Assembly (NCBI GenBank): GCA_026874595.1
Contig: CM049317.1
Location: 30,004,901-30,068,900 of the forward strand
DNA length: 64,000 nucleotides
Origin: Sipunculus nudus
Taxonomy: Eukaryota; Annelida; Sipuncula; Golfingiida; Sipunculidae
Direction of reading: 5' to 3'
Below the pieces are notes generated by a model, which searched no databases, was not told the origin of the DNA, and worked only from the letters and a program-made list of their open reading frames with translations. Below, one piece after another: positions 1-64,000 of the stretch (positions within the stretch are counted from its first letter, which is position 1; each line of letters begins with the position of its first letter). Position numbers and translations under genes: made by a program.

Positions 1-800
1 GTGAAACTTTGAAAGGAAAAACAAATTCTGAACCGTTTAGACCGGATAATTTACTGTGATGGAAAGATCAATTGATATATATGAAATTATGGTGGCCAAA
101 CAATCTTCATTTAACGCAGAATTTATGATAATTACCTAAAACGGAAGACATATCTAGCGCTTTTATCTTGTCACTTAGTGCTTACCCCGTACATTGGTTC
201 TCCGTGCCCGTGTATAATGATGGAGGATTCAAGTTTTGAAAAAGATACTCATGTAGTGTGTGTCATGATATTCAATAAAGCCATATTTGAATTTTGTGTG
301 TATCATATGCACCATATAAAACTTTTTTGGTCATTCCGTTCCTAGAGTGCCTGCAGATAAATCGTTTGTTCCCTCGTTAACGACGTTGTATGAATGTAAC
401 TTGTGTAAGGAATGTCAACTCGTGACCATGCACGACAAGTGATACCTATCACATTGATGAAGAGCAGCAGAGCGAATCGGAATAACTCTTGGGACGAGAC
501 AAGTCGTAACATTTACCACAATGATCACACCAGGCTATAGAACGTAACCACTACGTAACCACTGCTCTCTGATCTTAAAAACAAGTTTTCAGTTTCCTGC
601 AAACATCATTGCCGCATACTGGCCACAGTCAAATGGTCATTAAAAAGCAAACAGAAAACCAGTGTTTGTTTGTCCCCATTCATATTTTTATTAATATTTA
701 GGAAAACGTGTATTAATGAGTTTCCTTATCAGTGTTCATACAACATGCTTCATAGATGTGTTTTATAAATACATGTGGTGTTTACTCTATTCTTTATCAG
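1..800 (+). other. Part of intron 1 of DNase copy C1
   Basis: There is no recognisable exon here. From about 540 to 800 the sequence aligns with intron 1 of copy C2 (about 15,340-15,592), sharing the TAACCACTACGTAACCACTGC stretch, the 'cctgcaaa..cattgccgcatact..ccac' stretch and the run into the exon 2 acceptor. This marks it as intron 1 of C1. The signal-peptide exon was searched for by its conserved MDLRLLT and FNIQ codons and was not seen, so it should lie left of the window. Confidence 0.6.
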
Positions 801-3800
801 ATTATCCAGCGATATGATATCGTTTTCATCCAGGAGATATGAGATCAGAGTGAGACAGCGATCAAATGCTTATTGAACCAAGTTAACAGGTCATATGATA
901 TATTTAATAGTTTTTTAAAAGAAAATACTTGGGCCTTTAAAGGTTTTTCCTTGAGTTTTTCTAAGTGTTCATCAATTGAGACCGTTTCCGGTACCTAGAT
1001 TTTTGTGTTCAGGAAGAACACTATTATACCCGTTCTGTTGATTTCCGTCAGCCCACAAACCGGAAAAATCGGCAGTGTCAGTTCCACTAAAGCTGTTATT
1101 ATCGTAAAATAATCATAAAATGTTAATTTTTTCAGGCAATTTGTGAACCATTAGTTCATTCCTACACCCTTTTTATCATAAATAATTCAAATTTAAAATT
1201 TAATTCTTCATTTTGGAAAAGTAGCATTCTACCTGATTCGTCAGTCTCACGTGAGGTGTAAGCTAACAACTGACTACTGTATATCATGACTGAATCCAGA
1301 GAATACAAACACCTTCTTAAATTGCTGATTGGCCAGCAGATGGCGCTAAAACTTTATTTGGCATCCATTGTTGTGACTTTCAGTACGAGGTCTTAAGAGC
1401 TAGGCCACTGCATATCGTGATTAGCTGGGCACTGTTTTTCGCCTTAATTAGTGCAAGCTAAATTGAATCAAGGTAGCTTGATAATGCATAGACCTTAATT
1501 TAGACCATTGCTAAACGAATAAATTACCAAATATGTTTCCCTCCATACATATTAAGATACATTTCATTGTTCCTTTGTGTCCATATTTATATTAACCTTG
1601 CAAGTGATGTTAATTTGAAATTACTTTTGGTTTTCTGTAATTTGAACCCATTGCAGTGCATCGCCGAATAACAAGTTTGAAATGAATCTGAGTGAACCTT
1701 TGGGCACGACGAATTCGAAGGAACAGTACGCCTACTTCTACAGGTAGTATCATTTCCTGTATTGTTGCTCTTATACTTTTCCGGGAGTTCTCACTTTTAA
1801 CTGAATTCAAACTTCATCATATAAATTCAATAAGGCAGTTCAAGGAGGGTGTCCTGTGGTTTACTTTATTAAGATATCTATAATTTCAGAGGAACCTTTC
1901 AGTTTAACCAATCATAAATACGCAAAACACAAAGGCAACGTAAGATGGTTAACCAGTGCAGTTTGGAATCGCGTCACATGGTTCTATTATTCAAATTATT
2001 GCTTTGGTTGCAATATATAGCCATTATGCCAGGTGATATTAAAACATTTATATTTAATTTCTTTGTATGTCTAGCATAATCCAAAACCAAAGTGATGGGT
2101 AATTTTGACAACCGGGCAAGTATTTTAGATAAAGATATTTAAAAGAAACCCCATTTTCTTGGCTCTGCAAAAACTACAAACTATCTGGTAAAAAAAAAAT
2201 TATTTTTAAGATTACCAAGACAGACCAAGACTTCAGGATAAACAAATGCAGGCACCTATAACATCATTGAACAGAATCACAGGCTCCAGTACACGAGAAC
2301 AGAGCAGATCAGGCACTGGTGTTTCCAGTGTTTTGCTTAATCTAGAAATTTCCCACCCCTCCCATATGTTTCGTAGCAGTATCTGCGTAACCCTGCATGC
2401 TTTCAGAAAAAAAACACAAAACCAAGTGTACAAACAAAGTAATCTGCGGACTCTATTGAAAATATAATCTTTTAGGCGCAGGCAATGATATCATCCTGTG
2501 GCGCATCCTGTCAATAAAATCTTTAACTAAATAACCATGAATACATTGCATGCCACTCTTTTGAGGCGCCCGGTCAATGAAAGTCAATGATAAACTATAG
2601 TTCAGATGTGCTACCCTTGATGCGTCGTTTGCTTAAAAGAAATTATGCATCTGTTTGATTTTACCTCCATTTTGCCCTTACGCTAATATGAGTGGAATAT
2701 TAAATTCGTTAATCTGTTTTATAACTGACGATACTGGCGCAATTCCTCTGTGCCCCCTCGTCAGAAATGTATATTGTAATTTCGGGAACTGTGTATCCTA
2801 TGAGACTATTTCCTTATTTTTGCATAAATCTTGAGATATTCAACATTAATTGTCAGGTTACGCCGGCACATGTCAACTCGCCCCAGAGAAAACCCATCCC
2901 GCCCAAACCCGGTCGAATTTCTGTACCAACACAAGATTGGGTAATATGTTTGTAACATAAAAGTATGAATATACCTGAAAGTGGAAACTGGGCAATGCAT
3001 GTACACTATACAAAATTTCTTTATACAATTTGTAGGGAGAAGAAATTGTCTGTAATGAGAACTTGGCAGAGTACAGGAAACTTCGAAAGACCACCGTTCG
3101 CTGCTCGATTCACAACAAGTATGTTTCAAGGGTTTCCTGTTATGCGAAGTACTATTAATGATATATAAATTAAGTGAAAAAAAACTCACTTAAGATCAGG
3201 CGTGGCATATAGTACAGTATTTTGAGAGCCTTGCTGTCAGATTCCAATAAGAACTATACTCTGTGACAAATAAACATATATTCATTCAAAAGACAACTCT
3301 AACTGCAAGCCAGACCTTATCTTAAAAAATAAAATGTGAGGAAAATGTATTGAAGACAAAACATATTGAGAAGATACCGATAGACAGACAATTAAATACT
3401 AGATGTTACCATTGCTAAGCGCGATCATGGGATGCCCAAATCCACCCTACCCCAACCCCCCCCCCCCCCCCCACACACACACACCCAACCCCGACACATC
3501 GGCGGAACTGGGAATCCACTATGCATTGTACGTCCTAGGAAAATAGATGATGGTTAAAAATAAATATCGAAGCATCTCTATGAGCCATGACTAATGTTGT
3601 GCCCGAAGGTAAGTTTTTGAAAATCAGTAATATTTAATATCTAGCGCAATTACCAGCGGAACAGAAAAAGGAAAAGTAGAAGAAAAAAAATCTGTAATCG
3701 AGGGATTTGAACCCTTGGGTACCTGAGTAAGTTCACCCATAAAAGTCCAAGTGGACCCAAACATTAATGTAGAAATACACTCTTAAAGAAAATCCATTCT

Positions 3801-6800
3801 CATTGTCATTATTTTTATATGATTCAAAATCTCACATGTATGAATACTGCTATATCAGTTGACGCAAAATATTCAGTTTTCATTGGCGGCCAAGCTAAAT
3901 ATTCATATAAGGAGGGGGGGGGGGGCAGTAGTAGAAACATACACACACACACACACATATATATACGCACTTATGGGGTTGATATTGGGAGGGGGTAGTC
4001 TATTACAGTCCTGTACAAGAGAATACACTAACTGTACATAGAGGAATACTGCCCCCCACCCCCGGTTTCGCCGCCTATTGTTATTACAATTTTATATTTC
4101 ATTTAAGAAGCGGGATCCTTCTGGTTTCTTGGTATCCACACTAAACCAGCCAACGCATCGGCAGAGATAGACCGGCTGGTCGACGCTTATAATCAGCTTG
4201 TACAGGTATCTGGCGAAAAGGTACAGTAAACCCCGCTAGGCGACAGTGTCTTACATATTAAATGATTGAGAAAAGGTATGGTAAATCCACGATAAAAAAC
4301 GACATATGCATTAGGTATTTATCTGAATTTATAAACATGCATATTTATGCACAGTAAAACCGTGCTAGGCAAGAAGAATTTGTGACGTCAGGTATAATTG
4401 GGCGAAAATGGTAGTTCCAGATATAAATATTTAGGAATCGTTCAGTTATTATTCAAATTACGCACGGTGCACGGTGAAATGATGGTGTTTTGAGATATAC
4501 CTGTATTTATCAACTTATAAACGATGCTTTATACAGGACATAATCCTTGGTGGAGATTTCAACGCGGGCTGCAGGTACGTGACGTCACAACAATGGAGTC
4601 ACATCCGGCTACCCCAAGACAACAGGTTCAAATGGGTTATCGGAGATGACACGGTCACAACCGTCGCTGGCCCAGGTTGTCCTTATGACAGGTGACGGGG
4701 CGACTCTGACGCCATCTAACATACTCTCATTAAATTCATTTGACATTATCATATGTATTGAGATTATTTCCTACCAATATTAAACTAAAGTTTTTGTATG
4801 TTTGTCTATGTATAAATCACCTTTTATAAAAGGTTGCCTCATGTATTATCCATGATGTTACATTTTAAGGTATAGGGGTCATAAATTAAACAAGTGATCA
4901 TACCATTTTATTGGAGATACTATGAATATCTCCATAGTTAATAAAAACGTATACTCATTTTGTAAGCTGATTTTAATTTAATCATATTTACCGGTATTTT
5001 TTACAGGTTTGTACTTGCAGGGCAGAATCTTCAGGCCCTTTACATAAAGGGAACTGCCGGTCCGTTCAACTTCACAGAAGCTTACAAGCTAGATCTGACT
5101 ATGGTAAGATACACACATACACGTGTAATATGCTCAAATTAAGACCACCAACGGGACTTTGATAAAGTGCTCGCTTTTTTATGTGGTAGTTATTGTGAGT
5201 TGCTCGAAAAACCGAGGTGGTCCTTTGGCAGGGATTTACTGTATATTTATATCGCACACTTGCACAAAGGGCGGCGGAATGTGTTCTACTTCAAAGTCTA
5301 TATATTTAGTAATCTTGGAATTAGTACAGTCTGTTACGTATTCCAGCTGGATTGTCGTGCCTAAATGGATTTTAACGGTAAACTTTGTCATTTTGGGGCG
5401 CTGATTCCAAAAATATCAGGTGTTTTTTCCAGTCACGTCTTCAGCTCCATTTTGAATTTCAAAATGGCCGCCGCTTTTCTTATATTTTGCCTTTATCTGG
5501 ACTTCTGAGCACTGTAGAGTAATATAAATGGTAGTAACATCCATGTTTGCAATGTCAGGGATTCCAATAAAGCCATTGCCATACTTGCTACAGATTCGAT
5601 CAGGCCGCCATATTGAATAACATGGCCGCCATTTTTAACACACTTTTGTTTATATCTTTTTTATGTATACCAAGATACAAATCATGGCAATTCCCGTTAT
5701 TGTTACAAGTATGGCTTGATTTGAATTTGTATCAGCATTTATGTTAGTGATACCAGCGAATCAATTCAAGCCATGGTCATCTTGTTTCAAATTACTCTTT
5801 AAAAATTGGATTTCAAAATGAAACAACTTTTATAGTGACAATACCTATGTCTGCGACATTAGGGATTCCATTGATCAAAATTCCGCGCTTTTTTTCGGCG
5901 GCCATGTTGAATTTAAGATATATGATATATCTAATATATTGGTATCCCTCCCTGGGAGTCCCATGGAGAAGCATCCAAGTCTATAAATGATGCTAAAATC
6001 CATGCACATTCATGGTGAAGAGGATCTAGTTAACTACATGACTACCATTTGCAAGGTAAATTCAACTGCAATGCTTGATTTGTAAATGGCCTATATAAAA
6101 AATAATTGTAAAACTTGTGATTAAATGCAATGTACAAGCATTTTTTTTATTTCCTCACCTTACTTGCAAATAAAATAAACTGAATGAAAAATGAATGTCA
6201 ACAATTTCCTCAGAGGAGACATTGTGTTAATCTTAAAAGGTCTTTATCACGTGTAACATGGAATTGTACCCTCCTTCAAAGACACCTGTCAAGCCAGAAT
6301 ACCTCATATTTCGTTTATTGCGGTGTGCATGACATTTCAGGATAACTGATTTCAAGATTTCATGTTGGAAAGATGTTTCAAAGATGTTTCAGCAGGTCAC
6401 GTTGCTGGTTATGCATTATTGAGGTCTTGGTGGATTGTCTCTGGGGCAACTACAAATTCCTAATAATGCAGTCAAAACGGCAATAGATTCAAAGTTCAAT
6501 TATTGCCACGTTGTTAAGGAGACCTTACTCGCTATACACCATTGTGTCTTGCAAAAGTCATATCAGCTTTTGTTCCTGGTCCTATTCACTAAACAGTAAT
6601 GATTATTGGTTCTGACTTTTCCGAGAGGGCATTCAAGCCAGCTGCAGTCTTCAACAGGGAAAGGCAGGCCATTGAGAGTTGGTAAGCTTTATGCTTGATT
6701 GTTTGTTTTGCTTCACGTTTTCGCAAAGTATATAGATGATAGCTATCTTGAATCCATCAACATCGTAGTTGGACATTATTCCCCAGCAGGCGACAATTGA

Positions 6801-7650
6801 CAAACTCTGCATTGTAATATGGTACTATCATGGTATAGTAAACAAGTGACCAACATAATGGCCTGTTATGACCTCCTCTTTCAGCATCGTTGCAGCAATA
6901 AAACTTTGAAACAATATCGCTAAAATGCCATGTACTCAATGAAAGGTGTTCATACGAGACGAGCAGATGTGGCAAGTGTATTTAATGAAGTCTTATCATT
7001 CTAAGCGTCATATGGACCCTCTGGCATAACGACCAGATTACTGACGCTAATTGCTTTGACTAATATCTATATCACAAACACTGATGTTGCTACCATTTGT
7101 ATTCTTCTACGGTGCTCAGAAGTCAAGATATAAGGCAAAGTATAATAAGAATGGTGGCCATGTTGAAATTCAATATGGCGGCCTATTCAAATTAGCAGGA
7201 ACTATGTCAATGGCTGTAATGAAATCTCTGGTATCGTAAACATGGGTGTTGTTACGACTTCTATTACTCTACAGTGCTCAAAATCCAGATAAAGAGATAT
7301 TTGAAATTCAAAATGGCGGCTGAAGAGGTGGCGCAAAAAAATGGTCTGAATTTTTTTTTTAATCAGCATCCCTAAATTGACAAAGTAAGCCAATAAAATC
7401 TATTTTAGCACGACAGTCCTGCTAGATCAAAATATCTGACATTGCATACTGTACTAAATATACTGTTAGCTCCATCTTCCTTTACCATGTTCATTTCTTT
7501 CAGGCCTTGAAAGTCAGTGACCATTACCCTATTGAGATGGAACTTCAAGTCCCCAACACCTTATACTTGATGTCTTCAAGTTCCAAATCCCCGGAAACTG
7601 TGATTGGTTTTGGTGTTGCTGCAATCTATATCTTATTTGAACTCAATTAA
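801..7650 (+). pseudogene. DNase I-family gene C1, exons 2-8, in-frame stop
   Basis: Exons by homology and GT-AG sites: 801-889, 1657-1743, 3036-3118, 4108-4220, 4537-4691, 5007-5103 and 7504-7650; exon 1 lies outside the window. The family makes secreted Ca/Mg-dependent endonucleases that cut DNA. Recognisable residues are IQE (catalytic Glu), SKEQYAY (second Glu), GIHTKP (catalytic His), GGDFNAGC (Asp/Asn), DDTVTT, CPYDR (disulfide partner of NAGC) and SDHYP (catalytic Asp-His). Exon 2 reads QEI-stop-D: the TGA at 840-842 replaces the Arg of the QEIRD motif. Every other exon keeps its frame and length, so this is either a very young pseudogene, an allele, or a base error. Exon 8 continues past SDHYPIEM into a Ser-rich stretch and a hydrophobic C-terminus ending FELN, like C2. 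Intron 7 is swollen to 2.4 kb by an inserted element. Confidence 0.85.
5321..7457. mobile_element. Foldback DNA element with long inverted repeats in C1 intron 7
   Basis: The left arm, about 5,321-5,660, reappears in reverse complement at about 7,120-7,457. Outer ends are TTAGTACAGT and ACTGTACTAA. Further in, the arms share a 'tgtcgtgc..aaat.gatttta' block, an 'aaactttgtca' block, 'attttgaatttcaaa', 'gagcactgtagagtaata' and 'ggccgccatattgaat'. The ends fit TA-CAGT...ACTG-TA, as in Tc1/mariner-type elements, but no transposase reading frame is visible in the 1.4-kb middle. Intron 7 of C2 is only 317 bp and lacks the insert, so insertion followed the C1/C2 duplication or was lost from C2. Confidence 0.65.
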
Positions 7651-7909
7651 AAGAACTTAGAGATGTTTAGTTACAAGCATGTGTTTGGCTAAACGTTTAT
7701 GGAAATCCAGAGATGGCAAATGTAATATCATCACATTTTATCAATTTAATATTTTACGGAATTTCGGATTTGTTTTCTCTAGCTTCTCTTGTGGGCATGC
7801 AAATGGAGCCTTACTCATAAGATATTTACGGTAACAACATTCATGATCCACATCCTGTTACATATTTTATATACATGTATATATCAATGAATGTAAGTTG
7901 CAGCTTAGA

Positions 7910-7915
7910 AATAAA
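7910..7915 (+). promoter_or_regulatory. Poly(A) signal AATAAA downstream of C1
   Basis: A canonical AATAAA lies 260 bp after the C1 stop codon, followed by 'acccac'. The 3' flank of C3 has a related ATTAAA followed by 'cccag' at 35,780-35,785. Confidence 0.4.
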
Positions 7916-7924
7916 ACCCACTTA

Positions 7925-8320
7925 AAAATTACAGTGAAACTTGTGTAATAAGACCACCCGTGGGTCTGGCTAAAACTGTTCTTAATTTACAAGTGGTCTT
8001 ATAAGACATATGGAATTTCAGACAGGTTCCACTACAGTGAAACCTGTGTTATAAGTCCACCAGTGGGACTGGCCAAAAGTGGTCTTAATTGCCAGGTGGT
8101 CTTATAAGACATATGGAATTTCAGACAGGTTCCACTTCAGTGAAGCCTATGTAATCAGACCACCCGTGGGACTGGCCAAAAGTTGTCTTAATTCACAGAT
8201 GGTCTTATTAGACATGACAGTTCTAATTAAAGTGAATGCATTCGGTTCGCTCCAGGGTGGTCTTTATAAACGGGTGGTTTTTATGGACAGGTGGTATTTC
8301 AGATTGGTTCCACTGTAGTT
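7925..8320 (+). repeat. Tandem repeat, about 3.5 units of about 105 bp
   Basis: Units begin with CAGTGAAACCTGTGTTATAAG-like sequence, continue through 'gtgggactggccaaaagtggtcttaat' and end 'gacatatggaatttcagacaggttccact'. The last unit is degenerate. Similar 'aagaccacc..gggact' and 'gaggtggtc' blocks occur in intron 7 of C1 and C2, so this is a dispersed repeat that also exists as a tandem array. No gene is seen. Confidence 0.75.
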
Positions 8321-8439
8321 AATGCAATACCTGTTATTTCTATTTTGCACATTTTGATCGAAGTTATTCAGAATCATTATTCAAGAAACAGTTTGGCAAT
8401 AAAGATATATGTGTTAACAACCCGTAGATGTGTTTGTAT

Positions 8440-9100
8440 GTGCATATCTATTTGTGTGTGTTACTCGGGACATATTCCGCTCGCCAAAATGCTTCCTCCG
8501 ATGCGATACAAGAAGACCATTGTTGTAAAATGGGGACTGACGGTTAATATGAGCATAATTATATGTGCCGGCTCCAGGATTTTGCCTCGGGGGTGAAGAC
8601 CCGCCCCCACACTCCGTCCCCACTCACCATAACAGTTTAAGACTAAACTTAGTATATATATTCAATGTAGCCAAAATTAAAGCACTGTTTTACCATCTTT
8701 ATTAATAATTTTATCAGGACATTGAAAAAACTTTGAAAATTAGCACTGGATGGCATAAATTTTAAAATGGTGCACGGAATAAAGGTGGTGTCAAACACGG
8801 GATGCGAAAATCTTGTGGTATATTTGAGCATCTCCGCTTTTATAAAAAAAAAATCACGTAACAAAATAGGGACTGGTTTGTATATCTGAAAGATGCTTAT
8901 ATTTGATACCCTTGAACATCTTATTCCATAAAATTAAATTACACAGGTCTTGTTTTTGGAATAATAAATCATTTGACATTCAAGGTAATTTTATCCAAAT
9001 TTTACATTTTGTGTCAGTATTACATCTAGTTGCAGTATAAGATGGATCACTAATGCAAACATGGTTTTTGTTGTTATATATATATATATACACACACACA
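8440..9100 (+). repeat. 3' flank of C1, duplicated after C2
   Basis: This non-coding block matches about 20,860-21,390 downstream of C2. Shared stretches include 'cgctcgccaaaatgcttcc', 'atgcgatac..gaagaccattgttgt' and 'gactaaacttagta'. It shows that the duplicated unit extends well past the coding region. Its distal part (8,940-9,085) also matches about 25,100-25,225 in inverse orientation. Confidence 0.7.
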
Positions 9101-10128
9101 TATAAGCTGCCGGTACAGTAGATGGAATAATTGGCTTTATACAGTCAAGAACTCTGTTTTGTGGGCAAAAGTGGTTTCTCTGGAGTAGGGTACATGAATA
9201 CATTTTGCAATACAGGTTAAGGTTTATACCCTGTTTTCCCTAATTATATAACATTGGAACATTCCATCAAATCGTACATGAAGGCCCATTATCTTTTAAA
9301 AATAAACCATTTAGGCTATAATAACTGTTACACAGCAATTATTACAATATCATAAAAGGAAAGAGACACACTTCAAGAGTAAACTAATGAATTTTTATGA
9401 GATAAATTATTTAATATAGCTTGTATGAAATCACTTACCCTGTGTAAGGAAACTGTCTTAAAACCGCATGGGGTTGTTTCAATACCCTTCTCAGTCAGAG
9501 AATCAATGACAGAATGAAAAATACGCAGAATTACCATGTAACCTGGTAAACACAGTTGTCCTGTCACATGACCAAGTTTCAGTGGCGTCAATTTTTCTTC
9601 AAGGTTGGGGGGATGACTTGCAAACACACACACACACACATATATTATATATACATTTTTAGCGTCTGTATGACTCGATCATTTGATGTGTATATATATA
9701 TCACTTAATAATTTCAAATATATTAGTTACTATTAAATATAGGGTTTAAAAATAAGATATTATGTTTCCAGTATCAGTTATTTCTAAACCAGGTTTAGAT
9801 ATAATATTTCATAGTTAACTCATAGATGGAACAAGTCTATAATTCTATTTATTAATATATGTGATTTGCAATATATCATTATTTTTCTCTAAATAGCGGG
9901 GGATGATACCATTGACCACCCCAACCCCCCGGGCAAAAAAATCGGGGATATATTCCCCCATCCCCCCTATATTGACGCCCGTGCCAGGTTTGGCCAATAG
10001 ATAACTGACACAGGATTTTTGAGGGTTAAACTAAATTAATAAATAGCTGGTAGGTGGCAGCACTGATTCTCTAAAATTAATGAATAATTACCTACAGGTG
10101 GCAGCACTGCTGTGAAGACATCTCCCAA

Positions 10129-10131
<3 letters not shown>

Positions 10132-10189
<58 letters not shown>
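10132..10189. repeat. (AT)n microsatellite
   Basis: Uninterrupted alternating AT of about 57 bp. The sequence just after it (10,190-10,300) matches 24,960-25,080 in inverse orientation, where an (AT)n tract is also present. Confidence 0.95.
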
Positions 10190-10191
<2 letters not shown>

Positions 10192-10589
10192 TCGTTAAAC
10201 CATGGCATAAAATAGAGAAAGACAGAAATATTATTGTTTATCTTTTATTTTGTAGGAAAGTTCATTTTGGATTATGAATCATGGTAGCATGATAATTGAA
10301 ATATGATGAATGATAAAAAAGACAGAAATATCAAATTCGATTCAATATTTCTAGGAAATCGCCCCTTTTGATAAGGTAGGCTAAACTTCCCATATATTTT
10401 TTTAATATGAACCACTGATTCATGGTACATAATTTAGAAGGATATAACTATCAGTATGAATAGTATTTTTACTATTACAATTTACTTACTTTAAAAAAAA
10501 ATAGTTTATCACAGCAAATATGACAATTTTGAATTTCACCATGCATGGATATTCTGCAGAGGGACACCGGGACATCCGGAGATATGTGT

Positions 10590-11170
10590 GCCATGCCCTC
10601 TCCCGGCAGCAACAACATTCCGCGCAGCAACAACATTCCGCGCAGCAACAACATTTCCTGCAGTAACCACATTGCCCGCGATGACCACATTGCCCGCAGT
10701 GACAACATTCCCCACAGTGACCACATTCCCTGCAGTAACAACATTCCCCGCAGTGACCACATTCCCTGCAGTGACCACATTCCCTGCAGCAACAACATTC
10801 TCTGCAGCAACAACATTCTCTGCAGCAACAACATTCTCTGCAGTAACACCACCACATTCCCCCTAGTAACTACATTTCCTGCAGTAACCACGTTCTCCGC
10901 AGTGACCACATTCAATGAGGTAACTATATTCCCCGCAGTGACCACCTTACCCGTAGTGACCACATTGCCCGCAGTGACTACATTCCCTGCAGTGACCACA
11001 TTCCCCGCAGTGACAACATTCCCTGCAGTGACAACATTCCCCACAGTGACCACATTCCCCGCAGTGACCTCCTTACCCGAAGTAATCACATTGCCCACAG
11101 AGACCACATTCCCGGTAGTAACTACATTCCCCGCAGTGACCACATTCCCCGCAGGAACAACATTACCCGA
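10590..11170. repeat. 18-bp minisatellite (GCAGTGACCACATTCCCC-like)
   Basis: About 32 imperfect copies of an 18-bp unit. Because 18 is a multiple of three and the unit lacks stop triplets in several frames, long open frames appear on both strands, including about 298 codons on the minus strand made of Gly-Asn-Val-Val-Thr-Ala-type repeats. There is no signal peptide, conserved domain or splice context, so I regard it as non-coding tandem repeat. Confidence 0.85.
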
Positions 11171-11429
11171 ATTAAACAAATTCCAAGTAGTTAAAAAATT
11201 CTCCGCAACTAGATATTTCTTGGCACCACAGGTGCTATAGTATACCCAGACAATTAACCCCCCCCCCTTCCCCTTTAAGAAAATGCCCCCCATCTTCAGC
11301 AGCATATTCTGACACTTGGCAGGCGAATATGGTTTCTTCCATCTATCAACTTGAGAAACAATATTTCCCAAAAAATATAGGGGCCAATACGGTGAAGCAC
11401 TCTTGGGAAAAAGGGATTAATTTATACTT

Positions 11430-12385
11430 TAAAAATGGTAAGGTAGGTGGCGTCACCTGTCTGGTGTAGGAGAAAACTATCCAAGATTGATGTACATGCC
11501 ATATTGGAGACCAACACATTGAACGACTCCTCAGATATTACCAATTTTCACCTAAAACAAATGGACAGATGGACACCACACGAAAAAAAAATGGCAGACG
11601 GCGCCACCAGTCTTGAGTACACAATGGAAGAGGCCAAGATCTATGAACATGCACAGTTTCAGACCAATACGGCATTCCATTCCTAAGAAAAGTGCATTAA
11701 TTTATTCTACGGAATCGGGAAGGTAGGCGGCCCACCTGTCTGGTTTACGAGAAAATTTTCTAAGATGGCTAGACATGCAAAATTTCAGACCAATACCTTG
11801 AACCACACCAGGGATATGAGCCATTTTTACCCAAAGCACATCTACAGATGAACGCCACGGCAAAACGATTACAGATGGCGCCACCAGTCTTGAGTACAAG
11901 ATGGAGGAGTCCAAGATCTATGAATATGCACAATTCAAGGCCAATAAGGCAAATCACTCTTCAGAAAAGGGCACTAATTTATTAAAAAAAAGGAAGGTAG
12001 GTGATGCCACCTGTCTGGTTTACGAGAAAACTTTCAAAGATGGATGGACATGCCAAATTTCAGACCAATACCTTGAACCACACTAGGGATATGAGCAATT
12101 TTTACCCATAGCACATGTACAGATGGACGCCACGGCAAAACGATTACAGATGGCGCCACCAGTCTTGAGTACAAGATGGAGTAGTCCATGACCTATAGAT
12201 ATGCCCAATTTCAGACTGATAGGGCAAATCACTCCTCAGAAAAAGGCATTAATTTATTCTACAAAAACGAAAAGGTAGGTTGCGCCACCTGTCTGGTTTA
12301 CGAGACAACTTTCAAAGATGGATGGACATGCCAAATTTCAGACCAATACCTTGAACAACTCCATCCCTTGGGGTTGGTTTAACAC
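11430..12385. repeat. Tandem array of about 280-bp units carrying NGGCGCCACC palindromes
   Basis: Units start near 11,438, 11,718, 11,993 and 12,270 with AAGGTAGGTGGCGYCACCTG. A second palindromic GATGGCGCCACCAGT lies about 140 bp into the unit, so each unit is two half-units. In inverse orientation the text around the second palindrome aligns with the array at 53.8-55.3 kb (cagactggtggcgccac; gcatat..atagatct). No protein-coding signature is seen. Confidence 0.75.
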
Positions 12386-12513
12386 CCGGATCATAATCTC
12401 AATGATCCAATATTATATCTTAAACCTATTATGATTTTAATCTGAACATTTTCTGATATAAATATATGAAAACATTAAGGATGTCATCACAATATTACTC
12501 TTGTGGTTGCTAT

Positions 12514-12571
<58 letters not shown>

Positions 12572-12735
12572 TCAGAATCAGTAATGAACAAGCGCAGGTG
12601 AGACGTGTAGAGAACAAAAAAAATTATCTGTACATTTCTCAACTTATAATGGGTCCTGATGTTCTATTTAAAGTATTATGTTTTTCTATACTGGATCTTC
12701 AGAGCTATAGGTCATCCATAGGTGATGGCTAATTT
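12386..12735 (+). repeat. Dispersed repeat with (CT)n core
   Basis: The block is 'aagcgcaggtgagacgtgtagagaa' plus 'gggtcctgatgtt' around a pure (CT)n tract at 12,515-12,568. It recurs in reverse complement at about 24,450-24,780, where the core reads (GA)n. The shared flanks show that the microsatellite is carried inside a larger duplicated block. Confidence 0.75.
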
Positions 12736-12817
12736 CTGAAAATATTTTTATTAATTTTTGACCTACAATGGTCCTTAGCAAATTGATATAACCGAATTTA
12801 TCCCACAGATGTTGTAT

Positions 12818-13268
12818 ATATGAGTGGTTCTTCCCTCAGGTATCGTATATATGTGTGGTTCCTCCCTCAGGTGTCGTATATATGCGTGGTTCTTTCCTCA
12901 GGTGTCGTATATATGCTTGGTTCTTCCCTCAGGTATCGTATATATGTGTGGTTCCTCCCTCAGGTGTCGTATATATGCATGGTTCTTCCCTCAGGTATCG
13001 TATATATGTGTGGTTCCTCCCTCAGGTGTCGTATATATACGTGGTTCTTCCCTCAAGTGTCGTATATATGCGAAGTTCTTCACTCAAGTGTCGTGTATAT
13101 GCGTGGTTCTTTCCTCAGGTGTCGTATATATGCGAAGTTCTTCACTCAAGTGTCGTGTATATGCGTGGTTTTTTCCTCAGGTGTCGTATATATGCTTGGT
13201 TCTTCCTTCAGATGTCATATATATGTGTGGTTCTTCCCTCAGATGTCGATATATGCCTGGTTATTCCC
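12818..13268 (+). repeat. 31-bp minisatellite
   Basis: About 14 copies of CGTATATATGTGTGGTTCCT + CCCTCAGGTGT. The unit length is not a multiple of three, so the open frames cycle through all three frames and translate to the same peptides. Each unit contains 'ccctcag|gtgt', which resembles both a 3' and a 5' splice site, but no gene surrounds it. Confidence 0.85.
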
Positions 13269-13312
13269 TCAGTTATTACCTATATCCTATAGGTGGAGAT
13301 ATTTGTTTTTGG

Positions 13313-13364
<52 letters not shown>
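13313..13364. repeat. (ATT)n microsatellite
   Basis: About 17 perfect ATT triplets directly downstream of the 31-bp minisatellite. Confidence 0.95.
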
Positions 13365-13365
<1 letters not shown>

Positions 13366-13882
13366 TGCCACTTTTTTTCGTCTGATTTCATTATTATTTA
13401 CTGTGTATATATCCTATTATGGCCCAAATTATTTCACCCAGTTTCAATGATCGTGATCTATTTTTGAAGGTCAGAGGGGTCAACAAGTGCGATTTCGGAT
13501 TTCGGATTTTCAATGTCGCCTTTTTTTCTGAATTAAAAGTAGTACTACAAATCGGTTAAGATCCTCATGGGGTACCATATATGATATACATGACTCAGTA
13601 CTTTTCAGTTGGCTCCGTTTTCGGATAACCGGTATGACTTTAATGGTTGTAACTTAATAGCCTTGTGCCCTTTACATCGCAGGAGTGCAGTGGCAAGTTT
13701 GGTAGCGATTTCTTTAATGGTTTTGGAATAATATGCAAATTACGAAAATATGACGTCAGCATTTTCAGCTCATAAAAAAAAACAAGAAAAAAAAAGGCCA
13801 AATGTCATTTATTAAACTGAACTTTTAGAAATGGATAAAAGATCAGGGGGAGATTCGGTGATAGGGAATGGGACGGGAGTTT

Positions 13883-13913
<31 letters not shown>

Positions 13914-14947
13914 TAGGGGGGTAGGGGGGGTGGGGGGGTAGGGGAGGGGGAAAGGTGGAGATCCGTGACTGTCCCATGACAGTTACAGATGTCTAGTTAT
14001 TATCCTTATTATTATAATGTTTCATTCTTATTATTATTACTATCGTTTAGAGACTAGAAGATAAATGGCAAGCCAGGAGTGTTTGGTTTTTAATGATTCA
14101 ATATTCATCTTGTATGACGGGACCAAGTGTAGGCCTAAGGCTACGCACAGACATTCTCTCCTCTATAACAATAACAGCGTGGGACTTGCATAAAAAAAAA
14201 ATTTATTTTTCTTGGACATTATCTATATCATTCGATAGAGAGAAAAGAATTATGACTCATGGCAAAAAGCTTAAACTATTATTATGAGCGAAAAGTGAGA
14301 TATTTAAAAGGAAAGTTTCTGAAATGTGCAAAATTTTGTTCTCCTACCCCCTTAATTAAGCACTCCCCCAACTGGGACCACAAGAACAGAAGTACCCAGG
14401 GGACACACATTGACAGCTGAAACCTCACCCTGACATACAGAGGCAGCCAAGCATGACCTCTAATCAAACCATACCCAAACACACAAGGAAACCACACACA
14501 CAAATAATATAAGCCTGGATAAATATAGACCCCTCTTACTTCACTTCCTGTGTTTAGGCTGATGCAGTTGGATTCTGGCCGTCAGCCACTGTCACGTGAC
14601 CTAATACGTCACAGTCTGAACCAGCCGGCTCATGATATCGGATATTAAATCATATAACGGAAGGACTTTATCTGTATGATGATGTGTCTAAATCAAACAA
14701 ACCGGACTTCCTAAAGATGACAATCTCGTATATACCGGTGCATACAGTTTTTTATGAGGACTTTACAATGCATTCTGGGAAAACCCGTTGATGACAAACA
14801 AATCATATATACTACTTTTACAAGAGGTTTACTATGCATTCTTGGAAAATTGCTTACTAGAGAACACCAATTGTATTTTTAGACCTAAACCAGGCAGTTA
14901 TTTGCAACACTCTCCCATCGTATCATACTTTACAGTGCTGAGCCAAA
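13365..14947. other. 5' flank of C2, no other gene seen
   Basis: It contains a T-tract and G-tract mixture (13,879-13,955, poly-G over 20 bases and GGGGT runs) that could form G-quadruplexes or be hard to sequence. Otherwise the DNA looks unique. The last 50 bp before the C2 start align with the C3 promoter (shared 'cacat/cccatcgt' and 'gccaaaATG'), but the TATATATAA seen in C3 is replaced by TTATTTGCA in C2. Confidence 0.5.
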
Positions 14948-17900
14948 ATGGATCTTCGCTTGCTGACAGTATTGGCTGTTATTTGTCTGTATCTGGGGTA
15001 TTGCGAGGGACAAATTCAGCCAGCACGTATTCACCAGACTTACCAGGGGTCTGATCTGAAAGTATCATCTTTTAACATCCGAATATTCGGGCAGGATAAA
15101 ATGAAGGATCCCAGGGTTGTGGAGATACTCGTCAAGGTGAGATCTATCGGGTAGGATGTTAGCCTACATTGTTTCTGCAGTGTTTGTATACCCACTACGT
15201 AAACACTACATACCCACTACGTAACCACTACGTCACCACTACGTAATAAATACGTAACCACTACATAACAACTACATAACCACTACGTAACCACTACATT
15301 ACCACTACGTAAACACTACGTAACCACTACGTAAACACTACGTAATCACTACATAACCACTGCTTTATGATCTTTTGTTTTACAGCCTCCTGCAAAAACC
15401 ATTGCCGCATACTAGCCACTGTCTAATGGTTATGAAAAAGCAAGCAGAAAACCAGTGTGGATTTGTCCCTATTTACATTCTTCATAATATTTAGTAAAAG
15501 TGTATTTATTAGTTTACTTGTCAAAGTCCTTACAAAATGCTTCATATTTGTGTTTTATAAATCCATGTGGTGTTTACATTGTTCTGTATCAGATCATACA
15601 GCGATATGATATCATCTTCATCCAAGAGATTAGAGATATCAAAGGGACAGCGATCCATGACTTGTTGAACCAAGTGAACAGGTCATACATTTATATGATG
15701 TTTTTAATCGTTTTTCAAGCAAAAAATAATTCGAACATTAAATGTTAAATTCAGTTTTTTAAGCGTTTATCTATAGAGACCGTTTCCGGTACCTAGATTT
15801 ATGTGTTCATTAAGAAAACAATAACCGTTCATTTGATTTCCGTCAGCCAACAAACGGCAAAGTCCGTTGCACTTAAGCTAAAAATATCGTTAAAAAAATC
15901 ATAAAATATTCATTTTCACCCAGAAACTTTGAGAGCCACTTAGTCATTGCTATATCTTACTTATCATGATGTGCCAATAAATTGACAATAAAGTGCATCA
16001 TTTAGAAAAAAAACATTCTATCAGATTCGTCAATTTCACGTGGGGGCGTAAACAAACTAAAATGTATGTGTAGAGGGAACAAATACATTGAGCTGCTGAT
16101 TGGCTGGCAAATGGCGCTAGGACTATTTTGGAATCTATTATTGTGACTTTCATTAGGAAGTCTTTAGAGCTAGAGCACTGCATATCGTGATTAGCTGAGC
16201 ATTAGTAAGGTACTATTTTAATGTCGGTTTATTTTAATACAATAATGCTGCTGTAAAGACGCTACATGTCATTTTTCCCCTGTCCCTAGTTTCACAAGTG
16301 TCATTTTAAAATATATATTGACCTTGCCAGTAATGTAAATTTAAAATTACCCATTGTAGTGCATCGCCGAATAGCAAGTTTAGACTGATTGTGAGTATAC
16401 GTCTGGGAAAGTCAGTATCGCAGGAACAGTACGCATTTTTCTACAGGTAGTATTATTTCTTTTATTGTTTCTCTGATATTTTTTGGCATTGTCATTTATA
16501 CGATAACCAATCTACGTCATACAAATTCGTTATGGCAGTTCAAAAAAGGGTGTCCTGTACATAAGTTATTTACATATCTATAATCTCTGTTGATCTTTTC
16601 GGTTAACTATCATTAAATATGCAAAAAACAATGACACGGATCATGACTGGTAGTCAACATTACAGGTCTTGAGCTTACATAAGAATTAGGTTTGCTTGCA
16701 TGTGCAGTGGGGAATCATGTCGCAAAGTTCTATTAATCTCATGACCCTGGATCAAATAGAGAATTAATAATTTGGCTTGCTTTTGTTGGCTCTAGCCATT
16801 TTGCCAGGTGGTATTAAAAAACACCATTGTTTGTTTTTTGTTATATGTTTAGCATGATGCAAAACAAAAGGGACAGTATTAGCCAATCTGTGGCCAATTT
16901 TAACCGAAGACATAGTGTCCAAATGCTTGTTCGGAACTGCTTGGAGGATTAATTTTTGCATCCGTGAGAGGAGTTTTGGATCAAGATATACACAATCACC
17001 CATTTCCTTTGCCTTTTTAACTGAAAAAACGACAGACCCTCAGGTAAAAAAGGTTTCCAAGACAGGCCTAGACTTCAAGATAAACGAACACACTCACCTG
17101 ACCATCATATTGTAGATCCACAGGCTCAAGTACATAAAAAAAGCAGATCACAGCGACATGGGTGTGTCAAGTGTTTTTTTTTTAATTTATTGCCATTTCC
17201 CACCCTTCCCAATGTTTCGTAGCAGTACCTACGCAACCCTGCGTGCTTACAGACAAATGAACAACCAAGTGTGCGAACAAAGTAACCTACAGACTATTGA
17301 AAATACTATCATAAAATTATATCATCGTGTGGCGCACTCTGTCAAGTATATCTATAACTAAATAGCCATTGATACATAACACACAACTCTGCTGAAGTTA
17401 TGGTTCACATGCGCTACCCTCGATGCGTCGCTGTTTAAAAGAAAGTATGCATCTGTTTGATTTTGCCTTTATGCTATAATGAGGTGAATACCAACTGGTT
17501 GACCTATTTATAATTAACGATACTGGAGCAATTCGGGTATCCTCTGTGATCACTCCTCAGAAATCCATTTTGCCTTGTATCCTACGGGATCATTTTCCTA
17601 ATTTTTGCATAAATCTTGAGTAAATCTTTGACGTTAATTCGCGAATGGTGATAGCAGCACAGGGTGCAGTCGGCCCATATCAACTCGGCACACAGAGTAC
17701 CCATCCCGCACAAACCCGGTCGAAATCTGTCCGAACTCAAGATTGAGTTAAATGCTATAGTAACATATTAGTATAGAAATAGCAAATAAACTGAGAATGG
17801 GAACTGGTATGCAAGTAAACCATACAAAATGTCTTTATACAATTTGTAGGGAGAATAAAATGTCTGTAAGAAGAACGTGGCAGAGCAAAGGGGACTTCGA

Positions 17901-20582
17901 AAGACCACCGTTCGCTGCTCGATTCACAACAAGTAGGTCTCCATGGGTTTCCTATTATGCAAAGTACTATTAATTACTGATATATAAATTAATAGAAAAT
18001 ACTCACTTAGGAAAAGGTGTGGCGAACAGGCCCTAGCACAGTAGTTAGGGCGCATTGCTTTTATATTTAAAAAGAAATCACTTATGACATATAATCACCA
18101 AACAGACAACTCCAACTGTAAGCCAGACCTAAACTTTAAAATAAATAAGGAAGAATGTTTTGTATTGAAGGCAAAACATAAAGAGAAGATGCCGATAGAT
18201 AGTTGAATAAATACTAACCGTGACAAACCGACTCAGTAGGCAATGATAATTTGGCTGGTAAGCCTACTTAAGTTGTGATACAAGTAATATCGAGGAATGC
18301 AATGAATTGGTCTTCCATCATGTTGCATTCATGTTGTTGTAAACAGCCTACAATCTTAACATTATGCTACGAATGATGCATTAATGCAAGAGAATACATA
18401 TGAACTCACAACCGAAACTGAAACCCCGTATCTATGGTAAAGAGTCATTTACCGTATCGCGTACGAATTGGCTGCACCGAGTAACCCATGCGAGGCATGC
18501 TTGTGTTCACGCGGTCAGATATTCAACAAACATGCGGAGGGATTTACCAATATGCTGAGTTAGAACGGATTTTTTCTCGATCATGTTTGGTGTTGTTAGA
18601 AAGGACACTAAAAATGCAGACGGTTATGTCAGTTGACAGTGTATCTGTAGGCCATGAGGCGTTGTCAGGAATGTAGAAATATTTGCATTCTCATGTGGCT
18701 TTTAAATTCGCTCCTCAGTTCTAGTTGTAAAGGCACTCTGGCGGGCCAGTAATCTGGTCGTGATGTCAGAGGGCCGATATGGTGCTAAAAATATAATAAA
18801 TATTTACAATTGCCAAGCGATCACAGGAAGGCTACAATATAAGAAAAAGAAATAAACAATAAAAAAACTGTAATCCTTGCCCTCTGGGGGACCTACGAAA
18901 GTTAATAAAACATATTAATGCAGAAATAAACTGTTTAAGAAAATCCATCCACATTGTCATTATTTGTAGGTGAGCAGATGAATCAACACCTCACGTTTAT
19001 GTAACAATACTGCTAGATCATTTGAATATTCAGTTAATTCTATTTTATATTTAATTTAGACGCTGGATCTGTCTGGTTTCTTGGTATCCACACTAAACCA
19101 AGTGAGGCGCCCAAAGAGATAGACCAGCTGGTCGACGCTTATACCCAGCTAGTGAATTTCGCTGGGGAAGAGGTACAGTAAACCCCACTAAGCCGACATT
19201 TTCTTATATTTAAGGTTTTAGAAAAGGTATGGTTAATCCCCGATAAACGACGTCTTATGTATCAGGAGTTTTGAAAGTCTGCATTTATTAAATATACATA
19301 TATATGTGTATCAGTGCACCTTTAAACCGTGTTAGGCATGGAGAATGTGTGACGTCAGTTGTGTCAGGTATTGGGGGAAAACGGTAGCACCGGATATAAA
19401 TATTCAGGAATCGTATGGTAAATATGAATAATAAATCATATAAACGTTAAATTGAGCAAGCTTGTTGAAATAATGGTGCTTAGGGATATACATGTATTTT
19501 AAAACTCATTGACTATGCTTTATACAGGACACACTCCTCGGTGGAGATTTCAACGCTGGCTGTAGGTACGTGACGTCACAGGCCTGGCGTCGCATCCGGC
19601 TTCGCACCGACAAAAGATTCCAATGGGTAGTCGGAGATGACACGGTCACCACCGTCTCCAGCCCTGGGTGTCCTTATGACAGGTGACTGGGCGACTCACG
19701 TGCCATCTAACGTAGTTAAATAAGTTTCATTTTATATTCGCCAATGGATTGAGATTAATTCCAACCAACTTAACAAAGGTTTCTTTGTTTTTCTTTTATA
19801 AAACACTAGTTTTAAAAAGGTTGTCTCACATATTTTGAATGATGTATTTGAACGTGGGTCTTGCTTCAGTTTATTAATTTTTACGGTTATTATTATATTT
19901 AGTGTTTCGTAAACCTGTATCCATAAATTTAACAGCCGATGCTGCCGTCTTTTGCATATACTTGCTATTTTTACTGCCATTGTTAAGCTGGTTTAAATTT
20001 AATCTGTTATTTCCCGGTATTTGACAGGTTTGTCCTTGCCGGACGGAACCTTCAGGCCCTTTACATAAAGGGAACTGCTGGTCCGTTCAACTTCAAAGAA
20101 TCTTACAAACTAGATCAGACTATGGTAAGTTAAACACATTCACGTAAACATGCAAAGTGACACTTCGACATTAAGGCCACCAAAGGGAACTTGATATATT
20201 AATGGTCGCATTTTTTATGCTGTCGTCAATGCCCGTTCTGATATAAAGAGCAAAAAAAATTGTGACCGTGAAAAAGTGGTACTTATTGTGAGTTGGTCGC
20301 TCAACCGAAGTGGTCGTTAGGCAGGAATTTACTGTATATTTATATCGCACACTTATATCAAAGTCTATATTCTTTCCCGTAGTCATCATTTTGGATGATA
20401 CTGGTACTTTCACACTACTTAACCGTGTTCATTTTTTTCAGGCCTTGAAAGTCAGCGACCATTACCCTATTGAGATGCGACTTCACGTCCCCAACTCCTC
20501 AAAGTCTTCAAGTTGCAAATCTACGGAAACCGTGATTGGTTTTGGTGTTGCTGCCTTCTATATCTTATTTGGGCTCAATTAA
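14948..20582 (+). CDS. DNase I-family nuclease C2 with GPI-anchor-like tail (317 aa)
   Basis: Exons: 14,948-15,136, 15,593-15,681, 16,360-16,446, 17,850-17,932, 19,060-19,172, 19,528-19,682, 20,028-20,124 and 20,442-20,582. All introns are GT-AG and the joined frame is open. Residues 1-21 are a signal peptide (LLTVLAVICLYLGYCEG). Catalytic and binding residues by alignment to vertebrate DNase I are E75 and R77 (QEIRD), E115, H160 (GIHTKP), D194 and N196 (GGDFNAGC), D225, and D277-H278 (SDHYP). C199 and C235 fit the conserved disulfide; the second vertebrate cysteine pair is absent. After residue 285 a Ser/Lys stretch (about 290-298) is followed by a hydrophobic C-terminus (about 302-316), the layout of a GPI-attachment signal; mammalian DNase1L1 is GPI-anchored. 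Expected activity is degrading extracellular DNA at the cell surface. A short transmembrane tail is the alternative. The start is fixed by the signal peptide and homologous starts in C3 and C4. Confidence 0.93.
15185..15363. repeat. Minisatellite of CACTACGTAA units in C2 intron 1
   Basis: About 18 copies of a roughly 10-bp unit, with ACGT/ACAT variation. C1 retains only two or three units at about 540-560, so the array expanded in C2. Confidence 0.85.
18300..18790 (+). repeat. Dispersed repeat copy in C2 intron 4
   Basis: It matches about 40,385-40,850 in C4 intron 1 along nearly its whole length: 'acgaatgatg', 'gtatcgcgtac', 'aatatgct.agtta' and 'agggccga' occur in the same order. No open frame is shared. 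It is probably an old interspersed element; ends were not resolved. Confidence 0.65.
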
Positions 20583-20768
20583 CAGAACTTACAGTGATGT
20601 TCAGTAAAAAACATGTGTTTGGCTAATCTTTTTTATCAATTTAATATTGTACGATATTTCGGATTATTTCTCCAGCTTCTCAGGTGGACATGCAAGTGGA
20701 GCCGTACTTATAGGATATTTACGGTAATAAAAGTCATAGTCTCACATCCTGTTAAATATTTTATATAC

Positions 20769-20770
<2 letters not shown>

Positions 20771-20847
<77 letters not shown>

Positions 20848-20848
20848 A
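20771..20848. repeat. (AT)n then (GT)n microsatellite after C2
   Basis: Alternating AT to about 20,827, followed by GT repeats. It lies inside the 3' flank shared with C1. Confidence 0.9.
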
Positions 20849-20859
20849 GTGTTTGCATG

Positions 20860-21390
20860 TGCATATCTGTAAGTGTGTGTAACACGCCAAATGGGACATA
20901 ATTTGCTGGCCAAAATGCTTCCTCTGATGCGATACACGAAGACCATTGTTGTCAAATGGGGACTGATGGTTAATACGAGTATAATTATTGGTGCCGGGTC
21001 TCGGGTTTTGCCCCTGGGATCAAGCCCCTTTCTCCCCTCTACCCCCCCCCCCCCCACACACACACTCCCTCTCAACGCACCATAACATTTTCAGACTAAA
21101 CTTAGTACATATTATCAATGTAGGCAAAATTAATGTACCGTTTTACCTTTCTTATTTATAATTTTATCAGAACAGTAAAATTACATTTGTACTGGATGGC
21201 ATACAATGTTAACATTATGCACGGGATAAAGAAGGTGACAAACACGTGATGCGGAAAATCATGTGGTATATTTTAACATTTCCACTTGCATATAAAAAAA
21301 TCACGTAACAAAAAGGGACTAATTTGTTTACCTGAAAGATGTTTATATTTTTTACCCTTAATCATCTTATTTCAAGACATATTCTTCCAT
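20860..21390 (+). repeat. 3' flank of C2, homologous to the C1 3' flank
   Basis: It aligns to 8,440-8,990 in the same orientation and order. A poly-C tract near 21,042-21,056 interrupts it. It supports a segmental duplication of gene plus about 1 kb downstream. Confidence 0.7.
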
Positions 21391-22389
21391 TTTGTGGGAG
21401 GAGAGAGGAAAACCACACACTCCCACTCATGCGCTAAGCCAGAGCTCCCCTCTACCCCCCCCCCCCCCAACACATTCTTTTATATTAATGGGTCCGAACA
21501 ATAAATTTTTAAACCTTTTCAAATAGGACCCAATATACAGAACTCTTGTTTCTCATACCATGTTGAAACTGTATGTTTACTTTTTTTTACTTTACTCCTT
21601 TATTGTTACTGGGGCACCATCCATCCATTTTCTGCTGCCCTGCACCATTCACTGCCCTATACAGTTTGACGCCACATAATGGACGGACCTGACCGGGGAA
21701 TAGGTCATTCAAACCTACTGTCTGTTCCACAGTAGGGTGCCCCTTGAAATTTGGCAATATTCCCATTAAATTACAGATTTATTCCAAATGGTATGTTGCA
21801 ATAATGAAGAAGGCCTAATGAAGAAGGTTAAACGAACTTAAAGCAATACGTTGCAAAATATGTAAGTAATGCAACAAAATCAACAGCTGAGTAAACAGTA
21901 CTTTTTACAACAAATCAGCTCTATTAAGTGAGGTCAAGGTCATGGGTCACATGCTGAAACAACTACACTTAAAAGCTTCTGATTGGTTGTTTAGTGTAAC
22001 AAATATTTAATAAAATTTAACTATCAGATTGAGGCTGCCAACCTACGACAGACGCGATGTCATTTGGCTCCAAGTTTGAGAAGAACCAGAAGCATGCCAA
22101 CATAAATGTTTGCTTTTGTTATGAAGTTTTACTCCTCATAGTAGGACATCGGTCCCTCTTCAGCTTTAGTGTCATCGTGTGTGATAATATTTAAGTTTTA
22201 AAAGATAATCGCCCAATATTACCTGTAATAGGGTGTTGAGACCCCCCCCCCCCCCTCCGCCTCTAAGAACATGTGCCTGCCCCCGGTTCACGCAATATAA
22301 CTGTACCGTTTCTTCCTGTACCGTATGTCACCTTTTTGTCTGATCCATGAGAAGTTCTTGTACTATTTACACACACACACACACATATA
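21391..22389. other. Intergenic, no gene seen
   Basis: AT-rich DNA with C-tracts (21,458-21,468 and 22,242-22,254) and an (AC)n/(AT)n tract at 22,371-22,395. Open frames are short and have no recognisable motif. Confidence 0.4.
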
Positions 22390-24215
22390 TATATAGGTCC
22401 ATGAAAAATCTCCTTGGAAACCTGGATTTAGGTCTCTGTCACCCATATTGTCCGAGCTATGAGGCTAAGAAGTACCTCCCAGAATATTGAAAAATTTGAT
22501 ACAAAAGCTCAAATATCTAAACAACTAATGCATTAATTAATTGATCACCATGATTCTTTGCATGATTATTGATAATGGAGGGTTTCATCAGTTTCTGCAG
22601 ACTGGTGGCGCCACCAGTATTTTTTTCGATTTTTTACGATTTTTTTCTCTATTTTTGAGACCTCAAAAGATGCCGTCATCTGTAAACAAGACACAAATAG
22701 TAACCGCTGGACCTGGAATCTTCTCACTTTACATCAAGAGAGGTCAATGAAAAGTCTCCATGAAAACCTAGAATTAGGTCTCTGTTACCCATATTCCTCA
22801 AGCTATGGGGCTCCGAAGTACCCCCCCCCCCCCATAATGATGAAAATTTGAAACAAAAGCTCAAGTAACTGAACAACTTATGCATTGATCACAATAATTC
22901 TTTGCATGGTTATTGATCATGTAGAGTTTCATCTGTTTATGCAGACTGGTGGCGCCACCTGTATTTTTTTAATTTTTTACGACTTTTTTCTCTATTTTAG
23001 ATAATAAAAATTGGCGACATCTGTAAACCGTAAACCGCTGGACCTGGAATCTTCTTTCTTTACATTCAGATAGGTCCATGAAATGTCTTCTTGAAAACCT
23101 GAATTAGGTCTCTCTTACCCATATTTTTTCCAGTTATGGGGCTCCAAAGTATCCCCCCCCCCCGAATAATGAAAAATTTGATACAAAAGCTCAAGTATCT
23201 GAACAACTAAAGCATTGATCATCATGATTCTTTTCATGGGTATTAATCATATAGTGTTACCTCAGTTTCTGCAGACTGGTGGTGCCACCTGTATTTTTTT
23301 CCGATTTTTCACAATTTTTTTTCTATATTTTGAGACCTTAAAAGATGACGTCATCTGTTAACTGGGCACAAATCATAACCGCTGGACCTGGAATCTTCTC
23401 ACTTGATATCCAAGGAGGTCCATGAAAAATTTCCTAACAAACTTAGTATTAGGTCTGTGTTACCCATATTCTTCCAGCTATGGGGCTCCGAAGTACCCCC
23501 CAGAATAATGAAAAATTTGATACAAAAGCTCAAGTATCTGAACAACTAATGCATTGATCACCATGATTCTTTCCATGGTTATTGATCAAGGGGTGTTACT
23601 TCAGTTTTTTCCCGACTGGTGGCGCCACCTATATTTTTTTATTTTTTACAATTTTTTACTCTATTTTTGAGACCTTAAAAGATGCCGTCATCTGATAATA
23701 GGGTACAAATCGTAATGACTAGACCTAGAATCTTCTTTCTTGACATGCTGGGAGACCCATGAAAAGTCTCCTTGGAAACCTGAATTAGATCTCTGTCACA
23801 AATATTGTCCGAGCTATGAGGCTCAGAAAGACCCCCAGAACAACTGAAAATTTGATACCAAAGTAGAGCACAAATCACGACCACGGGGCCCAGAATCTTC
23901 TAACTTTACATCCTGAGAGTTCCTCAAAAGTTCTCCCCAGAAACCTGAAATTTGGCCACAGTGACCAATATCCTCGGAGTTTTGGGATATGTTTGAGCAC
24001 CCCAGAAATAATGCAAAATACACACAAATTGCCAGATTCCTCATGAAAGGCTGGTTGGATTGTCATCAGATTTGTTGTGCTTATTGGTCTTGATAAACTT
24101 AAGCTAATATACATGAACAATGATGCCACCTATCTTAATTGGTTATCTGTGCAAGGACATTTTATCAACATGTCAGTCTGCTGAGGGTCATGACCCACGG
24201 GTCACTTGTTATCAG
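22390..24215 (+). repeat. Tandem-repeat element, five units of about 340 bp
   Basis: Units begin at about 22,396, 22,740, 23,071, 23,415 and 23,752 with AGGTCCATGAAAARTCTCC, and the first four carry CAGACTGGTGGCGCCACC. The right end ('atggattgtcatca', 'gatgccacct', 'gcaaggacat', 'catgaccca.gggtcacttgtt') is the same as at 29,490-29,640, so this is one element type with a variable number of internal units (five here, about three at 28.7 kb). Confidence 0.8.
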
Positions 24216-24449
24216 CAATTTCTCAAACAAAGATACAATTTCATAAGCACGGAAAAATGGAAAATTTAATAAAAGTCAATTTTCTTTTCGTTGATTCCTT
24301 TTATTACCAGGTTATATCAATCTGCTAAGGACCATTGTGCGTCAAAAATTAAAAAGAAAATTAAGAAAATAGCTATCACCTATGGATCACCTAGCTCCGG
24401 AGCCCTGTATCCGTCAGGCTGTATCCGACTTCCGCTAAAGTCACACTGT

Positions 24450-24587
24450 ATCCAAAAAGACCGGTATAGAAAACTGTATTTTATATTTAACATCAGGACC
24501 CATTAAAAGTTGGAAAATGTACAGAGAATTCAAGTTTTTTATTTTGTTGTTCTCTACACGTCTCACCTGCGCCAGCTCATTACCGAT

Positions 24588-24634
<47 letters not shown>

Positions 24635-24780
24635 ACGCACAGCAACTACAAGAGTTATATTGAGATGACATCCCTAATTTTAACATATATTTATATCAGA
24701 TAATCTTCAGATATAGAATCATCATAGGTTAAAGATCAAATATTTGACTTTTTAGATTATTATCCGGGTGGAATGCCATC
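24450..24780 (-). repeat. Inverted copy of the (CT)n-core repeat
   Basis: Reverse complement of the block at 12,386-12,735, with (GA)n at 24,589-24,633. On the minus strand it follows the other fragments of the collapsed DNase unit (25,490 down to 24,950) in the order expected of the C1 downstream flank. Confidence 0.75.
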
Positions 24781-24949
24781 ATCAAGGACGTTCACTCTAC
24801 AAATTATTTAAATTTACGAATAACTTTCAAGGGGAATGCATAGATGCCAGTTTGATCGATCCTTTGTCGGCACCAAAACCTGTCTAGTTTATGTCCAGAT
24901 GGACATGTCTATCTCGTGCGATACCGTTACTACGAGGAATGTTATTACT

Positions 24950-25081
24950 GCAAATAGTTTCCATTTTCATTTTACCATGATTATATTGCAAAATGTACTT
25001 TCCTACAAAATATAAATAAATACATATATTTCTGTCTTTCTCTATTATATGCCATGGTTCATTGATTAATATATACGTATA

Positions 25082-25120
<39 letters not shown>

Positions 25121-25225
25121 TACAACAACTAAAATCATGCTTCCACTATTGATTAATCTTATACTGCAACTAGATTTAACCCTAACACAAAATATGAAAT
25201 TTGGATAAAATTAACGTCAATGTCG
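24950..25225 (-). repeat. Inverted copy of C1 downstream-flank sequence
   Basis: Read on the minus strand, 25,225-25,110 matches 8,940-9,085 ('ttttatccaaatttt', 'ctagttgcagtataaga'). Then 25,080-24,960 matches 10,190-10,290 ('ccatggcat', 'agagaaagacagaaatat', 'tttgtaggaaagt'). The fragments are collinear with the + strand source but much closer together. Confidence 0.65.
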
Positions 25226-25445
25226 AATGATTTATTTTAATAAGCAGATTTGTGTATTTTAATATAATGTAGCATATATTAATACAACTTAGAGTTACAC
25301 ATGGGATTCATATATCAACATTATTAACTTTAACATAGAGCGTTTTTAGATTTATGTTTACAACTGTATCCTAGATGATTTATAGATTAACGCTTTGAAT
25401 ATATTACTTAATTAATCTTATGTTAAGGTGATAACATCTCTCAGA

Positions 25446-25490
25446 TTACAGACATAGCCCAGCCAAAACTGTCAGCAAGCAAAGATCCAT
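25446..25490 (-). pseudogene. Truncated DNase exon 1 on the minus strand
   Basis: From the ATG at 25,490-25,488 the minus strand reads MDLCLLTVLAGLCL then TAA (25,448-25,446), against MDLRLLTFLACLCL in C3. Homology ends at this point, so only the promoter and the first 14 codons of the signal peptide survive. Upstream (higher coordinates) it keeps the TATA element at 25,529-25,537 and the rest of the C3-type promoter. It is a dead remnant, oriented head-to-head with C3. Confidence 0.8.
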
Positions 25491-25885
25491 TTTGGCTAAG
25501 GACTGTATATTGACAGGATGTAAGCGTGTTATATATATCCCGTTAACTTCATGGTGTAGGTTTTAATACTCGTGATTTTCCCCGCGTGCTAAATACAGCT
25601 CATGTAAAAAAACGGGAAAATTTCCGGTTTGTTTGTTTACAGGTCATGTGACTGCCCTGTCCAGATAGAATACTTCCCGGGTGCAATCTTTCACCAGATA
25701 GAGGCCGATATAATGTACCCAATGGTCCGGCCAGATTGGAGTTTCTTACAATATCAAACACACCTACACTGGCTACACGCACACACAAGCACCTACACAT
25801 ATTCACACACGTTTACACACATATCTATATAGATATAGATATATTTATATCAGGGACGGGGTAATAGTAATAGTAACAGGAAAGA
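25446..25885 (-). repeat. Left arm of head-to-head inverted repeat (DNase promoter)
   Basis: The reverse complement aligns with 27,440-27,895. Shared stretches include 'ttactattactatt', 'ccctgatataaat', 'gtgaaagattgcacccggg', 'cacatgacctgtaaacaaac', 'tacacca.gaagttaacggg' and the exon 1 start. Two inverted copies of one DNase promoter face each other across about 1.55 kb. Confidence 0.8.
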
Positions 25886-26660
25886 AGATTTAGCCTGTGG
25901 TGACACTGACTTAGTCCTGGCCTTGGTGGGTGGTTACACAGACTCAGTCCTGGCCTGGGAGGGTAGTTACACAGACTCAGTCCTGGCCTGGGAGGGTGGT
26001 GACTCAGACTCAATCCTGGCCTTGGAGGGTGGTGACACAGACTCAGTCCTGGCCTTGGAGGGTGGTGACTCAGACTCAGTCTGGCCTTGGAGGGTGGTTT
26101 CACAGATTCAGTCTGGCCTTGGAAGGTGTTGACTCAGACTCAGTCCTAGCCTCGCACGGTGGTGACACAGACTTAGTCCTGGCCTGGGAGGGTGGTTACA
26201 CAGACTCAGTCCTGGCCTGGGAGGGTGGTGACTCAGACTCAGTCCTGGCCTTGGAGGGTGGTGACACAGACTCAGTCTTGGCCTTGGAGGGTGGTTTCAC
26301 AGATTCAGTCTGGCCTTGGAGGGTGTTGACTCAGACTCAGTCCTAGCCTTGGAGATTGTTAACACAGACTCAGTCCTGGCCTTTGAGGTTCCGAAACGGA
26401 CTCAGTCCAGGCCTTGGAGATTGTTAACACAGACTCAGTCCTGGCCTTTGAGGTTCCGAAACGGACTCAGTCCAGGCCTTGGAGATTGTTAACACAGACT
26501 CAGTCCTGGCCTTTGAGGTTCTGAAACGGACTCAGTCCAGGCCTTGGAGATTGTTAACACAGACTCAGTCCTGGCCTTTGAGGTTCTGAAACGGACTCAG
26601 TCCAGGCCTTGGAGATTGTTAACACAGACTCAGTCCTGAGACTCACAGAATCAGTCCTGG
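25886..26660 (+). repeat. 33-bp minisatellite with a 65-bp higher-order unit
   Basis: Basic unit CAGACTCAGTCCTGGCCTTG + GAGGGTGGTGACA. From about 26,345 to 26,640 a two-unit block of about 65 bp ('ttggagattgttaacacaga', 'tttgaggttccgaaacg') is repeated four to five times almost unchanged, which points to recent amplification. It lies between the two inverted promoter arms. The open frames are a by-product of the repeat. Confidence 0.85.
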
Positions 26661-27439
26661 ACTCGGACGGTGGTGACATAGATGTCATGTTAAACAAATA
26701 ATTTTTTTTTTTTAATTATAGAAAATACAATGAACACATAATACCTCTAGCATGTCGCAACTGAATTCAACCTTTTCCTGCTCAACCGCATACACAATTT
26801 GATAATTTCGTGTCCAGCACCTTATAATTTATTAAATCTTGTTGAATCAGTCCATTCATTTATCAGTTCATTCATTTCACCTAATGATTATTAGATTTTT
26901 AAACATTCAACAAGATTTCCTTAAAGCCATGGCAATAAGACTGCAATAACGGTTTTTACAAACATGGGCTTTTTGACAGTGTGTGTGGCACCAATGATTA
27001 ACTCATCAAAGGTTATAATTTTCAGACAGTTAACCCGTGAACAATAGCTACACTGCAACAGTATCACTGATAAGTCTCATCTGACAATAACTCCCTAATT
27101 AGTATACTAACTAAACTGTCAAGGCCTGGTTACTGAGCCTAAAAACAGGCCCAGGGTTATATCTTATTGGTTATTACTTATAACTTCAAGGGAAAACTTA
27201 TGCCCAGTGCCCACTGGACCATGTTAGCAGACAGCATGAACTAATCACACTAAAACTTGTCAGCTTCTGCTGTATCAATGTTATCAGACAAGCACTCCTT
27301 ATTAAGCTGTTTAAGCAAGGGTTGTGATTGAAAAGTTAAAGTTATTATTCTCTCACTAAGGGGGCCGATTACTATTCATATTAGCCATACAGGTTAAAAA
27401 TTCATTTCTGTTACTATTACTATTTAATATTACAATTAC
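26661..27439. other. Spacer of the inverted repeat, no gene seen
   Basis: AT-rich, apparently unique DNA between the minisatellite and the right promoter arm. No open frame or splice pattern is recognisable. Confidence 0.4.
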
Positions 27440-27895
27440 TTTGAAAACCTGTTATTTTCTATTTCTATTACTATTACATATTATTATTACCCCATCCCTG
27501 ATATAAATACATATCTATATCTATCTATATCTATATGGATATGTGTGTGTATACATGTGTGTATATATGTGTAGGTGTGTGTGATGTTGTAAGAAACTCA
27601 AATCTGGCCGGATCATTGGGTACATTATATCGGCCTTTATCTGGTGAAAGATTGCACCCGGGAATTATTTTATCTGGACAGGGCGGTCACATGACCTGTA
27701 AACAAACAAGCCGGTAATTTTCCCGTGTTTTAACATGAGCTGTATTTAGCACTCGGAGAAAATCACGAGTGTTAAAACCTACACCAGGAAGTTAACGGGA
27801 TATATATAACACGCTCACATCGTGTCAATACACAGTCCTAACCAAAAATGGATCTTCGCTTGCTGACATTTTTGGCTTGTCTGTGCCTGTATCTT
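27440..27895 (+). repeat. Right arm of head-to-head inverted repeat (C3 promoter)
   Basis: Partner of 25,446-25,885. It contains the C3 upstream region and runs into the first exon, which continues intact here but breaks off in the other arm. Confidence 0.8.
27801..27809 (+). promoter_or_regulatory. TATA box of C3
   Basis: TATATATAA lies 38 bases before the C3 ATG, so transcription starting about 30 bases downstream would leave a very short 5' UTR. The inverted arm keeps it (25,529-25,537). C4 has TATAAA at a similar spacing, and C2 has lost the match. Confidence 0.6.
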
Positions 27896-28199
27896 GGGTA
27901 TTGCGAGGGACACATTCAGCCAGCCCGTATTCACCAGACTTACCAGGGGTCTGATCTGAAAGTATCATCTTTTAACATCCAAGTATTTGGGCAGCACAAA
28001 ATGAAGGATCCCAAAGTGGTGGAGATACTCGTCAAGGTGAGATCTATAGGGTGACAGGTTACACTCCTTCCGATGTGCCCTCACTACATTGGTTCTTGAA
28101 CTCATTTCACTTTATCACTGTCATAGCAGCATATGTTAAGAATGGCAAACCTGGAAGTTGACACAGGGCCAAAACTCTAAGTAATATTAGCTCGGTATG

Positions 28200-28257
<58 letters not shown>

Positions 28258-31200
28258 GGCAGCCTGCAATTGAATCATCTTATGCTTTACATATGCTTAA
28301 CTAATGATGAATGGATACCCCCCCCCCCCCATCCTCTCCACCCGCCCCTCCCCCCGCATATCAAACTTGAAATACTAAGGCTCTATAATTCCAGGTTATT
28401 CATATTAAGTGTTTTAGCCTCCGGCAATAACTCTTGCCGCATACTTGTCACTGTCCAATTATTATTTTAAAAAGGAAAATCAGTGTGGTTTTGTCCCTAT
28501 CCATACGTGTGAAATCCTGAATGAAATGTTAATTTTATTTATAGTGTAAGGTTTGCGATTCCGGGGTTTTTGGTGAACCGCTGACCAAATATCCAACAAC
28601 CACAGCAATTTTTAGCTCAGCTGACTGTAAGTCATCTGAGCTATAGCGATAACCCTTTGTCCTTCGTCTGTCCGGCCGTACGGCCTTCCGGCCGTCTGTC
28701 CGTTAACAGTGCACAAATCGTAACCGCTTGACCCAGAATCTTCTTACTTGACATCCAGGGAGGTCCATAAAAATTCTCCTTGAAAACCTGGAATTAGGTC
28801 TCTGTTACTCATATTCTTTGAGCTATGGGGCTCAGAAGTACCCCCCAGATTAATGGAAAATTTGATACAAAAGCTCAAGTATCTAAACAACTAATGCATT
28901 GATCACCATGATTGTTTGTATAGATATTGATCATGGAGTGTTTCATCAGTGTCTGCAGACTGATGGCGCTACCTGTATTTTTTTTTTTATTTTTTTACGA
29001 TTTTATTTTCTATTTTTGAGACCTTAAAAGATGCGGTCATCTGTTAAAAGTGCACAAATCATTACAACTGGACCTAGAATCTTCTCTCTTGATATGCAGG
29101 GTGGTCCTTGAAAAGTCTCCCCCCATCATAATTTAAAAATTGATACCACAAATTATAAACATTGGACCTGGAATCTTCTAACCTAAAATCCAGGGAGGTC
29201 CATGAAAAAGTCTTCCTAGAAACCTGAAATTAGGTCTCTGTTACGCATATTCTCCAAGCTATGGGGCTTATAAGCACCCCCGGAATAATTGAAAATTTAA
29301 TACCAAAGCAGGGCACAAATCATAACCATTTGACCTTAATCTTCTTATTTGACATCCTGAGAGTTCCTCAAAAGTTCTCCTCAGAAACTTGAATTGAGGT
29401 CACTGTGACCTATACTATCTGAGTTACAGGCCATGTTTGAGTACCTTAGAAATAATGCAAAATACACCCAAATTGCCAGATTCCTCAGGAAGAGCTGGAT
29501 GGATTGTCATCAAATTTGATGTGCTTCAGCTAATATGCATGAACTATGATGCCACCTACATTACCTTAATTTGTTGCTGTGCAAGGACATATTGTCAACA
29601 TGCCAGTCAGCTGAGCGTCATGACCCATGGGTCACTTGTTAAGAGCTCAAATGCCTATATCTTTATTAATGTTTGTCCCATGAAATACATACGTTTTTTA
29701 CTCCTGTAAAAAACCGCAACATGACTCGCTTAAAAATCTTTAAAAATATTTTCTGACACACTCGCGCGCATATACCTAATAATACTCCGTAAACAATTTG
29801 TTGAGGGCTCGCTTATTTGAATATTTGAGGAAAGTCCTGATTAAATTTTGGCCCAACACAAAAGAAGCAGGGCGCCCTTGGTCTTACGCTCTTCATGCAG
29901 CGGTCATACACTACGGTCATCCCAGATCTCCTTTGCTTTAACCGCTGTTTTGTATAGCAAAATTCTCAGGGTTTGACCACCAGAGTTTGCAAAGGACTGA
30001 GAATTGTAATCAGGGGAATGAGACCCTGGTATCGCATTTTGCATCCAGCTCCAAATTTAAAAGCATGTGACACCCGCTCTCGTTGGTTTGATCAGGGTGT
30101 TTATATAAACTATGTAAGCTTCTTGGTCTGATTACAACAAGACACCCGCTCTCGTTGGTCTTATTACAACGAAACACCCGCTCTCGTTGGTCTGATTACA
30201 ACGAAACACCCGCACTCGTTGGTCTGATTACAACAAGACACCCGCACTCGTTGGTCTGATTACAACGAGACACCCGCACTCGTTGATCTGATTACACCGA
30301 GACACCCGCACTCGTTGGTCTAACTACACCGAGACAGCCGCTCTCGTTGGTCTGATTACACCTATACAACCGCTCTCGTTGGTCTGATTACACCGAGACA
30401 TCCGCTCTCGTTGGTCTGATTACAACGAGACATCCGCACTCGTTGGTCTGATTACACCAAGACATCCGCACTCGTTGGTCTGATTACAACAAGACACCCG
30501 CACTCGTTGGTCTGATTACAACAAGACACTCGCACTCGTTGGTCTGATTACACCGAGACGCCCGCACGCGTTGGTCTGATTACACCGAGACATCCGCACT
30601 CGTTGGTCTTACTACACCGAGACAGCCGCTCTCGTTGGTCTGATTACACCGATACAACCGCTGTCGTTGGTCTGATTACACCGAGACATCCGCACTCGTT
30701 GGTCTTACTACACCGAGACAGCCGCTCTCGTTGGTCTGATTACACCGATACAACCGCTCTCGTTGGCCTGATTACACCGAGTCATCCGCTCTAGGTGGCC
30801 TGATTACACCGATACAACCGCTCTCGTTGGTCTGATTACACAGAGACATCCACACTCGTTGGTCTTGCTACACCGGGACAGCCGCTCTCGTTGGTCTGAT
30901 TACATTGATACAACAGCTCTCGTTGGCCTGGTTACACCGAGACAGGCGCTCTCGTTGGCCTGATTACACCGAGACACCCGCACTCGTTGGTCTTACTACA
31001 CCGAGACAGCCGCTCTCGTTGGCCTGATTACACCTAGACACCCGCTCTCGTTGGTCTGATTACACCGAGACACCTAATTTCGTTGGCCTGATTACACCGA
31101 GACACCCGCTGTCGTTAGTCAGGCTAGACCAAGACACCCGCTCTCGTTGGCCTGATTACACCTAGACACCCGCTCTCGTTGGTCTGATTACACCGAAACA

Positions 31201-34200
31201 CCTGATTCTGTTCGCCTTATCACACCGAGACACCCGCTGTCGTTAGTCAGACTAGACCAAGACACCGGCTCTCGTTGGTTTGATTACATCGAGACACCCG
31301 CTCTCGTTGGTTCTTTGCTAAGTGATAAACCTGGTGGTGGGACCCAAAGAATCTCGCTGTACAAAGCAGCGGTTAAAACCAATGAGAGTTGGGACGACTG
31401 CAGTGTATAGCCGCACCCGGGCCTTCATAGGCGGTCCTTACATTGGGTGGGGGGGGGGGGGGGGGGGAGGGGATTAATTAAATGAATGATCAAACTGACC
31501 TCTGCTGCTGTAATGTACATGGTTTGTCAATTTACCGTGGCCATTATGTAGAATAATTTATCCCCCACCCCCACATAAACATCGTATATCCTTTGTCATT
31601 TTATCAACACGTTTTCCTCGATGTTAAGGTTTAACCGAACCGAATCTAAAGCTAACAACCAAAGGGAAAATTTGTGAAACACTCTACTGCAAACGTGTGT
31701 GTTAATAAAGTTGCTGTTTACTTTGTTATTTAACAGATTATCCAGCGATATGACATCGTTTTCATCCAGGAGATAAGAGATAAGAGCGGGAAGGCGATTG
31801 AAGAATTACTGAACCAAGTCAACAGGTCAATTATATATTATATATGATATATTTTATAGTTTTTCAAGAGAAAATACATGGAAATAAGCGTTTTCTTTTA
31901 ATTGTTTTAAGTGTTTCTATACTGAGACTGCTTCCGGTACCCAGATTTGTGTGTTATGGATGAAAAGTATACCCCTTCAATTGATTTCCGTCAGTCATGT
32001 TAAAGAACGAAAGGATAACGTCGGCAATGTTAGTTACACTTACTGCAGACTGTTCATTTGTTTCGACTAGTGCGGTCTTCCGAAGTTCGCTAGACATTTC
32101 CAAATAATCAGTACCATAGGAAATGTAAAGTGAGAATGTGAAATATATTGGATTGAAACTACAAAAAAAAAATAAATAATAATAATAATAATAACAATGA
32201 TAAAATTACTATTAAAAATAATAATAGTATAATTATATTATATATTACTAATGAATAAATTTAAATGCCAGCAGACCAAGCTTACACCTCATGGACTTCT
32301 TATCCCTTGGGCACATAGGTTATATATATATATATATTAAATTCTTAGAAATTAATTTTAATGAAGTATTACAATGTTAATTTGTTAATTTTCAAATCCT
32401 TGTGCACAGTTTTGCATTATTTCTTAAAATGACGAATGGGAATTTTGCAGGTAAAGTTTATTTGATAATGTTAATTAGTTTTTCTTTGTTTTACCCTATT
32501 CAAGTGCATCGCCGAATGACAAGTTCAAAATGAAAGTGAGTGAACGTCTCGGCAGGACGGTGTCGAAAGAACAGTACGCCTTCTTCTACAGGTAGTATTT
32601 TTTTGTATTTTTGTTTTAACAAGAGGGCATAGTCAGTGTCAGTGTACGCACCTCACGCAGCGGTTATACACTGCAGACGTCCAAGACATCCTTTTGTGTA
32701 TCCGTTGTTTTTTATAGCAAGGTTTTCCGGGTTCAAACACCTGGGTGAGCACAGAGCAAAGACTTTTAATCAGACCAATGAGAGTTTAGCATCGCAAATG
32801 TGCTTCAACCATAATTTTCAACACGCGACACCCGCTCTCGTCCTTTGATTACACCGAGCACAGCCTCACTTTGGTCTGATTCTTGGCTCTATGCCAGAAC
32901 GAACGGGTGTTGTGGAACCTTACGCCAGATGGCGAGCACATATATCTCGGCCCGATATCAAGTTATATCGGTAAGGCTTGTGTATAATCTCAGTCAGCAT
33001 ACCTGCATTGAGTTTAGGCGCTTAAAGAGCCAAGATTATCTTGACAGAATTTGCTACCATGGATATGTCATTACTTGATAAAAGCTTTAAGCATCTGTTT
33101 TAATACTCAGTTGATAAGTAATAGTTAAATATGGAAATAGAACTCAAATGAGAATGGGAAATGGGCAGTGCAGGTTAACTATATGCAGAATGTTTTTATC
33201 TCGTTTGTAGGGAGCAGAAATTGTCTGTAAGCCAAACTTGGCAGAGTAAAGGAGACTTCGAAAGACCACCGTTTGCCGCTCGGTTCACGTCAAGTACGTT
33301 ACCATGGCAATCAATCACTCGAAGTGCTTCTAATATATGAATTCTCAATAAAATCTTACATAATAACAGAGGAAACGTGTGACATAGTAGTTATTAGCTT
33401 GATGCTCGGTGTTGTTTATATAATATAGTTAACAAGAAAGTATTTTAAAAGTCAAGGCCAAGATAATGGGGATTTTAGCTCGTCTTCTCAATTTCTGATA
33501 TACATGTATTAGCATTATAAGTTAAAATGTCACACCGACTCTAGCTCAAACGAGTCATCGAATGTCTTTATTCGATTAGCCTCAAACCAGCATTTACAAA
33601 TTATCTCTCTTGGACAGAAATATCAGAAAAAATTCAAATGTACAAATAATTCAACACCTCTCGGTTATGTATAAGTCCTTATAGACCATGTGACCTAGAG
33701 TATTCAGTTATTACCATTGTATATTTATTTTTAGGTGCAGGATCCTTCTGGTTTCTTGGTATCCACACTAAACCAGCTGAGGCACCAGCAGAGATAGACC
33801 GGCTGGTCGACGCTTATAATCAGCTTGTACAGAAATATGGCGAAAAGGTACAGTAAACCCCGCTAAAACAACAATGTCTGATGAGCAAAATCTGTAAAGT
33901 AAAGTAACAGTTAACCCATATAAACGATACTGTCCAATAAGTAATATTTTGTAAAGAAAAGGTAGCTTAAAGGCCACTAAACGACAAGGTCTAATGAGTA
34001 AAGTCTGCTTGGAAAAGGTAGGGTAAGCCCGCTACAATGTCTAAGGATTCAAGTCTGCTTGGAAAAGAACAGTAAACTCGGCTAAACGACAAATTTAATG
34101 AGTAAATTTTGTTTGGAAAAGTAAGGTGAAACCCCGCTAAAATGATAATGTGAGATATATACATAAACGATACAGTAATCTCCGCAAATATGACAATATT

Positions 34201-35324
34201 TTAATATTTACCGCCTGTAATCCGCGACAGAGAAGATATTTCAGACTATCAATTATGGTAGCATAGTGGTCGTGTAAACCGGTCATATAAAGACATTTTA
34301 TGATCGTCAAAAAGGCCCTGCTAACTAGATGTCAACGGCAAATGTGGCCGTGTTTCCGGAATGTGTAAATATTAAGATCGAGGCACCTTAAAACTGCTTT
34401 CCATGTTAGTGAAGACTGTGTGATGTTGGTTGTGTCAGGTAATTAGGACATTGGCCTTTTAAGATAAAAATATTTATGCATCGAACGATTAATATTTACA
34501 AAAATCATATTTATGTTAAAGGATAAGTGAGTTAGGTAAATAATGACTTTTTAGACACATGTATCTTGAAAACTTGATAACAATATTTTAAACAGGACAT
34601 TCTCCTCGGCGGAGATTTCAACGCGGGCTGCCAGTACGTGACGTCACAAGAATGGAGTCATATTCGGCTACGCCAAGACAAAAGGTTCAAATGGGTAATC
34701 GGCGATGACACGGTCACCACCGTCGCTGGCCCTGGGTGTCCTTATGACAGGTGACGAGGCGACTATGGCGCCATCTAAAGAACCTAAACATTGATAATAT
34801 AATTGATACCTAAACTGATATTTAAATTTTTATTTATTAAGCTCTGTGATCTAGTTTTATCGAGGTAAATTTTTTGGGGTCTTTTAATTAAACACCTGGT
34901 GCTGCCATCTTGTGGAGATACTTGATACCATTAACTTCACAATCAATAAAAAAGGAAAACTAAATTTAAATCATGATTATATAATTAAAATATATCATTG
35001 TATATTTTCCGGTACGTGCACAGGTTTGTACTTGCCGGGCAGAATCTTCAGTCCAGTTATGTAAGGGGAAGCGCCGGTCCGTTCAACTTCAAAGAAGCTT
35101 ATAAATTAGATTTGGCTGAGGTAGGTTAAACGTATAACATTTTATCTTTAACGCAACCTTGCAGTAATAATCTTTTTGTGTAACAGTTCGTAATTCACTG
35201 TCTATAAGATTTATCGTATCCCATAAGACTCTATATTTTTAAAGATATACATTCATATTCCCTTACTTTTTTTCAGGCTGAGAAAGTCAGTGATCATTTT
35301 CCTATTGAGCTGCGACTCCGCTGA
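27848..35324 (+). CDS. Secreted DNase I-family nuclease C3 (286 aa)
   Basis: Exons: 27,848-28,036, 31,737-31,825, 32,505-32,591, 33,211-33,293, 33,735-33,847, 34,596-34,750, 35,024-35,120 and 35,277-35,324. All introns are GT-AG and the joined frame is open. Residues 1-21 form a signal peptide. E75 and R77 (QEIRD), E115 (SKEQY), H160, D194 and N196 (GGDFNAGC), D225 and D277-H278 are all present, as are C199 and C235, so an active secreted DNase is expected. The protein stops at IELRLR, 15 residues into exon 8, and therefore lacks the C2 tail. Tail-like nucleotide sequence survives in the 3' UTR. Intron 1 is 3.7 kb because two repeat elements sit in it. A TATA box is placed 38 bases upstream of the start. 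Confidence 0.93.
28203..28255. repeat. (AT)n microsatellite in C3 intron 1
   Basis: About 53 bp of alternating AT, followed by C-rich tracts at 28,319-28,330 and 28,348-28,354. Confidence 0.95.
28610..29645 (+). mobile_element. Element with AGCTCAGCTGACTG end and GGCGCC-type tandem units
   Basis: The left end has AGCTCAGCTGACTGTAAGTC followed by a run of GTCCG/GGCCGT repeats. The body has about three 340-bp units of the 22.4-kb array type, and the right end is shared with 24,045-24,215. The right end contains 'gtcagctgag', matching the left-end 'ctcagctgac' in inverse, so short terminal inverted repeats are plausible. I associate the left-end text with repeats of mollusc genomes. No protein is encoded. 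It lies in C3 intron 1. Confidence 0.6.
29885..31440. mobile_element. TIR element with an internally amplified 31-bp satellite
   Basis: Left end (29,890-29,980: 'catgcagcggtcatacac', 'tttaaccgctgttttgtatagc') recurs in reverse complement at 31,360-31,430 ('tgtacaaagcagcggttaaa', 'gtgtatagccg'). Between them about 38 copies of a 31-bp unit, CTCGTTGGTCTGATTACACC + GAGACACCCGC, fill 30,120-31,310. Short relatives without the amplified core occur at 32,640-32,900, 50,575-50,760 and 52,495-52,660, each with one or two 'cgttggtctgatt' motifs. This identifies the satellite as an expansion of the element's own interior. Confidence 0.7.
32640..32905 (+). mobile_element. Short relative of the 29.9-kb TIR element in C3 intron 3
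   Basis: It contains 'cacgcagcggttatacactg', 'gttttttatagcaaggtt', 'cgacacccgctctcgt' and 'tttggtctgattcttg' in the same order as the larger element, but only about two degenerate core units. Confidence 0.55.
33841..34165 (+). repeat. Tandem repeat spanning the exon 5 splice donor of C3
   Basis: Six degenerate units of about 50-57 bp. The first unit is the real junction (GCGAAAAG|GTACAGTAAACCCCGCTA), and later ones read GGAAAAGGTAGGGTAAGCCC, GGAAAAGAACAGTAAACTC and so on. C1 and C2 have two or three such units at the same position (4,213-4,380 and 19,165-19,345). Confidence 0.6.
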
Positions 35325-35385
35325 ATAGTCTTCAAGTTGTAAACTCATGGAAACCGTTATTAACATTGCTGATCAAAACATATTT
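35325..35385 (+). other. Tail-homologous sequence in the C3 3' UTR
   Basis: Directly after the C3 TGA, AGTCTTCAAGTTG and then GGAAACCGT match the C2 sequence that encodes the Ser-rich part and start of the hydrophobic tail. Relative to C2 the segment between RL and this block is 11 bases shorter, putting it out of frame with the C3 stop. Read in the C2-like frame it stays open for about 20 codons. Confidence 0.7.
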
Positions 35386-35779
35386 TAACAAAATTAAAAA
35401 AACAGCACGTAGGAATATTTAGCAAACAATGTGTAATTGGCAAAACGTTTACGGTAATCCAGTCACAGAGAACGTGATTTCATCAGAATTTATTTAAGAT
35501 TTTATTTTACGACATTCCGTCATTATTTTACGACATTGCATTATACACTCCAGCATCTGCTATTGGCATGAATGCGGGTGGAGGTTTTCACTTCTTACAG
35601 ATATTTACGGTAACATCATTCATATGCACCATAAAGCATGGTTTCCAGCCTGCCTTGCACTGTGCAAGGTAGGCCCAAGGCAGGTATAGCGCAAAGCAGG
35701 CTTTGAACAGTGCTAATACACCATCAAGTTGTATATTAATTCGGCCATTCGGCTGTTATATTAATTAAACTGACCAGAA

Positions 35780-35785
35780 ATTAAA
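35780..35785 (+). promoter_or_regulatory. Possible poly(A) signal ATTAAA of C3
   Basis: The ATTAAA variant sits at the position aligned with AATAAA of C1 ('agaa.taaaccca'). Confidence 0.3.
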
Positions 35786-36019
35786 CCCAGAATGTAAGTA
35801 GCTTGTGCATTCCATACATTGTCTGTTTGAACTTATTTATGATCATTATTCAAGAATAGGTTTTGAATTAAAAAGTTTAAAGAAAGATATGTATGGCTCT
35901 GATGTACATTAGGGATGCACGTGCGTATATCTGTGTGTGATAGAGAACACACACATACACCGTGCCAAAGGGGTATATATTCCTTTCAAACGCAGAAAAA
36001 GTTGACGTCAGAGAGCCTG

Positions 36020-36975
36020 CTCGACCACATAAAGCTGAATTTACCGGGCGCTTGGTATGCGGTTTGCGGATTCCGGCAGCAGAACTTGGTATGCGAAATT
36101 TAGTATAAACTCGCATGGGGCATTTTCTGGACGGGCGGTTACACACTGGGATATGGGCTCGCTGATGTCAAGACAAGCCAGATCGCGCTGAATCCATAGG
36201 TCATACATTTGGTAACCAGAGCCCATGGGCTCTATATTAAATACAGCGCGGTTTTCGGATTCAATTCTCCAATGAGAATTTCATTTTACCGCATGTCTCA
36301 TGAATTGCATACCGCTTTCCGCGTGCGGTAACTGTTCATGATAAAGTAACTATTGCGAAAATTTTCGCAACCCTTTTACCGCATACCACATGCATGCACC
36401 GTAAAGCTGCGTTTACCGAGCGCGCGGTATGCGATGTGCGGATTGCGGCAGCAGAACGCTGTGTGCGATATAAAAAAATCGCATAGGGCATTTATTATGC
36501 GGGCGGTAAAACACTGCGATATGGGCCAGCAGGCGCGGATCCGTGGGGGGGGGGGGGGGGTGTTGAGGTGTTGAGATCCCCCCCCCCCCCCCCGCTCCAA
36601 CCAACGAGGCAAATGTTATGCATTTTTGGGGTTGATACCCCCTCTGCTCTTAACCAACGACCTTTTTTGGACAATTTTTGTGCATGACATCCGTTGATCC
36701 CTACCTGCAAAAACTCCTGGATCCGCGCCTGGCATGATGATGTAAAATCCCGTTAGGTCGCGCTGCATCTGTAATTCATGCATATGGTAACCACAGCCCC
36801 TGGGCGCCATACCGCGCGCGGTATGCGATCGCATTCTCCCTTGAGAATTCCATTTTACCGCGTGCCTCATGCGAGCCCGGTAAACCCTTTATGATAAAAT
36901 AACTAGAGCGAAAAAATCTATTTAAAATACCGCAAACCGCATATCGCATACCGCGCGCCCAGTAAACGCAGTTTT
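36020..36975. mobile_element. Tandem pair of TIR elements with a nested insertion
   Basis: Two units of about 370 bp (36,031-36,408 and 36,409-36,970) share 'ggtatgcg.tttgcggatt', 'ggcagcagaac', 'gggcggt..acactg.gatatggg', 'tcgcgctg.atc' and 'attttaccgc'. The start of unit 2 (CTGCGTTTACCGAGCGCGCG) is the inverse of the end of unit 2 ('cgcgcgcccagtaaacgcag'), so each unit looks like a MITE with terminal inverted repeats. Unit 2 carries a separate 200-bp insertion. Confidence 0.65.
36531..36730. mobile_element. 200-bp element with perfect 12-bp inverted ends
   Basis: The ends are AGGCGCGGATCC and GGATCCGCGCCT. Inside are poly-G and poly-C tracts that could pair with each other. It interrupts unit 2 of the tandem MITE pair, and the corresponding place in unit 1 is uninterrupted. 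Similar 'gcggatctaggggggg' starts occur at 45,786, suggesting a family. Confidence 0.7.
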
Positions 36976-37340
36976 TACCCTGCTTAATTCGGATAACATA
37001 GCTATCAAATTTGTATTTTTTTCTAATATTACATATATTAAAAACAGTTTCAAAGAAAGCGGTTTAAGAAAACAGTTTTAATTAAAACTTTGCAGAAAAG
37101 AAAGATAAACTTTGATGTACAGTTATTGTAATGAGATATGTCTTTTTCCTCAAACTTTGACCAGAATTGTGAGAAAAAGAAACAAACTGAGCATGTTGTC
37201 TTATCTATATATTTTCTTTGTAACTGATAGACTCGAGACATTCGTGAAGCTGTGAAATTTCAAATAAACCTCAAAAGTCATTATATAATTACAGCAAACG
37301 TCAGATGAACCTGGTTACCTTTGTTTATTTTGGTTTTCAG

Positions 37341-37412
37341 CATCATTTGGTCGTGCGCGATAGCACCGTCATTGGATTTGGTTCAAATGTGATGGAAAGC
37401 GGCAATATCTGA
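37341..37412 (+). other. Exon 8-like fragment downstream of C3
   Basis: After a good acceptor (TTTTGGTTTTCAG) a phase-0 frame reads HHLVVRDSTVIGFGSNVMES and three more residues before TGA. The STVIGFG part resembles STETVIGFG at the start of the C2 hydrophobic tail. It could be a remnant of another copy's last exon or an alternative C3 exon; the match is short and may be chance. Confidence 0.2.
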
Positions 37413-37953
37413 CTGTTTTGTGATGATTAACTTTTAGCTGACCTTGACCTTTACTTGAGGAATTTACCAGCACTTTTGAGTATTTTGCAAAACAGAGCAC
37501 ATATTGTTGGAAATAAGTTATTAGACTATTTGCCTAAAACACATCAGGCGATTTGTGTATATAATGACCAGAAATTTTAGTCCTTTAAGGAAATGTTTGA
37601 AAATACAATTGGCCTGTAACATAAATAAAGCTGAAAACCTGCTGAAGCAATGTTAAGAATTATTATTCTGTCTGATGCAGCCGTGTCACAGAATATCACG
37701 GACCATGTGGGATTATTTATGTTTAAAGCGGAGACATTTGATTGGTTTCCCCGCTTTGGCAAATTTGCACGTTGGTGTATGTGCGCGGAAGACGAAGGAT
37801 ACGAAAGGGAAGTGCCAAAATAATTATCTTGTGGTGATTATTATACTTAGAATCTGATGTCACTCTCCGTTCACAGTAAGACACTTCACAATCATCTGCA
37901 AAAGCCTAATTATATTACGTGAACTTTTATAATAGGTGAAGGTCCTAAACTTA

Positions 37954-37956
<3 letters not shown>

Positions 37957-37998
<42 letters not shown>

Positions 37999-38025
37999 AT
38001 ATTATATATATATATTATATATATT
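37957..38025. repeat. Interrupted (AT)n microsatellite
   Basis: TATATA runs with periodic TATT interruptions, in the 5' flank of C4. Confidence 0.85.
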
Positions 38026-39094
38026 AGTAAACTAGTTTATCGAAAGGTAAAAAAATGGGGGTCCCAATGCTCTAAGCTCAACCTCCGCTGTTCAGTGACT
38101 CTTGGACCAAGTGACTCTCGTGCTATCAGAGACAGTGATAACATTAGGGATATATTGTGACAACAATAGCGCTATTTAGACTAAACTTGATGCACCCTTT
38201 GGTCATGATAATTTGGAGATTTGACAACTCAATACTATGTTATCAGTGGTACATACACACATAAATACACCCACAAACACACACCGGTGTGTGTGTGTGA
38301 ATTATGCACATGCTTTAATTTTTGAGGTAGTTACACCATGACTGCCAAGCAGACCACAATTCTGAAAAAAACTTTTTGTTATGTCAGACACACTTAAATA
38401 TGAATAAAATCGTCTAAAATGTAGGAGTTGGTACTCTTGGACCAAAAATTTTGTGAGAATCTGTTCTGCCATTGGTTAGAAGAACAGCCAACAGAGATAG
38501 GGTAGACGAACAGAGTCCAAATAACAGACATTAGTGAGGCCATGGGAGTAACTCACAAATGAGCTAAAAAATTATGTTAACAGGTCATGCGTGTACATCA
38601 GGCGGTCGCAAAATAAAATAAATTATGATAACATATGATAAGAGGAAGGCCGGTCTCAGCTGTTCATTCACATTAAATATAGTATAAGTGAAATAGCATT
38701 AACGCAAACAGAACACAAAGATATCTACAGGTAAGCACTTTATATCTTTAACCCTCCGTCAACGAAACCTTTTACATAGTTTCAAAAACACTTTTAATTT
38801 ATATTTATATTCATGTACAAGTTAGTATCATGCTTTTGTTAATAACATATGTAAAATTTACATTTTTTAAAAGGTCGAGAAGCCATCGTCTAAAGAATAC
38901 ACGTATTTCTATATGGAGTATCTGGTATTATAATAAGATAAGATAATAATAGACTATAAGGCCTAATAGGTTTAAAATGAATTTTATTCATTCGATAACA
39001 AGCTGCAAGGAGTAACCAAATAGACTTTTCAAGATACATATAAATGTTAAACTTCGTAATATGTTTGTCCCTGAATTTTCTTTATATTAGGTGT
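38026..39094. other. Intergenic between C3 and C4, no gene seen
   Basis: AT-rich DNA with a small (AC)n/(GT)n palindromic tract near 38,260-38,300. No coding or structural RNA signature is visible. Confidence 0.4.
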
Positions 39095-39700
39095 CTACAG
39101 TGGTTACTCTCCGTTATGGAGATTGGAGTCATGAACGTTACTCTCCGTTATGTTGAGGTCATGAACATTACTCTCCGTTATGAATGAGGCCATGAACGTT
39201 TCGCTCCTTCATGGAGTCATGAAGATTACTCTCCGTTATGAATGAGGTCATGAACATAACTCTCCGTTATGAATAATGTCCTGAAATTAATCCCCATAGT
39301 GGAGTCATGAGCATTACTCTCCGATATGAATGAGGCCATGAACATTACTCTCCGTTATGGAGTCAATAACGTTACTCTCCGTCATGGAGTCATGAACGTT
39401 ACTCTCCGGTCTGAATAAGGTCATGAACGTTACCCTCCGGTCTGAATGAGGTCATAAACGTTACCCTCTGGTCTGAATGAGGTCATGAACGTTACTCTAC
39501 GTTATGAATTAGGTAATGAACGTTACTCCCCGTTATGAATGGGGTCATGAACGTTACCCTCCGGTCTGAATGAGGTCATGAACGTTACTCTACGTTATGA
39601 ATTAGGTAATGAACGTTACTGTCCGTTATGGACTCATGAACGGTACTCTCCGCTATGAATGGATTCATGATTGTTACTTTTCTATTGAATAAAGTCAATA
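39095..39700. repeat. About 30-bp minisatellite upstream of C4
   Basis: About 20 copies of ATGAACGTTACTCTCCGTTA + TGAATGAGGTC, with unit lengths varying from about 23 to 31 bp. It lies 430-1,040 bp before the C4 start. Confidence 0.8.
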
Positions 39701-40094
39701 ACTTCGTTATAAATCTAAATATGATCTAATTTTCACCAGCAGAAAAGACTATGAGACTGCTGGGGATATATATATCTGACTCTGTATAAAAAAACTTTTA
39801 GGTTGGAAGAAATGACAGCCAGCCAGTTTCTTGCTTAATATCTATATAAATACCGTAGCTCTGTTAATGCAGGTACGGGGGGGGGGGGGGGGGGAGGCCA
39901 AGATATTCCAAATAAAACTCCTAAGTTTGTAGATAGAAAAACACACAGCCTACATATGAAGTTAGAAAGTCACAAAGCCTTTCCTGTAATCATGCAAATT
40001 ATCTTAAGTTTCCGGTGGATATTCTAAATTGAAAACATTAAAGCTGTCGTGCAGTCATAGTAGCCATGTTATAAATTAACACAAATACTTGTTT

Positions 40095-40100
40095 TATAAA
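40095..40100 (+). promoter_or_regulatory. TATA box of C4
   Basis: TATAAA lies 35 bases before the C4 ATG, nearly the same spacing as in C3. Confidence 0.5.
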
Positions 40101-40135
40101 GTCAGCATGTTTTATGATTTTCATAGCGCTGAATA

Positions 40136-43100
40136 ATGGATCTACGCGTATTGACGCTCGCTTTTGGATTGGCATTGTACCTCGGACTGTCTGAGGGTCG
40201 GCCCTCTGGTCCCTGCCCCCTCATTCCCAATCGTGAATGTCGTCTGTTCACGGACCTCAGAATCTGCGCCTTCAACATCCAGGTGTTTGGCGTCACAAAG
40301 ATGAGCAAGCCGCACGTGGTTGACGTACTTATTCAGGTATAGTTGGTAAGCCTAACTTGAATCGTGACGTAAGCCATGGGGGAATGTACTTCAACGGTCA
40401 TCCATCCTGTTGCATTGCCATCGTGGTAAACAGCCAATAATCTTAACCCTATAGGTTACGAATGATGAATCAATACAAAAGAATACATGTGAACTCCCAA
40501 GTCAAACTGAAACTTCGTCTCTAAGATAACGAATAATTTCCGGTATCGCGTACAATTTGGCTGCCGTCCAGTAAACCGTGCGAGCCATGCTTGTATTCAT
40601 GCAGTCAGTAATTCAACCAGCATGTGGAGGTATTAATCAATATGCTAAGTTAAAGCGCTAATACTAGGTGCTGTTAGAAAATATACAAAAAAGCTTACAA
40701 TTGGTCTAGTTTATGTCAAAAAATGACGAGAATATTTGCATCCTCATAGATCCTCCGCTGAAGGATGTTACGGTACTCTGACAGCCAGTACGCTGGTCGA
40801 AGACTCTCTAATGTCAAAGGGCCGAAAACCCGCTAGACAGACCGTTGATATGAGCCACTAGGGAAGTTTTTTAGTCCCCTACATATCCATGCGCTTAATT
40901 ATTTGTTAATGTCCACAGCAGGTATACGCGACGGATAAACCGCAAAAATATAGTGGCATCTTTTCCGCATCTAACTAATTTATTACCGCAATGATGACAG
41001 CTACATTTGCGGTTCGTTTATATCCCCTTCCCGCCATATTTGTGGCTGGGTAACCATTCTCGTGTAATATTTGTTTTGTACCTTCTACTTTATCGTCATT
41101 GTAAAATATAACATCTAGTTTTACCAGGAGACCATGACGAATAATGTCGATTTTTTAAAAATGTATCACAGTAATTTACTCTGTAAGTGACAACTGTAGA
41201 TGAGGAATTATTCTGGTCAGCGAATTTAGACGCCGCCTCTTCGTATGTTGCGTCCGATGCGACATTGTTAGATCCATCACCGCCGTACACATGAGGCCGT
41301 TTAATGCACGCACATTCATGAGAGTACATGTCGTCATCTATTCGAGTTGTCAAATTACGTTTTTTGTTGCTGTGCAAGCATTTGTGATATATTCCAGTTT
41401 TATCTATATTTATAATTCATGTCATTCACGTTTAAAAAAGTCTCTTTTGCAGGAAATCATATGATCCAGCCGTAATTTTGACAAATAAAATTACTTGAAT
41501 AATTTTAGAAATTTATTTATATAATGTCAAAATACTATATGAAATGTAAAAACTATATATAATGTTAAAACATTAATATATATTATATGTATGGTGTAGT
41601 GTTGAATAATTATGATATAACATGTAGAATTCACTTGAATTTAGCATTTTGATCAGTCGTATCTTTTTTATTTCCTCAGCCCAAGGAATATGGCTGAATG
41701 TAGCTAATTTTGATATAACTCTCATTGGTATGTAATTTAGCACTATTTTTCGCAAAACAGATTATCCTGAGATATGACATTGTTTTGATACAAGAAATCC
41801 GTGATGCCACGCAAACTGCAATCTATGACCTACTTGGCCAAGTCAATCAGTAAGTGAACGTAATTTACGCAAATTGATATTTAAAAAATGACATGTAGGT
41901 CATTGTGGATGTCATAATTATAAGTTTAGCAGCATTTTTAAAAATGTTAACTAATTCAAACTGGAGGGGTCATGGGGTACCTTTAAACACGATTATTTTT
42001 ATTTCGGGTCATTACCGATTTTGCTTCTCAGCGCCATCTAGCATTCATACGTTGAACGATTTAAAAGTTAAAGATACCTATCTCTTCGTCTTAACGTTAA
42101 ATTAAATCATATTTAAGCTCAACGCAGAGAAACGTTATATATTCTCGTCGGCATCCACACAAATGTACAGGAATAAACACAGGCAAACAGTCCAGTTTTA
42201 ATGCCATACTCAAACGGTTTGTGTTTCACTAAATTTACACAAGATGGCACTGAGAAGCAATCGCGTTTTTACAGTAATAAATATTGAAGACATATTTTGA
42301 GGTATTCCATTAAGCCTCACTCGTATAGAGGGAGGCTAATATTGATCAATGAGTTTATTTCCATAATACTGTGTTGATCATTTTTTTTTCTGGGGGGGGG
42401 GGGATGGACTTTCGTATGTCCCTTGAATGGAAAACTACCGAATACCAATGTTTTTCATTTTCTTTTCATTTTCTATTCCGCCCGTGTTTTAGCTAAACCT
42501 CAAATATGGCTGCTTTGAAAAACTGACATTAGGGACAATTTTAGTCGTAAGTCATAGATTTATGAGTAGAATTTATTTTCGACCCAATTTCCAAGCTCGT
42601 GTACTCCATTTCTTGTGTATCGCTCATTTGCGGGCGTCGGATTGAGGTTTCCAGTGATCGCTCATTCTTTTATTCGTTTGCTTATGAATTTTCCCAAGAT
42701 TTCTACGACCATAAATAAATTTCTTCTCGTGCATAAATACTTGATTAGAAATTGTCATCAAGTAGTTTTAAATATTCTACATCGTATATAGGATTCGTTT
42801 GCTTATGAATTTTCCCAAGATTTCTACGACCAAATATAAATTTCTTCTCGTGCTAAGTAAGTGAATTTAAATACTTTATAGCAATTATCTTCAAATAGTT
42901 TAAAATATTCTACATCGTATATATTTGTCTTTTAATGAAGATGATGTCTAAATTTGTTATGTACGGTACAATTGTATTCGAATTGTTATCTGAATGTATC
43001 TGAATGTTATCTGATTTCTAAAAATACAACGAAATTTATATCCATTTGACAAGATTCAAAATTATAAAATTATATATAATTGCAGTTTTATTTTTATTTT

Positions 43101-46100
43101 GTTGAAAACCTTAAAAAGTGATTTATCAAACTCATTCCATCTTGTTTCTTCTGTTTCAAAGGGCAGATCCGGGCAACCAGTTTGACATGGTTTTGAGTGC
43201 TCGACTTGGAAGGACAAGTTCAAAGGAGCAATATGCTTATTTCTACAGGTAACTGACCAATCATCGCCTCCCGCCTGTGCTTACCGCCAATCAAAATCGG
43301 CCAAACGACCTGTCGTTTATAAATTCTTGTGACGTGATATTGGATAACATTAAAAAAGTCGATTAAATGTCTTTTCTCGAAAGGAAATAAAACATTTCAT
43401 CTTGGCCGTGCATGATTTCAATTTAACCTTTCTTTCCCAGGAACCGTATACTGGCAGTTACACAAACCTGGCAGTACCCAGAGAGCAGAGACCACTTTGA
43501 GAGACCGCCATACGCTGCCCGGTTCTTTGCCCCGGACTTCGGTTAGTGGCCAAATGTAAATACGTGTATAAGCGTAGATAGTTAAACGTTTAAAGGCACA
43601 TAAACAGATGGAATAATTTGTGTATTATCTAAAATTTTGGCTGAATATAGGTTTACCAGCAAAAGCATCATTGCAGGTAAGGGAAAAAATATAACACAAT
43701 AGGCACAGAATAGTTTTTTAAGAGGCCAACTATCTCAGTAGATTGTGTTTCTTTATTTTCCATTTCATATTATATTTTTGTTGATCATGCTTGTGATAGC
43801 CTATGATTGTAATTTGAATTTCTGATATTCAGATATAGTTGATTTTGGCTTTTACGGAATCCACGTGAAACCGGACCATGCCGTAGCGGAGATTGACAAA
43901 CTTGCTGACGCCTATGACGATTTAGTTGCGCAGTGGGGCGGCTTCTCGGTAAGACATCGTGAAATCTATTTTCTGTGTAAGAAATTGTACACTCTGTATT
44001 TTTAGTTAGACATTGTAAACTATTTTTGTAAGCTATTATAAAATCTGTTTTCTTGGAAAGACATTGTGAAATCTGTTTTCTAAGTAAGACATTGCAAGCT
44101 TTGTTTTTTTTAATAAGACTGAGATCTCTATTTTCCGAGTAGGACACTATGGTCTCGGTTTTCTGTGTAAGACATGAGAATGACATTGTGAGCTCTGTTT
44201 TCTGAGTAAGACATCGTGAACTATATTTTCCCAGTAAGAGATTGTGAGCTCTGTTTTCTGTTTAAAAACATCGTGTTCACTATTTTCTGAATAAGGCTTG
44301 TGAAATTTGTTTTCTGAGTAAGACATTGTGATCTCTATTTTCTCAGTTAGACATTGTTAGCCCTGTTTTCTTAGTGAGACATTTACGAAATCTATATTTT
44401 ATGAGAAAGACATTATAAAATCTGTGTTCTGAGTAAGACTTCGTGAACTCTATTTTCCGTGTAAGGGATTGTGAGCTTTGTTTTCCCGAGTAAGACACTG
44501 TGAAATCTTTTTTTTGAGTAAGACTTTGTGAATATGTATTCTGAGTTACACATTGTATTGTCTATTTTCTGAGTAAGACATTACGAAATCTGTTTTCTCA
44601 GCAAGACTTTGTGAGCTTTGTTTTCCCGAGTAAGACCTTGTGAAATCTGATTTCTGAGTAAGACTTTGTGAATATGTATTCTGAGTTGGACATTGTGATG
44701 TCTAATTTCTGAGTAAGACATTACGAAATCTATTTTCTCAGCAACACTTTGTGAGCTTTGTTTTTCCAAGTAAGACATTGTGAAATCTGTTTTCTGAGCA
44801 AGACTTTGTGAGCTTTGTTTTCCCGAGTAAGACATGGCGAAATCTGTTTTCTGAGCAAGACTTTATGAACTCTTTACTCTGAGTAATACATTGTGAAATA
44901 TGTTTCCTGAGTAAGACTTTGTGATCTGTATTTTCTGAGTAAGACATTGTGAAATCTGTGTTCTGAGTAAGACTTTGTGAAATCTGTTTTCTGAGCAAGA
45001 CTTTGTGAACTCTGTATTCACAGGATGACATTGTGAAATATGTTTTCTGAGTAAGAGATTGTGATCTATATTTTCTGAGTAAGACTTTGTGGATTCTGTT
45101 TTCTGAGCAAGACTTTATGAACTCTTTACTCTGAGTAATACATTGTGAAATATGTTTTCTGAGTAAGACTTTGTGATCTGTATTTTCTGAGTAAGACATT
45201 GTGAAATCTGTGTTCTGAGTAAGACTTTGTGAAATCTGTTTTCTGAGCAAGACTTTGTGAACTCTGTATTCACAGGATGACATTGTGAAATATGTTTTCT
45301 GAGTAAGAGATTGTGATCTATATTTTCTGAGTAAGACTTTTTTGGATTCTGTTTTCTTAGCAAGACTTTGTGAAATCTGTCTTCTGAGCAAGACTTCGTG
45401 CATTCTGTCCTCTGAGTTCTGTTTTTTGAATAAGACTTTGTGAGCTTTGTTTTCCCGAGTAAGATATTATGAATTCTGTTTCCTGAGTGAAACATCATGA
45501 ACTCTGAGTTGGACATTGAGTGCTTCTCTGTAAAAGGTTGTTTATATGCCAGACATGTTTATTATAGGCCAGACAATGTTTATAATAGGTCAAAAATGTT
45601 GTTCCAACTTTGATTACCCTCCCTTGCCTGTGTAACCCCCCCCCCAAAAAAAAAAACAAAAAACAAAAAAAAAACCCTTTAAAACACCACGATGACGATC
45701 TTTATAGTTACTTTTCTTAAATTAATGTTATTGAACATATTGCAGTCAGAAAATGTTATGTTTGAAATCAGAAGCCCGTGAAAAGCAGAAGCGGATCTAG
45801 GGGGGGTGGAGGGGAAAGGGGTCCAGGGGGCCCCCTCCCTTTTTTTAACCGCAGCAGCCGTTTTAAGAGGTTTAGACAAATTTTACGGCCTGGATCCCCC
45901 AGCCTTTTTCTGGATCTGTGGACAAGTTTGAGACATTGTTATTTGTCTTCCTGGATTAGACCCCCCCCCCTTTTTTTTTCCTAAATCCTGGAAACGCCCC
46001 TAAATAGCCACCCGAGATTTAAGAGTGCAATGGCTTCCTGATATGTAAAAACGACTGATAATAAAAAAAAGACCTTGAGTCGTCTTGCTTTGAAGTGGGC

Positions 46101-49053
46101 GATATTTTGGCTTTCTTTTGGGGCTTCAGAATCGTCACTATAGGGGGTTGGGGCAGGGGAATATATCCCCCCCCCCACTTTTTAGCAAAAGGGGAGGGTC
46201 AATGTAGACCTAATCGTTCCCGCTGCTATTCAGAGAATAATATTCATATATTGGCAATGAAAAATATTTATAGCTAGAGTTATAGACTTTGGTTCTATTT
46301 TTTAGTTTGTTATGAAATGTTATATATCTAAACCTATACTGAATTAATCTATGCTTTAAACAAAGTACGTCATCTTCTAAAACCCTTCTCCTTTAAAGTA
46401 AAACATGTGGACTGTGTTATAAAGACACTAAAAGGTATATATAATGCGTGCGTGTGTTCATAAAACAACTGATTACCCTTTTCCCCTCGTGAAGATAAAT
46501 TGATGCCACCCTTCAGAATATAGATATTCAGCTATAATATTGTAGGATATTATTGTCGGTGGAGACCTGAACGCCGGGTGTAACTACGTGAGGCCAGGTG
46601 ACTGGGCTAATATCCGCCTCCGCACACAGAGTCGATTCCAGTGGGTGATTGGGGACAGTGCTGACACGACAGTGGCCACCTCTCAGTGTCCCTATGACAG
46701 GTAAGTGGCAATCTTCACCAGAGGGCGCTTTCGCTAGGCTGATCCAACTTCCCTACAGGATCAAGGTCTGTTGAGAAAATGATAGATCCCTGCAAGGGGA
46801 TGTGCACATGGCACGGAACTACAGCGGATTTGACCTGGATTGCTGTGGCAACCACTGTTTACAAACATGGCGGACCACATGCACTGGACGTCACCTGTCA
46901 CCAATAAATCGCGCCTATTTACCAAACACATGCTTACCGTGTGCTTTTGTTGTATAAATTTATATCACTACGTTACCGATATCGCGCCGCAATGTAGTTC
47001 CCCGAGTTTTACAACATGCAAAAAACAAACAGACAATCATATTCTTTATAACCGTTATATTTGAAATGAATGTTGTCAATGTATGTTCTATATTTGCTAC
47101 TGTGCCTTAATTAATTATTGTAGTTTTTAATTGCCCGACGATATAGCTTGCGTCGACTGAAAATAGTGCACATTGATTGGCAGAGATCTATCCCCTTCAT
47201 AGACGAGATCTCGCGTGAGGAGAATGATCGTGACATGAGCCGCACCCTTCCGCCAGAGGTCGTTTCTAATCATATTCTAATTGGTCCGATTATGCGCAGT
47301 GTGGCATGAGCCCTTCTCTACAAAATGATTAAGCTAGATAATATCAAGGAAAAACAAACATAACCATGTAGCTGAAAGCCGCCTGATGGATTTGAGAACA
47401 TGAGTCACGAAACAACGTATATAGTCGATATTTTCGAAAGGTATTGGCGAACATTTCTAAAATTTTTTATCTTCTATTGTCGGGTACATAAGTCACTGCG
47501 CAGAATCGGACTCACAAGAGTACGACTCTGCTGTTTAGGATTTTCTGTCAATCTGACCCCGACCCCCCCCCCCCCCCCCCACCCCCACAATGCACTGCGT
47601 CTTCTAAATGGCGTAGGTATAAATGCATGCAATGTTATTCGTTGATAAGAATTATTTTAAGGTAAATAAATAAACAGGCTTGCTTTTGTGGTCAAGACTT
47701 AAGTAATATTTTGTAAGCATGCGCACGTGTAATGTTAACAAAAGGTGTTTCCTTGAAATATAAAAAAAAAATGATTTTAAAGTTTGACGGTTGAGATAAG
47801 TAGTCGGGCCCGTCCCACACTGCTTGAAAGGAACAGATTCTTTGGCGGAGGCGTGGTACATTTTAAATGTAGCCTAGCTGTTCAGGCCAGTGGCAGATCC
47901 AGAATTTCGAGGACTGGGGGGTGGGGAATACTGGGGTTGGCGGCCGATGGGTATGATTAAATCTAAGTTCTTTAAATTTTGTTTGTAATATATATATATA
48001 TGTCCTTTTGATCGGCCACTGGTTCAGGCATTGGACCTCGAATCAGAAGGTTCTGGGGTCGAATCTCGGTTGTGCCTCAAGAACAAAATGTTTTCATCTC
48101 TAGGGAACATCAGATATTTGTTCAAGTTTCTTAACCCGAGAAAGACTGGTGGCTTCTCAATAATCCGAGCTACTTAGATATAAAACTTATATAAGGCTCA
48201 TCAATGAACCTGACAAAATGACAAAATGACTTAATTAAACGCCATGAAATCCACGGGTCCAGGATTAACTTGCACTATTTATCTCTCCAGGCTTATCCTC
48301 ACTGGAAGCAACCTCCAAAGTAAATATACAAGTGGCAGCGCTAGAGTCTTCAACTTCAGGACAGCATATGGACTGGCGGAGGATCACGTGAGAATTATTT
48401 ATTTTTACTCCAGTGTTGGGGAATTCGGATATTAATTCTCACTAAAGAAACAGTACTCATTCATAAGTTAGTCACGCAAATAATAATATCAGTTATCATA
48501 AATGTTATAATGATGATGATGATGATAAAGATACCGAGAGTGGGTGATGTCAAATATAAGGGGTGCAATTTTCGCAAATTAGTTAAATTTGACACCTCAT
48601 TCAGTAACGGAAAGTTTTAAATGTAGAACCTTTCAAACACTATTGTATTTTTTTTTCATAACAGTACGTGATTATATTAGATAAACTGAACTATCTTAAC
48701 ATTATAACTACAAAGTGGTATTCTTTTCTTTTTAGAAACTAAGACAATATTCTGTATATGACTTGTTTCTAATGATCTGTTTGTCCCTAACTACAAATAA
48801 TAGATACAAAAAATCATGATAATCATTGTGACATTGTAATGATCAGTTTAACTCTATACTCTCTGGGCTATTATAGCCTGTTTATTCGTATGGCGATTCT
48901 GAGCATACTACCAAAGCAGATGGCGGTGTTTGCCAGTAAAGCACACGGGCTATAAATGTACTGGGTACCAGTCTAGTTCCTCATGAGATTTGTATTGTCT
49001 TTTAGACTAAGGAGGTGAGCGACCACTACCCAGTAGAACTGCAGGTGCGTTAA
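40136..49053 (+). CDS. Secreted DNase I-family nuclease C4 (297 aa)
   Basis: Exons: 40,136-40,336, 41,761-41,849, 43,162-43,248, 43,441-43,541, 43,833-43,948, 46,546-46,700, 48,291-48,387 and 49,006-49,053. All introns are GT-AG and the joined frame is open. Residues 1-21 are a signal peptide. The mature N-terminus is longer than in C2/C3 and holds three cysteines (C27, C35, C44) just before the first beta strand (CAFNIQVFG). E79 and R81 (QEIRD), E119 (SKEQY), H170 (GIHVKP), D205 and N207 (GGDLNAGC, Phe changed to Leu), D238 (ADTT) and D288-H289 (SDHYP) are intact; C210 and C246 form the conserved pair. Exons 4 and 5 are 18 and 3 nt longer than in C1-C3. It ends at VELQVR, without a hydrophobic tail. 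Intron 5 holds a large minisatellite. Poly(A) signal at 49,117. Confidence 0.93.
40385..40850 (+). repeat. Dispersed repeat copy in C4 intron 1
   Basis: Partner of 18,300-18,790 in C2 intron 4, same orientation and order of blocks. Confidence 0.65.
42670..42925 (+). repeat. Tandem duplication of about 120 bp in C4 intron 2
   Basis: The block TCGTTTGCTTATGAATTTTC through 'tattctacatcgtatata' occurs twice in direct succession with few differences. Confidence 0.85.
43949..45535 (+). repeat. 28-bp minisatellite starting at the C4 exon 5 donor
   Basis: About 55 imperfect copies of GTAAGACATTGTGAAATCTG + TTTTCTGA fill most of the front of intron 5. The first unit begins with the GTAAGA of the real splice donor at 43,949, and most later units keep GTAAGA or GCAAGA. 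A higher-order period of 252 bp (nine units) is visible: the 'gagcaagactttatgaactc' unit occurs at 44,853 and again at 45,105. Minus-strand open frames of up to 221 codons are artefacts of the repeat. Confidence 0.85.
45785..46200. mobile_element. G/C-tract element(s) in C4 intron 5
   Basis: It begins 'agcggatctaggggggg' and has C-rich ends near 45,961-45,970 and 46,167-46,176, with 'aaatcctggaaacgcccct' near 46,000. It resembles the 200-bp element at 36,531 in its start and in its paired G and C tracts. Boundaries are uncertain. Confidence 0.4.
47140..47240 (+). repeat. Short dispersed repeat, copy 1
   Basis: It shares 'gtgcacattga', 'cagagatc', 'ccccttca' and GAGATCTCGCGTGAGGAGAA with 49,990-50,085. 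One copy is in C4 intron 6 and the other is downstream of C4. Confidence 0.7.
48003..48245 (+). mobile_element. tRNA-derived SINE candidate in C4 intron 6
   Basis: It has a tRNA-like head: 'ggccactggttcaggcattgg' resembles an A box, and 'gttctggggtcgaatctcgg' resembles a B box (GGTTCGAATCC type). An unrelated body follows, ending in repeated 'acaaaatg' near 48,212-48,228. It does not fold as a complete tRNA by eye (the acceptor stem does not pair), so a SINE is more likely than a tRNA gene. Confidence 0.45.
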
Positions 49054-49116
49054 ATCAGGAGCGTTCCGTTTCCCGTGCACCGTACTTCCGTTTCCGGTGC
49101 GTTATGTTAACAGAAA

Positions 49117-49122
49117 AATAAA
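49117..49122 (+). promoter_or_regulatory. Poly(A) signal AATAAA of C4
   Basis: AATAAA 63 bases after the C4 stop codon, followed by AGTTTCTG. Confidence 0.6.
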
Positions 49123-50497
49123 AGTTTCTGATATCTTTGGAAAATGGTTTTGTCATAAACTGATTAGTTCAGTCAAAGTATGGATAAATTAGACAATCCC
49201 AATATATCATACCAAATCCAATATAAATAAGACAAATCCCAATCCCAGAAAATACACAAGAAACATGTATTAGGTCAACATTTTGAATCTTGGTCCATAA
49301 TATGTCTTTATAAATATGTCTTATGTACAAGTATGTTATACATTATATGTATTAAAGTCATATTTTTGGAACGAAGGCCCCTGTTAAAAATTGTCTAAGT
49401 AAAATCAAATCAGTTTCTTTTCATTTTTCATCATTGTATCGCAGGTACGTTAATTTGTCAGTATATTTATGAGCACTTGTAACTGTATTTAGGTGAATTA
49501 CAGAACACAATGCAATACCTAAAAGCCCGATCTATAATCAAAATGTTACACAGATATCACTGTGATAAGTTGTCCGCTTTGATGATTTATGTATATACAC
49601 ACACACACACCCTCACACAAACACACACACACACACATATATATATATGTATATTTATAGTCTACTCTTGCTATGATCAGCAACGACCAGTTTCTGTCCC
49701 ACTCTCTCTTCTCCTCTTCCCTGGTATACGTGAAGACATACCTAAAGCGTTTATTTTCCCAGACACTGTGTAATATTCGCCCTGTTGCTTCACATTACGA
49801 ACGTCCCTAACACGGAAAACACACTTTCTCACCTGGTTACGCACTAATATGATTAGAAAGAAGTTAGAGACCATACAAACCACATTATCCCTTTGTTTCG
49901 ATTCTTATTAAACATAATCCTATCTGATCCGATCCGGTCCGCTCTGTGTGCCACCCCTTCAGGACCTTACCGGACCCGACCGACCCTATCGACCTGATAA
50001 AGTGCCTTGTGCACATTGACTGCCAGAGATCAAACCCCCTTCACATGCGAGATCTCGCGTGAGGAGAATGCATCACACTATATGGCCGTTGTGTTACCAG
50101 GCCCGAACGCGCAAAGAAAAGGGGCGCCCGTTGGGGGCAAAATTTTAAATTATTTATTATGCAGTTATACGAAAATATTGCAAATAATAGTGGGTGGAAT
50201 CTCTTCGGACAAACCCGGAGCATATATATGTCGAATATCACGGCAATCCGTACGGTGGTATCACTAGAAAACCGGAAAAGCACACAAATCGCGTTACGCT
50301 ATTAATATATAGATTATATTATATTACATTATATTATATTATAATATATATATATATATGTATATTACGCTATTAATATATATATTATATTATATTAAAT
50401 TATATTATATTATAATATATATATATATGTATATATGTATATATATACATGTATATACTAATATTATGGTATCACGATATAAGGTAATACTTCCATT

Positions 50498-50547
<50 letters not shown>

Positions 50548-50574
50548 TGCAACAGAACGGATGGCCACAACGGT

Positions 50575-50760
50575 TGCCATACACACACGCAGCGGTTTTA
50601 CACTGTACTTGTTCTGAATTTCCTTCCCTTTATTAAACGGGATTTTCCACCGTTTCACCACTGGGGCTGCATATATGGCAGAGAGCACAGATTGTGATGA
50701 GATCATTCAGAGCATGGTGTCGCGACATCCCTTCTTTCGTTGGTCTGATTCTTGTTTAGT
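50575..50760 (+). mobile_element. Relative of the 29.9-kb TIR element
   Basis: It contains 'cacgcagcggttttacactg', then 'gcgacatccc', then 'ttcgttggtctgattcttg' in family order. Confidence 0.45.
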
Positions 50761-52494
50761 GAGTTTAGTTTAAAAATTACGATTTTACAGAGTATTTAAA
50801 TTTGAAATCTTCACAAATCATTTCATTTTTTACTTTTACCTTAATAAAATCATTCAAATTAAGTATAGGCGTAAAATAAAAAAAAACGCTTTTTAGAAGA
50901 CATATTAACAATTATATATTTTAAAGATGGTACGTTTCGGACAAGTGATTACTGAGAAATAACGCTCTAAAGATAAGGTGTTTAGGTGAAATGATGTTTC
51001 GAGAAAATGGCCAAAAACTATATTCGTAGAGATCATTCGTCCTACACACGTAACTAACCACAACTACATGTTGACAGTCACATGAATTTGGTCAAGACGG
51101 TGGTTCTTATCAAACCATGCTATAATAACATGGATTAATTGACTATGTTGCTTTAAAAACGTATTAAAACGATAAAAGTTTGTCCTGTCACACCAGCGAC
51201 TTGTCTAACACCACGTGCATGGACTTTAGTAGGCGGAGCTTACAGTTTTGGCCGAGTGCCAAGGTGCGCTGAGCACTCGACAACCGGGACCTGCGGCTGA
51301 ACAGGTGCGTAGCCGGGCCTAATAGGTAACCGCGTGTTTACACAGGAACAAGGGGAGCGGAATCTATGGCCATTCAAGGAGAACGAAGATTGATTTACTT
51401 ATCACGGTTTACATACATTATAGGTATTTGGGAGTTGACAATAGAGACGAGTTTATAACGATCATACAAATCTCGTATAAAATAAATTATATATTTACCG
51501 ACTACCGAGAGCCAACATCCGTGTCATGGAAAGTGCCTCGTATTAGTTATTATAAATCGTTGTACAATCCATGTAAAATAAATAAGGTTTATATTTAAAT
51601 CTCACATACACATACAAGTCATATGTGAAATCTGTATTATTGTTATTGGAGGGAAGTACAACAGCGGCTGACAATAGCGCGTTTAGTTTATAGCCCTGCC
51701 AAAGTCGATAGGTGTCGGCCTCCGGTTTTCCTTCATGCGTAAACGTATCGTCGTTTGCCATAAGTTTGATTACGGAAGTAGGTTCGGCGTGCTGGGACTT
51801 CTTGATATTATTCAACTGCTGCAGTTTTTAAGTGGCATTCGGGATTTGCGTTGTAGGCCCCTCATAGTTTCGTTTGGTATTGGCGTAATATTTATTTGTT
51901 GTGGTGTTGACAGTATGAATATAATATACGTTATGGTTGGGATATGAAGCAGCTTATTATAAAGTAATTTTACGTATCTGTCGATAGGCTCAGGATATAG
52001 CAGAAATAACATGATGTCAAGTGAAAATTTGTGTTTCGGCGTAACATACCCGACAAAAGACAGAAAGGCCAATGACACTAACAGATCATTCACAAGGACG
52101 GGTTTGTTTGCACACCAATTAGCTAGAGTTAGGGTTGCTCTCCAACGCTTATCAGTTGTATGCTCAGCTAATTAGATTGGGCAAACAAACGTCGACCGTC
52201 AGTACTTGCCACTTCCTGCACGGAGGTACTTGGCCCATGCATTAAATAAACTCTTGCACCTCGCGATTGGCTGAATGACCCAGGTGAGGGCTGGGGGCAG
52301 AGTGATTGACAGGCCTGTGGCAGGGCTGGAGTTAGTTAACAAACACCCTGTCAATACATCTTGGTGTTTACTGAATAGAAATCCCCCTTTCCCACAAAAT
52401 GCAACCGGCGACCCAAAATGTGCTCAGCTGCATTGGATCCGCCCAGTATTCAAAATTACGTATACCTTTTATTGAAAAAAAACACCAATTTTTA

Positions 52495-52660
52495 GGATTT
52501 TGACCAGTCCTGCTACCGTTGGTCTGATTCTTGCCCCTTTGCGAGCCTTGGTGGTTAGACTACGACAAAATTTGAAAAACAAAGCAGCGGATAACACAAA
52601 GGAGATATTTAACCACTGTAGTGTATAGACGCTGTATATAATTAAAGGAGCGTACAGTTG
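52495..52660 (-). mobile_element. Relative of the 29.9-kb TIR element, opposite end
   Basis: It contains 'taccgttggtctgattcttg' and 'aaagcagcggataac...gtagtgtatag', matching the right end of the larger element. Confidence 0.45.
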
Positions 52661-53717
52661 TTCATGTAAACTGGGGACACAACTCAAGTAGGCCTGTCAG
52701 TCTACCTTTTGAGTCGTGTATGCGCGGCTATGCGTCACATATTTTTATCTCCTTGTCAGACATGAGAGACTTCGGATTCCTTGTTCTGCACGCACAGCCG
52801 AGTGAAGCTTGTCCATAAATTGACATGATGACGGAAGCTTAAGATGAACTTGTTGCAGTCTGGGGTCTACCTGTAAGTAACATATAAATGATCTAACGTT
52901 TTACAATTAAAAAAGTAGAACTATACGTTTAAACTAGCATATTTTTTTTTCATATTCGTTCCAATTATATAAATAAGTTTTGTACATTTTCCGTATCATA
53001 TATATAAATATATAGGGTTTTAAGATGGTGATTCCAACCGTTGGTATTAGATCTTTTCTGTTCCTATTCTTAAAGGGTCCTATTCCATTATTTGAAGTGG
53101 ATTCAATAAAGATACTATCTTGAAACTTTTATAGAAATAAGCAAAACGGATATTTATTATAATATGATCTTACTTATAAAAGCTGTCTAATCTGATTTGC
53201 CAAGGACCTCCCTGGGTATTATATGTGAAGGAGCTAGGTCAAAGAGTAAAGTGTAACGACTGTCAGCTGAGCTAATAATGGGTGTAACAGAAAAAAAATA
53301 CAAGTGGCGCATTCAGTCTTCGGGAACTGATAAAACTAGTCATGATCAATATTCAATGGAAGATACATGACGATCTATGCAAAATATTATAGAGGTACAG
53401 GAGAGATTTTGTAACAATTTTTTAATTATCTTTGGGTGCACAACACGTCCCATTACTAGGAATAATTAAGTCGCAGTCACTTAATTTCAGATTTGCAAAA
53501 GGATTTTTCAAAGACAACCGTTGATATTAAGAAAGAGGTTTTTAGGTCTAACAGAATTATTTGTGCCTTGTTAACAAACAGATAACTGTAATCTGGCAGT
53601 CTAAAAATGCCACCGCTCTTCGGGAACTCATGATCAATATTCAAGGTAAGATTCATGGCAATCCATTGATTGTATCCGCCAAAACAGAGTTTTGCGAATA
53701 CTATGTTTTCAGCTGCA

Positions 53718-53748
53718 CGCCGCCGCCGCCGCCGCCGCCGCCGCCGCG
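53718..53748. repeat. (CGC)n microsatellite
   Basis: About ten CGC triplets in otherwise AT-rich DNA, just before the 280-bp array. Confidence 0.9.
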
Positions 53749-53839
53749 TAGGTGTCCGGAGAACTCCTCCGTAACCGCTGGGCGGAATTTTACGAAACCC
53801 GGGATTATGTTTGGGTCACATGTGAACTGCTGCGCCCCG

Positions 53840-55320
53840 ATTTTGTTTTGACCTCTGACCTTTCCTCTGCGCTCTGCGTCCGTTTGTGCGTCTGTTTCCA
53901 CACATAAACCCACATATCTCGGGAACCGTTTGACCGATCAGGAAAATTTTTTTTACACAAATGTAACCCTTGGAGAGCTTTATAACATACACAAAAAATG
54001 GTGGCGCCACCTGCAACCATGTTTGCACAGTGTCCATCTGTTCGTCTGCCTTGGGTTAAAATCACTCATATCTCTGCAGTGACTAGACTAATTCACCTGA
54101 AATTCGGCATGCGTAAACATCCTGGATAGCTTTTCTGATTTTATGACAGGTGGCGCCACCTACATTCACGTTTACGCTGCAGACATCCAAGCTCATATCT
54201 CGGGAACCGTTTGACCGATCAGGAAAATTTATTTGCACAAATGTAGCCCTTGGAGAGCTTTATAACATACACAAACAATGGTGGCGCCACCTGCAACCAT
54301 GTTTGCACAGTGTCCATCTGTTCTTCTGCCTTGGGTTAAAATCACTCATATCTCTGCAGTGACTTGACTAATTCACCTGAAATACGGCATGCATACACAT
54401 CCTGGATAGCTTTTCTGATTTTATGACAGGTGGCGCCACCTACATTCACGTTTACGTTGCAGACATCCAAGCTCATATCTCGGGAACCGTTTGACCGATC
54501 AGGAAAATTTATTTGCACAAATGTAGCCCTTGGAGAGCTTTATAACATACACAAACAATGGTGGCGCCATCTGCAACCATGTTTGCACAGTGTCCATCTG
54601 TTCGTCTGCCTTGGGTTAAAATCACTCATATCTCTGCAGTGACTAGACTAATTCACCTGAAATTCGGCATGCGTAAACATCCTGGATAGCTTTTCTGATT
54701 TTATGACATGTGGCGCCACCTACATTCACGTTTACACTGCAGACATCCAAGCTCCTATCTCGGGAACCGTTTGACCGGTTGGGCCAAAATTTTGCATGTG
54801 TATAGATCTCACATAGCTCTTCATCATACGCAAAACTGGTGGCGCCACCTGCGGCCATTTTTGCACAGCTCCTGTCTGTTTGTCTGCCATGGGATAAAAT
54901 CACTCATATCTCGGCATTGGTTTGACATATCTGCCTAAAATTTTGCAGGTTTATACATCCCCGACAGCTCTCTTGATTTTATGACAGGTGGCGCCACCTG
55001 CATTCTAGTTTATGCAGCCGACATCCAAGCTCATATCTTGGGAACCGTTTGACCGATTGGGCCAAAGTTTTGCATGTGTATAGTTCTCACATAGCTCTTT
55101 ATCATACGCAAAACTGGTGGCATCACCTGCAACCATTTTTGCTCAGCGTCCATCTGTTTGTCTGCCACGGGCTAAAATCACTCATATACATGTAGTGGTT
55201 TGACTTATCTGCCTTTAATTTTGCATATGTATACAACTTGGACGGCTTTCTGGATTTTGTGGTATGGGGGCAACCTACATACACAATTTGGCTGCAGACA
55301 TCCATGCTAATATGCAACAC
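53840..55320 (+). repeat. Tandem array of 280-bp units with GGTGGCGCCACCT palindromes
   Basis: GTGGCGCCACCTGCAACC recurs at 54,001 and 54,281 and, with one change, at 54,561, a period of exactly 280; a further relative is at about 54,839. Midway, each unit carries a second palindrome ('acaggtggcgccacctac') and both halves contain 'catatctcgggaaccgtttga'-like text, so the unit is a 140-bp dimer. Later units (54,700-55,320) are diverged. The two 70-codon frames at 54,150 and 54,430 are copies of the same repeat. Confidence 0.85.
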
Positions 55321-57740
55321 TCAATTTTCCCTTGCCACTCAATCCATGCCTCACTTCACCCGTTCCACTCTGATTTAGGCGGATACACGTAGTCGCTTGT
55401 CGACCACCCGTATTCTAGTTAATTATTGAGGTACAGGAGATTTTGTATCATATTTTTTTATTATTCTTGGTTGCCGAAGCACGCCCCGTAACTCGGAGAA
55501 TATAAGTCGCAGTGACCTTATTTTAGACCGTGGATATTAAGTGGGGGTATCTAGGTCTAACGGTTTGTGCCCATTTAACGGACTTTCAGTCAGCTAAGCT
55601 AAAAATGCCCACAGTCACCAAATGTTTTGATTTAAATAATGAAAACTCTTTAAGAGACCATGGGTTACAGTGTATCGTTCCTGAAGGACCAGTTATCATG
55701 ATAACGATCTGCCTATAGTATCGGAGACTTTAAAGCCGGCTGTAGTTATACGTGCCTTCCGGTGACCAGCCATACATCCGCTTACCTACAAAGTCGGTTC
55801 CAATGGCTGAAAGGGTATGACGCCGACACCACACTGGCAACTTAACAATGTCCCTATGACAGGTTTGGAAGGGAGGAAGTCTACAAAGATTTCATCCCCC
55901 AACCTAAAAAATAAATAAATAAAAATAAAATTACACATTTTGCCTGTCCCTACATTTCTAAACATTATATTCACAAATCGGGAAAAATGGATATTACTCC
56001 TATCCTTTCAATATTCATTTTACGCCTGTATTGTAAAAAAGAATAGATTTACTCAAATCTAAATTTATTTTACTACCTTTGTTCCTATAAAGATTGAATG
56101 TTCAGTGAAATTTTAGTAATAGAATAACAAGGATAACAGGATTACTTCTTGAAACAGTTTATTAATCTAATTTATCCGTGATAATAAAGGCATACTAGTT
56201 GGAACGAGTGGATTTATATAATGCATAACTTGTATGGTGCTTCATTGCTATAAAGCTGATATCGAATGCTAGTTTATTTTCTTCTTGATCTCTTGTTTGC
56301 AAAATGATTTATCTTACTGAATCTTCATGATATTTATCAAACAAAAACGATTTTAAATGTATAAGGCTTTATCCCTGCCATCGCTTGCCTTTTAGACTCT
56401 TCATCGCTGGAAGCAATCTACAGCGTACTTACATCGGTGGAAGTGCCAGCGTATTCAACTTCCGGAGCGAATATGGACTGGATAACATTTTCAAACTAAA
56501 TTTATTCAATCTTTAATCCATCGATTTCGCACAAAATATAAGAAATATTATAACAATATAATATAACAACACCCCGTCCCCTCCGTTCAGTCCCGATAAA
56601 CATTCATAAATTTTGTCTTTGATATCCACAGAAAAAAAAAACAGTTGACCAACGTGGTCAGTTTTGGGTGAGTTTATGTTAAATATATACAAAAATTAAA
56701 ATTAGGCTTTTGATAACAACTAATATAACGTTTAAAACCATCCAGATCTTCACGACTCTTTGAACAGACTAATGAATATTAATAGGATTGTGACAAAATG
56801 CTTCCATCCGGGATCTCATTCCTGATTAAAAACCATTTGGTATCTAAATTATTAAGGTTTATTTTTACAATCCATATAAACCTCTCCAGAGGCCCATCCC
56901 GCACTAAGGAAAACAACTTTTGGTCTCGAACAAACATTATGCATATCGGTTAAAAACCTGTAGGCCTTACTTCGACAATCCAAATGACTGCCCAATTAGT
57001 GCTTCTTAAGGGGTACTAATAATCGGGATTTACTCTATATGTTAATTTAAAATTCTTTATTAAACCTACATGTATTATTTTTACTTTTTACAGGCATTAG
57101 AGGTTAGTGATCAATTCTCCGTTGCCATGAACGTCCGTGAAACCCGGATGATCAGGTTAGGTTCGAAAATTTAAATAAAGGGTGTTAAAATATGAATTAA
57201 TCCTTGAATATACGTTTCCTGCTTCTCTGTGTGACCTTTTATGAGGTATCTTCCAAACATGTATACAACATTTCGTTATAATAAATGCAGAACTGATATT
57301 CCCTTTTTTATATCATCTCCGTCTTCGTGTCAACTTAATTTCCTTTGCGCGATTTGTAAAATAGACGACAATTCCTTTCAACTGTAAATTCCCTATCTAA
57401 GCAATTCCTCTTCCTAAAAGGAGCGCTGTCCGAGCGCATGTTACCACAAAAGCCAGATTTTTATATACTCCACTTCCTAAATGTTGTTAGCTGCCCTTTG
57501 ATTTAAACCGAGTGTGCTTTGATAGTTCTTCCACTATGGGCAGATCTAAATTGCTGGGCATCAGATGAACAAATGTATATATTTCACATTCACACAGATA
57601 ATACAAACCGCAAATTGGTTTCAAATCGACTGCTATGTGTCTGCAGGCTTCTTCATACCTGTAAGGTACTTAATTTTGCGGGTGCTGAAGGCTACGTTGG
57701 CAAACTGCCGGGTATCACCAAAAAAGCGGTTTCTCATTAT

Positions 57741-57885
57741 TGTGTGATGACAAACTAAGATTGTAACCGGTTTCGGTTTTTTCGATAGCCGTATCATTTG
57801 AAGACGTCTTTAGTGCCCGTGTGATGACAAAACCAAGTTTGTAAACGGTTTCGGTTTATTCGATAGCCGTACCATTTGAAGACTT
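57741..57885 (+). repeat. Tandem duplication of about 80 bp
   Basis: 'gtgtgatgacaaa', 'cggtttcggttt' and 'cgatagccgta.catttgaag' occur twice in direct succession. Confidence 0.8.
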
Positions 57886-60282
57886 AATTTGTGCAAAGAA
57901 TAAAATTGATAGGATTCAAAATCTGGACCTGTATCATTGCCAATTCAATTAAATATTTCTTGCCCCATATCGACACAACCTGCGATATCTACGCTCTTTG
58001 CACAGTGCTTTTACCTATATAGGCCTACTGCCTATACCTAAAGCGCTGTTTGTTTTGGCCTGGTTTTTTGGCACCTACACAAGAGGTGAACACTGGATGT
58101 TGGGCAAATCAAATGCCGGTGCTGGAAGTTGCATCCTCTATGATTTTCTGAAACATCTGATGCGACAAGAAATCTACATTTTTATCGGAATGCGTTCATT
58201 ACTGGTTCATTACTTGTTTTCCAATAAATAAGAGCCCAGAATACGCCGGCACAGTTTTGAAACATACAAAAAAAAATGTCATCAAGCGGCGTTAAAAGCG
58301 TAGCCCTGGGCGCAGCCATGTTTGTTAACACACATTTGATTGGCTGCTAGTCACATCATACGCACTACGTTTTTCACTAGTCACCGACCCGCCACCTAGT
58401 TTCTAAGCCCATCGTAATCGGTCATTCAAGGCAGCACGTTTCACAAAAATGTGTTGAATTTCTTGTAAGCCATCGCGGCGACACCACAAAGAAATCTGGT
58501 GACCCCTGACCTCATTAAATTTACGAGCATTTTGCCATTTAAAAACTGTTCAGTCTGGACGATGTGAGGTATAAATAAGATAATGCGAGAACGAGTCAGC
58601 CTTCATTCCTGCAGGCCAAAATAATAATATAACAAGTTACGGTTTACAGCAACCACGTGACCAGTCTCTGTTTTCACTTGTGGTATTACTGGGTGAGCCG
58701 CTCGTGATGGGAATTTACAAGCTCGGTGATAGTTCTCTGTTTTATAACTGGGGCACAGTTGTTCTGTTCACAGATATACGACTGCTATCATTGGATACGA
58801 TACTAAAGGACAAATGGCCACACTTTCAGATGGCCACATCCGTACATTAAAAAAAAATAGAAGGATAATTTGTAAAATTTAATTCTCAAATTTTCTGTAT
58901 TAATAAAAATAATATATAAAATCTAGGATAGGACAATAACAATAGACAAAAGGGGTAGGCTTGGGGTACATTATCCTTGCTCAGCTCTATTATAAAAAAT
59001 CTATCCCATCGTTGATGAGAAATTGGTGATTCACATATACACATTATCATATACAGGTAAACCTCTTTTCTCGGACACTTTTCTATTATGGGCCACGCTT
59101 TCTTGATTCAGGTTAAATATGGACTCGGAAGTCCGTAATTGTCTCCGCTAGGAGGGTATATATGCAATAATTCCCGTTGCTGTGTTTGTGTGTGTGTTTA
59201 TTAACATCACAACACACGCTATCATGAACGAAATCTCATGAAATTTTCAGGGCTTTTCGGGAATGGGCGAAGGATGGATCGATTAGTTTTTTGTGTGGAT
59301 CCGCCGCATGATCCGGATCAAGAAACATCATAAATTAATATTCGCAAATGTAAAAACACTTATACACCTATGAACCCAGAAATATGGGCTGAATATGTTA
59401 ATGCCAACATGGTGGATGCTTATATTCACTTTAGAATGCAGATTTTTAGTTCCTTTATAAGGCCGCATCCCTCTATAATAGGCGTCTTTGTGCTACGGGC
59501 ATTTGTGGGGAACAGCAGACGCCAAGCTACATTAACCAGTCTAAAACGGACGCATTCCCATAAAGGAACACTTATGGTTCGCAATTAAAGAAAAACTTTT
59601 GGTCATCGTTTGTAGCTTCCTGCTCCGTGACGACTACCGGATTTTATGTACAGAAATTCTCCAAGAAATTCCCTGGTGCGTCTAATTATAAATGTTTATT
59701 TTCGATTTCAACGCTTCTGGAGCCCGGCTGAAATACTCAACTAATTTGCTGACCGGAGTCATTAAACAAACAGGCTTTACCTTTCTCAGCTCAAACACAT
59801 CTATCATATATTCTCACCTTGTGGGTATGTGAAGTCGTTATACTTTGGACTCTTTCAGGTTATCATTTGTGAAAGAAAGACATATGGTTTGTGGGTGGGT
59901 CTTCGTCACCTGTTATCGAAATGAGACGTACTGATTTGGTTCCTGTTGATATATAGTTTTTGTGGTGGCTAATGTTTCAGTGGTAAAAGTTAGATCTTAT
60001 GGATATAGTTATTATGAAAGTTTGCAATTAAAGATTACAGGTTTGTTTTGTCCGTAGAGCTAATGTATTATTGAGTTACCCAAATATTCCTATCGTGCAT
60101 TATCTCTCATTACGAGACGTCTTTTTACTTTCCCATTAAATTTTGATAATGTAGTATTCCCATGTAACCCTGTCATGTCTATCTTATCGTATCTTTATTA
60201 GATGGCCATGCGTTCCACTGCTTTCATTTTCAAATTTCCCCCCCCCCCCATTTATTGTAAAGAACGGCCAGCGGGAATCTTT

Positions 60283-60554
60283 GGCCAAAAAATAAGGTAT
60301 GGTTCTCAGGCACCGCCCGCGTCAATTTGAATCCTCCGCATCATTTGTTTTTTATTTTTATCTTTCAAAAAGATAAATAATACAATTTATGTAGTGCTTT
60401 TACCTGTTTAGCAAAACAAAAATGTTATTTTGATGCTTTTCGCTGATCAAATGACATTTTTATCGCAACATCCAAAAAAAATAAAAAATAAAATACCGCA
60501 CGCCCGCACTGATTTCTAAAAAAAGGTGCCTGAGAACCATACCTTGTTTGGGCC
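60283..60554. mobile_element. MITE with perfect 21-bp terminal inverted repeats
   Basis: Positions 60,294-60,314 and 60,525-60,545 are exact reverse complements (core GGTATGGTTCTCAGGCACC). The match extends imperfectly outward to GGCC...GGCC. The 210-bp interior is AT-rich and non-coding. Confidence 0.8.
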
Positions 60555-61472
60555 TTACAAACATGGTTTTAAACCGAACGGAAAGATCTTGTTATCAAGA
60601 AACTATACAGGCATATCGAATAATTTTTCATCAATCGAAGTTAAAACCAATTTAGACAGTAGATCAGATAACGATTCAGGCGGTAACCACAGGTAAAAAA
60701 AAAACCAAAAAAACAAAAAGTTAAAAAAGTTTAACACACACAAACGGACAATAAGAAAGACTCACCAACAGTTTTTCCTGACCAGAACACTAAACGACGA
60801 GCAAAGCAGAACACAAGCAGACCCATTTTATTTTAATATATATTAACATATACCGTCAGGCAGATTGTTTGCGAAATCAATGATATCATAGGTGAACTGA
60901 ACACTTGATCTGATGGTCTATCAAATTGGTCACTTGTGGTCAACCCACCTGATAACATACTTTCATATATATCAACGGTTCGTCCATTATTTATCTAACC
61001 ATGTGCACATCTGTCTTTTTCCCATCACGGGGCCGGTCACCTTATAAGGACACTTTCGGACAACCTAGCGAGCAAGCCAGCCAGTTACATACTCCTCTCT
61101 AAGGTATTTTCTTAAAAAAAAAGAAAAATCTGCGCTAATTTAACTCAAACAGCAGACAAATGTTTGTTAAAATAATTTTCTAATTTAAAACAAGCAACAT
61201 TTGTAATAGTGAATGAACTCAGTTAACGCTTGTATACGTTTATATACAACATATGTTGCTCATAACGTTTGTCAAAGGATTATGTATTCATTTTCTTTTC
61301 ATTGCTTTTTCATTCACACAAGATAAATATTTAGGGTAAATTTAAACTGAAACGTATACATGTTCTCTGTGTTACGTATCATATTTTTTTATTTGTAAAG
61401 TGCAATTCGCAATCATAACCAGAAAATAATATCTAATTTCTATACACAAACACAAACACACACGCACACACA

Positions 61473-61479
<7 letters not shown>

Positions 61480-61527
<48 letters not shown>
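61480..61527. repeat. (AT)n microsatellite just upstream of C6
   Basis: About 48 bp of alternating TA, preceded by (AC)n and ending 51 bases before the C6 ATG. It could affect initiation, since C3 and C4 have a TATA box about 35-40 bases before the ATG. Confidence 0.9.
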
Positions 61528-61530
<3 letters not shown>

Positions 61531-61578
61531 TTTTGCATTTTTCCAGGACTAAGGTGTCTTCGTCTGACAACTTAAATC

Positions 61579-62242
61579 ATGGCTGCCGCTCACAAGATTC
61601 TGATTGGTTTGTTGGTGGTCACGTGCCTGGCTGTGGAATGCCAGGCTCAGCTTCGCGTGTCTGCTTTTAATATCCAAACTTTCGGCCGAACAAAGATGGG
61701 AAAGCCTGATGTGGTCGCCACTCTTGTTAGAGTAAAGATTCATACACACACACCCATCCACATACATGCGCACACACAGACATCTGATTATATCAGAGAT
61801 TATTGAACACATACTGTTGTGAACTGCTCACCGAAGAGGAACAAGAAATTGACATTTTAAATTACTCTGTGAACATTCAAAATCAGAATGTAATTGATGT
61901 ATCCCCGTACAACTATAGACAATTGTATGATTAAGCAATTATGTTATGAACTTGGCATATAGAATGGTAATTAGCTACATATGAGAGCAATTTTGTGTGT
62001 GTGTTTTGCTTAACAAATGCAGTTATAAAAATGTCTGATATACGTAGAATTAGAAGAGTGGCGTTGTACAAAAGGGAATATGAATGTATTCTCCGTTTTT
62101 TACATGTCCAGATCGAGGTATACCTGTAACTCTTATTAAATGTGTCATATTAGATCATCAACCGGTACGACCTCGTTTTGATTCAAGAGATCCGCGATTC
62201 TACGCAGACGGCAATCTACCAGCTACTTGACGAAGTTAACAG
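61579..62242 (+). CDS. DNase I-family nuclease C6, exons 1-2 (continues off window)
   Basis: Exon 1 (61,579-61,731) encodes a signal peptide of about 23 residues (KILIGLLVVTCLAVECQA) followed directly by QLRVSAFNIQTFGRTKMGKP, the first beta strand of the DNase I fold. Its N-terminus is shorter than in C2-C4 and closest to vertebrate DNase I. Exon 2 (62,154-62,242, 89 nt) encodes INRYDLVLIQEIRDSTQTAI and more, with catalytic E63 and R65. Donors are GTAAAG and GTGAGC. Exon 3 is not seen in the remaining 1.75 kb, so the gene continues to the right. The ATG context is AAATCATGG. A pyrimidine-rich CATTTTTCCAG ends 25 bases before the ATG, so a non-coding leader exon is possible. Confidence 0.88.
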
Positions 62243-64000
62243 GTGAGCAGGACGAACACATTTTTATCGACTTTTAATGCAGAATTTACGATAAATATAA
62301 TATTTCTTTAAAGAAAAATATTTCTGGTTATATGTAAACGTATAGCATAAGAAAAAGCATGTAACGCCTCCTATTGCTCTTAAATAGAATTATTCTCTTG
62401 CTCCGCTGTACGAATAAGCCAAAAGTGCGCTAATTCAATGGTACACACTACAAAGGCTGTTCTCGTCCTTCATATCCACATTAAAACATGTGGGACGATA
62501 AAATGACCCTAATCCAAACACGTTCAACAAGGCGGCATCTAGCGACAGATTATAGACTATTCAACAGCTTTGAAAAAAAGGCGGTGATGATTCATATGCT
62601 CTCAGTAACAATAACTTGTGACCTTTCAACTTTCACACGTGCGCAATCAGCAATCTCGATTTGGTAATCATTCTCCACACATGAGACCTTTCTAATAAGT
62701 TCCAGGATAGATCTCATGCACACATGTGTGCCCTCTGCTCGCTTTCACACCGAAATCGAGCCATTTCGCCTGGCAATTGAAAATTACAATAATGAAGGCA
62801 ATAAAGCAAATATGGAACATACATTGACACCATAAATGTCAAATATAACCGTTACAAAGAATATGATTGTCTGTTTTTTTTTTCGGTTTTGTAAAACCCC
62901 GGGAACTACATTGCGGCGTGAAATCGGTTACGTGGCGGTGTAAATGTATACAAACCAATAGCCCGTGCAACCCGGTTTAAACACGTGTTTGGTCAACCCG
63001 GGTGACGTTCGGGTCCCATTCGGAACACCTCTCCTCATCTTCGGGTGGTCTCGGGAGAATACGAATTCGGCCGAGGAGTTCCGAATGGACCGGGTCCGTG
63101 TGGTCCGTCATGTTTGTGGTTGCCTCGAAGCTGCTGAACCAGCGTCTCGTGTGCATAAGCAATTGCACGGTCCTCTCATTGTCTCTATAAATCTTGACTT
63201 TGTGCGGAGGTCGTTTGGTTACATGGTTTTGTCAACAAAGGAACGTACGTGTACCCTGTTTATAAAACCCTGTTTATAAACAGCTTGTTGATAAACAAGC
63301 TTGTTCATGGTGGGGTGTAACAAAAAACTTCTCAGCAGATATCACATATACATATCATTATTATGTAGTAATGTCACCCACCATGTGCCAGTATCCCGTC
63401 GAGCGCATTACTCGAATCACACCGCTTTAACACTGTGGTAACGAGGCGGATGTGATAAATCTGCATGAAAATATACAAAAATGAAAATTCAACAGAAAAT
63501 GAATAGTTGAACTGTGTACATCAGGTTAAATACCTCTTATTCACACTAACAAAATAATGGGGTGGGGGGGGGGGGAGGTCAGAAAGAGTTATATTTCTTC
63601 CGTCGTTACCTTTGGGCTTGATAAAAACCCTGTGTTTTTTAAGACTTCACCATTGGAGCGTAGGAGTTCATTTCACAACAAGCAAACCTACCGTTTAAAA
63701 ATTAGAGAACATTCTTACCTGTACAGTGAGATCAGCTAATAGCGACCTTTAAAATCTATATGTGATAATGTATATGGATATGGATAAATTAGAGTGATTG
63801 ACCATGACAGCTGTAAATACAAATACTGGTGCAGACGTGGTCATTCTGATCATTAATTCTCTGTATTTTTTCGTATTAATTTCCGTATTACGTGTTTCCG
63901 TATTAATAACCTTATCTAGATAACCAGCTTGCATGGCGTAAAGGCTAATTTTCAACTTATATTTAGGGTCGAATTAGGAAACAATAAAAGTTTTTTTTCC
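62243..64000 (+). other. C6 intron 2 (partial), no exon recognised
   Basis: No SKEQY/FFYR-type exon 3 is present. A GC-richer segment at about 62,890-63,190 stands out from the AT-rich surroundings and ends in short inverted TTTATAAAC/GTTGATAAAC-type motifs near 63,255-63,305. A G-tract lies at 63,559-63,577. Confidence 0.45.

Follow-up and report, generated by a model that had tools for sequence, protein, structure and literature searches.

A predicted GPI-anchor signal of probable 3' untranslated origin in a tandem array of DNase I genes of Sipunculus nudus

The window is a stretch of 64,000 nucleotides of Sipunculus nudus DNA (contig CM049317.1, assembly GCA_026874595.1). Its content is best explained as an array of secreted DNase I genes in tandem, a reading of the sequence that is probable as a whole. 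Genome searches find DNase I copies C1 to C8 arranged in tandem, and one further DNase I locus. The features of the array, in window numbering, are the following:

-290 to -141, left of the window: exon 1 of DNase I copy C1
801..7650, + strand: DNase I copy C1, exons 2-8, tail-bearing
840..842, + strand: in-frame TGA in exon 2 of C1
7504..7650, + strand: exon 8 of C1 (tail codons 7546-7647, stop 7648-7650)
14948..20582, + strand: DNase I copy C2, 8 exons, 317 aa, tail-bearing
20442..20582, + strand: exon 8 of C2 (tail codons 20484-20579, stop 20580-20582)
27848..35324, + strand: DNase I copy C3, 8 exons, 286 aa, without tail
35322..35324, + strand: TGA stop codon of C3, at the position common to untailed copies
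35325..35388, + strand: 3' sequence of C3 homologous to the tail-coding DNA of C1 and C2
40136..49053, + strand: DNase I copy C4, 8 exons, 297 aa, without tail, stop TAA at 49051-49053
52759..57174, + strand: decayed copy C5, of which only exons 5-8 were found, with stops in exons 5 and 6
57094-57174, + strand: exon 8 of C5, extending 17 residues beyond the SDHYP-proline position
61579..64000, + strand: start of copy C6, without tail, reaching 70268 outside the window

The C2 protein matches five distinct PDB chains (best E 3.3e-60, Deoxyribonuclease-1), and Pfam PF03372 is found in C2, C3, and C4. The residues that we take to be the catalytic and metal positions of DNase I (N7, E39, E78, R111, H134, D168, N170, D212, D251, and H252) are intact in C1, C2, C3, C4, C6, and a further copy, X1; position 251 is Asn in C7 and C8. 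As read from the sequence, the N-termini of C1-C4 are hydrophobic and are candidate secretion signals. In protein trees, the array copies and X1 branch apart from DNase1 and DNASE1L3 (support 100/99, and 99/97 in a second tree). Exon 8 of X1 extends to SETG and is followed by a consensus donor, so that a further exon is possible; an ORF scan downstream of this exon found no convincing candidate, and a search for a somatomedin-B-like cysteine pattern was negative.

The copies differ in how their proteins end. Exon 8 of C2 closes with a Ser-rich linker and then a hydrophobic tail (protein end ...SDHYPIEMRLHVPNSSKSSSCKSTETVIGFGVAAFYILFGLN), and C1 carries this tail too (...SDHYPIEMELQVPNTLYLMSSSSKSPETVIGFGVAAIYILFELN); the gene models agree with the initial annotation, which had both copies continuing past SDHYP into a Ser-rich stretch and hydrophobic tail. 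C3 ends in ...SDHFPIELRLR and C4 in ...SDHYPVELQVR. Counted from the proline of SDHYP, the stop lies at +6 residues in C3, C4, C6, C8, and a lone exon-8 copy (C6b), at 7 in C7, at 37 in C2, and at 39 in C1. The residue before the stop is Arg in C3, C4, and C6. The PDB DNase I chains, whose alignment runs to one residue before the chain end, also end at +6. Among the copies found, the tail is confined to C1 and C2. A whole-genome DNA search with C2 exon 8 and its flank returned two matches, C2 and C1; this search says little about other diverged copies because it missed C3 itself.

The layout of the tail (a Ser-rich linker, about 15 hydrophobic residues, and then the end of the protein) is the pattern of a GPI-attachment signal. 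The C1 and C2 tails pass a set of simple rules devised for this analysis (a small-residue site, a spacer, and a hydrophobic end without charge), which the C3 untranslated region, translated in the frame of the tail, does not; the pass rate of random starts in 250 kb of local DNA is 0.8% (582 of 70000). GPI attachment at a small residue of the Ser-rich stretch is predicted only, and would place the C2 DNase on the cell surface beside the released C3, C4, and C6 enzymes. The tail DNA of C1 and C2 is T-rich.

The tail may instead be unselected read-on whose product is retained or degraded, or a symptom of C1 and C2 becoming pseudogenes, with no working anchor in either case; this is the less probable reading, although it keeps a real share of the probability. 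The TGA in exon 2 of C1, at a codon that is sense in C2 and C3, is consistent with it and means that C1 itself may be dead, and among the proteins of C1, C2, and C3 the C2 branch is the longest. The tails of C1 and C2 are identical at 87 of 99 aligned bases and their 3' flanks at 162 of 189, so that identity per aligned base is hardly higher in the tail, and selection on the tail is not supported. The tail estimates (dN 0.118, dS 0.259) come from only 13 changes, 5 synonymous and 8 non-synonymous; these are too few, and selection on the tail was dropped as a claim. Against unselected read-on, C2 is intact over 8 exons with its catalytic residues kept, the dN/dS of the body is 0.38 for C1-C2 and 0.25 for C2-C3, and few random starts fit the rules that the tail layout fits. 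In addition, aligning the C1 and C2 tails needs a single gap, 6 bases long and in frame, compared with 44 gap columns in the flank that follows.

The first 64 bases after the C3 stop are homologous to the tail DNA of C1 and C2. The 100 nt after this stop align to the C2 tail with a score of 23 (shuffle maximum 17) and to the C1 tail with a score of 19 (maximum 16), and in each case 0 of 5000 shuffles are as good. Chance similarity, part of what the initial annotation had said would refute its reading, is rejected. Homology of the 3' flanks extends beyond the tail, with 150 of 227 aligned bases identical between C1 and C3 and 118 of 186 between C2 and C3. Of the three untailed flanks tested (C3, C4, and C6), that of C3 alone has tail homology: 2911 of 5000 shuffles are as good for the C4 flank and 1140 of 5000 for the C6 flank. 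The coding DNA added in C1 and C2 is thus homologous to the untranslated DNA of a relative. The distance from the codon after RL/EL to a common GTCTTC is 6 bases in C3, 17 in C2, and 23 in C1. The initial annotation had C3 ending after RLR with tail-homologous DNA beyond its stop, out of frame and 11 bases shorter, and C4 stopping at the aligned residue; all of this holds, with the addition that 11 bases is the difference from C2 and that the difference from C1 is 17. Read in the tail frame, C3 encodes SSSCKLMETVINIADQNIF followed by a stop, without a hydrophobic stretch.

Two directions of change had been offered by the initial annotation: loss of the anchor in C3 through a small deletion, or gain in the C1/C2 lineage. 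If the tail predates the split of C1, C2, and C3, then C3 lost it by a small frameshifting deletion or rearrangement and its 3' UTR is former coding DNA. This history is unlikely, although several observations are compatible with it: the C3 3' sequence has no stop in the tail frame before a TAA close to where the tail itself ends, topologies that require a loss in C3 are not rejected by AU tests, and, from reading the letters only, a short ACT/ACT match could mediate a deletion in C2-like sequence. Against it, the Arg before the C3 stop is shared with C4 and C6, and loss requires two events versus one on the best tree. Losses were also simulated from the present-day C1 or C2 as ancestor, with gene conversion outside the scope of the simulation. 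With single deletions of 1-40 nt, the +6 codon becomes the stop in 19 of 3155 trials on C1 and in 0 of 3006 on C2; random deletion plus insertion gives this outcome in 502 of 78952 (C1) and 125 of 79647 (C2), and point nonsense changes in 0 of 41 and 0 of 39, respectively. Over all simulated tail losses, the +6 stop is restored in 0 to 0.64% of cases. Because the +6 stop is common to C4, C6, C6b, C8, and PDB DNase I and is so rarely restored, the stop of C3 looks ancestral. Gain is thus favoured over loss by the stop position and the simulation. An ancient tail followed by many losses is not favoured either, because the frames read in C4, C6, C6b, C7, and C8 show no trace of a tail and the C4 and C6 3' flanks lack similarity to it.

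The tree agrees with the shared stop position and the loss simulation in pointing to the shorter form as ancestral, but the branching of C1, C2, and C3 is itself not significantly resolved. In the protein tree, C3 lies outside C1+C2 (support 92/95) and the untailed C7, C4, C6, C8, and X1 lie further out; support for C1+C2 drops to 81/79 under LG+G4. AU p values for the C1/C2/C3 topologies are 0.62/0.42/0.39 for codons, 0.74/0.052/0.34 for first and second positions, and 0.85/0.24/0.14 for protein. By exon identity, the closest pair is C1-C3 in 4 of 8 exons, C1-C2 in 3, and C2-C3 in 1. In non-coding segments (14 intron ends and the 5' flank), C1-C2 is closest in 12 of 15 and C2-C3 in 3, including the 3' end of intron 7 that adjoins exon 8.

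That the closest pair differs by exon in a tandem array could be a trace of exchange, and gene conversion from an untailed paralogue might accordingly have replaced the end of C3 and restored the old stop. This is very improbable. From the start of exon 8 to the stop, C3 is nearer to C2 (35/45) and C1 (33/45) than to C4 (26) or C6 (29), and the DNA beyond its stop is of the C1/C2 type; because DNA of this type lies on both sides of the stop, only a very short conversion tract would fit.

A de novo anchor from 3' UTR in the C1/C2 lineage, with the untailed form ancestral, is probably the correct reading, the direction of change being the inferred part. Ancestral copies would have ended at +6 from the SDHYP proline, an end that C3, C4, C6, and C8 keep. 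In the C1/C2 lineage, the stop would then have been removed or displaced by a small change of insertion type at this codon. If the C3 stop is indeed ancestral, a net +11 bases in C2 and +17 in C1, relative to C3 today, would have taken translation into the former 3' UTR, which in its new frame happened to encode a Ser-rich linker and about 15 hydrophobic residues; C3 would retain the old end, with the same DNA as 3' UTR. Exon 8 of C1 carries a 29/31-base imperfect repeat that is matched by 2 of 1000 dinucleotide shuffles (0 of 5000 are as good in a test with end points chosen by eye). In C2 this signal is absent (848 of 1000 dinucleotide shuffles as good, and 220 of 5000 in the by-eye test), so that an insertion made by slippage, as a copy of the adjoining downstream DNA, is a lead only. 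The sequence gives fair grounds for inferring that a change of a few bases would separate a surface DNase from a released one, but the anchor is predicted and C1 itself may be dead.

Vertebrate DNASE1L1 (DNase X) is reported to have acquired a GPI anchor in bony fishes and to derive by tandem duplication from the untailed DNase1L1L; the two are still in tandem in some vertebrates (PMC9208542). C1 and C2 are likewise DNase I family enzymes with a C-terminal hydrophobic, predicted GPI signal. Unlike DNASE1L1, the array tail occurs in two copies of one array only, and its DNA has a homologue in the 3' UTR of a sister copy. Because of this homology, and because no copy found outside C1 and C2 has the tail, its origin looks separate from that of DNASE1L1 and would be an independent parallel; the trees contain no DNASE1L1 row. 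In yeast, 45 of 54 C-terminal additions from 3' UTRs arose by frameshifts and 9 by point changes (Andreatta et al. 2015, PMC4494051); there too, former 3' UTR becomes coding through a frame shift or the loss of a stop. Those additions are short and lie between yeast alleles or species, and the paper, searched for GPI, does not mention it, whereas in the array a duplicated animal gene carries a predicted membrane signal and a neighbouring copy retains its untranslated form. Primate CEACAM GPI anchors, whose signal results from a stop within a transmembrane segment that was already there (PMC5856374), are similar in that few mutations change membrane fate among tandem paralogues, but the hydrophobic piece of the array probably comes itself from untranslated DNA. 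T-rich non-genic DNA readily yields hydrophobic peptides and de novo membrane proteins (PMC7005711). The T-richness of the C1/C2 tail DNA resembles this case, although here a new tail would have been added to an old enzyme and there a gene is new. The portion of the open-access literature covered, with subscription journals mostly outside it, reports no GPI-anchored DNase I beyond vertebrates and no GPI signal from a 3' UTR. The complete proposition, that a GPI anchor was born de novo from 3' UTR in a tandem array by local insertion (possibly a slipped downstream copy), giving a second independent animal surface DNase with its before state in C3, is tentative and falls a little short of an even chance.

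Changes of enzyme location in evolution are usually inferred from distant relatives. In this array, some 15 kb seem to separate the before and after forms, the net difference at the stop is 11 or 17 bases, and the untranslated homologue can still be read; a small local change probably made a released enzyme surface-bound, by way of a predicted anchor. If confirmed, this would offer a tractable example of non-coding DNA giving rise to a localisation signal, and it would independently parallel the anchor gain reported for vertebrate DNASE1L1 after tandem duplication (PMC9208542). Surface-bound and released DNases would then seem to be a repeatedly useful pair for dealing with extracellular DNA.

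In the window (contig 12, 30004901-30068900, of a 1.43-Gb genome in 153 contigs), DNase I genes are arranged in tandem, and their exon structure is conserved between copies. Gene models were made for copies C2, C3, and C4 and for exons 2-8 of C1, whose exon 1 is located left of the window. The array reaches past the window on both sides; its further copies are C5, C6, C6b, C7, and C8, the last on the opposite strand. C2 matches Pfam PF03372, and its best PDB match is Deoxyribonuclease-1 (E 3.3e-60; Deoxyribonuclease gamma, 3e-57). Whole-genome protein searches scored the best candidates only, so the loci are those found and further ones are possible: C2 gave at least 43 matches (41 in the array, 2 on contig 1), and the contig 1 gene, X1, gave at least 26 (7 on contig 1, 19 in the array). 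Coordinates of four of these loci are as follows.

Contig 1, 93554901-93569504: X1, the sole other DNase I locus found
Window 52759-57174: C5, decayed copy; only exons 5-8 found, stops in exons 5 and 6
Window numbering 75808-75855, outside the window: C6b, an isolated additional exon 8, downstream of C6
Window numbering 96157-116438, outside the window: C8, inverted diverged copy

Exons 5 and 6 of X1 are fused, and its exon 8 finishes SETG, followed by a consensus donor. X1 may have a further C-terminal exon; a candidate was looked for and none was found. C1-C4 and C6 retain all catalytic residues. C5 has the His of the SDH motif replaced; C8 has Asn instead of Asp in this motif and has lost the usual Cys pair.

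Exon 8 of C1 and C2 extends into a Ser-rich stretch and then a hydrophobic end, together the tail. The C3 stop directly follows RLR, and that of C4 directly follows QVR. DNA beyond the C3 stop is homologous to tail DNA (0 of 5000 shuffles matched the score, with C1 or C2 alike), and the 3' flanks of C1, C2, and C3 are alignable past the tail end; those of C4 and C6 show no similarity to tail DNA. Ahead of a common GTCTTC lie 6 bases in C3, 17 in C2, and 23 in C1. The shuffles and the C3/C2 base counts bear out the initial annotation, which had described the C1/C2 tail and matching 3' DNA in C3 that is 11 bases shorter.

Counted from the proline of the SDHYP motif, the stop lies 6 residues on in C3, C4, C6, C6b, and C8, 7 in C7, 17 in decayed C5, 37 in C2, and 39 in C1. 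In PDB DNase I chains, too, 6 residues separate this proline from the end (the alignment finishes one residue short of the chain end); thus, the C3 stop lies at the family's usual place. Arg precedes the stop in C3, as in C4 and C6. Tail loss in C3 would have required a new stop on exactly this shared codon. With present-day C1 and C2 standing in as ancestors and gene conversion left out, simulated losses restored the shared stop codon in 19/3155 deletions from C1 and 0/3006 from C2, in 502/78952 random indels from C1 and 125/79647 from C2, and in 0/41 and 0/39 point nonsense changes, respectively. An untailed paralogue could instead have removed the C3 tail through gene conversion; however, the part of C3 exon 8 that precedes the stop is identical to C2 at 35/45 positions and to C1 at 33/45, versus 29/45 for C6 and 26/45 for C4, and the DNA beyond the stop is of the C1/C2 type. 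From these sequence comparisons we infer that the tail was gained in C1/C2 and that the C3 state is older.

The coverage filter of the first protein tree dropped the tail columns. C3 falls outside C1+C2 in the protein tree (support 92/95), and untailed copies branch further out. With tails removed under LG+G4, the C1+C2 split receives 81/79, and the protein AU test rejects neither of the other two trio arrangements (0.24 and 0.14); codon data by themselves leave the trio branching undecided. Non-coding distances make C1 and C2 nearest in 12 of 15 segments and C2 and C3 nearest in 3, one of which adjoins exon 8, where the C1 intron is longer. By exon identity, the closest pair is C1-C2 in three of eight exons, C1-C3 in four (exons 2, 3, 5, and 6), and C2-C3 in one; most introns and the 5' flank pair C1 with C2. 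The exon pattern may reflect a fast C2, perhaps with some exon-wise exchange.

Repeats in the window include an inverted copy of the C3 upstream region and four long minisatellites located in or between DNase copies.

25447-25769 (-) versus 27569-27891 (+): inverted copy, 323 bases, 91% complementary
10529-11265: minisatellite, 18-base unit
12708-13327: minisatellite, 31-base unit
29995-31300: minisatellite, 32-base unit
44735-45406: minisatellite, 28-base unit

The inverted copy, 1.8 kb upstream on the opposite strand, takes in the first 44 bases of C3 exon 1 with the start codon, and could drive antisense transcription. Read on the minus strand, the 18-base minisatellite (10.5-11.3 kb) keeps a frame open for 313 codons.

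Under our own simple GPI rules (small residues, a spacer, and at least 13 uncharged hydrophobic residues at the end), the C1 and C2 tails pass and the C3 sequence in the tail frame fails. Random starts in 250 kb of local DNA pass in 582 of 70000 cases, so the chance read-on that a de novo origin requires is unusual yet possible. The sole gap in the C1/C2 tail alignment is 6 bases and keeps the frame. The extra stretch in C1 resembles DNA just downstream (best exon 8 self-match; 2/1000 dinucleotide shuffles as good), and the same test in C2 gives no signal (848/1000); a slipped copy is a tentative candidate for the source of the insertion. Tail identity between C1 and C2 (87/99 nucleotides) is barely above that of the flank (162/189), tail dN (0.118) and dS (0.259) come from 13 changes in all, and C1 carries an in-frame TGA nonsense codon in exon 2 (window 840-842); selection therefore gives no demonstration of tail function. 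The remaining C1 exons and splice sites look intact in the model; the nonsense codon may mark C1 as a young pseudogene, or may reflect polymorphism or an error in the assembly.

Secreted DNase I would be produced with a signal at its N-terminus. In C2, the predicted GPI attachment would swap the C-terminal hydrophobic piece for GPI at a small residue in the Ser-rich stretch, and the enzyme would then be held at the outer cell surface; the products of C3, C4, and C6 would be released.

According to one account, DNase1L1 arose from DNase1L1L by tandem duplication and then, in bony fishes, acquired a GPI anchor, a property stated there to be unique to DNase1L1; for molluscs and other invertebrates, a single DNase1 gene is listed as the minimal repertoire, and some basal chordates are noted to have several (PMC9208542). 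For yeast C-termini derived from 3' UTR, 45 of 54 are reported to have arisen via frameshift (PMC4494051). As far as these two accounts go, C1/C2 combine both features. The predicted C1/C2 anchor is probably independent and recent within a DNase array and, unlike in the DNase1L1 and yeast cases, the untranslated state is still present in the sister copy C3.
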